A stretch of 64,000 bases of DNA. Origin: Ruminiclostridium cellulolyticum H10 (GTDB lineage: Bacteria; Bacillota; Clostridia; Acetivibrionales; DSM-1351). The first letter of the stretch is position 1. Each line of letters opens with the position of its first letter. The DNA lies in the NCBI RefSeq assembly GCF_000022065.1, contig NC_011898.1, positions 2,844,501-2,908,500 of the forward strand, given 5' to 3'. Positions 1 to 64,000 of the stretch are shown here, piece by piece. The notes under the pieces were generated by a model, which had not been told where the DNA came from, made no database searches, and saw only the letters and a program-made list of their open reading frames with translations. A program made the translations under genes and the position numbers.

Positions 1-3000
1 CAGAATATAACACTTGGTATTGTTGATTGGTTTACCAATCAACACCTCCGTCCTGTCCTTGTCGAACTCATAAAATGACGTACAGACACTGTTTTCCGTC
101 GGTCCATATTCATTTACCAGCCTTACATTGCCAAGCTTTTCAAAGTGTTTACTGACTAAGGTGCTGGTGAAGCTTTCACCTGCAATAGTGATAATTCTTA
201 CATTCTTCATACTGTCTGAAATCTCATCCAGTAAAACTCTGTAAAAACTTGGTACAACCAGCAAGTTTGTAATTTTTTGCTTAATAAAAATTTCTCTAAG
301 CTGAGGAAGGTCAAACCTGTCCTCTTGGTTTATCAATACAAGTCTTGCACCTGAGATAAGTGCTGTAAAAATATCTTCAACAGAGCTGTCAAATGAAAAA
401 GACGGAATTTGAAGTACTGCATCATTAGGATTAAAACCGTAATACTTTCGTCTCCATTCAAGTGTGTTGACAATTGACTTATGCTCAATCATTACGCCTT
501 TTGAATTTCCGGTGGAACCTGAAGTATATATTATATAAGCCAGATTGTCAGGCGATGGCTTTATATTGGGCTCAATACAGTCAAAGCATTCAATTTCCTC
601 ATTTTTTATACAGATAGTATTGTATCCGCTGTCAATTCTTTCAGCTAATTCGTATGAAGTAAGTAATAAGTCTGTATTGCTATTATTTAACATATACTGT
701 ATTCTGTGACTAGGGTACTCAGGGTCTATAGGCAGATATGCCGCCCCGGCTTTCAGTATTCCTATTACCCCGGCAACCATGTCTATAGAACGATTAACCA
801 TAATACCCACTACACTGCCGGGCTTTACTCCTCTACTCTGCAAAAAACCCGCTATTCTGTTTGCCTTTGCATTTAACTCACAATAGGAAAGCTCAGTCTG
901 TTCATGGACTATCGCTATATTGTCCGGAGTACGTCTTACCTGCTCAATAAAAAGCTCCACCAGAGTTTTATCCCCTCGAAGTGCGGTTTCGGTGTAATTA
1001 AATTCATACAGTATCCGATGCTTTTCGCTATCCGTCAATATTCCTATGTCTGCAATCGTCTTGCTTGCATCCTTTATAATTTGCCTGAGTATGTTCATAT
1101 AGTGCGTTATCATTCTTTGTGCTGTTTCCTGTTTGAAAAGCTTTGTACTGTATTCAAGGTAGCACGGTATGGTTTCGCCTCCGTCACCTATTTCCAGTGA
1201 AAAATCAAATTTGGACATATTGTACTTGAAATGGTAATAGTTAAATTTCAGATTATCTATAGCTATGTCGGGCAGTCCCATATTTTGTACTATAAACATA
1301 GTATCAAACAGTGGATTCCTGCTTGCATCCCTTTTTATTCCAAGGTCATTTACAAGGTCATCAAATTGATAATCCTGATTCTTAAAAGCATCCAGAACAT
1401 TTATTCTAACCTTTTCAAGAAAATCAGTAAATTTCATTTCGTATTTTGGACAGTTCCTTAGTGCAACAGTATTTACAAACATACCTATCATGGACTCCAC
1501 TTCCGGCAGTTCACGTCCCGCAACCGGAGAACCCACAATGATATCCTCCTGACCGGTATATTTTAAAAGCAGGATATTGTAAGCTGCAAGAAGTATCATA
1601 AATAGTGTAGTATTGGTTCTCGCAGAAAGTTCTCTTAGTCCGCTTATAATGTCACAATCCAATTCAAACCCTATTCTGTTGCCGTCAAAGGTTCTGCTGT
1701 GCAGCCTTGGATAGTCAGTCGGCATACCAAGTACCGGTATTTCTCCTGCAAAGGCACCAAGCCAGTATTCCTTCTGCTTCTTAATATGTTCTGAGTCAAG
1801 CATGTCATTCTGCCATTGTGCAAAATCCTTGTAACTCAGAATTATTTTGTCCAGTTTTTTACCCTTGTACAGGTCAACGAATTCCTTTACGATAATGCCC
1901 ATGGATATTCCGTCTGAAATAATGTGATGTATATCAAACATTAATATATGATTTTCCTGAGCCAGCTTTACAAGCTTTATTCTAAGCAGTGGAGCTTCTT
2001 TTAGATTAAATGGACGGATAAAATCTTTTATAAGAGATTCCACTTGTTCATCAGATGCTTCCTCATAATCAATTGTAAATTTAATATCCTTGAGTACTCT
2101 TTGAACCGCCATACCTTTTATACTTTCAAAGGATGTCCTTAGTATTTCATGACGGTTGATAATCTCAGAAAATACCTCCTTTAGCTTTACACAACTAATG
2201 TCACCTTTTACCGACATTATCGCCGGAATATTGTAGCTCAGTCCTGAATTATCCAGTTTATCAAGTATAAATAACCTCTTTTGAGCAGAAGATACCGGGT
2301 AATACTCTTTTTCTTCTGCAGGTCTGATAGATACAGTATTATTTAAGGCGTCTGTCTCAGCCTCGCTACTTTCTTCCAAAAACTTTACAAATTCTGTAAA
2401 ACCAGGGTTTCTCAACAAATCTGACACAACTATTTTTAGGCCCATCAGCTTATTTATGCTATTTACGGCTTTCATTGCAATTATAGAATCTCCGCCAAGC
2501 TCAAAGAAATTATCACTTGTGCGTATCCTGTCATACCCTAATATACTGCCCCATATATTGGCTACACGTTTTTCCGTTTCAGAGTAGTTTTCATTTTGCC
2601 TACCTGACAATTTTATTTCGTTTTCTGCTACCACGGTGTCAAAACCTGATTGGGCGTTCTTTGCTTTATTTTCCTGAAGTATTTCATCGGACAGCATTAT
2701 TGCATTTGCACCAAATTTGCTGTGAATCTCATTGTCATAGTCAATTTCACCAATCATTACACGGGACATTTTTCTGTTTATTACCAATCCGAATGCATTC
2801 ACCGCCAGCCTTGTAGGAAGAACCTTTGAACCTTCGGTATCTATCTCCAGATTTACAATCATGCCTACATCCTTCCAGCCTGTCCAGTTGATTGTAAGTG
2901 TTTTTCCTCTGCCGCTCCTGTGCCATGTATATGAATCAAGATAGCTGTTGGCAGCGGTATAGTCACCCTCACCCGGAGCACCGAAAATTGAAACCGCTGA

Positions 3001-6000
3001 TGAAAACATTATGAAAAAATCCGGCTTGTCCTCAATAGTCAGCCTGTCCAGCAGCCACGTGCCTTTTATCTTTGGTGCAAGCACCTTTCTAAAAGCCTTT
3101 TCGTCCTTTCTTATAATGAACCCGTCACCTGCTATACCCGCACTATGTACAACACCGTTTATTCTGCCATATTCTCCTCGTATACGGCTAATTACAGTTC
3201 TCATTTCAAATTCGTCAGATACATCTGCACTATAGTAATCCACCGATGCACCCAGTTTTTCTATCTGAATAATTCCTTCAAGCTTGGTGCACAGCTTTTT
3301 TTCCTGTCCTCTCTCTATTATATCCGGCCATAAATGCCGTTCCGGCAGCTTTGAAACACCTATAAGAACTATATTTATTTTTTTAAGTGCGGAAAGGTAT
3401 TTTGCTATTTCAAGTCCAATTCCTCCTGTTCCGCCAGTTATAACGTATGCTCCGTTTTCAACAAGCTTTATATCCTCCTTACCATATTCGGACAGCTTGA
3501 TTTTTTTGAATTTCTCAATATATCTTTCACCATTTCTATAAGCAACATGATAGCTTTGGTACCCGCAACTTATTTCATTTAGTAAAGTTTCGATTTTTGT
3601 GTTTTCATCGATATCTATTGCTCTGCACTTCAAATGTCCGTATTCCTGATCCATTATCTTGCCAAGTCCGAACAGAGAAGCGTTTTCAGGGTTAATATAT
3701 TCTTCCTCACCTGTTACTCTGGTTATATAATCTGAAATAAGCACTACATCAATTTCATTCTTTATATCGTTATCAATCAAAGACCGACATAAGTGGAACA
3801 AGCTCATTACACCATTCTCCACTGCTTCTTCCAGTTCATAAATGCTATCTACCGATCTGTTTCTTTCCAAAGACAACATATGAATTATTTTAGAGATATG
3901 TATGTCCTTTAAGTCGTGGAACAATTTGTCATAATCCGCTCTGCTGCCATTGATTATATATGATGTATCGCTTAATCTCTCATAATTACTGCCTGATACT
4001 ATTTCAATTACATATTTATATTTATCTTTGAGCTTTTCTATAAGATCATCTGAAAATTCAGACTGATTTTTCAATATCAGAGTATATCCGTCCTGTGAAC
4101 CCCAATTACCGGGAATAGTGCCTGAGGGCACCCATTCGGTTCCGAAATACAGGTGATTAAAGCCTACGTCTCCGGAAGATGTATTACGTATGGATTTTTT
4201 ACTTTCAACCCAGCACCTTTCACGTTCAAACTGATACACCGGAAGCCGCTTTCTGAAATATTTGCCTGAACTGTACAGCCTGCTCCAATCAATACTTGCA
4301 CCTATTACATACAGTTTGCATAGCTCCTCCAACTGCTCTCTACTCTTATTTTCCATATACTTGTTAAGAATAGCTTTGGCCTTTTCAAAAATGTGTGTTT
4401 TTAATGATTTTCCATTTTCTCCATCCAGTATATATGAAACTTCGTTACCCTCATCCTTAAATTTTGCATAGTGGCAGCATACAGCTTCACCATCCAAATT
4501 CATTCTAAAATCATGTATGTCAAGGCCATTTATCTTTTTGATAAAATCTTCACTATCTTCAGCTAGAAATGCTATTCTATAGTTATAATGAGCTCTTCCG
4601 TTACTTGCAGTAAAGCAGATATCACCCAAATTTGGTATTGATTCTCGACTAACATAATCCTTGTATTGCTTTACAAGCTGTTTAAGTGAATTTTCACTTT
4701 TTGCACTTAGTGTAAAAATAAAAGGGCCAGGATTTGCCGACGTTTCAGTATCCTTCCTGACTGCCTCCTCCAATACTACATGACAATTGGTTCCGCTTAA
4801 TCCAAAGGAACTAACACCGCACCGCCTTGCAACCCCTTCTGTTGTCCAGTCCTCCAGCCTATTATTGAGATATACCGGTGAATCAACAAAATCTATTTCC
4901 CTGTTTGGAAAAGACAGATTTATCATGGGAGGTAGTTCACAGTTTTTCAAGGCAAGCACTGCCTTTATCAATCCTGCAATACCGGAAGTTCCCCCAAGGT
5001 GACCAATGTTTGTTTTAACAGATCCCAATGCACAAAACTGTCTTTTGGAAGTATATCTTGAAAACGCCCTCTTAATCGCTTCGATTTCTATCGTGTCTCC
5101 AAGTTTTGTGCCTGACCCATGTGCTTCAATGTATGAAATGGTCTCGGGATTGATACCCGCTTCCTTCCATGCCTTCACTATAACATCAGCCTGTGACAGC
5201 ATGTTGGGTGCTGTCAGCCCTGCCGAGCTTCCATCCTGATTTATGGCACTGCCTTTTATGACTGCATAGATATTATCATTGTCCGCAAGAGCTCTTTCTA
5301 AAGGCTTTAACAGTATGGCTGCGACACCTTCCCCCCAGCTGGTACCTGTAGAATTGTTATCAAATGATCTGGTCCTGAAGTCACCAGCTTCAATTCCAAC
5401 GTCTAAAACTCCCTTTACAGGTATTATATTTAAGGTGACACCTCCTGCAATAGCATAGTCACATTCACCGTTCTGTATTGATTTACATGCATTATGCACC
5501 GCTACAAGAGACGAAGAACACGCTGTATCTATAAGCATACTCGGTCCTTTCAAGTCCATCAGGTATGCAAGTCTGCTTGCAATTATGGATGAAATGTTGC
5601 CTGCAAAGGCTAATGACTGGAGCACAGGATCAGTTTTTAAAACATATTGACCATACCAGGGAGCATCTCCATGACCCACGAAAATACCCGTTTTACTGCC
5701 TGACAGTATGTTTCCCCCATAACCTGCATCCTCAATCGCACTCCAGGCAGTCTCCAGAAAAAGCCTCTGTTCAGGGCTCATATATCTGGCTTCATTAGGA
5801 GAAATATGGAAGAAGCTGTAATCGAATTTATCAATATCGCTCAAATACCCTCCCTCAGGATATACAAAATCAGGATTGACAGAGCTTGTAAAGTGCAGCA
5901 TAAAATCCTCAATGTCTCTTTTTCGTTCCTCAGACATTTTTCTTATGCTGTCGGTGCTGTTTATGATGTTACTCCAATACTCTCCCGCTGTTTCAGCACC

Positions 6001-6147
6001 TGGAAATTTTACTGACATACCAATTATTGCAATTCCGTCATTTTGTTTTTTATTGGTTTTCAGAAGCTTCAATAATTCCGCCCCTACTTGCTTGTCAATT
6101 TTCCCGGCTACGCTGTTCTCAAAAATGATTTGTGCGATTTTATCCAT
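1..6147 (-). CDS. Hybrid PKS-NRPS, KS-KR-ACP-C-A (3' end outside window)
   Basis: Incomplete at its C-terminus; 2049 residues are visible. Domains in order: ketosynthase about 40-460 with active-site Cys210 in DTACSSS and the HGSGT and NIGHL histidine motifs; ketoreductase about 895-1110 (TGGTGGIG and the FSS...Y active-site region); acyl carrier protein with GGDS near 1219; condensation domain about 1285-1720 with HHIISDG near 1407; adenylation domain from about 1745 with TSGSTG and NEYGPTEN. No acyltransferase domain lies between KS and KR, so malonyl loading must come in trans. Aligned to GrsA, the visible A-domain selectivity residues are D-S-E-L-T-A-E-V-C, for which I cannot name a substrate. 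The ATG overlaps the stop of the upstream PKS gene by 8 nt, which suggests translational coupling. The N-terminal helix (first ~35 residues) looks like a docking element matching the C-terminal tail of the preceding PKS. It would add one ketide and then one amino acid. Confidence 0.9.
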   Translation of the reverse strand, partial: MDKIAQIIFENSVAGKIDKQVGAELLKLLKTNKKQNDGIAIIGMSVKFPGAETAGEYWSNIINSTDSIRKMSEERKRDIEDFMLHFTSSVNPDFVYPEGGYLSDIDKFDYSFFHISPNEARYMSPEQRLFLETAWSAIEDAGYGGNILSGSKTGIFVGHGDAPWYGQYVLKTDPVLQSLAFAGNISSIIASRLAYLMDLKGPSMLIDTACSSSLVAVHNACKSIQNGECDYAIAGGVTLNIIPVKGVLDVGIEAGDFRTRSFDNNSTGTSWGEGVAAILLKPLERALADNDNIYAVIKGSAINQDGSSAGLTAPNMLSQADVIVKAWKEAGINPETISYIEAHGSGTKLGDTIEIEAIKRAFSRYTSKRQFCALGSVKTNIGHLGGTSGIAGLIKAVLALKNCELPPMINLSFPNREIDFVDSPVYLNNRLEDWTTEGVARRCGVSSFGLSGTNCHVVLEEAVRKDTETSANPGPFIFTLSAKSENSLKQLVKQYKDYVSRESIPNLGDICFTASNGRAHYNYRIAFLAEDSEDFIKKINGLDIHDFRMNLDGEAVCCHYAKFKDEGNEVSYILDGENGKSLKTHIFEKAKAILNKYMENKSREQLEELCKLYVIGASIDWSRLYSSGKYFRKRLPVYQFERERCWVESKKSIRNTSSGDVGFNHLYFGTEWVPSGTIPGNWGSQDGYTLILKNQSEFSDDLIEKLKDKYKYVIEIVSGSNYERLSDTSYIINGSRADYDKLFHDLKDIHISKIIHMLSLERNRSVDSIYELEEAVENGVMSLFHLCRSLIDNDIKNEIDVVLISDYITRVTGEEEYINPENASLFGLGKIMDQEYGHLKCRAIDIDENTKIETLLNEISCGYQSYHVAYRNGERYIEKFKKIKLSEYGKEDIKLVENGAYVITGGTGGIGLEIAKYLSALKKINIVLIGVSKLPERHLWPDIIERGQEKKLCTKLEGIIQIEKLGASVDYYSADVSDEFEMRTVISRIRGEYGRINGVVHSAGIAGDGFIIRKDEKAFRKVLAPKIKGTWLLDRLTIEDKPDFFIMFSSAVSIFGAPGEGDYTAANSYLDSYTWHRSGRGKTLTINWTGWKDVGMIVNLEIDTEGSKVLPTRLAVNAFGLVINRKMSRVMIGEIDYDNEIHSKFGANAIMLSDEILQENKAKNAQSGFDTVVAENEIKLSGRQNENYSETEKRVANIWGSILGYDRIRTSDNFFELGGDSIIAMKAVNSINKLMGLKIVVSDLLRNPGFTEFVKFLEESSEAETDALNNTVSIRPAEEKEYYPVSSAQKRLFILDKLDNSGLSYNIPAIMSVKGDISCVKLKEVFSEIINRHEILRTSFESIKGMAVQRVLKDIKFTIDYEEASDEQVESLIKDFIRPFNLKEAPLLRIKLVKLAQENHILMFDIHHIISDGISMGIIVKEFVDLYKGKKLDKIILSYKDFAQWQNDMLDSEHIKKQKEYWLGAFAGEIPVLGMPTDYPRLHSRTFDGNRIGFELDCDIISGLRELSARTNTTLFMILLAAYNILLLKYTGQEDIIVGSPVAGRELPEVESMIGMFVNTVALRNCPKYEMKFTDFLEKVRINVLDAFKNQDYQFDDLVNDLGIKRDASRNPLFDTMFIVQNMGLPDIAIDNLKFNYYHFKYNMSKFDFSLEIGDGGETIPCYLEYSTKLFKQETAQRMITHYMNILRQIIKDASKTIADIGILTDSEKHRILYEFNYTETALRGDKTLVELFIEQVRRTPDNIAIVHEQTELSYCELNAKANRIAGFLQSRGVKPGSVVGIMVNRSIDMVAGVIGILKAGAAYLPIDPEYPSHRIQYMLNNSNTDLLLTSYELAERIDSGYNTICIKNEEIECFDCIEPNIKPSPDNLAYIIYTSGSTGNSKGVMIEHKSIVNTLEWRRKYYGFNPNDAVLQIPSFSFDSSVEDIFTALISGARLVLINQEDRFDLPQLREIFIKQKITNLLVVPSFYRVLLDEISDSMKNVRIITIAGESFTSTLVSKHFEKLGNVRLVNEYGPTENSVCTSFYEFDKDRTEVLIGKPINNTKCYIL

Positions 6148-9100
6148 TTTGATCCTCCATTGAACTCAGACGGTCAAGCGCATTATCTATACTCATTTCG
6201 CCCTTGGAAACCATATCAAAGAGATCGAATATGTTTTCATTTATATTATTTTCTTTGTTCAAATCCAGTTGAGTGCTTTTGCTAGGCTTTTTACTTTCAA
6301 AACCCGATATGTATTCTGCCATTTTTGCTATGGTGGGATAGGCAAATATGTCAGCAATGCTTATATTTTGTGAGAACTCTTTCTTTAGCCTTTCATGTAT
6401 ACTTGCAGCCAAAATGGAATCTCCTCCCATTTCAAAGAAATTGTTATATATACTCAATTGCTTGTAGCCTAAAACACTCCCCCAAATTCCTGCAATTTTT
6501 CTTTCAGCCTCACTATATTCTCCACTGCTTTTTCCAGTCAGTGTAAGCTCCTGCTTGTGGCTTTTTTCTGGCAATATCGTTTTCTTTTGGTGGGCGTCAA
6601 TTTTTTCTTTTAATTCCGAGGAAAAATTGAAGGGCAAAAAATCCTCCAATTTAAATAAAGCTGCATCCATATTCAGCTCTCCTGCAATAACCTTAGGGAG
6701 GTTCAAACAGATTGTCTCGTCAAAAGCCTTTAGTGCTGCGGCCTGCGGCAGCACTTTGAATATGTGCTTTTCCTCAAAAGTCTTTTTGTCACCGATTGAA
6801 TCACTTCTGTACCAGGGGGCCCAATCCAACGCCATATACTTTGTTACTGAAGTTTTCCTTTTAAACGAATAGGCGTCCAAATAGCAATTAGCTGCAGTAT
6901 AGTGACTGCTGCCTCTTCCACCTATAAGTGTAATGGCTGATGAAAACATAATGAAAAAGTCTAAATTATCTTTCCGGGTCAATTTATCTAATAGCCATGT
7001 ACCTCTCAGCTTGGGCTTCAAAACTTCCCTGAAGGTCTCCTCAGTTTCTTCTCCGATTATTCTTCCTGTCATATTTGCACCAACTCCGGCACAATGGATT
7101 ATTCCATTGATCTTGCCATGTTTATTTCTGATAGCTTCCAACACCTCAGATAGCTCTCTTTCCAGAGATATATCCGCAGTGTAGTAGGCAACCTTGCAGC
7201 TGAACTTTTCCAGTTTTTCCATAGCCTCCAATTTCCCGGAAAGCACGGTATCCCGGCCATTACTTACAATATCCTTCCAATATTCCCGTTCAGGTAGTTT
7301 GGTACGCCCAATCAATATAATGTTTGCATTATGTCTTTTTGCCACATGAACCGCTAGTTTTGTTCCTATATCACCCAGTCCGCCTGTTATCACATATGTT
7401 CCATTTTCTTTAAAGTAAATATTGCTCTTTTGAACCATATCCTTTTGAATACTCTGCAATTGTTCTACATACCTCTTGCCCTTGCGATAAGCAACTTTGA
7501 AATACTTCTTTTGAGACCGTATCTCCTTTATTATGTTTGCGTAAGGCGTTTCTTTATCTAATTCAATACACCTGCTGCTAAAGCCCGGATATTCAAAGGG
7601 GAGTACCATTCCCACCCCTGTTATGGCAGAATCATCAGGGTAAATATCTTCATGCCCTATAATTTCATTAACAGGACGTGAAACAAGAACAAATTCCACC
7701 CTTTGTCCTGCAAACTTTCTGGCAAAAGCCGCGGTAAATCTGAAAAAGGCGTACAGACCGTCATCCAGATTACTTTCAAACTGCTCCGGACTGTTTATCT
7801 CTATCTCCTTCTCCCGTGGTGTCAGGTATAAAACACGAGTTATATTCTCACAGGAGAGTACTTCTAATAACTTTTCATAGCCCCCTCGTGTGTTGACACA
7901 CTCATAGGAATTCTTCCCCAAATCCTTGAATTCAGTGCCTTTAAAAACTTGTATAAGCTGGTCTCCGCTTTCTTGTAATCCTTTAACAATACTGTTATAG
8001 AGTTGGCATCTCTCACCAAATACCAGGACTGTTCCTCTTTCAAGCAGGTCTGTCGTTTCAAGACAGGTTTCATCGTGAATCCAAACATTTTCATACAGGA
8101 TATCCTGACTTTGCACCATGCTCTGTGCAGAATGCGGAATGTTTATCCAACATCTGTTTTTTTCGAAGGGATAAGCAGGTAGACTTATTTTTCTCCTGCC
8201 TTCTCCTGTATACAGTCTTTCCCACTCAATCTCTGCACCCTTTGTATAAAGTTCCATTAATTCATGAAGTAGTTCCTGTCTATTTTTATTTAGTAAGAAT
8301 TCTTCCATTTTTGTCTTAGCACTATTTGTAATCTCTTTGATTTCTTTATCAGTAAAATCAAATACGCCTGTCCTCGGTCTGTCTTTATCTATCATGAAAT
8401 AAGCACCGTAATATATATAGGCATTTTCAAAGCTATAAGCTCCACTATTCAGAAAGAAGTTCAGCCTTAAAAGCAGCTCATCCAAGCTGTCTGCAAGCAC
8501 AGACAACCTGTAATTATAGTGCTCTCTACCGGTATTGGCAGTGTAACAAATGCTATGGAAATCTTCTGCTTTGCAAGCCTCCAGATAGCCTATATATTGG
8601 GCCACCAGAGTCTTCAAGGCCGTTTGGCTTCTGGCTGAGACAGTAAACACTCCTGTTTCAGAATCCTGAAATACTTTATGTTCCCGTAGTTCGGGTGCTT
8701 CTTCAAGTACAATATGACTGTTTGTTCCACTTATACCAAACGAGCTAACCCCGCATCTTCTTTTGTCTCCTGAGCGTTCCCATTCAGCTGTCTTATCTGC
8801 CACATAAACGGGAGAATCTATAAAATCAATTTCTGCGTTAGGTTTATTGAAATGAAGGTTTTTAGGTATAGTTTTATGTTTCAGGGAAAGCACTGCTTTT
8901 ACAAAACCCAAAATTCCAGCTGCACTGTCTAAATGACCGTAATTTGATTTGGCAGACCCAACTGCACAAAAGCCGGTTCTGTTTGTAAACCTTCCAAATG
9001 CCTTTTTTATCCCTTCAATTTCTATTGGATCGCCAAGTCTTGTTCCTGTGCCATGTGCTTCTATGTAGGATATAGTTTCAGGATTTATGCCCGCATCCTC

Positions 9101-10036
9101 CCATGCCTTTATTATTACACTTTCCTGAGCACTTGCACTTGGAGCGGTAAGCCCCAAGGAGCTTCCGTCACTGTTGATCGCACTTCCCTTTATAACCGCA
9201 TATATATTATCCATGTCCAAGATGGCTTTGCTCAAAGGCTTTAGTATCACCGCAAGAACGCCTTCACCTGTACCAGTGCCATCGGAATCAAAATCAAATG
9301 TTTTAGTCCTTCCGTCAGAAGAAGAAGTCCCTATATCTGTTTGTTTTACAGGCAGTATATGGAGCTGGATTCCTCCTGCAATTGCCATATCACATTCGCG
9401 ATTTATTAATGACCTGCATGCAAGATGAACTGCAACCAGAGAAGATGAGCATGTAGTGTCTATCAACATGGTGGGCCCTTTCAGGTTCAGTATATATGAG
9501 ATTCTGCCTGCAATTACAGGCCGCAAATTCCCTACCGCAGCTACCGATATGGACTGAGGCTCCACTTTTGAAATCATTTCCTTATAATCACAATCGGCTC
9601 CACAGCCAAGAAATATACCCGTATTGGTATCCTTTATCTTATTTCCTCCATATCCCGCATCTTGAATAGCCTTCCATGCCACTTCCAAAAACAGTCTTTG
9701 ATTGGGATCCATCAATCCGGCTTCTTTGGGAGATAGTTTAAAAAAACCGTAATCAAATTTATCAACCTCTTTTATGAATGCGGCCTGACCAATTGTTTTT
9801 TGGGACTCTCCGGTACTTATAAAATCCAAATAGGCAGTTATGTCCTTTTTTCTTTCCTCGGGAATTTCTCCTACACAGTCTACGCCAGCTTTTAAGTTTT
9901 GCCATAGTTCGTCCACTGTTTCAGCCTTTGAAAGCTTGACTGCAATACCAATTACAGCAATATCCTTGCAGGATATTTCCTCTATAGTGTTATTCATTTT
10001 CTTGCTGCCAAGCTTAATTTCACTAAAGTCCAACAT
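6140..10036 (-). CDS. Polyketide synthase module KS-KR-ACP without AT
   Basis: A 1298-residue single-module PKS. The ketosynthase spans about 25-450 with Cys196 (DTTCSSS), His328 (EAHGTGT) and His368 (NYGHL), so all three catalytic residues are present. The ketoreductase lies in about 905-1110 with TGGLGDIG and an SS...HYTAAN active-site region. The acyl carrier protein phosphopantetheine serine is Ser1207 in MGGDS. There is no AT domain between KS and KR, so this is a trans-AT or otherwise AT-less module, and the acyltransferase is not in this window. The acidic/hydrophobic C-terminal tail (about 1267-1298) resembles a docking segment for the next protein. The start is an ATG with AAAGGA upstream. 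It is predicted to extend the tyrosyl intermediate by one malonyl unit and reduce it to a beta-hydroxy product. The gene lies 17 bp downstream of the tyrosine NRPS. Confidence 0.92.
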   Translation of the reverse strand: MLDFSEIKLGSKKMNNTIEEISCKDIAVIGIAVKLSKAETVDELWQNLKAGVDCVGEIPEERKKDITAYLDFISTGESQKTIGQAAFIKEVDKFDYGFFKLSPKEAGLMDPNQRLFLEVAWKAIQDAGYGGNKIKDTNTGIFLGCGADCDYKEMISKVEPQSISVAAVGNLRPVIAGRISYILNLKGPTMLIDTTCSSSLVAVHLACRSLINRECDMAIAGGIQLHILPVKQTDIGTSSSDGRTKTFDFDSDGTGTGEGVLAVILKPLSKAILDMDNIYAVIKGSAINSDGSSLGLTAPSASAQESVIIKAWEDAGINPETISYIEAHGTGTRLGDPIEIEGIKKAFGRFTNRTGFCAVGSAKSNYGHLDSAAGILGFVKAVLSLKHKTIPKNLHFNKPNAEIDFIDSPVYVADKTAEWERSGDKRRCGVSSFGISGTNSHIVLEEAPELREHKVFQDSETGVFTVSARSQTALKTLVAQYIGYLEACKAEDFHSICYTANTGREHYNYRLSVLADSLDELLLRLNFFLNSGAYSFENAYIYYGAYFMIDKDRPRTGVFDFTDKEIKEITNSAKTKMEEFLLNKNRQELLHELMELYTKGAEIEWERLYTGEGRRKISLPAYPFEKNRCWINIPHSAQSMVQSQDILYENVWIHDETCLETTDLLERGTVLVFGERCQLYNSIVKGLQESGDQLIQVFKGTEFKDLGKNSYECVNTRGGYEKLLEVLSCENITRVLYLTPREKEIEINSPEQFESNLDDGLYAFFRFTAAFARKFAGQRVEFVLVSRPVNEIIGHEDIYPDDSAITGVGMVLPFEYPGFSSRCIELDKETPYANIIKEIRSQKKYFKVAYRKGKRYVEQLQSIQKDMVQKSNIYFKENGTYVITGGLGDIGTKLAVHVAKRHNANIILIGRTKLPEREYWKDIVSNGRDTVLSGKLEAMEKLEKFSCKVAYYTADISLERELSEVLEAIRNKHGKINGIIHCAGVGANMTGRIIGEETEETFREVLKPKLRGTWLLDKLTRKDNLDFFIMFSSAITLIGGRGSSHYTAANCYLDAYSFKRKTSVTKYMALDWAPWYRSDSIGDKKTFEEKHIFKVLPQAAALKAFDETICLNLPKVIAGELNMDAALFKLEDFLPFNFSSELKEKIDAHQKKTILPEKSHKQELTLTGKSSGEYSEAERKIAGIWGSVLGYKQLSIYNNFFEMGGDSILAASIHERLKKEFSQNISIADIFAYPTIAKMAEYISGFESKKPSKSTQLDLNKENNINENIFDLFDMVSKGEMSIDNALDRLSSMEDQNG

Positions 10037-10053
10037 AGGAATTCCTTTCTATT

Positions 10054-13000
10054 CTATTTGTCACACATAAGCTCTAAAAGCTCAATGTACTGGTTAAACA
10101 TCTCCAGAGCCTTGTTCTTCAGAATTTTTCCGCCATTATACTCAAAGGAAAGTGTCATACCGTCAGTATCCTTGATATATTGAAGAATTATATCGTATTT
10201 TTTAAATAGACCTGTATCTGTAGTCATAAGACTTTTATTGTATATAAGCGGGCAGACGGAATAGTCCGTATTCTTGATCTCAAATTTGTCAATGTCGCTG
10301 ACATCATAAGAATCACTATTGTTTTCTTTAAATCTATCACACACTAATAAATACAGCTCAGAGAAATTCTTTACTTGTGAAATATCTATTTCCATATCGA
10401 CGATTCTATTAGGAGAACACATTACCTGAACTGAAACCTGTTCAGTCCCGGCCGCCTGTGACAGTAAATAAACATATGCTGCTATGAAAATAGTATATAC
10501 ATCAACCTTTTCACGGTGTGAAATCGCATTTAGCTTGTTTGCTGTTTCATCATCAAACCTTATTCTGAAAACTGAGTTTGGAATACTTGAATTTTTATTG
10601 CTCCTAAAGTCTTGTGGTAAATTTATGGAGCCAACAGTCAATTTTTCATCAGTATGATTCTCATCCTTCGTCAATAGGACAGCCAGCTTTGAAACGGTAG
10701 AATTATCAAAAAGATCGGTAATTTTAACTTTTCCGGGATAGATTTTTTCCAACTTTGCGTGAACCTGCATCAAGAGGATTGAATTGCCTCCCAGATCAAA
10801 AAAGTTATCATTTCTGCCAAAATAATCTTTGTCCAGAACCTGCTTCCATATATCAGCTACCAGCGTTTCCACTGAATTATCGGGCGGCTGGTATAAAGCA
10901 GCATTTCTGTCCGCCCCTGAAATCTCCTGAAGTGCTTTCCTGTCCAGTTTACCGTTTTGCGTAAACGGCAGTTTGTCCACAAAAATGAATTGGGTCGGCA
11001 CCATATAGTCAGGAAGTTCTTCTTGTAGGAATGAGCGCAGCGTTGATATCTGCAGCTCCTTCTCAGCTGCAATGTAGGCACATAGATATTTGCTGCCATC
11101 CCCATTTTCTTTGTCAATTACAGCAGCTTGCTTTATTGAACTGTGCTTTATCAGCCTGGCCTCAATTTCGCCCAGTTCAATCCTGAAGCCCCGTATTTTT
11201 ACCTGATGATCTATTCTTCCAATGTATTCAATATTTCCGTCAGGCAGCCATTTACCCGAATCACCTGTTTTGTACATAACTTTTCCCTGTTCAAACGGAT
11301 CAGGCACGAATTTTTGTTGTGTCAGCTCAGGCCTATTAAGGTACCCTCTTGCCACGCCATCTCCTGACAAACATATCTCCCCGGTCACTCCTATCGGCAT
11401 GGGCTGATTGTATTTATTTAAAATATACACCCTTGTGTTTGCTATTGGACGGCCTATAAGGATATTTTCAGCTTTTTGTAAATTTCTGAATACCGTGGAA
11501 GCAACACTGTTCTCTGTGGGGCCGTATTCATTCACCAACTCCAGATCTTCTCTTTTTTGCAAACTCTTTGTAGCTAGCTTAGCCGGAACTTTTTCTCCTG
11601 CCAGTGTTACAACCTTCAGACTTTCCATATCATTACCGCTCAGGTAATCCTGTATAGCCGTATATAACGTAGGGACACATATAAAATGGGTTATTTTTTT
11701 CCCCACTATATGTTCTTTTATTCTCATCAGATTTATTACTTCTATATCATCTGGAAGAACAACCATAGCCCCGGATACAATTGGAGTGAAAAAGCTGGTC
11801 AGAAATCCGTCAAAGCAGTGGGAAAACAATTGTAATACAGCATCTTCTTCATTCATGCTATATTCCGCTTTTCTCCATTGTATTGTATTAGTAATGCTTT
11901 TGTGCTCTACCATTACTCCTTTTGGTTTTCCCATGGAGCCGGAAGTATATATTATGTATGCCAGATCATTTTCACTGTTTAGTTTATCAAGATTGTTGCT
12001 ATCACCTTTATACAATCCACAATCATCTATATCTATTGTTGTTACATCTGTCCTTATTTTACTTATCAGATGGCTTTGGCACAGCAATATATCAGCACCG
12101 CTGTCTTCAAGAATATTACGCAGCCTCTCATCAGGGTATCCTGCATCTATAGGTAGATATGCACCTCCTGATTTTAGAATTCCAATAATACCAATAACCA
12201 TTTCAATGGAGCTGTTTGCCATAATTCCCACTATGGTTTCCCTTTTCACACCTGCATTTCTTAAGTGCCTTGCCAATTGATTTGCCTTCTCGTTTAATTC
12301 ACGATATGTGAATCTTGCAGTTATAAATTTATTGTGTTTTCTTTCCTCATATGATTTCAACCTATCATTTACGTCAAAATAATGTTTGCTGATTTCCAAA
12401 TTGAGTTTCTCGTCCATAAAATCTATAAACGGGTAGTTTATACTGGACAAGTCCGGGTATTGTTTTAGCTTCATATTTTTTTTGCTATATGTCAGGTAGT
12501 CATCAAAGCAACGAGCACTGGATTTCAGCCCATAATTGACTGCACTTTCAGCAAGGTCTGCACCGGGCTGTGCATGAAGCTTTCCCCAGTCAAGTCCCTT
12601 AAAGAATGGATACCTTTCCAGTATACTTTCAAGCATATGAATGCTCTCAGAAGCGTCTTCCACTGTAAAGAAAGGCAGTCCTGCTATTAAATTTATCTTG
12701 ACTTCTATGTTGTCAAATTCAGAACAGTTGTTAAAGAACTTCAATATTTGTTCATTTTCAGGCTGAGGTTTGACCATTCCCTGTTCGTTGAGCTGATTTC
12801 TATGTCTCTCGGACAGGCTACATAAGTCTATGTTAAGGTTTACGTATTTAAAGGTTTGGGAAATCAGTCTTATTACTTTCTTATCGGGCAAGGTCCAGAA
12901 GTAGAAAGAGCAAAAATGTTTTTTAAGGTCTATTCCTTCCCAAATACTTTTGTAGTACTCCAAAGTGTCAGATCCGGCTACCTCAAAATCAAACATAAAT

Positions 13001-15735
13001 GTGGAGGTATAGCCCATGACCGCACTGATATCTTTTCTAACCTCTTCCGGTCTCCGCAAAAACGGCTTTACTCTTCCGAATGTTCTCTTTTGTGCTGTTC
13101 TGCACCCTCCACAGTAAAAGCAATTCGCATAACAGCCCTTACCGGTGAAAATATAGAAGTACTGAGAATATAGTGGGTCCTCCTTGCGTACAAAGATCTT
13201 ATCCATATGAGACAGATATATATCATGTGAATTTTCTTCATTTTGAATGTAACTTATCTCATTTATTACAATTTTTCCATTTATTTTATAAGCACAATTA
13301 GGAATATATTCTGCCTTTTGACATATTTTCAAAAGCGGTAATTCACCGTCTCCCAGAATAATATAATCCACATGCTTATTCCCCGTTAACTCCCTCCAGT
13401 AGTAGGATGCTGTATTACCTCCTATCACTACAGATATTCCCGGATCATATTCTTTGACTATTTTGCATATTTCCAAAGAACGTGCAATGTGAGGAAACCA
13501 TTTCATACTTATTCCCACCAGCTTGGGCTTAATTGTACGCAAAAGTTCTCCTATATTCTCTTTTAATTCCTCATTAGTACCTGTAGTGTCATTCCACTGA
13601 CAATACGCTTCTATGCCATTCCTTCTCAGATATGAGGCAAGATATAATATCCCCGTTGACGCAGTTCCTGTAGTATCCCCCAAAAGCAGTACCGGTGCAA
13701 TACTATCCCCAGGGTCAGCTTGTCCCGCTATCGCTTTTATATCGGTCTGTATCTCCCTGTTTTCCCGGTTACCTGCTTCATATTCTTCAATACAGCAACT
13801 ATCTGAACAGGTTAATAATTTGTCTGTGCCTACAATATGCAACAAGTTACAAATATCCAGCTCTATTAGTAGCTTAATGAAATCCATGAAACTCTTTGAT
13901 ATATTAAAAATCTTTTTGTTCCATTTAAAATAATCTTTTATAATGTCTGATTTACTTCTAAGAATAATATAATTCTTTTCATTCATTGCCAAGGATTCAT
14001 AGATTTGCTTTAAAGTACTGGTTCCGTCAAACAGTTTTAAAGCCGACAGTACAGGTGTACTTATTACGACAATATTGCCTTTATTTGTTTTCACCATTCT
14101 CAGGTCTTCACTTTTTTCAACAATGTTTCTATTGCTAAACAGGTTCTGAGAATCAAACAAGTGAATGTATTCATTCTTTGAGTAAACACAATCCTCCAGC
14201 ACCTTTATCAAAGATGGACTGATTTTCCCTGCAAGTACTTTATTATATACATCTCCCAGTGCCATATCAAAACAAACCGCTATACTGTCGGGTGTTCGTT
14301 CTACCTGCTCCTCAAATAATTCAAAAAGGGTTTTACCCTTTTCATACGGGGTAGCTGTATCGTTAAATTCATTCAAAATACACTTTGTCTCTGAATCCTT
14401 AACAATACTAATTTCAGAGAACTCACGGAAGGGATTTTCCACTATATCCTTCAGTATATCCACAAAAACCCTGCTGATATTTGTTATTGAGGATTCTTCG
14501 AAAGCATTGGAATTGTACGTCAGTGCCAACCTTATATTTTGTGTCAGCATGGAAACCTCAACAGTAAGGTCAAAGTCAGTCATTTCTTTGATAGAATATG
14601 AAATTATTGACAGACCGGGACCTTTTTCTGTAAGCATTCTGTCAATAGGATAATTTTCTACTATAACAATTGAGTCAAACAGTGTGCTGCTTTTATCTAC
14701 CTCACTATAGGATTTTATATCAACAAGTGCAGTACTTCCAAACTCTTCCCTGTCTCTCACTGCCTTATCAACCGCTTTTAATAAGTCAAATATTTTAGTA
14801 TCTCCGTTACTATTTATTCTCAGCGGAATGGTGTTAATAAATAAACCTACTATATTTTCAACATTCTTGATACTTGACTGCCTTCCTGATATGGTAGTCC
14901 CAAATAAAACATCATCTACATCAGAATATTTTTGCAGCAGAATCCCCCAAGTACAATACATGAGGGTTGCAATAGTTATTTCATTGTGCGTTGAAAAAGT
15001 TACTACACTGTCGGCTAATTCAGCAGGAAAAATACTGACATGTTTGCCTGCCTTAAAAGCATCTGTACCTATACTACAATAGGGAAGGCTTGTCTTTTTA
15101 TCAAACCCCTTTAAATATTCAAACCAGTACTCTTTCTGTCTGTCCTTTGGCTGTTCCAAACACCACCGTATAAAATCTTCGTACTTTCCCTTAACCGTTC
15201 TTTGTATTTCTCTTCCTTCACTGAAAGCGTTATAAGCATTTAAGAATTCCTTAATTAAAATACCATTGCTCCAACCATCAAATAAAATATGATGATATGT
15301 GAGAACCATTTCTTGTTCATTTTCGTTAATTCTCAGTAGTGAAACCCTGAAAGGATTTATTTCAAGGTCTACTCCGGTTTCCCAGTCACTTTTTAAAAAA
15401 CATTCTCTGGAATCAGATAAATTATCGTCCTTCTTATCCATGAAGTCATAAAATTCTATTGGAATTTCAAATTCTCTTTGAACTATCTGTACAGGTTTTT
15501 CTATCCCCTTCCACCTGAAAACAGTTCTTAAGGCAGTATTAGTCTCAGCAACGTGTTTCCATGCTTTTCTAAATATATCGGGGTCCAGACACCCTGACAG
15601 CTTCAGGCATAACTGCTCTATATACAAGCCACTTTCAGGATTATTTATGTAATCAAATAACATTCCAAATTGCATATGGCTCAAAGACAACATGTTCTCT
15701 ACATTTTCTCTTGATATCTTAGTTGACTGTATCAA
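10054..15735 (-). CDS. NRPS C-A-PCP with a B12/radical SAM module inserted in its tyrosine-type A domain
   Basis: A 1893-residue protein from a TTG start with an AGGTGG ribosome site. Domains: condensation about 14-450 with HHILFDG at 148-154; start of an adenylation domain about 468-490 (FELFEEQVERTPD); an insertion about 491-1137; the A domain resumes at FTYRELNEKANQ (1142 on) with TSGSMGKPKG at 1264-1273 and NEYGPTEN at 1402-1409; PCP with Ser1652 in LGGNS; then about 1700-1893, which resembles only the second lobe of a condensation domain and lacks HHxxxDG. Selectivity residues aligned to GrsA read D-G-T-I-T-A-E-V-A-K, the published tyrosine code. The insertion falls in the loop just before core motif A1, where A domains normally run straight from the 'A-V-V-F' strand into 'LTYREL'. 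It sits directly after the stand-alone radical SAM gene and before the PKS. I infer that it loads Tyr and that the inserted enzyme modifies it, probably by C-methylation. Confidence 0.92.
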   Translation of the reverse strand: MIQSTKISRENVENMLSLSHMQFGMLFDYINNPESGLYIEQLCLKLSGCLDPDIFRKAWKHVAETNTALRTVFRWKGIEKPVQIVQREFEIPIEFYDFMDKKDDNLSDSRECFLKSDWETGVDLEINPFRVSLLRINENEQEMVLTYHHILFDGWSNGILIKEFLNAYNAFSEGREIQRTVKGKYEDFIRWCLEQPKDRQKEYWFEYLKGFDKKTSLPYCSIGTDAFKAGKHVSIFPAELADSVVTFSTHNEITIATLMYCTWGILLQKYSDVDDVLFGTTISGRQSSIKNVENIVGLFINTIPLRINSNGDTKIFDLLKAVDKAVRDREEFGSTALVDIKSYSEVDKSSTLFDSIVIVENYPIDRMLTEKGPGLSIISYSIKEMTDFDLTVEVSMLTQNIRLALTYNSNAFEESSITNISRVFVDILKDIVENPFREFSEISIVKDSETKCILNEFNDTATPYEKGKTLFELFEEQVERTPDSIAVCFDMALGDVYNKVLAGKISPSLIKVLEDCVYSKNEYIHLFDSQNLFSNRNIVEKSEDLRMVKTNKGNIVVISTPVLSALKLFDGTSTLKQIYESLAMNEKNYIILRSKSDIIKDYFKWNKKIFNISKSFMDFIKLLIELDICNLLHIVGTDKLLTCSDSCCIEEYEAGNRENREIQTDIKAIAGQADPGDSIAPVLLLGDTTGTASTGILYLASYLRRNGIEAYCQWNDTTGTNEELKENIGELLRTIKPKLVGISMKWFPHIARSLEICKIVKEYDPGISVVIGGNTASYYWRELTGNKHVDYIILGDGELPLLKICQKAEYIPNCAYKINGKIVINEISYIQNEENSHDIYLSHMDKIFVRKEDPLYSQYFYIFTGKGCYANCFYCGGCRTAQKRTFGRVKPFLRRPEEVRKDISAVMGYTSTFMFDFEVAGSDTLEYYKSIWEGIDLKKHFCSFYFWTLPDKKVIRLISQTFKYVNLNIDLCSLSERHRNQLNEQGMVKPQPENEQILKFFNNCSEFDNIEVKINLIAGLPFFTVEDASESIHMLESILERYPFFKGLDWGKLHAQPGADLAESAVNYGLKSSARCFDDYLTYSKKNMKLKQYPDLSSINYPFIDFMDEKLNLEISKHYFDVNDRLKSYEERKHNKFITARFTYRELNEKANQLARHLRNAGVKRETIVGIMANSSIEMVIGIIGILKSGGAYLPIDAGYPDERLRNILEDSGADILLCQSHLISKIRTDVTTIDIDDCGLYKGDSNNLDKLNSENDLAYIIYTSGSMGKPKGVMVEHKSITNTIQWRKAEYSMNEEDAVLQLFSHCFDGFLTSFFTPIVSGAMVVLPDDIEVINLMRIKEHIVGKKITHFICVPTLYTAIQDYLSGNDMESLKVVTLAGEKVPAKLATKSLQKREDLELVNEYGPTENSVASTVFRNLQKAENILIGRPIANTRVYILNKYNQPMPIGVTGEICLSGDGVARGYLNRPELTQQKFVPDPFEQGKVMYKTGDSGKWLPDGNIEYIGRIDHQVKIRGFRIELGEIEARLIKHSSIKQAAVIDKENGDGSKYLCAYIAAEKELQISTLRSFLQEELPDYMVPTQFIFVDKLPFTQNGKLDRKALQEISGADRNAALYQPPDNSVETLVADIWKQVLDKDYFGRNDNFFDLGGNSILLMQVHAKLEKIYPGKVKITDLFDNSTVSKLAVLLTKDENHTDEKLTVGSINLPQDFRSNKNSSIPNSVFRIRFDDETANKLNAISHREKVDVYTIFIAAYVYLLSQAAGTEQVSVQVMCSPNRIVDMEIDISQVKNFSELYLLVCDRFKENNSDSYDVSDIDKFEIKNTDYSVCPLIYNKSLMTTDTGLFKKYDIILQYIKDTDGMTLSFEYNGGKILKNKALEMFNQYIELLELMCDK
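12325..14265 (-). other. Inserted domain block: PqqD-like segment + cobalamin-binding + radical SAM
   Basis: This is the part of the NRPS above (residues about 491-1137) that does not belong to an ordinary adenylation domain. Residues about 545-635 contain a segment with the look of a PqqD/RRE-like winged helix (LKLFDGTSTLKQIYESL followed by a helix ending LLIELDICNLL). Residues about 680-805 form a B12-binding-type Rossmann domain (VLLLGDTTG, LVGIS, VVIGGNTA, DYIILGDGE). Residues about 860-1110 are a radical SAM barrel with the canonical C868-xxx-C872-xx-C875 cluster motif (GCYANCFYCGGC). The B12 domain lacks an obvious DxHxxG, which is usual for cobalamin-binding radical SAM methyltransferases. 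The reading frame is continuous on both sides, so this is a true in-frame domain insertion and not two genes joined by error. The PqqD assignment is tentative; the radical SAM call is firm. Confidence 0.85.
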
Positions 15736-15771
15736 ACGTTACCCACCTTTATTTTTTATTTCTTAATAGTT

Positions 15772-17409
15772 CTACTCAATATTTAAAAAATACTCAGCAA
15801 TTTGTAAATCAATACGTACCAGGCTGGTAAATAGCTTATTCTTTTCATTATTTAACCTTGAGGCAACTTCTTTTATGTAGGAAGCATTCAGCAATTCAGA
15901 CGATATATTATTTGCCTTTTCAATATCCCAATTTTCCTGTGCTAAATCCAATAGAGATTTAAACCATTTTGCCATTGAGCTGTTTATTTCTGAGCAGTTA
16001 TTTCTGTGATTGACAATAAAGTCATTTAAGATATTCCGGGCTTTTTCATATTGTTTTGCGGCAAACTGTCTTTTCAGATATATTAGCAGTGTTTGAAACT
16101 GGCAAGAATAGTAATTTATGAGCCTTAAGGAGTAGTCACTTTCCTTGTCCAGATAATTAGTATAATCAGAAAGATAATTATAAAAAGGTGTAATCCTTTC
16201 ATCAACAAATTTATATCCGTATTCATTATACTCAGGGGATAACAGCAATAGATTATCTTCTTTTATTTTTTCATATAGTACTGTGCCGGTAAATATTTTT
16301 ACCCTGCTGATAACTAAGTGTATAATGTTTGCAAATTGATATTCTTCCATAAATTCTATATTACTTCGTAAACCCTCAAAGGTAGAATATGGATTAAAAT
16401 TTATAAATCCTGGTACAACATTTATTTCATATTTTCTACAAGCCTCTGCTGCTCTGACATTGTCCGAAACTGAAGCATACTTCTGGTAGAATTTTAAGTC
16501 GTATTCATTAGCAGACTCATAACCTATACATGCTCCGCATAATCCTGACTTTTTTAATAAATCAATCAAAGCCTCATCCGCTTTTCTGAAAAACTCAGCA
16601 CGCAGATCAACAAAATATGAAATATTGAGCCGTCGCCTAATTATTTCTTCTGCAATACCACGTACTCTTTTCAGGTTAATACCTGGATCTTCAAAGCTTC
16701 CGTCAATGAAATTAAATGTTCTGACTCCATATTCCTTTACAATATATTCCATCTCATCAACAACATCTATGGGTTCCCTGCCTCTCCACTTCTTCCAGAA
16801 TAACTGGGAAGCACAAAAACTGCATTTTCCTGTACAACCTCTGGAGGACGAGATAACTGCAGTCTTTAATTTGTTTTCTTTTAATATATCTCTTGCAGGC
16901 CATGGTAGGTCTCCGATATTTTCTATCAGATTTCTTGGGGGATTAACTATAATACCTTCTGTACTTCTATATATTAACCCCTCAATATTTTCCAAACTCT
17001 TACCCTTATTCAGATGTTCAACCAGCTCCAGCCATGTAAGCTCGCCTTCTCCTCTGATTACAAAATCTATTAGCGGAATCTGTTCCATTATTTCTCTGAA
17101 ATTGTATGTTGGCAGTGTGCCCCCGATACAAAATAATGTATCCGGCATTATATTGTGAATTGCTTCAACAACTCTGCAAACACCATTTTTAGAAATATCG
17201 TACATCGGCAAGCCTACTATATTGGGCTTGAATTCTTCGATTCTTTTATAGTCAATGTTATCCTCAGACTGTCCTAATAATAAAGCTTCAAAACCACTTT
17301 GCCTTAAATAAGATGCAATATAAGAGATTCCTATTTCCTCAAAAGTTTCTCTCATTCCATAACAATATACTGACAGCAGCAGTATTTTTATCTTTTTTTC
17401 ACTGCACAT
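15772..17409 (-). CDS. Cobalamin-binding radical SAM enzyme
   Basis: About 545 residues from the ATG at 17409, which has GGGAGAGGTG upstream; an in-frame upstream GTG at 17448 extends the ORF but has no ribosome site. An N-terminal B12-binding-type domain (about 7-150: IKILLLSVY, IGISYIASYLR, CIGG, FVIRGEGE) is followed by a radical SAM domain with C192-xxx-C196-xx-C199 (GCTGKCSFC). The C-terminal ~170 residues are helical and not recognised. Family members (class B radical SAM methyltransferases and relatives) methylate unactivated carbon or rearrange carbon skeletons using cobalamin and SAM. Placed 36 bp before the NRPS that carries its own radical SAM module, it is likely a second tailoring enzyme for the same assembly line, acting on the Tyr unit, a ketide carbon or a later residue. 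The exact reaction cannot be told from the sequence. Confidence 0.88.
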   Translation of the reverse strand: MCSEKKIKILLLSVYCYGMRETFEEIGISYIASYLRQSGFEALLLGQSEDNIDYKRIEEFKPNIVGLPMYDISKNGVCRVVEAIHNIMPDTLFCIGGTLPTYNFREIMEQIPLIDFVIRGEGELTWLELVEHLNKGKSLENIEGLIYRSTEGIIVNPPRNLIENIGDLPWPARDILKENKLKTAVISSSRGCTGKCSFCASQLFWKKWRGREPIDVVDEMEYIVKEYGVRTFNFIDGSFEDPGINLKRVRGIAEEIIRRRLNISYFVDLRAEFFRKADEALIDLLKKSGLCGACIGYESANEYDLKFYQKYASVSDNVRAAEACRKYEINVVPGFINFNPYSTFEGLRSNIEFMEEYQFANIIHLVISRVKIFTGTVLYEKIKEDNLLLLSPEYNEYGYKFVDERITPFYNYLSDYTNYLDKESDYSLRLINYYSCQFQTLLIYLKRQFAAKQYEKARNILNDFIVNHRNNCSEINSSMAKWFKSLLDLAQENWDIEKANNISSELLNASYIKEVASRLNNEKNKLFTSLVRIDLQIAEYFLNIE

Positions 17410-17470
17410 TATGGCACCTCTCCCCTGTTTATTTAAATTTTGGTACACTAAGCTGCATATTTTTCTCTAT

Positions 17471-19909
17471 CTAACGTGAAATAAGAGTCACTTTATTATG
17501 GATACCATCCAATTCAATTTCGTCATCATTTCGAATTAACCCAAAAGCTCCTGTTACCCCATATAAAGCCGGAATTCCCATTTCTCTTGCAATTATCCCC
17601 ATGTGGTCAAAGGGAGAGCCTTCTTCAAAAATTATTCCTTTTACCCTGCTAAGAACTTCAAGTAAATCTCCGCAGTGTCCGTGGGGTAAAACAAGTATTC
17701 TGTCCTCCTCCAGATAATCCGGCATACCCACATGTACTTTACCCGTTACTTTTTTTCTCAGCCCTGAAATTCCTGACAACGTCACTCCTTCACCATTGTT
17801 TTCCCTATCGGAGGTTTCTCCCGGCTCTTCGTGTCCGTAATTAAAATCACCGGGATCTCTGCCTAAAAACCAAGGAGCGAGCATTCTTCTTTGTTCATTG
17901 TATAATTGCTTTCGGGCTTGGATTTTAGCTTTATAATCTGTATTATTCAAAAGCACAGTCTTAATCTCATCCAGCTTTAAAAAATATATATCTTCGGTAT
18001 TTCCTATTACCCCTTCATCTGCTAATATTTTTGAAGCGGCATCTACGGCAAGCCTGAGATAACCTGATGATGAAAGATCTATATAAAAATTGTGGTTATC
18101 ATTTATAAGGAAGGCTTTTTCAGCCATACTGAGCATTTTTAGAAATTTGCTTTTTTTGCTGTCATCTACTTTTTCTAGAAGTCGTTCTTTTACATTTTCT
18201 TTATTTTTCATTGTTTCATTTATTGTTCCCGACAAGGAATCTGCATCCACAAATAGGAATTCACGTATCCTAGGTAAAACAGCCTGGGGTTTTTCAAGAA
18301 CTACCTTATCCAGACATCGTGAGCCTATTCCTACAGCTGCAAAATCCTCTGCATACATATTTAGTTGACGAATTAATTCTTTTCCACCGGTAACATCACT
18401 TAACCGTGCATATATCAAATCTGTACTGTAACTGGAAAAGAACAGCTTTTTCAATTCAGCATTGTTGTTAATAGTCTTTGCCATTTCGGAAAGGTAAAGC
18501 CTTTCTTTTGTCAATATGCTTATGTTATAAATCAGACTGCAAAAATCATCCAGGCCTATTTCACCGAATTCCTTCCTGCAGTATTCTTTAAAAACATTTA
18601 TATAATTGCCGGACTCAACAATTATCCAATGATACTCCATAGTCTTTTTAATATACGCAAGTGCAAACTCAATAAAATCACAAGCTTCATGTGATGAGAG
18701 CTTTCTTCCTATATAATTTTTCATCTGATTTATCAGATTTAAAAATTCGGGAAGATATATGTCCTGAAATGCAATTTCACCATTATCATATAGTGAGTCC
18801 AGTTTTTCCGCTAATATCCTTCTCAGTTTTTCTGTGTCCAAATTGTCTTCTGCGGGTAAGTCCTTGCTTCTGGTATAAATGTATCCATTTTGGACAGTAA
18901 ACTCATCACAATAGCCATGCCCTGCTTCTGCAGCACCTTTATTAAAATAATGTCTCGACAGTATTGTCACTTCTTCTTCCAGAGGCCTAAAGGGACTCTC
19001 TTCCCATAAAAACCAAGTATATTCAGAACATCCCATTTTTTCATTGTCAACGGGAAAATTTTTGTTTTTAAATGTTGTTATGGGTCTTGCCTGTAATATG
19101 TATATTTTACCGTTACTTTCAGTCCATTCTATGTCCTGATAATATTTTAGTACCTGCTCAACTTTTAAAAATGTATTGAATAGGCTGCCTATCTCTGTAT
19201 CATGAATTTTTTTCATGCTATCAGGTATATTACATTCCAGTACACAACCGTTATTTTTATCGATTTTATACAGTGAAGAAATTGTCTCCCCTACAACAAA
19301 TTTGGAACAGATACCATTTACGACATTTATATCCATCAAATTTTCATTCATATCAATGGTGTCTGCTGTAAAAGTAACCCCTGACATTGTTCCATCAATA
19401 AATTCCTGGACGATTATACCCATTTTCAAATTATCAAGCCCAATGCTATTTTCGCATATATAAGCTAATGCCCTGTCACTGAACAGAGACTGATAGCATT
19501 TTAATATTGCGGCCTTGACTTCATTGACATTATCCAGACCAACGTAGGACTCAAATATTCCTGCCATACTGGAAAAATCCAGGTCTTCGCAAATTGCAGA
19601 TGACCTTACAGCAAATTTTGCATGTGCATTTTCCTGCAAAATTTTATCTAAATGAACATCAATTATATCCTCAACCCTCGAAGGAATTTTACATTCTGCA
19701 ATAAAATCACTTATCTCATTTGATTTTTGAAGATAGTCTTGTTCTTTGTAGCAGAAGTTATTAAAATCCATAATTTCCGAAAAAATCTCTTTTGATAAAG
19801 CAAATCCTCTTGGAACCAAAAACCCATTTTTGAGTAATTTTGCCAACATAACAGCCTTGCTTCCAAAAATACTCTTATTTTCGGTTATTGCCTCTAAGTT
19901 TCCAATCAT
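17471..19909 (-). CDS. PEP-synthase-like phosphotransferase (ATP-grasp + phosphohistidine domain)
   Basis: 812 residues, ATG preceded by AAAGGAG. The N-terminal ~290 residues are a PPDK/PEP-synthase ATP-grasp domain (FGSKAVMLAKLL..VPRGFAL; AVRSSAICEDL near 100; VQEFIDGTMSG). The C-terminal ~90 residues are the swivelling phosphohistidine domain, with the probable phospho-accepting His769 in FDHMGIIAREMGIPAL. The PEP/pyruvate TIM barrel of true PPDK is missing; the ~430-residue middle is instead of the kind seen in rifampin phosphotransferase and related secondary-metabolism enzymes. The expected chemistry is transfer of the ATP beta-phosphate through His to a small molecule, with AMP and phosphate released. 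In this operon, between exporter and radical SAM genes, the acceptor is probably the pathway product or an intermediate, for self-protection (compare the amicoumacin kinase) or activation. The substrate is not known. Confidence 0.8.
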   Translation of the reverse strand: MIGNLEAITENKSIFGSKAVMLAKLLKNGFLVPRGFALSKEIFSEIMDFNNFCYKEQDYLQKSNEISDFIAECKIPSRVEDIIDVHLDKILQENAHAKFAVRSSAICEDLDFSSMAGIFESYVGLDNVNEVKAAILKCYQSLFSDRALAYICENSIGLDNLKMGIIVQEFIDGTMSGVTFTADTIDMNENLMDINVVNGICSKFVVGETISSLYKIDKNNGCVLECNIPDSMKKIHDTEIGSLFNTFLKVEQVLKYYQDIEWTESNGKIYILQARPITTFKNKNFPVDNEKMGCSEYTWFLWEESPFRPLEEEVTILSRHYFNKGAAEAGHGYCDEFTVQNGYIYTRSKDLPAEDNLDTEKLRRILAEKLDSLYDNGEIAFQDIYLPEFLNLINQMKNYIGRKLSSHEACDFIEFALAYIKKTMEYHWIIVESGNYINVFKEYCRKEFGEIGLDDFCSLIYNISILTKERLYLSEMAKTINNNAELKKLFFSSYSTDLIYARLSDVTGGKELIRQLNMYAEDFAAVGIGSRCLDKVVLEKPQAVLPRIREFLFVDADSLSGTINETMKNKENVKERLLEKVDDSKKSKFLKMLSMAEKAFLINDNHNFYIDLSSSGYLRLAVDAASKILADEGVIGNTEDIYFLKLDEIKTVLLNNTDYKAKIQARKQLYNEQRRMLAPWFLGRDPGDFNYGHEEPGETSDRENNGEGVTLSGISGLRKKVTGKVHVGMPDYLEEDRILVLPHGHCGDLLEVLSRVKGIIFEEGSPFDHMGIIAREMGIPALYGVTGAFGLIRNDDEIELDGIHNKVTLISR

Positions 19910-19936
19910 AATAATCTCCTTTTACAAGTTTTATGT

Positions 19937-22900
19937 TCATTTCTCAGAATAGATACTTCCTGTTTCCATTTTGATTATCCTATCTGCACAGTCAAAATAT
20001 CTGTCATCATGGGTGACTGCTATTACACATTTACCGCGGGTCTTTAAGTCCGGCAGCAAGGTTCTGTAAAAGAACCTCTTGAATTCGGGGTCCTGATCAG
20101 CCGCCCACTCATCAAAAAGTAAAACAGGTCTGTCTTCAAGGTAGGTAATTAAAAGTGCAAGCCTCTTTCTCTGCCCGGTAGATAATTTTAACGTATCAAA
20201 TTCACCGTCTTCTATATGAACCTTATCGCTTAAGTGCAGCAGCTCAAGATACTTTTTAATATCATCAGATTTGTTGATAGAATCTACTCCATAAAGCCTT
20301 TTGAATAAATAGAAATCACTGAAAACTGTAGAGAACTTTTCAACCAGTTCGCTAATCTCTGTTTTTACTTCGTTCAGAGTAATTTCACCATTATCAGGCT
20401 GATATAATCCTGTAATGAGCTTAGCCAGTGTTGATTTACCGCTGCCGTTACCTCCCGTGATAAATATAATCTCACCCGATTTGAAGGTACAATCTATTGG
20501 CCCAACCTTGAATGCTTCACTATTTTCGTTTATATAACTGTATTCAACCCCTCGTAATGAAATATTTAGCTTTTCCGATGAATCAGCCCCCAAAGCTTTT
20601 TTTTCATTTTCGGAATCTTCGATGCTCGGAAGCTGTTCTATCAATTCACTTATTCTGCTATAGCTGATCCTCACCTGAAATATATTAGGTATAGTGCTTA
20701 ATAGTCCATGTACAGGCCCTGTCATATAAAGGAAAACCAAAACATAATTTTTTAGTTCAGTATTTTGTATGTTACTTAGGAATACCGGAAAAAAAAACAC
20801 CACAACCCCTATAACCAAGGTAAACATCAACTCACCAATAATAAACACATTATTGAATTTCATGTCTCCGCGTATTCGTTTTTCCTTGTAGATGTAACAT
20901 TTATCTTTCATATCTTCTGAAAATTGCTTCCGTTTGAACTTGTTCAGGTATAATTCTTTAAACCCTCCGGTCAAATCATTTATAAACCCGAAAAATGTAT
21001 TTTGTATGTCCCTTGTCTGTTCCCAAAATTTATTTGCAGACCTCCCCATAACAAAATACAAGCCTGCTGCAACTAGTATTACTATTATAGAAATAATAAG
21101 ACCCATAATATTTATAATTCCAAGGTAGACTAAACAGCATATCAGCGTTACCAGACTTGTAATGCCAGTGATAACAACATTTGCAAAGTTACTGATTACC
21201 TCGGTATCATTGTTCAATCCGGCATAAATTCTACCGTTTTCAATACGCTCTATTGATTGGTATGGTGTATTCAGAATTCTGTCAATCATCATTATACGTT
21301 TTGAATATACATCTTCATTTGTTATATTAACCAGCATGTTTCTCAATAACCTTTGCCCGGCAACATAAATTACTATGCCTGCCATAAAGTATAAAAACAG
21401 GCCTTTTTGAAACTCCCTGCCTCCGTTAACAGCCTGATTTATTATAAATATAATTAAGGCATTTCCGAACCCGCTGAACACGCTTAATATTGCCATTATA
21501 AAAAGTGGCCTGTTATTTTTTTTGTTTTTTTTAAAGAGAAAGTTCAAATTTAAAAATACTATAACCATAATTGCAAGTATGAACAAACTTATGACTGCTG
21601 CCATTAAGGTAAACGGGGCCCACACCTTTACGAAGTCCCAGGGAAGTCCCCAGTATAAAACCTCAGGAATACTATACAGGCAGTAGCCGAAGCCAAGTAT
21701 AAAAACCGCTGATAGTATGGTACTGACAAAGCATTTGATTTTACTTCCCTCAAATTTTCTATTACCTTTTAATATCTGGAAAATAAAATGTAAAATCAGA
21801 ACAAGAAGAATTATTATAATTGAAACCGCAATACAACTAATTGTAACTGAAACATTATCTATAATTAAATATATATCATCCTGCGGAGCTGCCGTTTCCC
21901 TGTCCAGTATAATATCAATAATTCCCTGTCCCAAGGTTTGTACATAGCTTGAATTAAGATTTGCCAGAACTGCTACTCCAAGCTTTTCTTCAGGTCTGAA
22001 AACAATAAATGAAGAATAATTGGGATTACTACCGCCGTGAGAAAGCTCACCACCGCCGCTTTGAAAAACGGACCAGCCGGCTGCATATGAAGAGCCGTCA
22101 ACATAAGGCCTCACAGACCTGTTTGGAATATGTGATTCCTGAATAAGCTTTTTATCATTTACACTATTGCTTGTTCCCATCTGTATTTTCAGCCATCCAG
22201 CAATATCATTTATATTTGATATCAAATATCCTGCCGGAGTGTTTCCCCTGTATATGGGTGCATTATATTCCAGCGGCCTTAAAAACCCTACTTTGTAGCC
22301 CTTGGCTATAACACCTTTCTTACTGGCCTGTTCTCTGAAAAGAAACGTGTTGTTAAGACCATATGTTTTAACTATATTATCATGCATGTACTTCTCATAG
22401 CTTTCTCCCGTAACAATTTTTATCAGCAGTCCTAACACATCGTAGTTTATAGTTGCGTATGAATATTCCGTCCCGGGATAATATTGAAGCTCACTGCCCA
22501 CAAGAGTTTTTACAGTATTTTCTAAAGCATTCTCTCTCTGGTCTGGCTTTATGTAACCTATTGATTCAAAGGGAATTCCGCTTGTATGGTGCAGAAATTG
22601 TTCAACAGTAATATCAACAGCCTCTCCTTTATATTTCAACTTGAGCCAGGGTATGTATTTATTTATTGAATCCTCCAATTTTATGAGTCCCTTTTCCTGA
22701 AGCTGCAAAATTCCAATGCCAGTGAAGGCTTTACTGTTTGAGCCTAGCTCAAACAATGTATTTTCAGTTACCTTTTCTTTCCTCTTTAAATCCGAATAGC
22801 CAAAGCTACTTTTATAAATATCTCTGTCATCCTTTACTACAACAACAGACAAACCCGGTATTTTACCTGATTTCATATATTTGTGTATATGATCTTCAAT

Positions 22901-23035
22901 TCTGTCTACTATAGCCTTTTCAAGCTTATCTGTTTCAGTTTTGTCTTTTACCGTTTCTGCCGCCAAAACATTCAGGGGGGTGAGAAAAAACAAAACCGCA
23001 AGCAGTAAACAAATACCATTTTTTGTTAATTTCAT
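19937..23035 (-). CDS. Peptidase S12 (ClbP/ZmaM-like) fused to SyrD/PvdE-type ABC exporter
   Basis: 1032 residues, ATG after TAGGAG. An N-terminal signal/TM segment (about 5-25) leads into an extracytoplasmic serine-hydrolase domain (about 38-385). Its S12 motifs are Ser99-x-x-Lys102 (ELGSNSKAFTG), Tyr193 (YSYATINYDVLG) and His333-Gly-Gly. Three hydrophobic helices follow (about 396-418, 434-452, 470-495), the arrangement known from ClbP. Next comes an ABC transmembrane region (about 505-790) and a nucleotide-binding domain (about 815-1032) with Walker A GGNGSGKST, signature LSTGQRKR and the cyclic-peptide-exporter hallmark FDEWAADQDPEF. Fusion of a D-asparaginyl prodrug peptidase to an ABC transporter is the architecture described for ZmaM of zwittermicin biosynthesis. 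With the Asn C-A-PCP-E NRPS directly upstream, the likely role is export and removal of an N-acyl-D-Asn cap outside the membrane. The peptide specificity is inferred from context. Confidence 0.85.
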   Translation of the reverse strand: MKLTKNGICLLLAVLFFLTPLNVLAAETVKDKTETDKLEKAIVDRIEDHIHKYMKSGKIPGLSVVVVKDDRDIYKSSFGYSDLKRKEKVTENTLFELGSNSKAFTGIGILQLQEKGLIKLEDSINKYIPWLKLKYKGEAVDITVEQFLHHTSGIPFESIGYIKPDQRENALENTVKTLVGSELQYYPGTEYSYATINYDVLGLLIKIVTGESYEKYMHDNIVKTYGLNNTFLFREQASKKGVIAKGYKVGFLRPLEYNAPIYRGNTPAGYLISNINDIAGWLKIQMGTSNSVNDKKLIQESHIPNRSVRPYVDGSSYAAGWSVFQSGGGELSHGGSNPNYSSFIVFRPEEKLGVAVLANLNSSYVQTLGQGIIDIILDRETAAPQDDIYLIIDNVSVTISCIAVSIIIILLVLILHFIFQILKGNRKFEGSKIKCFVSTILSAVFILGFGYCLYSIPEVLYWGLPWDFVKVWAPFTLMAAVISLFILAIMVIVFLNLNFLFKKNKKNNRPLFIMAILSVFSGFGNALIIFIINQAVNGGREFQKGLFLYFMAGIVIYVAGQRLLRNMLVNITNEDVYSKRIMMIDRILNTPYQSIERIENGRIYAGLNNDTEVISNFANVVITGITSLVTLICCLVYLGIINIMGLIISIIVILVAAGLYFVMGRSANKFWEQTRDIQNTFFGFINDLTGGFKELYLNKFKRKQFSEDMKDKCYIYKEKRIRGDMKFNNVFIIGELMFTLVIGVVVFFFPVFLSNIQNTELKNYVLVFLYMTGPVHGLLSTIPNIFQVRISYSRISELIEQLPSIEDSENEKKALGADSSEKLNISLRGVEYSYINENSEAFKVGPIDCTFKSGEIIFITGGNGSGKSTLAKLITGLYQPDNGEITLNEVKTEISELVEKFSTVFSDFYLFKRLYGVDSINKSDDIKKYLELLHLSDKVHIEDGEFDTLKLSTGQRKRLALLITYLEDRPVLLFDEWAADQDPEFKRFFYRTLLPDLKTRGKCVIAVTHDDRYFDCADRIIKMETGSIYSEK

Positions 23036-23065
23036 TTTTAAATACTCCTATTTATATTTATTCAA

Positions 23066-26000
23066 CTAGCTGAAAAGGCTGTCAAGTTCTGTTTGTGAAA
23101 TACCTATAGTATCGAAATCAGATGTTGTAAACTCAACCGTTTTACGATTACAACAGTGTTCTATGACCTGCTTCAAGTTATTTATAAAACTAATCAGGAA
23201 GGTTTCCATGGTTACTTTTTTAAATTTATTATCACTGAACAATACCTCTATTTTCAGCCTGTCATTTACAACTATCGCATTTATATCAATTAATGCTGTC
23301 ATTACATTATTTCTGCTGCAATCCAGGCCTGTGTCCCCATACCTTATACAAAACAGGTCATTTTCAAAATTTGTCCCAAAATCTCCAAGATAATTAAATC
23401 TGATTTGTTTTTTTTGCAAGTCGCTTCTGTCTATCTTGTTACTATTCTCTCTTAGCTGATTCTTAATTGTTTTAATCACCTGAGAAAGCTCACCGTGCTC
23501 TATCTCCAGCCTAAATACATCCATTTCGGTAAACCACCCTACAGTTCTGGTAAAATTAAAATCACCCGCCAACTCCTTACGCCCATGGCTTTCAATTTCC
23601 AAATACACAGTATTGAATTTCGTTTTTTCACTTATTGTTTTTGCTAAGGCGACTATAAGCAAATCATTAGTATTTGTATTGTATGCACCGTTGGCCTTCA
23701 GAAGCAACTTTCGTGTCTCTTCGTCTGTTAGCTCTCCTTTTACCGTACTGCTGAATTCCATGAGATCATGACCTTTGTCAAAATCCACCGGATAGCAGTA
23801 CTCACACAAACCCGGTTTACATCTTTCTTTCAGCTCTGCTGAGTTATTTGATGCCACTTGGAGAAGTTCGGCCCATATTTGGTATGAGTGGGTTTTTTCA
23901 GGAAGTACTATTTCCGAAGAATTACTCAGTTGTTTTAGCATTGTATAAATATCTTCCAGTATTATTCTCCACGAAACACCGTCAACAATCAGATGGTGTG
24001 CCGTAATCAATAAAAATTTCTCATTTTCAGATAGCCAGAAAACACATACTTTAATTAAAATACTTTTTTCAAGCTCCAAACTTGCCTTAAGTTCCTCACT
24101 GATTTTTTCAATGGCTTCTGACTGTTTGTACGGCTTACATTCTGACAAATCATATTCCTTGATATGAAATGGCTGCTCCAGATAATCATTGTTGTAGAAC
24201 AGTTCTTCTGTCTCTTTATTGTAGTTAACCCTCAAAATATCATGATGGCGAATCAGATTCTCAAAAACAGTCTGAAGTGCTTTCACATCGTAGGTTCTTT
24301 TGAGTTCCAACAAAACACTTTGGTTATAATAGCTTGGTTCCGCAAAACCTTGCCTGAAAAACCATGCAGTTATAGGTGTGTGTCTGATGCTTCCCTTGCA
24401 TGGCTCTGTATCCACCATACCTACTCCGATTTTTTCAATATTCAAAGCCATATCTTTAATTAAAGGATTTGACATTATATCCTTTACCTTCAATCTGAAA
24501 CCATTATCGTTAAGCTTTGAAGCAATCTGTATTGCCTTGATCGAATCTCCCCCCAAACGGTAAAAGTTCTGCCTTATACTCACTCTTTCAAGGTTCAAGA
24601 CTTCAGAAATTGCTGTAACAAGTTCTTTTTCATTTTCAGTTCTACTTGGAACAAATTCTTCCTCTTCAGTACTGTCTTCATTAGGTTTCGGCAAAAGAGC
24701 TTTGTTTATCTTACCGTTAACGGTCAATGGAATTTTATCCACGTTGATAAAGTATAACGGCAACATATAATCGGGCAGATACCCCTGCAGATGCTCTCTT
24801 AATTCTTGTTCGGATACTTCACTTTTATTTACAATATATGCACATAGGTATTTTTCATTATTTCTGTCTTGGAGAGATATTACAACTGCCGCTCCTACTC
24901 CCCTATGATTTAGCAGACATTCTTCTATTTCCCCTGTTTCAATACGGTGTCCATGTATTTTTACCTGATAATCCAATCTGCCTGCATATTCAATTTTCCC
25001 ATTTTTAAGGAGTCTTCCTGAATCACCGGTTTTATACATTCTCTTTCCCTTCAAGAATGGATTGGTAATAAACCTTTCTCTTGTTTGTTCAGGCCTATTC
25101 AAGTAGCCTCTTGCAACCCCGTCGCCTGAAATATATAATTCGCCCTCTGTATCTGCAGGCACTGGATTTAGGTTTCCGTCCAAAATGTAGACCTGTACAT
25201 TTTTAGCCGGAATTCCTATTGGAACTGATGTCCCGGTATCTTTAGAATAATCATATTTATGTATCATACATCCTACTACAGTTTCTGTAGGACCATATTC
25301 ATTATATATTTCTATATTACCTCCAAAGCTTTCATATATAGCTTGTACAAGTTTTACCTTTAAATCATCTCCTCCAACAATAAACCTTTTTACCGTGGAT
25401 TTTTTATTGTCCATATCTTTAAGCAGAGACAAATGGGCCGGGGTGAGTTTGATGACAGTCGACTTATTCTCTCTCATAATTCTATAAAGTACGTATTCCT
25501 CATCCTCACTGTTCCCGTCGTATACAATAATTTTGCTTCCACTTATTAAAGGAGTGAAAATTGATGTCACTGTTAAGTCAAATGCAAGTGATGAGTAAAG
25601 TGGGAACACTTCAACGCTATCTTTTATGTACATTTTTTTAGCCCACCAGATGTAATTCACAAGACCCCGGTGCTCGATCATGACTCCCTTTGGCCTTCCT
25701 GTGGAACCTGACGTATAAATTACATACGCCAAATCATCGGGCCTGTTAACTAATCCCGGATTTACAGCTGTGCTTTTATATATACTTTCATCTTTTAAAT
25801 CAATTATGTCACCGTCAAAATTCAGGCTTTTTCCTATTTCCACATTTGTTAGAAGCAAACAGGCCTCTGAGTCTTCAAGCATATAGTTTACCCTTTCAAC
25901 CGGATACGTAGGGTCAATAGGGAGATAAGCCCCTCCTGCTTTCAAAATACCCAAGATTGCAATTACTGTTTCTATGGAATGGGAAGTAGCAAGGCCGACT

Positions 26001-27538
26001 ATTTTTTCCCGTTTTATACCTCTTTTAATAAGATACCCGGCAAGTCCATTGGCCTTTTCATTTAACTCTTTATAGGTAATTTCTGTAGAATTGAAAACAA
26101 CAGCTGGCTTGTCAGCTGACCTTTCTACCTCATCTTCGAAGAGCTGATATATGGTTTTCTCATTGGGATATTCCGTTTGGGTAGCGTTGAATAAATATAC
26201 TATCTTATTATTCTCTTCCTCGGATAAAAGGCTTAGATTGCCTATTTTTTTAGATGGATTTTTTATTATCTGATTTATTAGATTTAAAAGTCTTATATAC
26301 ATTTCGGCAATTTGTTCATCGGTATAATCATTTACTTTATAGTCAAAATCCAGTATCAGACTTTCGGACCATTCTTTGATAACCAATTGAAAGGAGTAGG
26401 TTTGCTTTCCATTATAAAATTCAACATTTTCTATAGGGAAGTCATTTAGTTCCGAGTTTAGCTTTGTATTATAGTAGTTGATACAGACATTAAACAAGCT
26501 TCCATAACCCTTTTTCTTTAATTCCAAGTCCTGTACAAGAAATTCGTAGGGGTATTTCTGGTTGAAATAACACTCCTTCAACTGTTCACTTACTTTAGAC
26601 ATGGTTTCTGTTATACTTGAATTATTATCAATACAATACCGAAATGGCATTGTACTTGTAAACATGCCAAACATACTCTTCTCTTTCTTGCCTGACCTGT
26701 TCAAAACAGGTGTGCCAATGATAATATCCTTTTGCTGAGAAGTTTTGTATAAATATATCAAATAAAGTGTAACAAAAAAGGCGTTAAGAGAATACTTGTT
26801 TTCAGCTGAAAACGAGTTTATTCCCGTAGATATTGACGGTTCCAATTCAAAGGTCTTTCTTTTTCCTTCTATTGAATCTGAGTTCTTAGTTGTTACGACC
26901 TCCGGAAGCTCTTTGAACTTTTCATTCCAGAAAGCTTTGTTCTTTTGAAACCGATCAGAAGAGATATATTTCTTTTCTATATCAATGTATCCTATGTACG
27001 ATTCACCGCCTGAATCATTATCAATCTCTTCCTCATTAATTAACTTCATATAGCTGTCACAAATCTGTTGGGTCATTATATTAATGGACCATCCATCAGC
27101 TATAATATGATGAAACTTTGCCAGGTAACCATTATCATTATCAGAAAGCTTAAACATAGCAAAATAAAAAAGCCCTCTGTTTTCCTTTGCAAATGGCTTT
27201 TCGGCTTGTTTATCAACCCACTTATTAAATTCTTTTTCCGGATTTTCGTATTGTGTAAAATCAAACAGGTCTAATTTTATCTTTTCATAGTCGCTTACAT
27301 ACTGCTTAACCTGTCCATTTTTTTCAATAAACCTCAATCTGAGTCCTTCATTTCTTTTTATCAGCAAATTTATAGCTTTTTCAAGTATGCTGAAATCAAT
27401 AGTACCTTTTACCCTTACGGGCCCACCAATATTATATAAGGATGTCCCCGGATATATTTTTTCCATATACCATATTCGCTTTTGGGGATGTGTTAGCGGA
27501 TATAAAACTCTGTCATTACTAAAACAAATACCATCCAT
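23066..27538 (-). CDS. NRPS C-A(Asn)-PCP-E: acyl-D-asparagine initiation module
   Basis: About 1490 residues from the ATG at 27538 (GTGAGG ribosome site 10 nt upstream; the upstream GTG at 27553 would overlap it). Domains: condensation about 10-435 (HHIIADG near 143), adenylation about 455-940 (TSGSTGRPKG, NEYGPTET), PCP with LGGDS near residue 1000, and a C-terminal epimerisation domain about 1080-1475 recognisable by HHLIVDGVSW, ESHGR, RTVGWFT and FNYLGDF. Selectivity residues aligned to GrsA are D-L-T-K-I-G-E-V-G-K; the standard Asn code is D-L-T-K-L-G-E-V-G-K, so only position 299 differs, conservatively. A single C-A-PCP-E protein that makes N-acyl-D-Asn is the first step in colibactin, xenocoumacin and zwittermicin pathways. 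As the first assembly-line gene of the operon it should therefore acylate Asn with a fatty acyl group, epimerise it and pass it to the Tyr module. The acyl donor is not identifiable here. Confidence 0.92.
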   Translation of the reverse strand: MDGICFSNDRVLYPLTHPQKRIWYMEKIYPGTSLYNIGGPVRVKGTIDFSILEKAINLLIKRNEGLRLRFIEKNGQVKQYVSDYEKIKLDLFDFTQYENPEKEFNKWVDKQAEKPFAKENRGLFYFAMFKLSDNDNGYLAKFHHIIADGWSINIMTQQICDSYMKLINEEEIDNDSGGESYIGYIDIEKKYISSDRFQKNKAFWNEKFKELPEVVTTKNSDSIEGKRKTFELEPSISTGINSFSAENKYSLNAFFVTLYLIYLYKTSQQKDIIIGTPVLNRSGKKEKSMFGMFTSTMPFRYCIDNNSSITETMSKVSEQLKECYFNQKYPYEFLVQDLELKKKGYGSLFNVCINYYNTKLNSELNDFPIENVEFYNGKQTYSFQLVIKEWSESLILDFDYKVNDYTDEQIAEMYIRLLNLINQIIKNPSKKIGNLSLLSEEENNKIVYLFNATQTEYPNEKTIYQLFEDEVERSADKPAVVFNSTEITYKELNEKANGLAGYLIKRGIKREKIVGLATSHSIETVIAILGILKAGGAYLPIDPTYPVERVNYMLEDSEACLLLTNVEIGKSLNFDGDIIDLKDESIYKSTAVNPGLVNRPDDLAYVIYTSGSTGRPKGVMIEHRGLVNYIWWAKKMYIKDSVEVFPLYSSLAFDLTVTSIFTPLISGSKIIVYDGNSEDEEYVLYRIMRENKSTVIKLTPAHLSLLKDMDNKKSTVKRFIVGGDDLKVKLVQAIYESFGGNIEIYNEYGPTETVVGCMIHKYDYSKDTGTSVPIGIPAKNVQVYILDGNLNPVPADTEGELYISGDGVARGYLNRPEQTRERFITNPFLKGKRMYKTGDSGRLLKNGKIEYAGRLDYQVKIHGHRIETGEIEECLLNHRGVGAAVVISLQDRNNEKYLCAYIVNKSEVSEQELREHLQGYLPDYMLPLYFINVDKIPLTVNGKINKALLPKPNEDSTEEEEFVPSRTENEKELVTAISEVLNLERVSIRQNFYRLGGDSIKAIQIASKLNDNGFRLKVKDIMSNPLIKDMALNIEKIGVGMVDTEPCKGSIRHTPITAWFFRQGFAEPSYYNQSVLLELKRTYDVKALQTVFENLIRHHDILRVNYNKETEELFYNNDYLEQPFHIKEYDLSECKPYKQSEAIEKISEELKASLELEKSILIKVCVFWLSENEKFLLITAHHLIVDGVSWRIILEDIYTMLKQLSNSSEIVLPEKTHSYQIWAELLQVASNNSAELKERCKPGLCEYCYPVDFDKGHDLMEFSSTVKGELTDEETRKLLLKANGAYNTNTNDLLIVALAKTISEKTKFNTVYLEIESHGRKELAGDFNFTRTVGWFTEMDVFRLEIEHGELSQVIKTIKNQLRENSNKIDRSDLQKKQIRFNYLGDFGTNFENDLFCIRYGDTGLDCSRNNVMTALIDINAIVVNDRLKIEVLFSDNKFKKVTMETFLISFINNLKQVIEHCCNRKTVEFTTSDFDTIGISQTELDSLFS

Positions 27539-27594
27539 AATAATAAACCTCACTTATCAGCTCATTAATTTAAAAATGAAGGTTGTACAAAAAA

Positions 27595-28569
27595 TCAAAT
27601 ATATTTGGGTTCCAAGGAAGACAAGAATATCTTCCACATTTCATACTCTTTGTTTAATAAGTCCTTGCAGGATTTATCAATCTCCTTTAAACTCAACTTT
27701 CTGTCTTTAAGAAGGTACGCCTTTACCAGTAAATTTTTCACCAATATCCATCCTTCTTTTAAATCATTGCAATATTTTACAATAGTGTCAGGAATCTCAT
27801 AATTATGTACTTCTTTTTGTATATTACCGAAGAGTAATTGATTTGCTATCTGTCTATTCACTATTTGAAATAATTCCGTTGCACTTAGATCACACATATG
27901 TCCGGCATTGAAGTCTTCGTCCCTTAACTGCCAAAATGAGCAGCTTTTTATAGTACTCAATTCATTTTTAAGTCTGTTAGCATTGTTTATTACGTCTTTT
28001 ATATCAAAATTGAATTGTTTGATATTTTTTTTAATTTTATATATATAACCATGAGGTTCAAGAGGTGAGTGTTGTATTGCGGTTATAAACCTGTCCACAG
28101 GTATTTCAAATTCACCAAATCCGATATCGTTTTCATCTAACACGTAAAATACATTTCTCTCATCATCAAAACCATTAATCAAAGAATAATGCTCCCAGTG
28201 ATGTCTGTTCCAACAACTGCTGTTTTCTATCCAATAAAAGAGATCGACTCCCACAATAACAAGCTCATTATTTTTAACAAGGTTTTTTAAATATTCAACA
28301 TAGTTTTCATCATGTTTGAAATTTAATTGTTGGATAGAAGCTATTTCATATAAATATTTTTCTTGGAATTCAACCATTGGATCTATCAGAAGCTTATTAT
28401 ATTTTGTTCCCGTAGGGGTCTCCTCCTTGGTAACTTTGTAGCCATAGTCGTTCATAGATGCAGCAAGCCTATAGCTGGAGTCAATAGTTGATAGAATTGA
28501 GAATAACATATTATATCTGCAATTTAACCAAAAATCATTAAAAGGCCTTATCCCTATACTAAAGTTCAC
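27595..28569 (-). CDS. BtrH-like acyltransferase / cysteine-protease-fold protein
   Basis: About 324 residues. I choose the GTG at 28569 because AAGGGAG lies 8 nt upstream; an in-frame TTG at 28587 overlaps that site. The N-terminal half resembles the BtrH N-terminal domain (papain/C39-like fold): a Cys in WLNCRYNML near residue 18, then a His-containing segment (HHWEHYSLING) followed by FYVLDEND, in the order expected for a Cys-His-Asp triad. The C-terminal half is helical, like the DUF4872-type tail. BtrH transfers the acyl side chain from an acyl carrier protein to an amine in butirosin biosynthesis. Being first in an operon whose visible synthases lack a thioesterase, it may release or transfer the product from a carrier protein, or N-acylate it. 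I am fairly confident of the fold and unsure of the role. Confidence 0.65.
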   Translation of the reverse strand: MNFSIGIRPFNDFWLNCRYNMLFSILSTIDSSYRLAASMNDYGYKVTKEETPTGTKYNKLLIDPMVEFQEKYLYEIASIQQLNFKHDENYVEYLKNLVKNNELVIVGVDLFYWIENSSCWNRHHWEHYSLINGFDDERNVFYVLDENDIGFGEFEIPVDRFITAIQHSPLEPHGYIYKIKKNIKQFNFDIKDVINNANRLKNELSTIKSCSFWQLRDEDFNAGHMCDLSATELFQIVNRQIANQLLFGNIQKEVHNYEIPDTIVKYCNDLKEGWILVKNLLVKAYLLKDRKLSLKEIDKSCKDLLNKEYEMWKIFLSSLEPKYI

Positions 28570-28835
28570 TTTTAATTCTCCCTTCAAAACTCTTATATAA
28601 AATTATTTAATTTTCATTTAATCTGATAATATTTTTGACAATTCAGTTTTCGTATGACCTTATTTCTACTAAAACATAGCTTCGCCCTTTCACACCCGGA
28701 AAGTGCTACAATCAATAAGAACTATTCAGTCCCAATAAGCAAACGCGACCCAGCGACGATTTGCCTCTTCAGATTTTTTAACATATATTTCTCTATTTAT
28801 TTCGTCACGGCTTGATATTTATCTACAAATTTATT
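28570..28835 (-). other. Long 5' leader of the biosynthetic operon with two hairpins
   Basis: A ~265-nt transcribed leader is predicted between promoter and first gene. Two local hairpins are visible on the minus strand: GCAAA/TTTGC around 28739-28764, and CTTTC/GAAAG enclosing a 7-nt loop at 28687-28703. This central part is more G+C-rich than its flanks. An open frame across it would end in ...RRWVAFAYWD but has no plausible start, so I do not call a peptide. I do not recognise a known riboswitch class. The rest of the gap, 28871-29044, is A+T-rich with no gene. Confidence 0.35.
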
Positions 28836-28841
28836 AATTAT

Positions 28842-28870
28842 ATATTAATCAATTTTTTTCTAATTGTCAA
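28842..28870 (-). promoter_or_regulatory. Probable sigma-A promoter of the NRPS-PKS operon
   Basis: Read on the minus strand: TTGACA (28865-28870), a 17-bp spacer, then TAATAT (28842-28847). This is a perfect -35 and a near-perfect -10 at the ideal spacing, in an A+T-rich stretch. Transcription would start near 28835, leaving a leader of about 265 nt before the first gene. Nothing equally good is seen closer to the gene. Confidence 0.6.
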
Positions 28871-29044
28871 TAACAACCATTTGATATTAATTAACCCATT
28901 TCTATCTTTTCTTGCAATTCATGGTTTATTCATGGGAAAATGTTTAATTTTATCAATTAGCTAAACCGAAGTACTATAGTATCTAATCCGATTAAATCGA
29001 CAGTTTCGAGAGGCCCCCATTTCAGGATTCAAAGACAATATAAG

Positions 29045-29086
29045 ATGGGCAAATAGGAATGTACAAAAGCATTCCTATTTGCCCAT
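29045..29086 (-). terminator. Stem-loop downstream of the GH9 cellulase gene
   Basis: A perfect 17-bp inverted repeat (29045-29061 with 29070-29086; arms contain GGGCAAATAGG) and an 8-nt loop lie 26 bp beyond the cellulase stop codon. The T-run on the minus strand is weak, so this may act as a terminator or as an mRNA 3' stabiliser. Confidence 0.65.
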
Positions 29087-29111
29087 ATAAAAGTTCTAAA
29101 TCATCCTTTTG

Positions 29112-31736
29112 TTAGAAATTGACTTTTCCTAATAAGAATGACTTATATAATGCCAAGTCCATAGCATCAACACTTCCATCATTGTTTACGTCAGCGTTTT
29201 GAATTGAAGTATCTCCATTCAAAAGAGCCTTCTTTATTAATGCAAAGTCTAAAGCATCCCTTTGTCCGTCCCCGTTGATATCTCCAAGGGTATCACCACC
29301 ACAAATCACCCGTCCTTCTTCATCCAGAAAAGCTGACACCCATGCCAGTGGGGCATTCCAGTTTATGGCTATTTCGTTTGTTGACCAAGACTCAATATTA
29401 TCCAAAAAGCATTTTTCTGAAGCTACTTTACCCGGTTGCCACCCTAAGCTCTTAACCCAAGAGTCTTGTAATCCTGAGTTAGGCCCACCTGACATACATC
29501 CGGCAGGTGGATGCGGGAATGAGTTGTCTGCCTGATATGCCCAGAAACGGTGATGCGGATTTTCAAGGGGGTTATCACCATAACCAGTTACATAGCTCTG
29601 TACATTTGGGTTACGTCCAAGGATGTAATCCATAGCTGTTATTGCACCATTGATATATTTAGTGTTCTTATTGCTGAATAAATAAGCATATGACATAACA
29701 ATTGCTTCATTAATAACGAATGAGTTTGATCCACAAGGGAAACCTGAAACTGTGGATTGATCAAAACGAGAAGAAATTACTTTTTCTTCTATTGGAACAC
29801 CATAACCCTGTGCTTTTTCTATTGATATAAACTTATCAGCTGCAGTCTGAATATTTGCTTTAGCTTTAGCTATATCAGCTGCAGGTAAACCATTAGGAAC
29901 GAGAGCAAGAGTTATTGTTCCCATACCAGCTGTATTATCCAAGTCGAAACATCCTGTAAATCCCATATCTCCAGCTGTTAATTCAGAAGGTTCCTGGAGG
30001 TAATGAGGTGAGCTATTTATGTAGTTCAAATATTTGTTACTGCCTGTAGTAGCATACAATTCACAAGCTGCCCAGTAGAAATCATCCAAAAAATAGTTTT
30101 CACCATTAGTTCCAATACCAGTGACACTATTGATATAAATATATTTATCAGGATGTTCAACAGCTGCATCCCATGCGGTTTCTGCTGCAGTCAAACACTT
30201 AGTTGCAAAAGCAGCATCATATTGCTTCCAGAGACGTGAACCCTGTGCAGCTATTGCAGCAAGGTTCAAGGTAGCAGCAGTACTTGGAGGCTGCAAGTAA
30301 CGCTTCATAGTATCCTGGTCAGGACGTATGGCAAGTTGTAGCCAACGCTCGTCACCAGCTTTGTAATGAACCATACCAGCCAATGTATTTCCTGTCGGTA
30401 CCTGCATGTTCAATAAAGTATTCAAATTGTAACGAGCTTCATCAAGAATATCCGGGAAGCCATTGCCGCTTTCAGGAATGTTCAATGAACCGTCTATGAA
30501 TGGGACAACTGAAGTGTCTCCCAAGTAAAGTGCACGCTCATATGAATTCATAAGAGTCCAAGTAGAAATACCACCTTTAACCACGTATTTACCAAAGTCT
30601 CCTGCATCATACCAACCACCTGTTACATCAAGTGTATAGTTTGCTCTGTAATCCTTTGTTGGGTCGGGAGCCAGTATATCATTTGTGTGTCCGGCAGGGC
30701 GAGCTAATTGCGGTTGATCACAGAATGGCATTTTTATTGGAATACCACTTCTATTGTGATAGAAATACTTCATTGAGTCATATTTCATTTTGGAATAAAT
30801 ATCATTACTTATATTGAAGGGCATACTTCCGTTATCTCCGATATTTGTTACAGGAACATCTGTTACTATTTTGTAGCCAGTTCCAGCTGTTTTGTAACTT
30901 GAGAAATCAATGATATGAACATTGTCACCAGACGCATGGTCAGCACCCTTAACAGTTGATTTACCGGTTAAAACTGCTGTTCCTGCACTATTAACCAACT
31001 GCCAGTTAATTGGAGTTGTTGAACTTGATACTACTGTTGCAATCTTATCAGCATTAGGATAGAAACCTTCCTGATTTAAACGTACAACGTTAGTAGGTTC
31101 AGGGATAGGAGCAGGATATCCAGCAAACTGTGGATCCGCAACATAAATGTCATCAAAAGTAAATGTTATAGGTTGAAAACTTGCAGGATTCTGTGCTTCA
31201 GATGTACATATATCTGGAGCAAGGTGAAAAGCAAATTCAACGTTCTTCTTATCTCCCTTAGTCTGTATAAATGTCGCAGTTACAGTTTTAGGAACATTAG
31301 CCTGTAATTCAAGGAATTGCCATTGCTGATTCATATTCCAGTATTCTTCATACGGATCACCCTGGTCACCTATTTTGGGGTAGATTTTACAAGCTCTGCT
31401 GGCAGTAACTGTAAACTTTATAGTATAAGTATGTCCATTCACTAATGAGAGTCCTCTGTGAAGGAACTGAACATCCCATCTTTGTCCTATTCCTGCAGCT
31501 CCAATCTTTGTAATTGTTATTTTGTACTTACCGTCTGCTGTAATATCGTAATCAGCTGTTGCAGGGTATGATTCAACCACACGCCACGGAAACCCTACTC
31601 CGTTGTCAAAGGTGTGATTCCGAATCAAGTCGCCGGCACCTTCATACTCAACTGCAAATGCTTGTAGTGCACATGAAGATAGGACAAACACTATTACCAT
31701 AAGCATTGCTATTTTTTTTAATACCCTTTTTTTCAT
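29112..31736 (-). CDS. Cellulosomal GH9 cellulase: CBM4-Ig-GH9-dockerin
   Basis: 874 residues. A signal peptide ends at AFA about residue 29. It is followed by a CBM4-family carbohydrate-binding module (about 33-205), an immunoglobulin-like CelD_N domain (about 215-300, starting VVRLNQEGFYP), a GH9 catalytic domain (about 315-800) and a type I dockerin (about 812-874). GH9 motifs include GGWYDAGDFGKYV near 373-385, whose aspartates activate water, and the C-terminal STNEIAINWNAP near 786-797, whose Glu is the proton donor. The dockerin has two Ca-binding repeats (GDINGDGQRDALD and ADVNNDGSVDAMD). The architecture is that of Cel9E/CbhA-like processive cellulases of C. cellulolyticum. Secreted, it docks on scaffoldin cohesins and cleaves cellulose. 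The ATG follows AAAAGGAG-like sequence; the gene starts 32 bp after the SLH gene and may be co-transcribed with it. Confidence 0.95.
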   Translation of the reverse strand: MKKRVLKKIAMLMVIVFVLSSCALQAFAVEYEGAGDLIRNHTFDNGVGFPWRVVESYPATADYDITADGKYKITITKIGAAGIGQRWDVQFLHRGLSLVNGHTYTIKFTVTASRACKIYPKIGDQGDPYEEYWNMNQQWQFLELQANVPKTVTATFIQTKGDKKNVEFAFHLAPDICTSEAQNPASFQPITFTFDDIYVADPQFAGYPAPIPEPTNVVRLNQEGFYPNADKIATVVSSSTTPINWQLVNSAGTAVLTGKSTVKGADHASGDNVHIIDFSSYKTAGTGYKIVTDVPVTNIGDNGSMPFNISNDIYSKMKYDSMKYFYHNRSGIPIKMPFCDQPQLARPAGHTNDILAPDPTKDYRANYTLDVTGGWYDAGDFGKYVVKGGISTWTLMNSYERALYLGDTSVVPFIDGSLNIPESGNGFPDILDEARYNLNTLLNMQVPTGNTLAGMVHYKAGDERWLQLAIRPDQDTMKRYLQPPSTAATLNLAAIAAQGSRLWKQYDAAFATKCLTAAETAWDAAVEHPDKYIYINSVTGIGTNGENYFLDDFYWAACELYATTGSNKYLNYINSSPHYLQEPSELTAGDMGFTGCFDLDNTAGMGTITLALVPNGLPAADIAKAKANIQTAADKFISIEKAQGYGVPIEEKVISSRFDQSTVSGFPCGSNSFVINEAIVMSYAYLFSNKNTKYINGAITAMDYILGRNPNVQSYVTGYGDNPLENPHHRFWAYQADNSFPHPPAGCMSGGPNSGLQDSWVKSLGWQPGKVASEKCFLDNIESWSTNEIAINWNAPLAWVSAFLDEEGRVICGGDTLGDINGDGQRDALDFALIKKALLNGDTSIQNADVNNDGSVDAMDLALYKSFLLGKVNF

Positions 31737-31768
31737 AAAAAAGCTCCTTTTGTTTCAAATACAACTTT

Positions 31769-33337
31769 TCATTCTTCCCACTCATTCCCACTTATTGTAC
31801 AGTTCTCAAAAGTGACAGAATTTTTATCATCACACAAATAATCACATCTATTGTTTGTGATTTCAGTATCTTTAACTGTAATTTTGCTTGTGCTGACTCC
31901 GTCAAATTCCTGTGTTTTAAAGAAATATGCACTGGCATCCTGTGTATCATATCTAGGTTGAAAATTGTTCACTATCTTGCACTTGTCTATTAATAACTCC
32001 GTATTCTGCCACACTTCAAAGAATCCCCATTCAAAATTGTTGTTGTCAGTGAATTCACACTTTTCAAAGGTAACTTCCTTTGAACTATAAATATTCACAA
32101 TATTGCTATATGCCTCATGATTTAATATTTTACACCCTGTGAAATTAATTTTTTCAGATTTAGATAGGTTAATTGCCCTTAATGAGCAATGGTTAATTAT
32201 CGTGTCTACGCAATTTAATCGTTTTGTGCTATATGCTGATATACCTACACTCCCACACCCATAAAGCTCTGAATTATTTACTTCTATGTCACTGCAATTC
32301 GTAAAAGACAGCACTCCGGCATTACATGTGTATTCGCTCGGCGTGTGACCTGCTTTTATGTTTTTTAAAGTAATATTTTTACAATAATTAAAGTTTATAA
32401 TCTCTGCATATCTTGGGTTTACCTTTATTTCAGCTGTTTGATTATTTATACCTTCAATTGTCAGGTTATGAATACCACTAAGGTTTAATTCTTTACCATC
32501 ATCAACCTGTCTCCAGGTAACTGTTTTATCTTTATTGTCAAGTTGCTTGATTGATGACAAATTATATACACCGGGTTTTAAGAGAATTCTCTTATTAGAT
32601 CCTATTTGCTTAATCAGTTCGTCCGGTGTACTAACGGTTACTTCTATCTGTTGTATTTTTTTAGTAGTAGGCGTTTCTTTTTCCTGCTTATCCAAAAGAA
32701 CCTTCTTTTGTGCTTTAAAGCTGTCCTTATCTGACTTATAATCTAAAAGATTTACTATTATAGCAGCTGCTTCACTTCTTTTGAGGAAACTAAACGGATA
32801 GAAATATCTTTCATTATCCTTGACCGAACCCAGCATAAGGTATTCTTCAAAGGCTCTCGTACAATATCCTGTATCAGTGGTTATATCACAAAACGGAGTT
32901 TCATTTAAAGTTTCTGCGGATAAACCCAGTGCCCTGCAAAGCATCTCTGTAGCTTCCTGTCTTGTAATAGCCTCGTCCGGGCCAAATATTTCTCCCTGGT
33001 CTATTATATTTGCTGTAACCGCTGCTGTAATCCATTTCTTTGCCCAGTGTTTTGTTATATCAAGAAAGGTATCTCCATCTGATGGTGTTAAACCTATCGC
33101 CTTGCACAGGAATGTTACCATCTCTGAACGTGTTACAATTTTTTCAGGCCCAAAACTATTACTTCCGACTCCTGATGTTATTCCCGAATTTACAAGTCGG
33201 TTAACTGATGAATAGTACCAATCAGTAGACTTGACATCTTTGAACCCTGCCGCAGACACATATTGCGTGTTGATTCCTGATAGAATTAGTGTTGCACCTA
33301 TTAACAACACCGCAAACTTTTTCATAAATTTTTTCAT
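31769..33337 (-). CDS. Surface protein with SLH repeats and a right-handed beta-helix
   Basis: 522 residues from the ATG at 33337, which has GGAGGT 6 nt upstream; an upstream GTG at 33349 overlaps that site and is rejected. A signal peptide of about 30 residues (ending VSA) is followed by three S-layer homology repeats (FKDVKSTDWYYSSVNRL, FLDITKHWAKKWITAAV, and a third ending near residue 190). A charged linker then leads to a parallel beta-helix (about 245-515) of repeated 'NCxxIxxxNxxxxGxG' rungs like pectate-lyase or copper-binding NosD-type proteins. SLH repeats bind pyruvylated secondary cell-wall polymer, so it is displayed on the cell surface. The beta-helix may bind or cleave a polysaccharide; catalytic residues cannot be assigned by eye. 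It precedes the GH9 cellulase on the same strand by 32 bp. Confidence 0.85.
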   Translation of the reverse strand: MKKFMKKFAVLLIGATLILSGINTQYVSAAGFKDVKSTDWYYSSVNRLVNSGITSGVGSNSFGPEKIVTRSEMVTFLCKAIGLTPSDGDTFLDITKHWAKKWITAAVTANIIDQGEIFGPDEAITRQEATEMLCRALGLSAETLNETPFCDITTDTGYCTRAFEEYLMLGSVKDNERYFYPFSFLKRSEAAAIIVNLLDYKSDKDSFKAQKKVLLDKQEKETPTTKKIQQIEVTVSTPDELIKQIGSNKRILLKPGVYNLSSIKQLDNKDKTVTWRQVDDGKELNLSGIHNLTIEGINNQTAEIKVNPRYAEIINFNYCKNITLKNIKAGHTPSEYTCNAGVLSFTNCSDIEVNNSELYGCGSVGISAYSTKRLNCVDTIINHCSLRAINLSKSEKINFTGCKILNHEAYSNIVNIYSSKEVTFEKCEFTDNNNFEWGFFEVWQNTELLIDKCKIVNNFQPRYDTQDASAYFFKTQEFDGVSTSKITVKDTEITNNRCDYLCDDKNSVTFENCTISGNEWEE

Positions 33338-33642
33338 TACGACCTCCACAAATCATTATGAATTTTAGAAAATTTGCCCAATTAATTTAATTTAATATTA
33401 ATTTTACCAACAATATGCTTCATTGTCTATAATTTACCGGAGCTATATGGCATAAGATATAATATATGTATTTTTAACCCATTTATCTATTCACATGTCA
33501 ATTATTTACTTAAAATGACTTTCTTCTTTAAAAAATGGCAAGATTCATTGTATTTTTATGAAGAAATGAGCAGAAAGTGAGTAGTATACTTATTTGCAAT
33601 AATATACAATAATTAACAACTATAATATAAGGGAGGTTTGAA
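33338..33642. other. Divergent intergenic region between SLH protein and MFS transporter
   Basis: A very A+T-rich ~300-bp spacer with no gene. On the minus strand a TTGACA is present near 33500, but the matching -10 is not convincing. On the plus strand TATAAT at 33621-33626 is too close to the GGGAGG ribosome site at 33631 to be the MFS -10. It must hold both promoters, but I cannot fix their positions. Confidence 0.4.
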
Positions 33643-34887
33643 ATGAAAAATTACAAACCTGTATATTCAATTATCGCCTCAATAGCGATTCAACTCTGCC
33701 TCGGTGTTGCATATCTCTGGAGCCTTTTTCAGACAGGTATCGCAAAAAGCATCTTTGACGGTGACAATGCAGCTGCAAGCCTTACCTTCTCGCTCCTTCT
33801 TGCAACACTTACATTGGGAAGCATTTTAGGCGGGAAGCTTGCTGCAAAATACTCAATCCGCACTGTAGTAATCATTGGTGGAGTAATACTCTCTCTCGGA
33901 TTTTTCTTTGCTTCATTTGTTACCGCCTCTGTACCGTGGCTGCTTTGGCTGACTTATGGAGTCATGGGTGGCGTGGGAATGGGATTCACTTATTCGACGA
34001 CTATATCATGTGCACAAAAGTGGTTCCCTCACAAAAAAGGGCTTGTTACCGGGGTTATCGTTTCAGCACTCGGCTTTGGTGGTGTTGTATTTACTCCGAT
34101 TATTGAAGTTCTCATCAAACAATTCGGCGGGCAACAGGTGGGCGAACAGAAAACTTTTATGGTTCTGAGCGGACTTTTTCTTGTCATCTGTACAATTGGT
34201 GGCCTTATGATAAAAAATCCACCCGATGACTTTGAAAATAAGAAATCAGGTCCAAGTAGAGCGGCTGGACAAGAATCTCCAGTGCTGACAGGTTCTGATC
34301 TTTCACCAAAGCAAGTTCTTGCAACGCCTTCTTACTATTTTGTTACCCTCGCAATGGCTCTCGCCTGCATGGGCGGTCTTATGATGATTGGATTTGCCAA
34401 GCCTATTGCAGTTGCTAAAGGACTTGAGTCAACTGCGGTGGTGGGAGTTCTTATAATATCTATATGCAACTCGTTTGGTCGACTCCTGTGGGGTATAATT
34501 TCAGACAAGATAGGACGCAAGCTTACTCTTATTATCCTTCTTGCAGGTTCAGGGGGCATGTCCCTGTTTGTCAACGCAGCAAGCGATTACTGGATTTATG
34601 TCGTTATCGCCTTTATAGGCTTTTTCTATGGAGGTTTCTTAAGTAACTTTCCAGCTCTTACCGCTGATCTGTTCGGAGCACGCCATATGGCGACAAATTA
34701 CGGCTTGGTGTTGCTGGGATTTGGCATTGGAGCGGTCGTTTCCTCATATGTGGCCGGATATTATAAAAACATAGCCGCTAACGATATATCCTTGATGTTC
34801 CCGGCATTTATAATCGCGGCTATCTGTGCAGGTGTGGGAATACTGCTCGTTTTACCCTTGAAAGTAAAAAAAGCAAGTGTTCAGTAA
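33643..34887 (+). CDS. MFS transporter, OFA (oxalate/formate antiporter) family
   Basis: 414 residues with about 12 hydrophobic helices in two halves separated by a polar loop (about 198-225, ending SPKQVLATPSYYFV). Family signs include the N-terminal IQLCLGVAYLWSLFQ, GGKLAAKYSIRTVVIIGG between helices 2 and 3, YGVMGGVGMGFTYSTTI, WFPHKKGLVTG and, in the second half, GRLLWGIISDKIGRK. OFA transporters move small organic anions such as oxalate, formate or lactate; the substrate here is unknown. The ATG has a strong GGGAGG site 6 nt upstream. It is the only gene on the plus strand in the first 64 kb and appears monocistronic. Confidence 0.85.
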   Translation: MKNYKPVYSIIASIAIQLCLGVAYLWSLFQTGIAKSIFDGDNAAASLTFSLLLATLTLGSILGGKLAAKYSIRTVVIIGGVILSLGFFFASFVTASVPWLLWLTYGVMGGVGMGFTYSTTISCAQKWFPHKKGLVTGVIVSALGFGGVVFTPIIEVLIKQFGGQQVGEQKTFMVLSGLFLVICTIGGLMIKNPPDDFENKKSGPSRAAGQESPVLTGSDLSPKQVLATPSYYFVTLAMALACMGGLMMIGFAKPIAVAKGLESTAVVGVLIISICNSFGRLLWGIISDKIGRKLTLIILLAGSGGMSLFVNAASDYWIYVVIAFIGFFYGGFLSNFPALTADLFGARHMATNYGLVLLGFGIGAVVSSYVAGYYKNIAANDISLMFPAFIIAAICAGVGILLVLPLKVKKASVQ

Positions 34888-34999
34888 AGTAACAGTAATC
34901 AATACACGCTTTTTTGCCCTGTTGTCCAACGGTTCATTCCTGAAGGCATCAGGGCTCCTTATTTTATTTCTATATATTTTGTAATGTTTCTTTTAAAAT

Positions 35000-35054
35000 A
35001 AATAAAGTGATTTTAGTAAAACTTTTTCTAGAAAACACTAAAATCACTTTATTT
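35000..35054. terminator. Bidirectional terminator between convergent MFS and esterase genes
   Basis: A perfect 18-bp inverted repeat (35000-35017 with 35037-35054; arms contain AAGTGATTTTAGT) with a 19-nt loop, A-rich on one side and T-rich on the other, lies 24 bp from the esterase stop and about 110 bp from the MFS stop. A weaker GCCCTG/CAGGGC hairpin with T-rich tail at 34916-34955 may also serve the MFS gene. Confidence 0.75.
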
Positions 35055-35077
35055 TAGTTACATTCATCAAGGTAAAA

Positions 35078-36013
35078 CTATTTGCCTAAATCATTTTTGA
35101 TAGCATTATACCAAACATCTGCCATCTTATCATAACCTGTTCTACTACAATGAACTCCATCTGGTAAATCGGCAGTAGTAACTGCACTATACATATCAAC
35201 AACAAACACTGGTTTACCTTGATTAGCCTTGTTTTGAACGACTTGAGCAACTTGAGTGTTATAGTTCCTGACATCTGCATAGCTCAAAGGAATGACTTTT
35301 GCAACATAGAGTTTGCCATCGCTGGGTAGTTTAGCACATATCTTGTCAATTAACGAACTTAATCTGTTAGGTGCATTATTCAAATCATATTTTTGTGAGA
35401 TATCATTTGTACCGATATGTAATAAAACGATTTTGGGCTTATATGTGGTCATCCAGGCATTGATATTGGCATCAATCTGATCAATACGCCAGCCTGAGTG
35501 ACCTTCATGATTCTTATCACCAAGTTCCGTAGGTCCGTTTGACATAGAGCCTACAAAATCAACTTTTTGTCCGGCACTTGTTATATTATTCCATAGCTTG
35601 ATTCGGTAAGCTCCTGGTACAGTTATACCGTCAGTTATTGAATCTCCCAAAGGCATTATAACAGTGGTAATGTTTTGAGGCGGAATTTTAGGAAACTTTG
35701 TAATGAGTCCTAAAAGATATTGCTTCGATAAGGCCAAATCCAATGCTGTTATTTTTGCATCTCCGTCAAGGTCAGCAGCATATAGATCATCCTGAACAGG
35801 TAGGTCGGTAACAGTACCGAGTAGGAATTGCTTCATTAAAGAATAATCCAGTGCATCGATTGCACCATCTCCGTTCAGGTCTCCAATAAGTCCTGATGCC
35901 GCCGCAGTTACACCTTGTGTAGTGGCCTGGTTAGCATTACAAACTGAACTTACACAAAGACAAATACTTAACACCATTATTAATGATAACAGTCTTTTCC
36001 TTAAACTATACAT
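35078..36013 (-). CDS. Dockerin-bearing SGNH/CE3-like acetylxylan esterase
   Basis: 311 residues. A signal peptide (about 1-27) is followed by an N-terminal type I dockerin (about 42-105; repeats GDLNGDGAIDALD and ADLDGDAKITALD), a Pro-rich junction and an SGNH hydrolase domain (about 115-311). Catalytic signs are Ser125 in GDSITDG (block I), Asn203 in GTND (block III) and Asp285/His288 in DGVH (block V). The match is to CE3-type acetylxylan esterases of cellulosomes, which remove acetyl groups from hemicellulose. Dockerins are more often C-terminal, so the N-terminal placement is noteworthy but known in this enzyme class. The ATG follows a good GGAGGG site. It is transcribed alone, toward the terminator at 35.0 kb. 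Confidence 0.9.
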   Translation of the reverse strand: MYSLRKRLLSLIMVLSICLCVSSVCNANQATTQGVTAAASGLIGDLNGDGAIDALDYSLMKQFLLGTVTDLPVQDDLYAADLDGDAKITALDLALSKQYLLGLITKFPKIPPQNITTVIMPLGDSITDGITVPGAYRIKLWNNITSAGQKVDFVGSMSNGPTELGDKNHEGHSGWRIDQIDANINAWMTTYKPKIVLLHIGTNDISQKYDLNNAPNRLSSLIDKICAKLPSDGKLYVAKVIPLSYADVRNYNTQVAQVVQNKANQGKPVFVVDMYSAVTTADLPDGVHCSRTGYDKMADVWYNAIKNDLGK

Positions 36014-36067
36014 TATTTTTCCCTCCTATTAGTAGTTCTTATCTTACGGTAGAGATTAAGAACATTA

Positions 36068-36091
36068 TTAAAACGTTTTTGTTAACGTTCA
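36068..36091. promoter_or_regulatory. Possible LacI/CcpA-type operator upstream of the esterase
   Basis: Two palindromic AACGTT cores, in AAAACGTTTT and GTTAACGTT, sit 12 bp apart, 55-78 bp upstream of the esterase ATG. They partly fit the cre consensus (TGWAARCGYTWWCW). TATAAT-like sequences on the minus strand lie just upstream at 36092-36102. This would suit carbon-source control, but the match is imperfect. Confidence 0.3.
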
Positions 36092-36260
36092 ATTATATTA
36101 TAAGCTGTAAATGTTTTACATCTCAATGTAAAATCTTTTTGACAATGGTATATAAATTTTGAAAATTACTTTTTAAGGGTTTGTGAATTTACTTTTTTAG
36201 GGAAACTGAGTATCTACTAAAATCATTTAGTATCAAGGCTCACAGAGATTCTTCGACCAA

Positions 36261-36372
36261 TTAAATTAAATTTAACTTGATTAAATTCTTAGTCGCTAAA
36301 ATTATTTCCCATGTGTTTGTTGAACTCCGCTTGTATCAGCACTTACAAGGGGTTGGACATCAGAAGGGTTAC
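36261..36372 (+). repeat. Left copy of diverged direct repeat flanking the toxin island
   Basis: This stretch aligns along its length, by eye about 70% identical with small gaps, to 44529-44643 in the same orientation. Shared blocks include AAATTTAACTTGATT, AATTATTTCCCAT and GAAGG.TTAC. A 67-codon frame on the minus strand (36302-36505) covers it but has no coding features. The remaining sequence between the esterase promoter and here, 36103-36260, holds no gene. Confidence 0.55.
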
Positions 36373-36464
36373 TGGGAAACGACCATATTACCCTTAAAAT
36401 TTCCGATATTGGAAATGGAAGTGGGTTTTTACTATTAGTTTGATAACTCGTTGTATATTGCGAT

Positions 36465-36536
36465 TTACACCTCATCATAAGCATCCCCGAGTGAATAAAA
36501 TCCATTCCTTAGCCAATACCATCTTTGCCCCTTATG
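36465..36536 (-). pseudogene. Remnant: C-terminus of a SUKH (SMI1/KNR4) immunity gene
   Basis: On the minus strand this frame ends RWYWLRNGFYSLGDAYDEV-stop, the typical end of a SUKH immunity protein; compare the neighbouring copy, which ends VSYGDAYDGIVD. The frame is closed just upstream by a stop, and only a further trace is recognisable towards 36.6 kb. It is the decayed tail of a third immunity gene of the island. Confidence 0.6.
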
Positions 36537-36637
36537 TCCACCCGATACCTAAAGAAAGGCAGCTACCTCTATTGAGATAACCGCCTGTAGTGTATGTAAG
36601 TCATGAGGGCAGGCTGTTACACCTACCCCATTGACTT

Positions 36638-37161
36638 TTAGTCAACTATTCCATCATATGCATCACCATATGATACAAAATCATCTTTTAAAAAATACCA
36701 GTAATCCCCTCCATTGTCTATAAAACGTTCTAACAATTCAGTAAAAGATTTGGCTACTATTGGTGTTCCTCCTACTTCAGGATAACCATCCCAAATTGCT
36801 TTATAACATTGACCCACCCGCTCTTTATTGAAATCAATAACAATATAATCCGAATTATAGAGGTCAGCAATTATAAACCAATGTCTTGATATTTCACTTC
36901 ATAAGTTCCCTTTTGAATCTCAGCATTAATAATATCTTCTCCAATAATAATTGGATTAGCAAATACCACTTCTTCTGGCTTTACAATTCTAACAGCATAA
37001 GCAGCACCTTCAAATAAAGCCATACCTCCACAAAGATTGTAAAATTCCTTTATATCATCTGGAATTGTTAAATCATTTTCTACCTGTGGCAGTCCCGATG
37101 AAGGTAGTACAATGCAGTTTGGCAAAGCCTTTGCTTTAGTAACTAATTGATTAATATTCAT
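36638..37161 (-). pseudogene. Frameshifted SUKH (SMI1/KNR4-like) immunity gene
   Basis: The first frame (37161 down to 36871) encodes 96 residues starting MNINQLVTKAKALPN and containing LTIPDDIKEFYNLCGG, the SUKH N-terminal core. It stops after YQDIGL. A -1/+1 shift at about 36890-36905 opens a second frame that continues the family perfectly (SRHWFIIADLYNSDYIV..., ...SFTELLERFIDNGGDYWYF..., GDAYDGIVD-stop at 36638). A single-base indel therefore split a ~170-residue immunity protein; a sequencing error cannot be excluded. It lies 15 bp downstream of the orphan toxin tip, as cognate immunity genes do. Confidence 0.8.
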
Positions 37162-37176
37162 AAACTCTTCACTCCT

Positions 37177-37563
37177 TTACTTTTCTAGCCCGTAAATATA
37201 TCTATGGAATTCCTGATAGTAGTCTCTTCTAGCAGTTTGCGGCACTTTAGCTGCATCAAACATATCTTCAGACAATTTTTGTATTTGCTGCGGAGATACA
37301 TTTCCCCAATCAACTTGTCCTTTGAATCCATAGTTTTCATATTTCCATTTCCCAAACACAGACCTTGTTGCATTGTGCTGATCTGGGGTTAATGCCATTG
37401 CTGTTGAATCGGCAGGTCTACGTTTATAGCCGTGAATATTTTTCTGTGCCCACATATCCATTACCCTGTGATGATTTTGAATACCCGGTGTCTTATCTCC
37501 ATACTTTACTATATCAAATGGTTTTACACTATCGGCCTTACTTACTCCCGCATTATAGATATT
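37177..37563 (-). pseudogene. Orphan C-terminal toxin tip (HH-type nuclease-like) of a polymorphic toxin
   Basis: The open frame from just after a stop at 37564 encodes about 128 residues with no start codon of its own; the ATG at 37461 is internal. It reads KPFDIVKYGDKTPGIQNHH, then RVMDMWAQKN, LTPDQHNATRSVF and ends YYQEFHRYIYGLEK. The HH followed by W and a later H-N-A-T pattern parallels the tip of the intact toxin at 39.6 kb (QAHHPIQDEWAKQW ... SNHATLSSL), so both are probably related HNH/treble-clef nuclease-like domains. The N-terminal part is cut off exactly where IS110-derived sequence begins. It is a displaced toxin cassette paired with the SUKH gene downstream. Confidence 0.7.
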
Positions 37564-37621
37564 CTATACTGTGATTTTATTCTGTAATCACTTTATACCA
37601 CTAAAAATCATAATCTTTTTG

Positions 37622-37777
37622 GGGCATAAATACACCGTCAAGCATGTAAATCCTGCTTACACAGATGCAATGCGTTCAAGTTCTCCTATGTCAAAAAAAG
37701 ATGATTCCTATGATGCTTTCTGTGTAGCAAAGATACTTAGGGATATGCTAGATACTTTGCCTGATGAACATCGTAAA
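37622..37777 (+). pseudogene. IS110-family transposase fragment, inverted middle part
   Basis: The plus-strand frame gives GHKYTVKHVNPAYTDAMRSSS and KKDDSYDAFCVAKILRDMLDTLP. This is the 'VNP ... K(T/N)D..DA..VA' segment of IS110 transposases just downstream of the N-terminal catalytic domain. It is on the opposite strand from the N-terminal fragment next to it, and the sense changes at about 37778, so the element has suffered an internal inversion. Confidence 0.7.
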
Positions 37778-37975
37778 GTTCCGTCCAAAGCCTCTGGTAT
37801 CCTCCAGACCGAATATTGGCTGCAAGTCCCCGTATAACTTTTTCACATCGACCATAAATTTGTCATATGCCGATGGTCTGTTGGCGAAGGTGATTTCACC
37901 TATCCTGTTAGTTCAGCAGTCTATAACCACCGCTGTATGTGTGTCCTTATGCATATCAATACCAATAAAAGCCAT
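37778..37975 (-). pseudogene. IS110-family transposase N-terminal fragment with in-frame stop
   Basis: From the ATG at 37975 (ribosome site GGAGAT upstream) the minus strand reads MAFIGIDMHKDTHTAVVIDC, then TGA, then TNRIGEITFANRP... and ...GLEDTRGFGRNF. This is the DEDD-type N-terminal domain of IS110 transposases, whose first Asp is in GID. The TGA stands where relatives have Trp (TGG), a one-base change. Homology breaks off at 37778, where the inverted fragment starts. Non-functional. Confidence 0.75.
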
Positions 37976-38225
37976 CTTACGTTTTTGATAAATAATATCT
38001 CCTCCATTTCGTTGTTTGTCTCCATAAAATCTGCCGGCAACCGCACTTATGAGCGTTAGTCTTAAAACTTTTATGTTTTTGACCTCGCAAGGGAGTTTTA
38101 GCCTATCCATTTTCTATGTGACTGATTACGTGATTTGAGGTCTCACGAGCCTTTATATTGTGTGTGATATTAACTCTGGTAAGAAATGATTGCAAGTAGA
38201 TTCTGAAAAAAGACAAAACAAAAAA

Positions 38226-38262
38226 GCAGAGAAGAAAAACATTTATCGTTTTAATCGTCTCT
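38226..38262 (+). terminator. Possible hairpin terminator near the IS110 remnant
   Basis: GCAGAGA... pairs imperfectly with ...TCTCTGC (about 38226-38262), followed by a T-rich run. It could be a relic terminator; no intact gene is served. The stretch 38000-38340 otherwise contains only IS-flanking sequence. Confidence 0.3.
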
Positions 38263-38340
38263 GCCTGTATCTGTTATTTTATTCTGTTTTAAAAAATGTT
38301 GTACTTTACAGGGAATACTTTGAGGAATTTTCCCCCTTAA

Positions 38341-38860
38341 ACCCCCGGCTGTGTCCCATTTTATCATGAGTCAAAAAACCGGTCAAGGAGGGGTCCACCA
38401 TGGACTGTGGGTGCTGTTTCGTTCCAAATTTTCTTGTTTAATCTTCAGACTCATTCACTATCAGAATTCTGTCCCGAAGTATCTTGCCCCTGTTTGGCGA
38501 TGTGTTACCCTTGCTTCCGACTTTGGTGCATAGGCTGGGATAAGTGTACCCATCAGTAGATTTGAATGAATTTGAGGGCAATTTGACCACTGTTCCTTTC
38601 AGCACTTTTTCGAACAAATTGTGCTGAACCCCCATATTGATTCTGGTGCTGGATAAAGAGAGGTGGTCGCGGTGCGCCCCCTCTCGGATTACATCAGCCC
38701 GCAATGCGGGCTGAAAGGCATTTGGCATAGGAGTCGGATTGATGCAATTGAGTTGCTATCTGTGTCGGATTACGAGAATTACCGCATTTTCCAAGGGGTT
38801 GCAAGGTGGTCATTACTGACACCTGTTGCTTTTACGGGGACATAAAGAAAAAGTCTTAAC
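38341..38860. other. G+C-rich, hairpin-dense segment of unknown nature
   Basis: This part of the 1.3-kb gap between the IS110 fragment and the immunity gene is clearly richer in G+C than the surroundings, especially 38640-38720. Strong inverted repeats: TTCAGCAC/GTGCTGAA (38598-38605 with 38621-38628), GAGAGG/CCTCTC (38658-38685), TCAGCCCGCA/TGCGGGCTGA (38694-38714) and a bulged GGTGGTCA/TGACACC around 38805-38825. Open frames (for example minus 38438-38728) show no protein-family signs. It could be a structured noncoding RNA, or the end of a mobile element that brought its own RNA. I cannot name it. Confidence 0.4.
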
Positions 38861-38941
38861 AGAGAATATCTCTCCATTAAAACCACTGATTAAATAAATT
38901 ATAAATCAAAGGGAAACTAACCTCTGCTGGCTTATGTATTT

Positions 38942-39598
38942 TTATAAAGTATCCATATCTGAAGGTATAATTTTCAATATCTTACCAAGTTCACCTAGAC
39001 TCTCTAAATTCTTTTTAGCTACGTTAAGTGAAATGTTTTTCATCATTGTAAAAGGCAGCTTTTTCGATCCTTTCAATAGGTCAAACAACCCAGTTTTAAT
39101 ACTATAACACTCCTGTATTTTCTTCAAATCTTGTGCTCCACCTTTTGGCTGTTCAACTAATACGAGATTGTAAAGTTGTTCTTTATTTTTTATTTCTTCT
39201 ATTAAATCGAAACTTTTAGCCCCTTCATTTATCCACTCTGAAAAATCCGTAGTAACTAGTGTTGCATATTCTGGGTTCATAACTCCACAGTCGACTTGTA
39301 GTAGCTGTGTAGACTCCTCATTCGCTAGCATCAAAAGAAATTTTCCCCCACCATTGCTCCCTACAGCTATATATCCTTCTGCATATTCAGGTACTTCATA
39401 TGTTAAATTTCTTTCTGCAATTATATCAGTTCCAAAGATAGCAATACCATCATCAGTAACAAATCCATTGCTTAAATATAGTAACTCTTTAAATACTTTA
39501 GGTAATTTCAAACCCATTTCAGACTCTATCCTATCAATTTCAACACTATTAACTGCAGGATATAGTTCAACATTTGATAACTTTGACAAGTCAATCAT
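38942..39598 (-). CDS. SUKH (SMI1/KNR4) family immunity protein
   Basis: 218 residues, intact. The N-terminal ~135 residues carry the SUKH core: EIDRIESEMGLKLPKVFKELL, then a conserved NG (SNGFV), a GTDII strand and a C-terminal FSEWINEG helix. The last ~80 residues (from about 150) are an extra helical region. Its ATG overlaps the stop of the toxin gene by 4 nt (ATGA), the tight coupling usual for toxin-immunity pairs. SUKH proteins are the commonest immunity fold in polymorphic-toxin loci and bind and neutralise the toxin tip, often nucleases or deaminases. It is expected to be cytoplasmic. It is followed by a gap, so it ends this operon. Confidence 0.85.
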   Translation of the reverse strand: MIDLSKLSNVELYPAVNSVEIDRIESEMGLKLPKVFKELLYLSNGFVTDDGIAIFGTDIIAERNLTYEVPEYAEGYIAVGSNGGGKFLLMLANEESTQLLQVDCGVMNPEYATLVTTDFSEWINEGAKSFDLIEEIKNKEQLYNLVLVEQPKGGAQDLKKIQECYSIKTGLFDLLKGSKKLPFTMMKNISLNVAKKNLESLGELGKILKIIPSDMDTL

Positions 39599-42500
39599 CT
39601 AAATCCTCCTAATCCATCAAAATATTTATACGCTTCTTTGATTGCTTTTTTTGCCATACTAGGATCTACACCTGCTTGTAACATTTCCCTATAACTTGTG
39701 TTAAATTCATATCTAATATCAGTATTAAATCCCTCAGTTCTTCTTCTTATTCTTTGCAGTGAAGATAAAGTAGCATGATTTGAACCAGAGATAGACTCAA
39801 GTAGTATTGTAGGTGCTTGCCCACTGTTATACGGTATACCGTTTGCCGCAGCCCACTGTTTAGCCCATTCATCTTGTATTGGATGATGAGCTTGTACAAG
39901 TCCATCTGCTTTTGATGTTCCATAACCTGGTGTACGGTTTATATTTGGTCCCATTTTTTTGTAAGCATCTACATCATAAGTCTTATATCCACCTTGTTTT
40001 ATTGGACCATTACTTGATCTCTGAGAAAAACTAATACCAGCTCTTTCATTTATATTTGCATGTAATTGTTCTGGACTTAATTTCCCGTATTTAGACCTTA
40101 AATAGTCTAATCTAGCATCACTTGCTCCCGCATCCTTTATCTTTAACTTAGCAATAAGCTTTTTAGGATTAAATATACCAAAAATCAATACATAACTACC
40201 TTCAAGTTTAAACTCAAACCCTTTAAATTTGAATTTAGCAAGTATCTTACTCGTTAAGTCATTGAGCTTCTTCATTCCCTTAGGGAATATATTACCCAGT
40301 CTCTTTATTACCAGCTTGCCTTTTTCTATCAGGAATTTACCGGATTTTGATATCAGTTTTTTACCGGATTTTAAAAGATTTTTTATACCTTTAACTGTTG
40401 ACTTTGCAGTCTTTTTTATGCCTGATGTGATGGCTTTTTTAGTAGCATTACCTTTTGCACTTGCTTTTGCAAAAGCCCCTGTCTTTTTTAACTTTGAAGT
40501 TACAACTGATGCAAGTGCCAATAATCCTATTGCTAATGCTGTTGCCAATGCCGGAGCCGCAACTCCGATGTTTCCTGCCCAGCCCTGTGACAAATATGTT
40601 GCTATGTTTTTTGCTGCCCCTGTTATAGCTTCTATTATCGATGCCGCATTCATTACGTTGACTATTACTTCCAATATTATAGGTAGAGCGGCAGTTATTG
40701 CCCCTCCTGTAAGTATATTCAGCAATATAACTCCACCCAGTGCTGCGGTTACACCAAGTAATAGCTTCAACCAGTTCTCTTTTAACCATTTTATAACAAA
40801 TCCTTTTATTTGGTCAAGCAGCTTTGCTGCATTCTCAGCTCGCGTTTTTACACCATCAGCGAAGCTGTTGCCTGTTTTTCCAGTCTCTTTATCGCTATCA
40901 AAATCATTCATTATACTATCAACTGTCTCTGGATTTTTACTTCCTTCTACATACTTTGTTTCACCATCCTTTATATTCATGTCCTGCAGAAGTTCCGGAT
41001 CAATTTCCCCGGTTTCCACATTTTCAATTTCCACATCATTTTCTGTAAGCTTTTCATCTGCAGAGCTCTTAGTTGCTTCTACTTCAGGGGTTGGCTCTGA
41101 AACTTCATCTCCCATCGGCTGTGTAATGTCTGCTCCAATCAGCTGTTCCCACAGTTTCCCTTCTATGTGAGGTAAGGATGCTTCTGCAGCTTCACCCAAT
41201 CTTGCGATTCCTGCCATTACTTCTGCTAATTTGCCTGCTATCATGCCTATTACGTTTAATGCCTGATTGTACAGGTATTGTATCGCTCCTAGCAGTGCAT
41301 CTACTGTGTCGGCTAAAGCATCAATTATTGCACTGACACCCTTTTTAAATCCATCTGCTATTGTATTTACTACCTGCACTGCTTTGTTTACCGCTTTATC
41401 AATAAACCCGCATATCTTATTTGCAATTCCAGGGAATTTTGCAAATACTGCTTTTACCAGACCTTTAAGTATTGTGCCAAGGCCTTTTATTATATTAACT
41501 ACCAGTTGCCTTCCTAGCTCTATTAATCCGACAACTGCAGCTTTTGCAGCTTCAAATATTGCTTTTACTGCTTTCCGGAGTCCTTCGAAAATAAAGTTTA
41601 CTGCCTTTTTTAATCCTTCGACAAATTGGTTAGCTTTTTCCGCAAGCCAATCACCGGCTTTTTCAAGCCAAGACTTTTTCTTATTTTCATGCTCTTTTTC
41701 CTTTTCTTTTTTTGTGTCATCTGCATTTTTCTTTGCAGATTTATATTCCGTGCTTGCATCTTTTTCTGCTTGTTTAAGCTTATCTTTTACTTCCTTGTCC
41801 TTCTGCTCTTTTACTTTGCTTATTTCACTTGTTTTTGATTTTGTTTCTGATTCGGCCTCCTTGTCATATTCGGATACTGCCTGGTCGACTTCATTTTTCC
41901 ACTGACCCTTCAAGCGCTCTACTTCCGACTTGGCACCTTCCTGCTGCTCCAGTTGCTTATTCTTTGAATCTTCTTTTAATTGTGTAATTTGATTATCTGA
42001 ATCTGTTCTTGCGGCAGCTACATCTGTATCAAATTTTTCTTTTCCGGTGCTGTATTTGCTCTGCTGCTCACCGACTCTGGCTTTAAAATCCGGTGCCAGT
42101 GATTTATTCATCTGGGCTTCCATGTCAGCTGAAATATTTAGAGTCCTGTTGACCTTGTTTATTTTAGTTTGTTTTGTTTGTAAGGTCTTTTTAGCCTTAA
42201 GAATAGAATTGTCTTCTTTAGGGAATATGTTATGCTCACCAAACTCATTACTTAATAGGGTTAGTTCCTTCTGCTTCGCCTCTTCTACAGCCTGTGAAGC
42301 TTCAGCATTGAAGTCCTCAGTCTGGGAAGGGTCAGCTTCACCCTCCAAGCTCACGGCAGGTGCGTCTGCAGAGTATCTTCTAGCCTCAGCCATTATTTCC
42401 TCAGGATCAGGCTCTTTTTCAGAACCAATATTTATATTGCCTATTGTAGCTTCCTTGCCGCCTGTCTTTACACCTTTAAAGTTTGTGGGTTCTATATGCT

Positions 42501-43596
42501 TTATTGCTATTGCCTTGCTTTTTGGAGCACTGCCCTTTTTCACAGGTGCAAGACCCGTAGGTGCAGCTACTTTAGGCAAAGCAGCCTGTGTTTTCTGTGT
42601 CTGTTTTTCAAGCGATGCCTTGGAAATATCCGTAACCTGAGAGTATGCATGTAAAACCTGAGTCGGCGGAACATTTTCCATTTGTTTGAGTATGTTCTCC
42701 GGCTCTCCCATCTTTATATTCACAGTTGGAGCTTTTTTAGCATTTTTATTACCCGCACCCAGTCCTGCGATTGCATTTGAAATTCCACCAGAAGCAGGAT
42801 TTTGCTGTTTTTTACCACTCGCTGCCACGGCAGGCTTATCCTGCTTTTGTGCTATAGCCTGCTTCTGCTTTTCATTTCTCTTTTGTAACTCAGAAGTTTC
42901 TTTATGTGGCATGGAGCTGGATTTTTGGCTTTTTGCAGCGTTTACTGGTCCCTTAGTCTGCTGGCTTTGCTTATCGGCTGAGGACTTGTTTTTTGCTTTA
43001 GTATTTTGCTCCTTATTTAAGTCCTTTGGCTTTAGCTCAGCTATTGCTTGGGGTTCTGACTTTTTAGCAGTTTCTTTTATTTCTTTCTTTTGAGGCTTTT
43101 CAGCTTTTTTCTTCTGCCCCATTGTCTTGATAGCTTTTCTGCCCTGTTCCTCATTTGCCGGTTTTTCTGCTGCTTTTATGGCAGTGTCCTTTTCAGCACT
43201 GATTTTATCAATATTGCTGCTATCCTCTGCTTGCCCGGCTTTTTGTTTTTCTCCACTGATATTTTCCGCATTGTGCCTGTCATACTTTTCTTCTATTGAT
43301 AGCTTTTTATCCTGTTTATCTATTTTTTCAGTCTTATCCTGATTTTTACGTCTTCTTCCTTCTGCAAGCAGACTGACAGCCTGTCTGTAGCCGACAGCCT
43401 TTTGGAATAGCATGAATTCCTCCCGTGTTACGGTATCGGGATAATTAAGGAATATTTCTGCCATTTTTCTTAAATCCGTTGTTCTTACACCTTTGGGCTT
43501 ACCTGGTTTTTGAAAATTAGGCCTATTCTGCAAGCCTTTATTTTCACTGCTCCAAGACTGCTCTTTGCTTTGCTGTACTTTATTTGCAAATTGCAT
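39595..43596 (-). CDS. Large polymorphic toxin with HH-type nuclease-like C-terminal tip
   Basis: About 1333 residues from the ATG at 43596 (AGGAG 10 nt upstream); an upstream GTG at 43608 overlaps that site. There is no signal peptide. A short helical N-terminal domain (about 35-95) is followed by a Lys/Gln/Ala-rich low-complexity stretch (about 100-300), a coiled coil (about 515-660), repeated amphipathic helices (about 660-840), hydrophobic segments (about 950-1045) and a Lys-rich linker. The last ~130 residues form the tip, with HH at about 1237-1238 (VQAHHPIQDEW) and SNHATL near 1272-1277. These suggest an HNH/AHH-like metal-dependent nuclease. The long helical middle resembles effectors of contractile injection systems and other clostridial polymorphic toxins, but no DUF4157 metallopeptidase motif or secretion marker is seen. 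Toxic activity is inferred from the tip and the overlapping SUKH gene. Confidence 0.75.
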   Translation of the reverse strand: MQFANKVQQSKEQSWSSENKGLQNRPNFQKPGKPKGVRTTDLRKMAEIFLNYPDTVTREEFMLFQKAVGYRQAVSLLAEGRRRKNQDKTEKIDKQDKKLSIEEKYDRHNAENISGEKQKAGQAEDSSNIDKISAEKDTAIKAAEKPANEEQGRKAIKTMGQKKKAEKPQKKEIKETAKKSEPQAIAELKPKDLNKEQNTKAKNKSSADKQSQQTKGPVNAAKSQKSSSMPHKETSELQKRNEKQKQAIAQKQDKPAVAASGKKQQNPASGGISNAIAGLGAGNKNAKKAPTVNIKMGEPENILKQMENVPPTQVLHAYSQVTDISKASLEKQTQKTQAALPKVAAPTGLAPVKKGSAPKSKAIAIKHIEPTNFKGVKTGGKEATIGNINIGSEKEPDPEEIMAEARRYSADAPAVSLEGEADPSQTEDFNAEASQAVEEAKQKELTLLSNEFGEHNIFPKEDNSILKAKKTLQTKQTKINKVNRTLNISADMEAQMNKSLAPDFKARVGEQQSKYSTGKEKFDTDVAAARTDSDNQITQLKEDSKNKQLEQQEGAKSEVERLKGQWKNEVDQAVSEYDKEAESETKSKTSEISKVKEQKDKEVKDKLKQAEKDASTEYKSAKKNADDTKKEKEKEHENKKKSWLEKAGDWLAEKANQFVEGLKKAVNFIFEGLRKAVKAIFEAAKAAVVGLIELGRQLVVNIIKGLGTILKGLVKAVFAKFPGIANKICGFIDKAVNKAVQVVNTIADGFKKGVSAIIDALADTVDALLGAIQYLYNQALNVIGMIAGKLAEVMAGIARLGEAAEASLPHIEGKLWEQLIGADITQPMGDEVSEPTPEVEATKSSADEKLTENDVEIENVETGEIDPELLQDMNIKDGETKYVEGSKNPETVDSIMNDFDSDKETGKTGNSFADGVKTRAENAAKLLDQIKGFVIKWLKENWLKLLLGVTAALGGVILLNILTGGAITAALPIILEVIVNVMNAASIIEAITGAAKNIATYLSQGWAGNIGVAAPALATALAIGLLALASVVTSKLKKTGAFAKASAKGNATKKAITSGIKKTAKSTVKGIKNLLKSGKKLISKSGKFLIEKGKLVIKRLGNIFPKGMKKLNDLTSKILAKFKFKGFEFKLEGSYVLIFGIFNPKKLIAKLKIKDAGASDARLDYLRSKYGKLSPEQLHANINERAGISFSQRSSNGPIKQGGYKTYDVDAYKKMGPNINRTPGYGTSKADGLVQAHHPIQDEWAKQWAAANGIPYNSGQAPTILLESISGSNHATLSSLQRIRRRTEGFNTDIRYEFNTSYREMLQAGVDPSMAKKAIKEAYKYFDGLGGFR

Positions 43597-43608
43597 TTCG
43601 TATTTCAC

Positions 43609-44528
43609 TCCTATAAATTCACTCTACTTAAAAAGTAAATTTCAGGAAGTGTTTAACAGCTAATTTTGAAAATATTTTTAATTTTAATAAAAAGATTTTT
43701 CCCAAACAGTTTTTATAGTAATTATCAACCCATTAAAGGCAGGAAACATGTTTTCGTACCTCGATTGAATGGATTTAACAAGCCCCTTAATCAAGTGAGC
43801 TTTTACAAATTACAATATCCAAAATTTCGTCTGCATACTACCTCTTCTTCTGAATGCAATAATTCCTCCATTTCTTCTCTAGTTGCAACGGGGAGTCTTT
43901 TGGTTCTTTCTCTTCCTATGTATTGGCGATAAATTAGGAATAATATCTTTGTACAGTTTCTGATTCGCGTAGGTTATTATAAACCCGCCATATATAGATT
44001 CACAAATTAGTCTGTCGCATATATCTGTCATAATAATCTAATATAGAGTATAAGCATTCTTTCCAATAAAGTTTGCAATGTTCTCTGCTGTCATTTTCTC
44101 TCTCCATATCCTGCTCATTATAATTAAAAACTATTGCCCCAAATACAAAGTATTGCTGTTAAACATAGAAAAACCGCAGTTGACTAAGTGGCAACTACGG
44201 ATAGTGTAATTTCTACCGATTATACTCATGTCTCACCTTCATATTCATCGTAAGGAGTAAATGCTTTATGAAATCAAATCTGTTTAAATGGGAATACTAC
44301 GATTGAGTTATTATTTTTTCTATGTTCGTTGACTGGAATTAATTAAATAAGTTTTACAGATTGGTATGATCCAAGAAGCCGACTGAATAATAAAGTTTGT
44401 TGATATTTGATAAATCAATTAAATATACTAATCAACATAAAGTATGATACAAAAAGACTTCTCTTTTTTAAGAGAAGTCTTTTGTATCAACTTTTTAACA
44501 ATTTTATTTTTATCTGTTCACAAAATAG
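43609..44528. other. Gene-poor region upstream of the toxin with traces of a decayed gene
   Basis: No intact gene. On the minus strand, frames shifting between 44180 and 43800 look like broken coding sequence: one reads ...FGAIVFNYNEQDMEREN and ...HCKLYWKECLYSILDYYDRYM-stop (to about 44004); a later one reads RQYIGRERTKRLPVATREEMEELL-stop (to about 43805). I do not recognise the family. A hairpin CCGCAGTTG/CAACTACGG lies at 44174-44201. The toxin promoter should be within 43.6-43.8 kb, but no clear -35/-10 pair stands out. Confidence 0.35.
44445..44489. terminator. Strong stem-loop terminator downstream of nrdJ
   Basis: An about 20-bp stem with one bulge (44445-44465 with 44470-44489; arms contain AGACTTCTCTT) closes a TTTT loop, with T-runs on the plus-strand side. 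It lies about 150 bp past the nrdJ stop codon and separates nrdJ from the toxin island. It could work in either direction. Confidence 0.75.
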
Positions 44529-44643
44529 TTAAATCAAATTTAACTTGATTTATTTCTAGATCATAAGAATTATTTCCCATTATTTTTTGTTAAAACCCGC
44601 CTATATCAAGCTTGGCGGAGCTTGTAATATTAGAAGGAATTAC
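44529..44643 (+). repeat. Right copy of diverged direct repeat, abutting the nrdJ stop
   Basis: Aligns in the same orientation to 36261-36372. Its right end coincides with the nrdJ stop codon (44640-44642). Shared blocks are AAATTTAACTTGATT, AATTATTTCCCAT and GAAGG.TTAC. With the left copy it brackets the toxin-immunity island. Confidence 0.55.
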
Positions 44644-47027
44644 CCACACTTACTATACCCACAGCTCCTGCAAATAACGCAACCGCCTTCATGCTCAAGT
44701 GCCTTACCACACTCTGGACATTCCGCAGATACATAATCACCTTCATTACTGGGGTTTGAGCATAGCTCCTTCATTGTACAGCTATTGCATTGTAAGTCGC
44801 ACTCACTTTGTTCAGCATCAGCAGTTCTGGCAGATGGTCTTTGTAAAAGACTGTATTCAGTGGTTGCAGATATCTCTCCTTGTACATCGTCGTCTTTACC
44901 GCTTTGGATTTTCGCTACTTTTTCTATGAGCCTGCCTATCGCATCCGGGCAGGATAAAACCTTCAAACCCTTCTGACGTATAGTAGACGGGCATCTTATG
45001 CCTTTGAGCTGTTCAACAATTGATTTCACGTCCATACCTGAACGTAGTGCTACCGACACCAGACGGCTTGTTGCTTCAGATTGAGAAGGACAGCCTCCTG
45101 CACGTCCTGTATTTGTAAAAACCTCGCAAATACCGTTTTCATCATAGTTAACAGTAATATAAAGATTTCCACAGCCAATTCCGACTTTTTCAGTAAAACC
45201 TGTGGTAATGTCAGGTCTTGGCCTTGGTTCTATTTTTCCGGGCATATTATTAACCCTACAGGAATCGCAGTAAATATTCTCCCCGGCAGGCAACGACTTG
45301 TCAGCATTTTCTTCTTTACCTTTAACTTTTCCAATATTGAGAACCTGCAAGTCACGGCTTCCGTCCCTGTAAATTGTAACGCCCTTACACTGGGTCTTAT
45401 AGGCCAGAGTGAATACCTCTCTCACATCATCTGTAGTCGCATCATGACTCAGGTTAACTGTTTTGGACACGGCATTGTCTGTATGACGCTGGAAAGCCGC
45501 CTGCATTTTTACATGCCACTCTGGAAGTACATCATGGGCAGTAACAAATATTTCTTGAACATTCGTTGGTACCTCATTCATATTTTTAACAGTTCCAACC
45601 CTGGCAATTTTCTTCATAAGTTCGTCTGAATAGAAGTTTCCTGAAAGTGCCGCCTCTTTAAATACAGGGTTAACCTCCACCAGTTCACTGTTGTCCATGA
45701 CATTTCTGATATATGAAATTGCGAAAATAGGCTCAATTCCACTCGAAACACCTGCAATCAAGCTCAGCGTACCTGTAGGTGCAATGGTGGTAGTAGTAGC
45801 ATTTCTCATTTTTATACCTTTTTGGGCATATATGCTGTCCTCATAAAACGGGAATACACCCTTTAATTCTGCCAAATTCTGAGAAGCCTTCTGTGCAGTA
45901 TCATTGATAAAGGACATAACCTTATCCGCTAAATCAATTGCAGCTTGGGAATTATATGCTACACCCAAAGCACAAAGTGTGTCTGCCCATCCCATAACGC
46001 CAAGGCCTATTTTTCTAGTTCCTCTTGTCATTCTGTCGATTTCAGGTAAAGGATATTTGTTAACCTCTATAACATTATCTAGAAAACGAACTGCTTTTCT
46101 TACAGTGTATTCCAGTTTCTCGAAATCAAGGCCTTTATGTGCATCATCCATCATATTGTATAGGTTTATTGAACCCAGATTACATGCCTCATAAGGAAGT
46201 AATGGCTGCTCTCCACAGGGATTGGTACTCTCAATCTCCCCAAGCTTCGGAGTTACATTATCACGGTTGAGCCTGTCAAGAAAAATTATACCCGGCTCCC
46301 CATTTTCCCACGCCATTTCTACTATTATATCGAATACCTCTCTAGCATTAAGCTTAGCCACAGGCTTCTTTGTTCTAGGATCTAAAAGCTCATATTCCAG
46401 GTTGTGTTCAACGGCCCTCATAAAATCCTCGGTGATTCCAACACTTAAATTGAAATTAGTAATTTCGGAATTGTCACTTTTACAAGATATAAACTCCATA
46501 ATATCAGGGTGATCAATTCTTAAAATACCCATATTAGCACCACGTCTGGTACCTCCCTGTTTTACAGCCTCTGTTGCAGCATTAAAAACCTTCATGAAAC
46601 TTACAGGGCCGCTTGCAACGCCTCCGGTAGAGTTTACAGCTGATCCCTTTGCACGAAGTCTCGAAAAGCTGAAACCTGTTCCCCCACCGCTTTTATGTAT
46701 TAATGCAGCATTTTTTATAGATTCAAAAATGCCTTCCATAGTATCTTCTACAGGAAGAACAAAACAGGCACTTAACTGTCCCAAAGGTCTGCCGGCATTC
46801 ATCAAAGTAGGTGAATTAGGCAAAAACTCAAGATTAGCCATCATATTATAAAACTCATGTTCAATTACCGCTAATCCCTTTTCATCCGTATACGCAGCAT
46901 CCGCTGATGCTATCGCCTTTGCTACCCGACGAAACATTCCTTCGCAGTCCTCAAGCAGATTTCCATTTTCGTCCTTCTCCAGGTATCTCTTCTCCAATAC
47001 TTTGACGGCATTTTCCGACAATTTCAT
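44640..47027 (-). CDS. nrdJ: Adenosylcobalamin-dependent ribonucleotide reductase (class II)
   Basis: 795 residues from the ATG at 47027 (AGAGGGG upstream; the ATG at 47045 lies before that site). It reduces ribonucleotides to deoxyribonucleotides using B12. Signs: [26 protein letters not shown] at the N-terminal active site, [14 protein letters not shown] and [12 protein letters not shown] of the vitamin B12-dependent NrdJ family, [21 protein letters not shown] with the redox and radical-site cysteines, and [17 protein letters not shown]. A C-terminal zinc-ribbon-like tail ([26 protein letters not shown]) probably carries the shuttle cysteines and metal site typical of the long bacterial NrdJ. 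Its length is normal. It appears monocistronic with its own promoter and NrdR-type operator. Confidence 0.95.
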   Translation of the reverse strand: [795 protein letters not shown]

Positions 47028-47078
47028 CAATAAATCCCCTCTCATTAGTCTATATTTTGTATTCGAACCATCACTAAG

Positions 47079-47094
47079 ACACTACATATTGTAT
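47079..47094 (-). promoter_or_regulatory. Probable NrdR box
   Basis: On the minus strand ATACAATATGTAGTGT agrees at 14 of 16 positions with the NrdR consensus ACACWATATATWGTGT. It overlaps the -10 of the nrdJ promoter. A weaker A+T-palindrome (CATATATTAG) lies about 20 bp upstream, about two helical turns, and could be the second box. NrdR represses ribonucleotide reductase genes. Confidence 0.55.
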
Positions 47095-47116
47095 CACTTA
47101 ACTAATATATGTTCAA
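47088..47116 (-). promoter_or_regulatory. Probable sigma-A promoter of nrdJ
   Basis: On the minus strand TTGAAC (47111-47116), a 17-bp spacer and TACAAT (47088-47093). Transcription would begin near 47081, about 54 nt before the chosen ATG. The NrdR-type box covers the -10. No cobalamin riboswitch fits into this short leader. Confidence 0.55.
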
Positions 47117-47133
47117 TATTGCCGTATTCATTT

Positions 47134-47178
47134 ATAAAAAAAGCCCTGCACCATTTATCAAATGAAGCAAGGCTTTTT
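47134..47178 (-). terminator. Intrinsic terminator of the DUF4015 lipoprotein gene
   Basis: On the minus strand AAAAAGCCTTGC pairs with GCAGGGCTTTTTTT (one mismatch, 17-nt loop), ending in a run of seven T. It lies 12 bp after the stop codon. Confidence 0.85.
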
Positions 47179-47189
47179 AAGGAAATATT

Positions 47190-48521
47190 TTACTTTTCTT
47201 TTTCAAAATATGATTCCTGATATTTATTGCTTGGATCCCAAAGTATCCATTCTTCATATCCGGCATCGTAAATAGCCTTAATCTGCTGTTTAACCTGTTC
47301 TGAACCGTATGTCTGGAAATATCCGGCAGGCAGATATTTGGCAGTAAAGGCCTGAATATATGGCCTTAATTTTGCCTTGTAGCCTGTGGTTTCAGATATT
47401 TTTTTCTTTGCAGATAACAATGAATTGTAAACCACACCATACGGATCCAAATCAGGCTTGGTATATGTAACACCATTTATCATCTGACCAACACCATTAC
47501 TCATTATTCCTTTTGGAGAGTTATTTGCATAGTGCGACGGGTAAATCATTGGGCTTATGCAGTATATATCTTTTCCGACTTCCTGGAATCTTTGCCCAAT
47601 ACTTTCTCCATCCAATTTACTTTCAATAATTATTGCAAATACATCTGCTGAAACAGGTACTCCCAACTCCTGATGAAGCTCTTTTTGAGATTTTGCAAGG
47701 AAACCGTTTATTGCTTCAGCTTTTTCTGGAACATTTGTACCAAAGTTAAAGGATTTTTTACCTCCCGTAGGAAACCTTACGTAATCAAACTGGATTTCAT
47801 CAAAGCCGTAGGATATGGCTTCCTTTGCAATAGCTAAATTATAGTCCCAAACCTCTTCCATATAAGGGTTTGTCCATGGTGTTGTACCATTTTCAAGCCA
47901 AAGCTTTCCACTCGGAGCCTTAACTCCCAGGTCTGCTCTGTTCTTGGCCAGAACAGGGTCCTTAAAAACAACTATTCTGCCTATTACATAAATTCCATTG
48001 TCATGGAGTTTTTTTATAACATCCTTAGGATTATAATATTTTACCTGCTTACCATATTTTTTAACTAAATCAAGGTTTGTAGTATAGTTTACAGCACCAT
48101 CTTCCTTGACATCAATAACCACAGTATTCAGTTCAGTGTTTTTTGCCATACTGATTATTTTATCAATTCTAGCTGCTGAACCGGCTGACGGCCCTGTAAG
48201 GTATACAGCCTTAACCTTTACTTGTTCAATACCAGGGGATAATTGCAACCCTGTAGATTGAGGTATCTGCTCTTGTTTTGTTGAATCTGATGCTGCCGCT
48301 GTAGAGTTTGCAGATGTAGTATCTGATGGCTTTGTTTTAATGCTTGCAGCAGATGAAGAAGCAGCATTTGTTTGTTCAGCGGTTTTACCAGATGTATTGA
48401 CACTTTGAGGAGCTTTTGTCCCATTTTCATTACACCCTGTAAGGAAAAAAGCTCCTGTCGCAACTGTCAAACTTAAAAAAAGTGATGTAACTACTGTTGT
48501 AATATTTTTCCTTTTACTCAT
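47190..48521 (-). CDS. Lipoprotein with DUF4015 putative glycoside hydrolase domain
   Basis: 443 residues. The signal sequence has a lipobox LTGC with Cys30, then a ~70-residue Ser/Thr/Ala/Gln-rich linker, then a TIM-barrel-like domain (about 105-435) of the DUF4015 putative glycosyl hydrolase family: VKAVYLTG, TVVIDVKEDGAVNY, GIYVIGRIVVFKDPVLA, WTNPYMEEVWDYNLAIAKEA, GFDEIQFDYVRFPTGG and PMIYPSHY. The FDEIQFDYVRFP segment holds the likely acidic residue. Family activity is not established; the fold suggests hydrolysis of an extracellular or cell-wall glycan. It is membrane-anchored outside the cell. ATG after GGGG-type site; it stands alone with its own terminator, between the pilus locus and nrdJ. 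Confidence 0.8.
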   Translation of the reverse strand: MSKRKNITTVVTSLFLSLTVATGAFFLTGCNENGTKAPQSVNTSGKTAEQTNAASSSAASIKTKPSDTTSANSTAAASDSTKQEQIPQSTGLQLSPGIEQVKVKAVYLTGPSAGSAARIDKIISMAKNTELNTVVIDVKEDGAVNYTTNLDLVKKYGKQVKYYNPKDVIKKLHDNGIYVIGRIVVFKDPVLAKNRADLGVKAPSGKLWLENGTTPWTNPYMEEVWDYNLAIAKEAISYGFDEIQFDYVRFPTGGKKSFNFGTNVPEKAEAINGFLAKSQKELHQELGVPVSADVFAIIIESKLDGESIGQRFQEVGKDIYCISPMIYPSHYANNSPKGIMSNGVGQMINGVTYTKPDLDPYGVVYNSLLSAKKKISETTGYKAKLRPYIQAFTAKYLPAGYFQTYGSEQVKQQIKAIYDAGYEEWILWDPSNKYQESYFEKEK

Positions 48522-48705
48522 TTAAAGTACCCCAATCTCCAATTTTTCTATGGTATTATGTAGTATAATCATGAATTACTAATTTCAATCAGATACATTG
48601 AGATTATACAAAATCCGAGTAATAAAATCAAACCTTTTAAAACATATTATGGAATTTATATACTAGTAATATTTATCACATTTACATTACTGATTAATAT
48701 GCTAC

Positions 48706-48748
48706 AAAAAAAGACTCAACTTCCTTTACAGAAAATCAAGCCTTTTTT
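48706..48748 (-). terminator. Terminator at the end of the type IV pilus operon
   Basis: On the minus strand AAAAAAGGCTTGA pairs (with G-U and one mismatch) with TTGAGTCTTTTTTT; a 7-T run follows. It lies 24 bp beyond the stop of the last pilus-locus gene. Confidence 0.7.
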
Positions 48749-48771
48749 AAGTTATCGCACTCCTCAGGGGT

Positions 48772-51700
48772 TTAATTCAACTTGTCAGGGTTGGCAATTT
48801 TTACCTCAAGGGGTGGCAACGTATTTCCGCTAACATCGGTTTTTATAGGTTTTTCACTGCTTCCATATCCATCTGCGTACAATCCTAACTCAAGCTGATA
48901 CATGTTGCCATAGTAAGCTTCCACATCATCATCCTTATAAGTGAAAACCTTAGGGCCAAACTCAATTTTCACCACATCTCCTGCATCATAAGTTCCGTTT
49001 ACTTCTATTTTAACCACATTTCTACCATTTACTTTAATGACTTTTTTAGTAATGCTATTATCATTAACTTTAAAAAACTCAATAGCATCCTTTTTCTTTA
49101 TAGTAACTTTTATATTTTTGCTGACCAACTCCAAGAAAAATGGTTTTTCATTGATATTCATTTTATTTACCATTTCTGTATCCATTACAATTCCGGGATT
49201 TGAGGTTGTGTTCTTGAGCTGTAGTTCAAAAGAAACAGGTACATACGACCCCAGAACAAACTCAAGATTTGGGTTTTTTGAATTATTTATTATGTTATAT
49301 GTTACAAAACCCAGTTGTGTTTCAACAAAAGGATACATAATAACACTTGCAATGTTGGAGCAGGGGCCAGCAACACCGTTTGCCACAGCAGTCACCTTGT
49401 AATAGTACTTAACCCCACTGCTGTTTGTTGTTTCTGGCACAGAATCATCCTTAAACGACGTTCCGGTTATGCCTTCTTTAATAATTTCATACGTCCCATC
49501 CGAGCTATTACATCTTAATACACTATAGGATTGGGCTCCCTGAGCCGGATTCCACCTTAGCTGAACAGATTCTCCCTCTCGAGCAGCTTTTAGATTTGCC
49601 GGAGCGTCAGGGGGTACAGCAATAGTTATTTCTCTTGATTTTGCACCCTCATAGCCATCTTTTATAGCCGAAACAAAATACTTATATACCTTTCCGTATG
49701 AAACCTTACTATCGGTATATTTACTATCTACCGAAAGAACTGTGGTTTGTATTCCATCGAGTACTCTGTACAGCCTGTATCCTGAGGCAGTATCTACCGA
49801 ATCCCATGAAAGGTTAATTGTCTTTTTGTTTACAGTACCTTTCAGATTCTGAGGTGCACCCAACCCTACTACAACCTTCACAGACTCAGATTTTGCACTC
49901 TCTCCAGCCTCATTCCATGCACTTACACTGAATTTGTATTCGCCGGATGCCAGGTTGAGCACAGTGTACGAATTATCTTTTACATTAATTATACTTGTGT
50001 TGCCCTGCCAGTCGGTTTGGTATATTTTATATCCCTGTGCTTCAAGAACGCTGTCCCACGACAGGACTACACTACCGTCATTTTTTAAATCCGCCTTAAG
50101 ATTTGTTGGAGTCTTGGGTATATTAATAGTTCCGTCAACAAACAACTGTGAGTTCGGAACTACTTCTTTTGCTTTTGACGGGTTGCTCCATAACAGCTTT
50201 GCAACGGCATCGTATTCGTTTTCATAGTATTCCATTCTTATTCTATATTTTTTACCCTTTTCCATTTGTACTGACCTAGAATTATTCTCTGTTTCAGAAT
50301 GTTTTTGCCAGTTAGAAATCAGAAGTTCATTTATATCAAAAATCCCATTTCTGTTTATATCAATCCATAGTTTCACTCCGTCGTCCGTTCTGGTATAGAA
50401 TGTGTAGTCCGCGTCGAACTCAGGCATAATATATCCTGACCAAACCACAGAATAGTGATCTGCATTTACCTTCGGATCAGGTGCTTTATCACCCCATCTG
50501 TAGTAGGTATCTGTATTATCTTTTGTAAAGTCAATTTTGGGGTCTATTCTGGACATGGCAAGTTCCGTATTTTCCATTACATAATTAGTTGTAAAGCTGT
50601 TTCCCAAATCATAACCGTAGTTTGTCAAACTACTGCCGGCAACAGATTTCCAATTATAATATTCTGCGTACAGCCCGTTGCCCGTCATAATCAAGGCAGT
50701 GGCGGAAGCCTCGTTTGAAAATGGCCCCAGTTGCTCTCCACTGTCTGAAACAGCCTGCACCTTATATGTATATGTTTCTCCCGGTTTAACGTTGTTATCA
50801 GTAATAGAGCTGTCAGATAGTATCTGAGGAAGCTGAACAAAATCAGAATCGCCTGGTCCTTTTCGCCATATTTTATAACCTTCCGCACCGTTTACCTCAT
50901 CCCATCTTAACAGTATGCCATCTCTTTTAGAGATTGCCTGAAGGTTTAAAGGTACGGTAAGCTCGTGTCCCGGTTCTTTTCCCCATATCAACTCGCCTTT
51001 ATAATATACTGTAACTCTTTCCCAATCCATTTCTTGTCCGGGATTAAAAGAGTAGTGATTGGCCTGATTAAATTTCCTTATATTTGATGTATCTCCAGTT
51101 GTTTGAGCAATAAATTCCTTGACTATTTCAAGCTCAATATCTGCATGTGAAGTATTATTACCGGATTTTGCACTAAGCTCATAATTTTTTGAACTGAGAG
51201 TATAGTCCTGTCTCCAGTTCCACCACCATCTGTGTTTTTGGTTATCTGATGAACAATTGCTTCCCTCAATATTTACATTTTTCCCCAGAATATCATCCAA
51301 CCAGTTTAAATCGTGCTTTATAAACATATCGTTCCACAAACTGCTAAAATACCTTAAAAACTTATATAAATAATTCGTGTAGCTTGAACCGTTACTTTTA
51401 GATGGAAACCCAATTTCAATAAAGCAGTTGGCCTTAGGTGTTGAATACTCACCCATATTAATAAAAACTGACGGAAGGGTTTGTATAACATCTTCTTGTG
51501 GATTTGTCCGGTCAGGCTGGTAGTTATAAATCTTTCCCTCCACCTTTTCAGTCTTTGGGGCAACCTTGTTTAGGTCTCCATCCATGTTAAAGTAGTAATG
51601 GATTCTTATTTTATCCAAATCAATGACCTTGTTACCCTCGTTATACAGCTTCAGAACTGAATGAATCCTATCCTTCGAAGCGAATTCTGAAGGATTAGTT

Positions 51701-52290
51701 GGATAACTTTTTTCTGTAAGCCTAACCTGAATTTTATTCTCATCAGGCTGTCTTACAATACTACATCCAAGTTCGGAGAAATCCATCCATTTTACATATC
51801 CGTAGATTTCCAACGTTCCACTGCTTTTTATTGTTTTGTTGGACAGTAAGCTTGATCCGAAGGTATATTCCCTGTTTGATTTATCAATGTTTTTATATGC
51901 AGAAAACTCATAAAGCTTTAACCCTAGCTCTTTTCCTGACTTGTTTGTAAACCTTAGTACCAGTTGATTATTGCTATTAAGCGTTATAGCAGAATTACTG
52001 GTATTAGTGATTTTTACTTTAATAAACTGGAAAATACCATTATTATAGTTGTAATCACTGCAGGAATTATTATCAGGAAACCAGTCCTCATATCCGTGGT
52101 TGGATATAACATTGTTGAACCAAAAGAGTGTCGAATCCACCCTATGAATCTGTACAGTCAGCCTTTGACCATCAGACTGTGTGTTTGTTCCTCCGTTGTC
52201 TATATTACTTTCAGCCCGTACTGTCTGTGGAATCATTATCCCACTCATAATGATAAGAGCCATTAAGACACAAAATGCCTTCTTGAACAT
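48772..52290 (-). CDS. Large secreted CBM3-like/FN3/PA14 protein of the pilus locus, probable adhesin
   Basis: About 1172 residues from the ATG at 52290 (GGAGG 9 nt upstream; a TTG at 52299 and an ATG at 52296 are closer than ideal). A signal peptide of about 27 residues ends VRA. It is followed by a beta-rich domain (about 45-190), a second that resembles a CBM3 beta-sandwich (about 195-330; LKLYNEGNKVIDLDKIRIHYYF), an FN3 domain (about 450-540), a PA14 domain (about 540-735; YYRWGDKAP, FYTRTDDGVKLWID), three further FN3 domains (about 740-1010), and a C-terminal beta domain. There is no sortase signal, SLH repeat or dockerin. It is the last gene of the pilus operon, directly after the PilX-like gene, the position where PilY1-type tip adhesins are often found. 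It may bind cellulose or another glycan at the pilus tip; this is inferred from the domains. Confidence 0.75.
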   Translation of the reverse strand: MFKKAFCVLMALIIMSGIMIPQTVRAESNIDNGGTNTQSDGQRLTVQIHRVDSTLFWFNNVISNHGYEDWFPDNNSCSDYNYNNGIFQFIKVKITNTSNSAITLNSNNQLVLRFTNKSGKELGLKLYEFSAYKNIDKSNREYTFGSSLLSNKTIKSSGTLEIYGYVKWMDFSELGCSIVRQPDENKIQVRLTEKSYPTNPSEFASKDRIHSVLKLYNEGNKVIDLDKIRIHYYFNMDGDLNKVAPKTEKVEGKIYNYQPDRTNPQEDVIQTLPSVFINMGEYSTPKANCFIEIGFPSKSNGSSYTNYLYKFLRYFSSLWNDMFIKHDLNWLDDILGKNVNIEGSNCSSDNQKHRWWWNWRQDYTLSSKNYELSAKSGNNTSHADIELEIVKEFIAQTTGDTSNIRKFNQANHYSFNPGQEMDWERVTVYYKGELIWGKEPGHELTVPLNLQAISKRDGILLRWDEVNGAEGYKIWRKGPGDSDFVQLPQILSDSSITDNNVKPGETYTYKVQAVSDSGEQLGPFSNEASATALIMTGNGLYAEYYNWKSVAGSSLTNYGYDLGNSFTTNYVMENTELAMSRIDPKIDFTKDNTDTYYRWGDKAPDPKVNADHYSVVWSGYIMPEFDADYTFYTRTDDGVKLWIDINRNGIFDINELLISNWQKHSETENNSRSVQMEKGKKYRIRMEYYENEYDAVAKLLWSNPSKAKEVVPNSQLFVDGTINIPKTPTNLKADLKNDGSVVLSWDSVLEAQGYKIYQTDWQGNTSIINVKDNSYTVLNLASGEYKFSVSAWNEAGESAKSESVKVVVGLGAPQNLKGTVNKKTINLSWDSVDTASGYRLYRVLDGIQTTVLSVDSKYTDSKVSYGKVYKYFVSAIKDGYEGAKSREITIAVPPDAPANLKAAREGESVQLRWNPAQGAQSYSVLRCNSSDGTYEIIKEGITGTSFKDDSVPETTNSSGVKYYYKVTAVANGVAGPCSNIASVIMYPFVETQLGFVTYNIINNSKNPNLEFVLGSYVPVSFELQLKNTTSNPGIVMDTEMVNKMNINEKPFFLELVSKNIKVTIKKKDAIEFFKVNDNSITKKVIKVNGRNVVKIEVNGTYDAGDVVKIEFGPKVFTYKDDDVEAYYGNMYQLELGLYADGYGSSEKPIKTDVSGNTLPPLEVKIANPDKLN

Positions 52291-52315
52291 TAGCATCAAC
52301 CTCCATGCAATTATT

Positions 52316-54880
52316 TTATTTTTCTTCCTTCCATGAAGTTATCTTTATATTTTTAACATTTGGTTTTTTAATTGTCTTTATAGATGAATTGCTCAATACA
52401 ATCTCCGAAGCACTGTAATTAAACAGTCTCCCTGCATCAGGTTCCTCACTCAAAAGTATATCTACGGTGTTTTCATCGTAGGATATGTCTGCTCCCCCAA
52501 GAAATACTATGTTGCCCTCCGCTATCAATATCCCTTTGAATTTAGTTCCTGCCTCAACATATATATCACCTGCAGAATAGATAATTCCTCTCACATAGCC
52601 ATCATCATCTTGTAGAATATCAACACCGTTTACCTTGCTGCTTGATAGAACAACATTACCGCTGCTATTTAGGAAAAATAACCCTGATTTTGATACTACA
52701 GTTTCATCCCATCTTATCAATTTATTAATAAGACCTGCTGTCTTGGCATTTCCATCATCCGTAAGGCTCTTTGCAGGCTTCGCGTCCATAACCTGACCAA
52801 ATTCCTGCACGAATATACTCATGTTATTTCTATATACAACAGACCTCATACCTTTTTCGATATAATACTTGCCGTCGTCCTCCGTAAATCCCCCATAAGG
52901 CCCGTAAACCGTATCGTTGGCGGCTACAGCCCCAAAGCACCAGCCTTTAATTTTTCCCGTATTTTTAAAATACTTACCGTCATCAGCTTTTTCATAATGT
53001 ACTATTTTAATATCCCCTGAATTCAGATAGGAATAATATCCGATATCGTCCTTCCAGAAGGCATCCCATACCCATTTGAAGTGCATTGCCCTATCCAAAA
53101 TATTAAATAGCGAATTCGACTGACTTCCCATCATCATTTGTACCGGGGGCGAATCATCAGGCTGACTTTCGCTTTCGGACTTATACTTAAACCCGGCACT
53201 AATGAGCTTTTGCTGTTCCATGGGGTCATTGACATTTATATAGTCATCAGCATCAGGAATCCCGTTAGTATCCCGGTATTTGTCATAAAGGTAAAAAACA
53301 TTTCCAGGATATACTTCCTTTGAAGGTATTTCAATGTCATCCCATACGCGGAATGCTTCTGCCGGTAAGCTTCCTGATTTCAATACTGATATTCCTGAAA
53401 AGTACATTTTATTGTCGGTTATACTTGTATATTCGTTAAAGTATGTTGTTCCGCCGATGTAAAGGCTTCCGTTTATATTAAGATTTGAGTCCCCCGAGAC
53501 TATTACAGCACTGGAAGTATCATAGCCAGAGGCTGAATCGCCCGGATTAAGGCCCACAAGCATACCCTCCCCGGCTTTTTCTCCCTCCCACTCTCCAATG
53601 TTAACAGTAGAATTATTTGAATCAATCCTTAAATCATCAGTCAAGAAAACATTCTTCAGGTTGACCTCACTCGAATGAGCCTTATTCTCTACTTTTACGC
53701 TTCGGGCAAAAACATCACCCTTTTGAATGTTAATTTTTGATGGAGAATTTGCATTACTATACAGTGTATGAATATATGCTGCAGTAACTGCATCACCTGC
53801 TTGAATATTAAAAGACCCCGGGAAATTTGTAAAATCGTAATCATACATACCCGGTATAGTCTCAATAATACTATCTTTAATGCTTTTGTTGTTATGACCC
53901 AAGTTGATATCATTCCAGGTATCCCTCGTCATCCCCGCCATAAAACCGCCATATTTATAACCGTCAGCACTATAGTTTATACCAGTACCATTTAATGTTG
54001 GGATTGTTCCGAAGCATATTGCATTTCCCTTCTCAATGTTAACGGTTCCATTTACTGAAATAATATTCTTACGTGATACAACTGCTTTATTTTTAAGTAT
54101 TTCAGGCTTATTGTCCTTATTGACCTTAACCTTTGTAAGCTTACTGTATATAATGGGAATCTCCGAATTGTCATTTACTGATTCAGTCAAAAGACTGAAC
54201 TCTGCTGAAATGCTTCTTTTGTAAGCATGCTTGCCTGACTTGTATTCTCCCGTTGATTTTACAGTAATTGATGATATTTCATTTGCCTCGTGTGTATATG
54301 AATTAACTTTGGATGAATAGGTTTTTTTAGTTGGGTTAGGACGTATAACGCTGTAATTAAAACTTCCGTCATTTATAGTAACGTTTTTCCCCTCTTTAGT
54401 AACAACATGTTGGACGCCATGCGGTATGGTGCTGTCCCATTCTCCTCCGGCAGCTGTTTGTTCATTAATCCATTCCATCACCATTTTGAAAAATTGATAT
54501 TTGTATTCAGATTCATAAATATTGTTCAGTTCTTTCTCATTCAATACCTTTATATTATTGGGGTCAGTAGTATCAATTATTTCGTTGAACACAGGCAATT
54601 TTTTATCTATAGCCTTTTTAATCACTTCACTGGAAGTTACCCTTGCACTGTCCTGTATTCTTCCCACCTCGGTATCCAGCCTTTGTGCAGCTTTTTCGGC
54701 ACCCGCCTGTGCTGCAAACAAAGCCTTGCTCCGGTCAGATGTTACAGTACTCAGTATAAGTTCTGAACCTGTAAGTGCCATGACAGCCAAAGCAGTAGCA
54801 GACAAAACAAACACTAAGAAAAGAACCATCGCCAGAGTAGAACCATTACATTTTTTTAAAAAAACCCTCATTTTACACAT
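52316..54880 (-). CDS. PilX-like minor pilin / pilus assembly protein with long beta-rich domain
   Basis: About 854 residues from the ATG at 54880 (AGGTGG 5 nt upstream), overlapping the previous stop by 8 nt. The N-terminus (FLKKCNGSTLAMVLFLVFVLSATALAVMALT) has a PilX-type hydrophobic helix followed by SDRSKALFAAQAGAEKAAQ, as in PilX_N proteins, but without the usual GFT/L processing motif. The rest is long and beta-rich with repeated V-x-G-S-x-x-I-N-G-S rungs (about 390-520) and a second such region near the C-terminus (ASGDIYVEAGTKFKGILIAEGNIVFLGG), resembling the DUF7305/bactofilin-like rungs of Gram-positive PilX relatives. A surface or pilus-priming role in complex with the minor prepilins is likely. 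Confidence 0.7.
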   Translation of the reverse strand: MCKMRVFLKKCNGSTLAMVLFLVFVLSATALAVMALTGSELILSTVTSDRSKALFAAQAGAEKAAQRLDTEVGRIQDSARVTSSEVIKKAIDKKLPVFNEIIDTTDPNNIKVLNEKELNNIYESEYKYQFFKMVMEWINEQTAAGGEWDSTIPHGVQHVVTKEGKNVTINDGSFNYSVIRPNPTKKTYSSKVNSYTHEANEISSITVKSTGEYKSGKHAYKRSISAEFSLLTESVNDNSEIPIIYSKLTKVKVNKDNKPEILKNKAVVSRKNIISVNGTVNIEKGNAICFGTIPTLNGTGINYSADGYKYGGFMAGMTRDTWNDINLGHNNKSIKDSIIETIPGMYDYDFTNFPGSFNIQAGDAVTAAYIHTLYSNANSPSKINIQKGDVFARSVKVENKAHSSEVNLKNVFLTDDLRIDSNNSTVNIGEWEGEKAGEGMLVGLNPGDSASGYDTSSAVIVSGDSNLNINGSLYIGGTTYFNEYTSITDNKMYFSGISVLKSGSLPAEAFRVWDDIEIPSKEVYPGNVFYLYDKYRDTNGIPDADDYINVNDPMEQQKLISAGFKYKSESESQPDDSPPVQMMMGSQSNSLFNILDRAMHFKWVWDAFWKDDIGYYSYLNSGDIKIVHYEKADDGKYFKNTGKIKGWCFGAVAANDTVYGPYGGFTEDDGKYYIEKGMRSVVYRNNMSIFVQEFGQVMDAKPAKSLTDDGNAKTAGLINKLIRWDETVVSKSGLFFLNSSGNVVLSSSKVNGVDILQDDDGYVRGIIYSAGDIYVEAGTKFKGILIAEGNIVFLGGADISYDENTVDILLSEEPDAGRLFNYSASEIVLSNSSIKTIKKPNVKNIKITSWKEEK

Positions 54881-55790
54881 TGTAACCACCTGTTACTTTT
54901 TTTACATAGGATGAGGCAGTATAAATAACCGTGCCATCTTTTTTTCTGACTTCAACAACTATTTTAAGAAGTTCATTTATCGGACCATAATTAAAGGCCT
55001 TTGTTTCCATGTAATTTATTTCATATTCCATATTGCTGCTTTTATTAATAAAGCACACCCCAGGCTCCAGCTCTTTGCCATCCGTTACATATGCCTTCAG
55101 GTTAATCTCCTGATCACTGTACGTAAATACCTTCAGCTGCTTATCGGAGTTTGGCTTACCATCATCATTTTTACAGCTTAACTTAAGCTTTATACAGTCC
55201 TGACTGGCAGGTGTAAATTCTACTGTTTTAACAGGAAAACTTTTGCCTATACCACATATAATTTTAGAACCGTTTTTCTCAAACTGCATAACTAAATTAT
55301 CTTTCCGATAATTAAAACCTGTATCAATTTTTATTGGGTCAGTTTCTTCATTGAGTGCCTTCAGTTCAATCTTAGTTATGTTGTTGTCCCCGCTTTTACC
55401 CTGTTCAATAATCAGCTCCAAATCAGGCTCATCTGCTTCAGAGTAATCATATGTATAGTCATTTTCAGGCGTTAACTTGCCCGTTTCTACGTTTTCAATC
55501 TTGTAGTAAGGTTGCAGCTTTGTGTTAACTGCCTCTTTAAAAGGCTCAATGTTAAACGGTAAATAACTATCTCCCGTACTAAGGTTCTTTTTAGACTTTA
55601 CTTCATCCATTACCATTTGTGCAATAGCAGCCGCTTTAGTCTTTTGCTCCGCATCTCTATTATAGTAATAGGAAGACATGACCATGCTCAGTAAAGGTCC
55701 TGCAATCACCGCCAGTAATGTTACCGCAGCCAATACTTCTATAAAGGTTTCGCCCTTTTCGTTTTTAAGCAGCTTTTTGAATTTAATCAT
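54873..55790 (-). CDS. Type IV prepilin, PilV-like minor pilin
   Basis: About 305 residues from the ATG at 55790 (AGGTGA upstream; the GTG at 55799 is inside the ribosome site). Class III signal: KNEKG | ETFIEVLAAVTLLAV, with Glu at +5 of the mature protein and a ~20-residue hydrophobic helix. The body (about 70-305) is beta-rich and ends in KVTGGYNV. It would be cut by the prepilin peptidase encoded in this locus. It is longer than average for a minor pilin. It overlaps the PilX-like gene at its end and is 16 bp from the gene before it. Confidence 0.85.
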   Translation of the reverse strand: MIKFKKLLKNEKGETFIEVLAAVTLLAVIAGPLLSMVMSSYYYNRDAEQKTKAAAIAQMVMDEVKSKKNLSTGDSYLPFNIEPFKEAVNTKLQPYYKIENVETGKLTPENDYTYDYSEADEPDLELIIEQGKSGDNNITKIELKALNEETDPIKIDTGFNYRKDNLVMQFEKNGSKIICGIGKSFPVKTVEFTPASQDCIKLKLSCKNDDGKPNSDKQLKVFTYSDQEINLKAYVTDGKELEPGVCFINKSSNMEYEINYMETKAFNYGPINELLKIVVEVRKKDGTVIYTASSYVKKVTGGYNV

Positions 55791-55805
55791 AAAAATCACC
55801 TACTA

Positions 55806-57206
55806 CTATTGCCTAATAACTTTTCCAACAGTCTTTCCAATCTCAACCCTCGGCAAATCTGAATCATCCATGAAAATCTGATAAACAAACTGCTTATCCG
55901 AATTATTAATTATATTTAGTTTTATCCCTGATTGGTCATTCTCATCTTGTCTCTCGGAAGAAATAATAACAAGCTTTAAATCCTCTCCCACAGGTATAAA
56001 CTCCATAGTTTGACTGTATTGCCTATCGGGATAGCTTTCATGATCTGTTTTAAATTTACAATAGTATTTACCATTCTTCTGCTCAATAAAAATTTCAGCG
56101 TTCTCTGTACCCTTGTTGTCACCGTATACTACCGAAAAAGAATTTTCGGAGGAAGCCGGATTCTTACAGTTAATTGATACACTTGGGGCAAGCCCGCCTC
56201 CAAAGTGAGATGCTACTACAGAAAAATCGTATGTACCCGGAATAATTTCATCCAACTGGCTTTTAGCCTTATCTTCAACGCTGTTTTTAGTGTCATTAAT
56301 ACCAGTATTTTGTGTATGCCCGGATTGCCCTAAAACACTAAAACCACTATAGGACTTAAAAATATCTTTCTTTCCATTAGCAGGAATAGGGGCCCATTTG
56401 CCGTCTTCAAGCATATAATAATCTCCTGCTCCTTTATCCATAATTCCGTAAAATACTATTTCAGCATTTAGCTTTAAGTTTTTTCTATCTTTATCGTTCT
56501 GACCGCCATTTTGACTGGGTGAAATACTAACTGCTTTACAAATAGCCTTGTTTTTAAGCTTAGAAAGCTTATCAAAGTAAGCTTTTATTTGCTCGTTATC
56601 CCCTGTCGCCTCAAGTTTAACAGAAACACCGTAGCTATTACCATCTGGGACAGCATCATCGACCACACTGTTTTTTTTGCTTTTAAGTCCCCAAAGGTAA
56701 AAGTAATTTCTGATATCAGATAATATTCCATTCCCCAATTTGCTTCCATCACCATTTTCCGAAATATTATCAACCTTTGCATCGGGAGTACCTTCTTCTT
56801 TTTGAGTAGTATCCTTGCTTTCTGACTCAGGATCGGCCTTAGAATCCGCCTTGGTTCCATCCATCCCACCTATATCACCGAAAGAAATTGACTTTACTTC
56901 CAGTCCGGCTTCACTTGTTAAATTCATCATAAGCACCAGTAGCTCATCACTGTCAATGCTTGGCGGATAAATTTCTCTCAAGTCACCTAGTTTTTTAGAC
57001 AATATCTTGATATCTCCGTCAATTCTCTTTACCTTTGCCTTATAAGCCATATTCACTGCGTAGGAGTCATTTAATATTGCAATATCCGTTTTAAGTTGGC
57101 TGATAGAACCTAACTTTGGCAACATTAGGAATTTCAGAAAAACAACGGTAAATATCACAACTCCCAGAACAATCAGTAGTTTTTTATCACGCTGAGTTAA
57201 TTTCAT
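55806..57206 (-). CDS. PilO-like inner-membrane alignment protein
   Basis: About 466 residues from the ATG at 57206 (GGAG 6 nt upstream; the ATG at 57227 lacks a site). A short cytoplasmic N-terminus (KLTQRDKKLLIVLG), one transmembrane helix (about 10-30) and a coiled coil (about 35-85) precede a ferredoxin-like region (about 90-250), as in PilO. A C-terminal extra domain of about 200 residues (270-466) is not in the classical protein. An Asp/Lys/Ser-rich linker is seen about 118-150. It forms the PilMNO platform complex that links the cytoplasmic ATPases to the pilus. Confidence 0.75.
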   Translation of the reverse strand: MKLTQRDKKLLIVLGVVIFTVVFLKFLMLPKLGSISQLKTDIAILNDSYAVNMAYKAKVKRIDGDIKILSKKLGDLREIYPPSIDSDELLVLMMNLTSEAGLEVKSISFGDIGGMDGTKADSKADPESESKDTTQKEEGTPDAKVDNISENGDGSKLGNGILSDIRNYFYLWGLKSKKNSVVDDAVPDGNSYGVSVKLEATGDNEQIKAYFDKLSKLKNKAICKAVSISPSQNGGQNDKDRKNLKLNAEIVFYGIMDKGAGDYYMLEDGKWAPIPANGKKDIFKSYSGFSVLGQSGHTQNTGINDTKNSVEDKAKSQLDEIIPGTYDFSVVASHFGGGLAPSVSINCKNPASSENSFSVVYGDNKGTENAEIFIEQKNGKYYCKFKTDHESYPDRQYSQTMEFIPVGEDLKLVIISSERQDENDQSGIKLNIINNSDKQFVYQIFMDDSDLPRVEIGKTVGKVIRQ

Positions 57207-57265
57207 ATGTATCTCCATTTCTTTCATGATATGTAAAGTAATTACTCCAGCTGGATTAAAACTAT

Positions 57266-58264
57266 TTAAGGACTTTTTATAGCAGTAAAGGATTTAAGTA
57301 TACGATCAATTGTTCTTTCCTTGACTTCAAAACTATTGGGGTCGCTTTTGTATTTAACTATATAACCCTTGCTGTCCTTGACTATTAAAAGTTCCGAATA
57401 TTTATATCTGGTTCCCTTTTCATCTCCCAGATACATTAACTTATAAGCTTCTTCCCCTGAGCTTTTGGTCTTGGTAGTATATATTTTCTTAAAACCTTCA
57501 AGCTCATATTTCAGTTTATTCATCCTTTTATCTGTGAATTCCTTGGATGTAAGTTCAGTAGATGTGACCGTTATTTCAAGAGAATCTGCATCTGTGGAAG
57601 TCAATCTCTTATTTGCGGTAAACAAAACACTATCATCCTTATCTACTTTTTTACTCCAGTCAGGCTCATAACAAATCCTGAACCCGTTATTCCAGTTATT
57701 ATATATAATAAGGTCACTTTTCTTTATACCATTCAGGGTAACTTCAAAAGTAGTACCGTTATTTCCCTGTTTATTTGAAATATTTGATAAAACTACATTG
57801 TTAAAATAATCATCATCCATTAAATTTCGTAAAAAAGAAGCCAAAGTATTCTCATCCGTTGAAACACCCTTTAAAACAATTTTCGTATCTGAGTCGTTAT
57901 TCCCGGTTGATACAAAATTCTGTATAAACAGCTTCTCAGGGCATGAATTTTCAATTGCGCTGACAATACCCAAAACATCAATCCGATTAAGGGATAGTTT
58001 CTTACCTTCAGCTTCCCTCTCTTCTACTGCCTTTTTAAGAGAATTGAACTCATTCAAGGTTTCAACATAACTTGCCGTACTATTTACCTGCTTTTCAAGT
58101 TGTTGCTTATCGTTACGCAGATTGATTTCATAAATTGCAGGAGCCGTATACGCAGTGACAGCTATTAAGCCTATGCAAATTATAAGGATAGAGAGATACG
58201 TCTTTTTAGCCTTATTTTTTTTATCAACAATCAAACTTTTAGGAATAAGATTTAAGTCTTTCAA
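57266..58264 (-). CDS. pilN: PilN-like assembly protein
   Basis: 332 residues with a TTG start after GGGTGGGATAG. The N-terminus KDLNLIPKSL matches the conserved PilN 'NLLP' motif that binds PilM, then one transmembrane helix (about 24-45), a coiled coil (about 48-90) and a ferredoxin-like domain (about 95-185; VLGIVSAIENSCPEKLFIQNF, LASFLRNLMDDDYFNNVVL). The C-terminal ~140 residues (from 190) are an additional domain that resembles small lipoprotein-like folds. It partners PilM and PilO. Confidence 0.82.
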   Translation of the reverse strand: MKDLNLIPKSLIVDKKNKAKKTYLSILIICIGLIAVTAYTAPAIYEINLRNDKQQLEKQVNSTASYVETLNEFNSLKKAVEEREAEGKKLSLNRIDVLGIVSAIENSCPEKLFIQNFVSTGNNDSDTKIVLKGVSTDENTLASFLRNLMDDDYFNNVVLSNISNKQGNNGTTFEVTLNGIKKSDLIIYNNWNNGFRICYEPDWSKKVDKDDSVLFTANKRLTSTDADSLEITVTSTELTSKEFTDKRMNKLKYELEGFKKIYTTKTKSSGEEAYKLMYLGDEKGTRYKYSELLIVKDSKGYIVKYKSDPNSFEVKERTIDRILKSFTAIKSP

Positions 58265-58295
58265 ATACTATCCCACCCTTGCATGTATATTTTAG

Positions 58296-58820
58296 CTACT
58301 TTTCTATATTGGGGAATCTGTAGCCGCTTTCAACCTCTACAATTCCACTTCTACCGCAAGATACCCTGACTTGAACTCTTAATTGATCATTATCGTTTAA
58401 ATCTTTCTTATAAATTAGTTGAACAGTAAAGTCGGTTACGTTAATTTCCTTTCCGGACGAAGATTTATCATTAATCCTCTTACCGTTATATTTAATCACA
58501 CCGACGTTTGCGTCCGGTTCATACAGGTAATCTCTGCTTTCGGTATTAGAAGGAATACTTATACTGCATCCATTAGTAACTACTTCACTGATTGGAGAAT
58601 TCGATTTTTCCAAATCACCTATTATACCGTTGAAATTAATTCCATCACCATATAAAACCTCTCTTGCAACTTGCTGAGCAGCCGCTTTGTCAGCCTCTAC
58701 CACACATTTAGAGTAAGTCGTAGTAAAAATAAATGTTAGTGGTACCATCAGCATAAGTAAAATCGTTACTGCCCCGATTACCTCCGTTAGGGTAACACCC
58801 TTTTCACTTTTAATATTCAA
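58296..58820 (-). CDS. Type IV prepilin-like minor pilin
   Basis: 174 residues with a TTG start and a GGGAGGG site. The class III signal reads SEKG | VTLTEVIGAVTILLM with Glu5 of the mature protein, then a hydrophobic helix. The soluble part (about 40-174) contains only two cysteines besides the N-terminal one. It lies between pilM and pilN. It is likely a minor pilin processed by PilD. Confidence 0.82.
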   Translation of the reverse strand: MNIKSEKGVTLTEVIGAVTILLMLMVPLTFIFTTTYSKCVVEADKAAAQQVAREVLYGDGINFNGIIGDLEKSNSPISEVVTNGCSISIPSNTESRDYLYEPDANVGVIKYNGKRINDKSSSGKEINVTDFTVQLIYKKDLNDNDQLRVQVRVSCGRSGIVEVESGYRFPNIEK

Positions 58821-58859
58821 TAATTACCCTCCCCACCATGTACCTTAATTCGAGAAGGC

Positions 58860-59915
58860 TTATTTAAATGCTCTTGTCAAACAGCCTATGGCATTAATCA
58901 AAAATGGGTAGTCCTGTTCAAAAGCTTCTCTCTCCTTATGTCCCTTATAAACAATTTCCTTTAACAAAGGAAAGGGTAAAACCGGCATATTGAAAGTACT
59001 TGAAAAGTACTCTGTAATGCCTTTTAGCTTGCTGCCACCGCCATAAATATAAATCTTTTCTACATTATTTGAATTATCTCTGGAATTATAGAATTCTATA
59101 AACCTGTTTAAATCGGATACTATGCTGTCAAGTGCTCCTGTAATAACCTCGCCTAAATCATTAAATTTATCTTCGGAATCAGACTGACTATTAAACCCTT
59201 TAAAAGAACGTTTAAGTTCTTCGGCAGCTTTAAATTCCAGATTATATTTATTGGCGATAATACTATCTACCTCTGAAACACCACTTAATAAAATTCTGCT
59301 GAATTTTAACACGTCATTTCTGAAAAAACATACTCCAGAAGTATCTCTTCCTATATCAAGCACAGCATACTCTTCTGCGGTTTCATCACTATATAGCGGT
59401 GAAAAAGATAAAAGCTTCAGAACACAATTAGATGGAATATCAATAGCTGCCAATTGCTGTTTCAAAAGCTTTGTCAGATTAATATAAGTCTCAATTTGCT
59501 TATTGGGAGCAGCTACAACCAGCACACGAATCTGATCGCCCATATTCTCCATAACCTTAAAATCAACGGTATAATCCTTTAAGTCCACGGGAAAGTACTG
59601 CTGAGCCTCAAATTCAAGCATCTTTTCAATTTCCTGTTCCGTTGATTTTGGCAGCACTATATCTCTTGTGATAACTCCCGTTCCTGTAACAGTCATTACA
59701 AGAGCTCCACCGCCTATTTTGTGAGTTTTAACAGCTTCTGAAATAACCTTGGACAACACAGCGGTATCAATTATCATACCGTCATTAACACACTCAGCGG
59801 GAGTTTTAACAATACCGTATTCATTAATAACTATATTTTTTTTATTCGCTGAACCACTGACAACTTTAATGGTGTCATTTCCGATATCCAACGCTAAAAG
59901 ATTTTTCCTAACCAT
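58860..59915 (-). CDS. pilM: Type IV pilus assembly protein PilM
   Basis: 351 residues, actin-like fold. Signs are LLALDIGNDTIKVV (phosphate 1), EYAVLDIGRDTSGVCFF (phosphate 2), IYIYGGGSKLKGI (adenosine motif) and the PilM-type LEFEAQQYFPVDLKDYTVDF. It is a cytoplasmic ATP-binding protein that binds the PilN N-terminus. Length is normal for the family. ATG after GAGGCG. Confidence 0.92.
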   Translation of the reverse strand: MVRKNLLALDIGNDTIKVVSGSANKKNIVINEYGIVKTPAECVNDGMIIDTAVLSKVISEAVKTHKIGGGALVMTVTGTGVITRDIVLPKSTEQEIEKMLEFEAQQYFPVDLKDYTVDFKVMENMGDQIRVLVVAAPNKQIETYINLTKLLKQQLAAIDIPSNCVLKLLSFSPLYSDETAEEYAVLDIGRDTSGVCFFRNDVLKFSRILLSGVSEVDSIIANKYNLEFKAAEELKRSFKGFNSQSDSEDKFNDLGEVITGALDSIVSDLNRFIEFYNSRDNSNNVEKIYIYGGGSKLKGITEYFSSTFNMPVLPFPLLKEIVYKGHKEREAFEQDYPFLINAIGCLTRAFK

Positions 59916-59945
59916 ATGTTCGCCTCTATATTCCGATTTATATAG

Positions 59946-60743
59946 CTATTTAAGCAAGGTCATATATCGTTCAAGTAAGTTCCAGCCATATATAATTGTT
60001 ATAAAAGTCCCTATTGCAATATATGGCCCAAATGCAATTGTAGACTTTCTGTTATTCTTTTTAATGATAATAAGTAAAACACAGACGATAGCTGCCGTAA
60101 AAACAGAAAGCATGAGACTGATAATCGTCATACGCCAGCCAAGAAAAAGTCCGATAACCGCAAAAAGCTTTATATCGCCCATTCCCATAGCATCATCAGA
60201 CTTGTACACAAGCATCCCCACAAGTGAAACAATCAACAGAAAGCTTGTACCCACGATAAAACCCAGTATGGGGTTAAACCATACTCTGTCTCCAAAGATG
60301 TCCACCGGATAAAATAAATTGTATAAGAGTAAAACCGACCCGCTTATTAAGCCTATGATAATAAACCCGTTTGGAATTATCTTATATTCCGCATCTATAA
60401 AAGCAATGCAAATAAGTATGCATGATAGCAATGCCATAGCAGCAAATTCAACCGTTAAAGAGTACTTTAAATAGAGTACAACAAAAACAGCTGCTGTAAT
60501 GATTTCTACTATGGGATTTATGGCGGATACTTTTTCCCCACAATAGCGGCATTTTCCTCTCAAGAATACGAAGCTGAATACAGGCACAAGATCAAGGTGC
60601 CTGAGTGTTGTTCCGCAACTGTTACAGCGAGATGAAGGTCTTATAATAGACTGTTTTTGAGGTATACGAGAAATGCATACATTAAGAAAACAGCCTATTA
60701 CAAGCCCGAATATTAATATGTAAATTATGAGTAATGTTTGCAT
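59946..60743 (-). CDS. pilD: Prepilin peptidase / N-methyltransferase
   Basis: 265 residues with about 7-8 transmembrane helices. The cytosolic loop has the four-cysteine zinc site (CNSCG ... CRYCG) typical of bifunctional peptidase-methyltransferases. The two catalytic aspartates are in FIDAEYKIIPN and GMGDIKL. It cleaves before the Phe/Tyr/Val/Glu of the prepilins in this operon and methylates the new N-terminus. It begins 4 bp after the pilA stop with no clear ribosome site, so its translation is probably coupled to pilA. Confidence 0.93.
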   Translation of the reverse strand: MQTLLIIYILIFGLVIGCFLNVCISRIPQKQSIIRPSSRCNSCGTTLRHLDLVPVFSFVFLRGKCRYCGEKVSAINPIVEIITAAVFVVLYLKYSLTVEFAAMALLSCILICIAFIDAEYKIIPNGFIIIGLISGSVLLLYNLFYPVDIFGDRVWFNPILGFIVGTSFLLIVSLVGMLVYKSDDAMGMGDIKLFAVIGLFLGWRMTIISLMLSVFTAAIVCVLLIIIKKNNRKSTIAFGPYIAIGTFITIIYGWNLLERYMTLLK

Positions 60744-60747
60744 TTGA

Positions 60748-61134
60748 TTAAGGATTCAGTTCAATCCAACTTGACACCGGACTTGGGGTTGCAGTGGTAG
60801 CAGTAGCTTCACCTGTAGTCGGGTTAAGATAAAACTTTTTCTTACCATCGTGAGGCTTTGGAATAGTTGTCAGTGCACTTCCAATTTTTTTCTTTACTCC
60901 TGTCAAATCAGCCGGAACCGTTGTGTCTGAAGCGTCTGCCATACCGACTAAATATGCGTTTTCAATTGCTTTTTCATTAGCTGCATCTGCACTTGTTTTT
61001 GCCTTTGATATCTGATTTAATACCATCGGTGTTGCTACCGCAGCCAGTATAGCCAGAATTGCCACCACCACAATTAACTCTGTCAGGGTATAACCCTTCT
61101 TATTTTTCTTTACCTTCTTAAAGAATTTAAACAT
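60748..61134 (-). CDS. pilA: Major type IV pilin (PilA)
   Basis: 128 residues. The prepilin leader is Lys-rich and ends NKKG | YTLTELIVVVAILAILAA; the mature protein has Glu5 and a long hydrophobic helix. The C-terminal domain is small (about 75 residues), without a disulfide pair, Thr/Ala-rich near the end. The strong GGGGGAG ribosome site is consistent with high expression. It lies between pilC and pilD and is the likely pilus fibre subunit. Confidence 0.9.
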   Translation of the reverse strand: MFKFFKKVKKNKKGYTLTELIVVVAILAILAAVATPMVLNQISKAKTSADAANEKAIENAYLVGMADASDTTVPADLTGVKKKIGSALTTIPKPHDGKKKFYLNPTTGEATATTATPSPVSSWIELNP

Positions 61135-61172
61135 TAGAACTCCCCCTTATTAGTTATATATATATATTTATT

Positions 61173-62390
61173 TTATTGGCCCACACCCTGATACATACTG
61201 AAAATGGGCAATATCATTGCTACAACAATAAAGCCTACAATAATCGCAAGTACCATCATCAGAAGCGGTTCCATCATAGCAACCAGTTTGCTTACAGATG
61301 TTTCCACTTCCTCATCATAGAAATCTGCCACCTTTTCCATGATGGAATCAAGAGAACCTGCTTCTTCTCCGACACTGATCATGTGAGTTACCATCAGCGG
61401 GAAAATCCCCATTTTCTCAAGAGGTGCTGCCAAATTTGAACCCATTTTAATACTTTCTTTAACCTTTATAAGACCTCTGGAAACAATTTGGTTGTTTACT
61501 ACACCGTCTACAACCTCAAGTGCATGAACCAGAGAAACTCCTGATTTGAGTAAGGTGCTCAAGGTTCTTGTAAAACGTGAAGCCAAAATCTTCTGGACAT
61601 TTGCACCAACCATTGGCATTTTAAAAATAAGACTGTCGATCAAATGTTTACCGTATTCCGTACTTTTAAACCTTCTGAATCCCCACACACCAGCTACAAT
61701 AACCAGAGCGAATCCCAGCAAAAACAAAGGGTTGGTAAAAAGTCCGCTTATAAATAATATTATTCTGGTAGGCATTGGAAGTGTTCCTCCAACACTGTTA
61801 ACCATACTTACAAACTTAGGTACTATAAAGACAATCATAAACGTAACCATTACCAAGGCAATACACCCAATAACCGCCGGATACATCATAGCAGTTGAAA
61901 CCTTTGACTTAACTTTGATGTCTTTTTCAAACTGTACGGATAGTCTTTCCAGAACTTGTTCAAGAGTTCCACTTACCTCACCCACTTCGACCATGCTGAC
62001 CATTAGTACCGGAAAAACCTTTGAAAGTAATTTCATTGATTCAGAAAGTGTTTTTCCCTTCTGTACATCATCATAAAGTTGTGACATTGCATCACGCAAG
62101 GTGGGATTCTGAGTTTGGCTGCGAAGTAAATCAAGACATCCGATAACTGAAACTCCCGCATTAAGCATAGTATGAAATTGCCGGCACAAAATAGACAGGT
62201 CTTTAACCTTTACTCTTTTATGTACCTTAAACTCAATTTCCTTACCCGGTCCGGTATTTTCATACACTGCCATAGGGAAATATCCTCGGTCTTTGACAAA
62301 AGCTATTGCCATATTGACGTCGGATGCTTCCACATTGCCGGATACTGTTTCACCTGACTTGGTTTTAGCATTATAAATATAATTAGCCAA
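61173..62390 (-). CDS. pilC: Type IV pilus inner-membrane platform protein PilC
   Basis: 405 residues with a TTG start after AGGTGA. Two T2SF domains (about 70-195 and 270-395) with LCRQFHTMLNAGVSVIGCLDLL, FTRTLSTLLKSGVSLVHALEVV and MISVGEEAGSLDSIMEKVADFYDEEV, and three transmembrane helices (about 170, 215 and 375-395). It forms the membrane rotor on which the PilB and PilT ATPases act. Length is normal. Confidence 0.93.
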   Translation of the reverse strand: MANYIYNAKTKSGETVSGNVEASDVNMAIAFVKDRGYFPMAVYENTGPGKEIEFKVHKRVKVKDLSILCRQFHTMLNAGVSVIGCLDLLRSQTQNPTLRDAMSQLYDDVQKGKTLSESMKLLSKVFPVLMVSMVEVGEVSGTLEQVLERLSVQFEKDIKVKSKVSTAMMYPAVIGCIALVMVTFMIVFIVPKFVSMVNSVGGTLPMPTRIILFISGLFTNPLFLLGFALVIVAGVWGFRRFKSTEYGKHLIDSLIFKMPMVGANVQKILASRFTRTLSTLLKSGVSLVHALEVVDGVVNNQIVSRGLIKVKESIKMGSNLAAPLEKMGIFPLMVTHMISVGEEAGSLDSIMEKVADFYDEEVETSVSKLVAMMEPLLMMVLAIIVGFIVVAMILPIFSMYQGVGQ

Positions 62391-62516
62391 TAAAAATCAC
62401 CTGAAAAGCATATTATTCAAATTATTAAAGTATAAACCACAAATGTATTGATATGGAAATGTTTATATATTTAATATTATCACATCGTGATCAATAGTCA
62501 ATAAATATTGCCCGTT

Positions 62517-63572
62517 TTACCCCATGTATCTGATAATATTGTCTGGGTCCATGGCATAAGTCATTGCATCTTCCTGACTTATGATACCTTTTTTATACAA
62601 ACTTGCCAGACTCGAGTCCATTGCCTGCATTCCGAATTTTGCACCTGTCTGAATCTGAGAATTAATCTGATATGTTTTACCCTCACGGATTAAATTTCTT
62701 ACCGCAGGAGTAGCTACCATAATTTCAATAGCGGGCACTCTTCCGAGCTTATCTTTTCTCGGAAGAAGCTGCTGCGAAATAACAGACTGAATAACCGTAG
62801 AAAGCTGAACTTTTATCTGCTGCTGCTGGTATGGGGGGAAAACATCTATTATTCTGTCAATTGTATTAGCCGCTCCGATAGTATGCAGAGTAGACAGAAC
62901 CAAGTGTCCTGTTTCGGCAGCAGTAACAGCTATAGCTATAGTTTCGGTATCTCGCATCTCTCCCACCAGAATAACATCAGGGTCTTCTCTTAAAGCCGCT
63001 CTAAGTGCAGCAGAATAGGATTGCGAATCATTTCCTATTTCTCTTTGATTAACAATGGATTTATTGTGTTTGTGAAGATACTCTATGGGATCCTCCAAAG
63101 TAAGTATATGGCAGTCCCTATTTTTGTTTATCAAATCAATAAGCAAAGCCAGAGTCGTTGACTTTCCACTTCCGGTAGGGCCGGTAACTAAAATCATTCC
63201 CTTGGTTTTCCTGCTCATATCCATAATTATATTTGGCAATCCAAGTTCCTCAATTGAAGGAATAACAAGGTTTACCATTCTTATAGCAGCACAGCAGGTA
63301 CCTCTTTGCTTGTAAACATTAACTCTGAATCTTCCCATACCTTTAAGTGCAAATGAAAGATCAAGTTCTCCTGTATCCTGATATTTCCTCCACTGTTCTT
63401 CATTGAGCATACTTCTGACAAACGTTTCAGTATCCGAGGGCATGAGTTTTTCCTCACCTATGGTAGAAAGTCTGCCGTTCTTTCTGATAGTTGGGGGAAT
63501 CCCTACTGTTAAATGTAAGTCAGAAGCACCAAATTCCAAAGTTTTTTTTAGCAAATCCTCTAATGAAAGCAT
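62517..63572 (-). CDS. pilT: Pilus retraction ATPase PilT
   Basis: About 351 residues from the ATG at 63572 (GGAG upstream; a TTG at 63584 is rejected). Walker A GPTGSGKSTT, the Asp box (LEDPIEYLHKHNKS), Walker B (DPDVILVGEMRDTET), the His box (AVTAAETGHLVLSTLHT) and the PilT C-terminal AIRNLIREGK-like segment (here AVRNLIREGKTYQINSQIQT). It is a hexameric cytoplasmic motor for pilus retraction and twitching. The 126-bp spacer before pilC is the longest in the operon. Confidence 0.93.
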   Translation of the reverse strand: MLSLEDLLKKTLEFGASDLHLTVGIPPTIRKNGRLSTIGEEKLMPSDTETFVRSMLNEEQWRKYQDTGELDLSFALKGMGRFRVNVYKQRGTCCAAIRMVNLVIPSIEELGLPNIIMDMSRKTKGMILVTGPTGSGKSTTLALLIDLINKNRDCHILTLEDPIEYLHKHNKSIVNQREIGNDSQSYSAALRAALREDPDVILVGEMRDTETIAIAVTAAETGHLVLSTLHTIGAANTIDRIIDVFPPYQQQQIKVQLSTVIQSVISQQLLPRKDKLGRVPAIEIMVATPAVRNLIREGKTYQINSQIQTGAKFGMQAMDSSLASLYKKGIISQEDAMTYAMDPDNIIRYMG

Positions 63573-63630
63573 AATAATCTCCAAAGCCTTTCTAATCTAA
63601 ACAGTATCAGATTACTAATTATGTATGAAT

Positions 63631-64000
63631 TTAATCATTTGAATATGCTATGCGGACTAATTCATCAATGGTTGTATCTCCTGCCAGCACCTTTTTTACT
63701 AAATTATCTCTTAAAGTAACCATTCCATTTTGTATAGAATAATTCCTTAACTCTACTTCCGAACACCTATTACTAATCATTTCCTTATGCTTTTTTGTAA
63801 TTGATATCAACTCATAGACTCCATGTCGTCCTCTGTACCCGGTACGATTGCACATGGGACAACCTCTCCCCTTGTATAAAACAGTCTCTTTATCGGTAAT
63901 GCCCAAGATTCTTTTCTCATCATCATTTGCTGTATATTCTATTTTACAATTATTGCAAATTTTTTTGTATAATCGCTGAGCAATAACACCAACAATCGAC
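63631..64000 (-). CDS. pilB: Pilus extension ATPase PilB, C-terminal part (5' end outside window)
   Basis: Only the last ~122 residues are inside. The frame continues to the window edge and reads VGVIAQRLYKKICNNCK, then GRGCPMCNRTGYRGRHGVYELISI. These are the PilB/GspE C-terminal tetracysteine zinc motif (CxxC..CxxC) and the following helical end (MVTLRDNLVKKVLAGDTTIDEL). An internal TTG near 63906 could be mistaken for a start but is within the domain. It is the first pilus gene visible; the operon promoter lies outside. Confidence 0.9.
   Translation of the reverse strand, partial: SIVGVIAQRLYKKICNNCKIEYTANDDEKRILGITDKETVLYKGRGCPMCNRTGYRGRHGVYELISITKKHKEMISNRCSEVELRNYSIQNGMVTLRDNLVKKVLAGDTTIDELVRIAYSND

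Follow-up and report, generated by a model that had tools for sequence, protein, structure and literature searches.

A putative cobalamin-dependent radical SAM enzyme lies ahead of motif A1 in a tyrosine-type adenylation domain of Ruminiclostridium cellulolyticum H10

Results

The interrupted NRPS gene

The window, by which we mean the whole analysed stretch of 64,000 nucleotides (G000:C1:2844501-2908500), belongs to the genome of Ruminiclostridium cellulolyticum H10 (G000), which consists of one contig of 4,068,724 bases. According to the ORF reading of the window, positions 10054 to 15735 of the minus strand form a single, stop-free open frame of 1893 amino acids with the following features:

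10054..15735, minus strand: NRPS gene with a TTG start; C - A (interrupted) - PCP - half C
14377..15699, minus strand: condensation (C) domain, residues 13-453, with HHILFDG at 15274-15294
14269..14301, minus strand: end of the N-terminal helix and first strand of the adenylation (A) domain, ERTPDSIAVCF, residues 479-489
12325..14268, minus strand: insert, predicted to be a whole B12-binding radical SAM protein, residues 490-1137
13696..14268, minus strand: N-terminal region of the insert, without a Pfam hit at E values up to 5
13333..13656, minus strand: B12-binding domain, residues 694-801, PF02310 at 3.5e-12
12634..13146, minus strand: predicted radical SAM core, residues 864-1034, PF04055 at 1.1e-3 (below cut-off) and TIGR04190 at 3.8e-46
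13111-13134, minus strand: CYANCFYC, residues 868-875, with C868, C872 and C875
12277-12312, minus strand: A1 motif FTYRELNEKANQ, residues 1142-1153
10924..12330, minus strand: A domain from A1 to A10 with a tyrosine-type code, placed by Pfam and motifs
10681..10860, minus strand: carrier protein (PCP) with LGGNSI, residues 1648-1653
10057..10668, minus strand: second Condensation stretch, by our own reading a part resembling the C-terminal lobe of a C domain, adjoining the KS protein

Within the protein the C domain is followed by the strand ERTPDSIAVCF, the insert of about 650 amino acids, motifs A1 to A10, the carrier protein and the half C. Along with the two Condensation stretches, of which the first covers residues 13-453, Pfam assigned B12-binding above its cut-off, AMP-binding (residues 1136-1466, profile positions 15-384 of 384), AMP-binding_C (1523-1596) and PP-binding (1626-1685), and no Radical_SAM match was obtained in the whole protein at E 0.001. 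Of the three Pfam families named for a scan in the preliminary description, AMP-binding and B12-binding were thus found, Radical_SAM stayed below its cut-off, and TIGR04190 matched.

The same description had reported one uninterrupted frame from the C domain through the insert into the A domain, and this frame is indeed intact and without a stop. We consider it extremely improbable that a sequencing or assembly error fused two genes here: no support for this was found, the genome is a single contig, and at both junctions the frame continues at the A-domain position that is also used in a second genome of the genus (G005, see below).

The remaining A motifs were located at residues 1258-1274 (A3, reading SGSMG where SGSTG is the usual form), 1402-1408 (A5), 1488-1492 (A7), 1506-1525 (A8) and 1594-1599 (A10). 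All A motifs are therefore present and are split, within one frame, by another catalytic domain, as is characteristic of interrupted adenylation domains. In the neighbouring 1495-aa protein, whose A domain is uninterrupted, the AMP-binding match begins at profile position 1, and the first 14 positions of the profile would correspond to the part that is cut off by the insert. When the A domain was aligned with two intact ones of the window, the insert was seen to take the place of about 6 residues between the strand IAV/IAI and [FIL]TY/SYxELN, a point which we take, from the known A fold, to be the hairpin turn between the first two strands.

The specificity positions read D-G-T-I-T-A-E-V-A, and with the final K appended by rule the code becomes DGTITAEVAK, presumably a tyrosine code. 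Thereby the position equivalent to PheA 278 was C by MAFFT and I by the ungapped motif, and I was taken by eye; the PheA control for the code extraction read as expected. The exact tyrosine code of the preliminary description was recovered, and the cysteines 868, 872 and 875, the break before A1 and the later A motifs lie where they had been placed. The insertion lies before A1 and hence at neither of the known sites (a2-a3 or a8-a9); we filed it as a variant within the interrupted A domains, for which these two sites are usual but not defining. In sum, Pfam, TIGR04190 and the motif places bear out the central claim of that description, and a complete cobalamin-dependent radical SAM enzyme is predicted to replace a short turn in an otherwise complete tyrosine-type A domain.

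Family and fold of the insert

When the insert alone was searched, PF04055 reached 19.6 bits at 1.1e-3 versus a cut-off of 29.5 bits, and the B12/radical SAM model TIGR04190 covered insert residues 204-590 (3.8e-46, 157.8 bits), below its equivalog cut-off of 500 bits. The succession of PF02310 and a core with CxxxCxxC (CYANCFYC) is that of cobalamin-dependent radical SAM enzymes. In line with this, the AlphaFold model of the insert (mean pLDDT 59.3) resembles B12 radical SAM enzymes, with CysS first and with OxsB, AprD4 (titled diol dehydratase) and MiaB among the structural neighbours, and is poor around the cysteine loop, which lies within residues 350-392 (almost all below 50). The model of A domain plus insert (mean pLDDT 53.9, pTM 0.37) is too weak to read, and the 50 Foldseek rows listed for it, all A-domain or related ligase structures, do no more than identify the A part as an A domain. 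A sequence search of the PDB with the insert gave one unusable match (E 0.66), and a profile search gave four, of which the best (E 0.081) was spurious and TokK scored E 1.5. In the N-terminal region, where the pLDDT is mostly 25-56, 16 of the 180 gap-free columns are invariant among three homologues; the PqqD-like part formerly suggested there finds no support, since Pfam has no hit there even at E 5 and the model is of low reliability in this region.

Since the fold also covers non-methylating enzymes (AprD4, OxsB), methylation is not readable from the sequence, and we know of no sequence feature that separates methyltransferases from enzymes of the OxsB or AprD4 type. OxsB performs an oxidative ring contraction. 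It is conceivable, although distinctly less probable than the C-methylation discussed below, that the embedded enzyme acts in cis on the tethered tyrosine by oxidation, ring formation, rearrangement or C-C bond formation via cobalamin and a 5'-deoxyadenosyl radical. The nearest family model, TIGR04190, names no function, OxsB, AprD4 and MiaB all appear among the structural neighbours, and a second B12 radical SAM gene, BchE- and OxsB-like, adjoins; on the other hand, the names or titles of MgmA, TsrM and TokK identify them as methylases, and CysS is described as one in the available text of PMC7966384.

Relatives of the insert

A scan of 84,980 species genomes used six short peptide patterns, which detect only close relatives. 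Its 18 matching stretches led to three loci, of which one holds a full-length relative. This free-standing 660-aa ORF of Desulfosporosinus nitroreducens shares 44-45% identity with the insert, which aligns with it from about residue 11 to its end; a free-standing relative of the same length argues that the insert is a whole enzyme. The ORF adjoins an Rv2949c-like chorismate lyase (PF01947, 3.1e-20) and, by our own reading, a putative AMP ligase-ACP-KS protein. In G005, a genome of the window's genus, a 795-aa ORF comprises an A-type N-terminal strand, the radical SAM block and AMP-binding profile positions 18-99 only, so that the block, at the A-domain site also used in the window, is embedded in a truncated A domain. 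With one free-standing and one embedded relative, the radical SAM block is not always a separate protein, contrary to the case that had been named as speaking against the original proposal.

At the G005 locus (L013/L014, 9725-12112) about 100 aa of A domain follow the radical SAM block and are then terminated by a stop, which gives the locus the appearance of a remnant interrupted A domain within a FabF/ACP cluster. By our own reading, the ORFs of this cluster would encode an AMP ligase, an ACP, a KR, two KS, an FMN-reductase-like protein and ABC-F proteins, with Pfam covering the cyclase, ligase and B12 radical SAM genes only, and no source of tyrosine or 4-hydroxybenzoate was visible in the cluster stretches examined. 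The G005 A fragment is 35% identical to the window A domain versus up to 38.5% to others; with the site in agreement and the A fragments not specially close, the two insertions may, but need not, share an origin.

Relatives of the insert were detected in 2 of 11 genomes of the window's family (E<=1e-30) and in 4 of 58 of its order (E<=1e-25), two of the latter being weaker, TIGR04190-like relatives (1.9e-27 and 9.1e-27). The draws from class and phylum (E<=1e-40), in which at most three candidates were scored per genome listed, returned the window's own genome alone (1/391 and 1/398), and the genomes around Desulfosporosinus yielded the already known one (1/45 and 1/82). No relatives were found in plasmids or viral contigs, and viral scans with the upstream A domain and with the neighbouring radical SAM gene found nothing either; a phage search with the whole protein gave 33 records, and the 5 listed match A/PCP parts only. 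The insert family is rare, with three members found, so its conservation is little tested.

Across these three proteins, from two genera and three clusters, 182 of the 632 gap-free columns are identical, and the residues unique to one protein number 75 in the window, 78 in Desulfosporosinus and 102 in G005. The window copy, for which relaxed selection had been named as a warning sign, appears to show neither acceleration nor decay, as far as a three-member family allows such a coarse test. We therefore regard it as very improbable that the insert is a non-functional or decaying passenger: its rarity and the truncated A domain around the G005 copy would fit, but CxxxCxxC is kept, B12-binding scores above its cut-off, no excess of unique residues is seen next to the 182 identical columns, and the GC content of the insert (0.37) lies within that of the flanks (0.35-0.40).

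Neighbouring genes

The interrupted module is accompanied by the following genes:

6140..10036, minus strand: downstream PKS, KS-KR-ACP, no AT match
15772..17448, minus strand: free-standing B12 radical SAM enzyme, BchE-like and OxsB-like
17471..19909, minus strand: PPDK_N / PEP-utilizers protein, PEP-synthase-, PigC- and Rph-like, all below cut-off
19937..23035, minus strand: beta-lactamase-fold (S12-type) peptidase (PF00144, 9.6e-62) fused to a cyclic-peptide-type ABC exporter (TIGR01194, 384 bits, cut-off 286)
23066..27553, minus strand: upstream NRPS, C-A-PCP-E, code DLTKIGEVCK

The upstream code agrees at 8 of 10 positions with what we take to be an asparagine code. In this module a GGDSI-type PCP is followed by a domain with HHLIVDGVS, which by its position is an E domain, and the PKS would be of the trans-AT type. 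Cleavage of an acyl-D-Asn prodrug is the logic of colibactin, zwittermicin and xenocoumacin biosynthesis, and the combination of an Asn-type C-A-PCP-E starter with an S12-type peptidase is found here as well, the fusion of the peptidase to an exporter being in keeping with the release of such a prodrug. Because both the starter upstream and the peptidase gene occur in this cluster and in the sister cluster described below, the residue of the interrupted module, once modified, probably becomes the N-terminus of the product after cleavage.

The nearest solved structure by sequence to the 15772-17448 protein is OxsB (1.3e-17). The product of 17471-19909, similar to PEP synthase, to the ligase PigC and to rifamycin phosphotransferase, might serve in tailoring as a ligase or in self-resistance as a kinase, and both proteins may act further on the same residue. 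Elsewhere in the window, dockerin-bearing GH9 cellulase and GDSL esterase genes (29112-36013) adjoin the assembly-line cluster, and a 1337-aa protein with a C-terminal Tox-SHH nuclease domain (38942-43608) is adjoined by a SUKH (SMI1/KNR4) gene, likely forming a polymorphic toxin/immunity pair.

A sister cluster in the same genome

Elsewhere on the contig, C-domain matches and split A-domain pieces were found in one frame of 2150 codons (G000:C1:1165805-1172254, plus strand, stop to stop; L026:806-7255). Its order is C, A1-A2, Radical_SAM (647-810), B12-binding (984-1094), A3-A8, a PP-loop block, A9-A10, PCP and half C, the PP-loop block between A8 and A9 matching the WbuX N-acetyl sugar amidotransferase model TIGR03573 (9.4e-21, 74.6 of 203.2 bits). 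Compared with two free-standing relatives in G031, the halves of the A2-A3 block are swapped (residues 34-342 correspond to 169-479 and 409-548 to 32-166 of the first; 13-317 to 162-466 and 383-549 to 8-176 of the second), which identifies the block as circularly permuted.

Relatives of this block at E<=1e-30 occur in 5 of 58 genomes of the order, the own genome and G031 with its two free-standing proteins included; the block is embedded likewise in G028 (76% identity), G011 (74%) and G040 (55%), whose contig ends soon after A3. The class draw (2/391 at E<=1e-50) added G337, an NRPS of which has the A2-A3 block and an unbroken A8-A9 region, and the phylum draw (1/299 at E<=1e-60) returned the own genome. 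This type of interruption is hence known from five genomes (G000, G011, G028, G040 and G337) and, the PP-loop motif being kept in G028 and G011, the PP-loop enzyme at A8-A9 from three. A plasmid search with the block gave one record, a Roseibium radical SAM protein that covers 37% of the block at 36% identity. The codes DPWYLGTINK (sister), DPWYIGTINK (G011) and DPWMMNTINK (G028) match no specificity code known to us. A single shared origin of both radical SAM inserts was considered and rejected, given 24% identity over 114 aa (2e-5) and the different site.

The two clusters were compared by blastp at 1e-10 with ORFs of at least 250 codons on the coding strand only. Pairs were formed by the C-A-PCP-E proteins (1495 and 1512 aa, 51%), the peptidase proteins (42%), the interrupted-A proteins (C domains 44%), the KS-KR-ACP proteins (41%) and two B12 radical SAM proteins (41%). 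Common to both is the core order of Asn-type module, peptidase, interrupted module and KS protein, with code DLTKIGEVCK in both upstream modules (the sister's E-type motif reads HHLVIDAVS); the paired radical SAM genes and a paired 423/438-aa gene are placed differently, and other genes differ. At this threshold the sister cluster offers no counterpart to the PPDK-like gene, and to the 15772-17448 gene only a 25% match over 262 aa. The half-C region 10057..10668 aligns with the same region of the sister protein; it stands directly before the KS protein in the window, with one small gene between them in the sister cluster. G028 and G011 have the same core order, with a small gene before the interrupted module (a thioesterase in G028), their Asn-type module being assigned by homology (49-51% to the sister's) and the E-type HH motif, not by code.

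A midpoint-rooted tree was calculated from 23 C domains, i.e. from matches of more than 330 aa and more than 60 bits in the fetched regions, all others being dropped; three other rows are long, and the C domain of G337 is absent. The C domains of the five interrupted modules group together (100/99); the group includes one further C domain, from the sister cluster, as the partner of that of G040 (91/87). The window C domain is sister to the A2-A3-type C domains of G000, G011 and G028 (100/97). Cluster pairing and C-domain grouping together indicate that two unrelated B12 radical SAM blocks entered related modules at different sites. The A core of the window is 43% identical to other A domains versus 35-39% to the sister module over the longer pieces (47% over 85 aa), and being nearer to the former it may have been exchanged.

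The insertion could also serve mainly as a physical anchor, the substrate of the enzyme being a different carrier-bound intermediate (acyl-Asn-Tyr or a later polyketide), or the enzyme working in trans. Relatives do occur in clusters without a visible tyrosine A domain (the Desulfosporosinus PKS and the FabF/ACP cluster of G005), and some 650 aa on a loop could be mobile. We nevertheless consider this improbable, as two different radical SAM blocks in corresponding modules of sister clusters suggest that the place matters, and as the methylase-interrupted A domains reviewed in the available text of PMC11355689 and PMC8949500 act on the amino acid of their own module.

Discussion

The order of the parts, the kept motifs of both enzymes, the tyrosine-type code, the free-standing relative of equal length and the kinship of the C domain with those of further modules interrupted by B12 radical SAM blocks can be read directly from the sequence. 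On this basis we regard C-methylation of carrier-bound tyrosine in cis as the most likely act of the embedded enzyme, with a probability of roughly 0.5. The A domain would load tyrosine onto its own PCP, whereupon the embedded enzyme would methylate a carbon of the PCP-bound tyrosine, drawing on methylcobalamin that is restored with SAM. The C domain would then join acyl-D-Asn from the upstream C-A-PCP-E module to the modified tyrosine, the PKS would extend the chain, and the S12-type peptidase would later remove acyl-D-Asn and leave methylated tyrosine as the N-terminus. An aromatic ring carbon may be a more likely target than the beta carbon, because the Desulfosporosinus relative adjoins a chorismate-lyase gene and 4-hydroxybenzoate, the product of that lyase, shares only the p-hydroxyphenyl ring with tyrosine and has no beta carbon; this weak preference rests on one neighbouring gene.

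On a broader scale, we hold it to be slightly better than an even bet that whole B12 radical SAM enzymes were domesticated at least twice in prodrug-type clostridial NRPS/PKS clusters, into the A domain that follows D-Asn: once before A1 in the normal order, and once at A2-A3 in permuted order together with a PP-loop enzyme at A8-A9. A domains would then be a chassis for several non-homologous anaerobic catalysts, with radical chemistry on the residue that becomes the mature N-terminus. This suggests a recurring way of building radical chemistry into assembly lines. If the proposal holds, an unactivated carbon would be methylated, or otherwise changed, in cis by a single NRPS module of anaerobes. 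With the window protein come a new site for insertions, a bifunctional enzyme that can be assayed and a signature by which related clusters could be found, and it gives access to the question by what means the N-terminal residue of a cryptic clostridial product is tailored. How the permuted A2-A3 block folds is a further question, directly accessible to experiment. According to the available text of PMC11355689, engineered interrupted A domains have so far moved N-, O- and S-methylases.

In the available text of the reviews PMC8949500 and PMC11355689, A domains are interrupted at a8-a9 and rarely at a2-a3, by methylases, oxidases, monooxygenases or reductases; the term radical SAM is absent there, and neither the site nor the insert class is named, in agreement with the novelty that the preliminary description had claimed for both. 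The accessible parts of PMC9259500, PMC12858407, PMC7966384, PMC7277169 and PMC8456703 report no radical SAM insert in an A domain. A full-text literature search, which most subscription papers lie outside, returned no report of a pre-A1 site or of this insert class in the text it covers, so prior notice is possible. For C. cellulolyticum, Behnken and Hertweck described four PKS/NRPS clusters, CcelA-D, in 2012 (PMC3250452); the available text mentions neither radical nor adenylation, and its KS counts do not plainly match that of the window cluster. The flavoaffinin preprint (PMC11839114), in its accessible part, does not mention radical SAM.

Comparison with known systems

The closest parallels in architecture are TioN and MarQ, which likewise carry a catalytic domain in an A-domain loop, keep their motifs intact and act on the amino acid of their own module (available text of PMC11355689 and PMC8949500). 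Where these have a classical SAM methyltransferase at a2-a3, acting on sulfur, the window protein has a B12 radical SAM enzyme ahead of A1, and enzymes of this class can reach unactivated carbon. KtzH and TioS (methylases) and IndC (oxidase), interrupted at a8-a9, are bifunctional A domains too, but differ in site and in the chemistry of the insert.

With respect to the enzyme, CysS of the cystobactamid pathway is a separate gene product that builds branched alkoxy groups on aminobenzoates (PMC7966384, as far as available), and DscE of the discodermin pathway is a radical SAM methyltransferase in an NRPS pathway, named as an enzyme of its own, with no embedding in an A domain mentioned in the accessible text of PMC12858407. 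TIGR04190 (Ta0216) is the best family match over the B12 and radical SAM parts, to which the insert adds an N-terminal region of about 190 aa and its embedded position. The sister-type modules (G000, G011, G028, G040 and G337) have an A domain likewise interrupted by a B12 radical SAM block, and in four of the five the C domain is of the window's group (G337 lying outside the tree); they differ in the radical SAM subfamily, the A2-A3 site, the permuted order and, in three of them, the PP-loop enzyme at A8-A9. Among the known interrupted A domains, the window protein would accordingly represent both a new class of insert and a new site.
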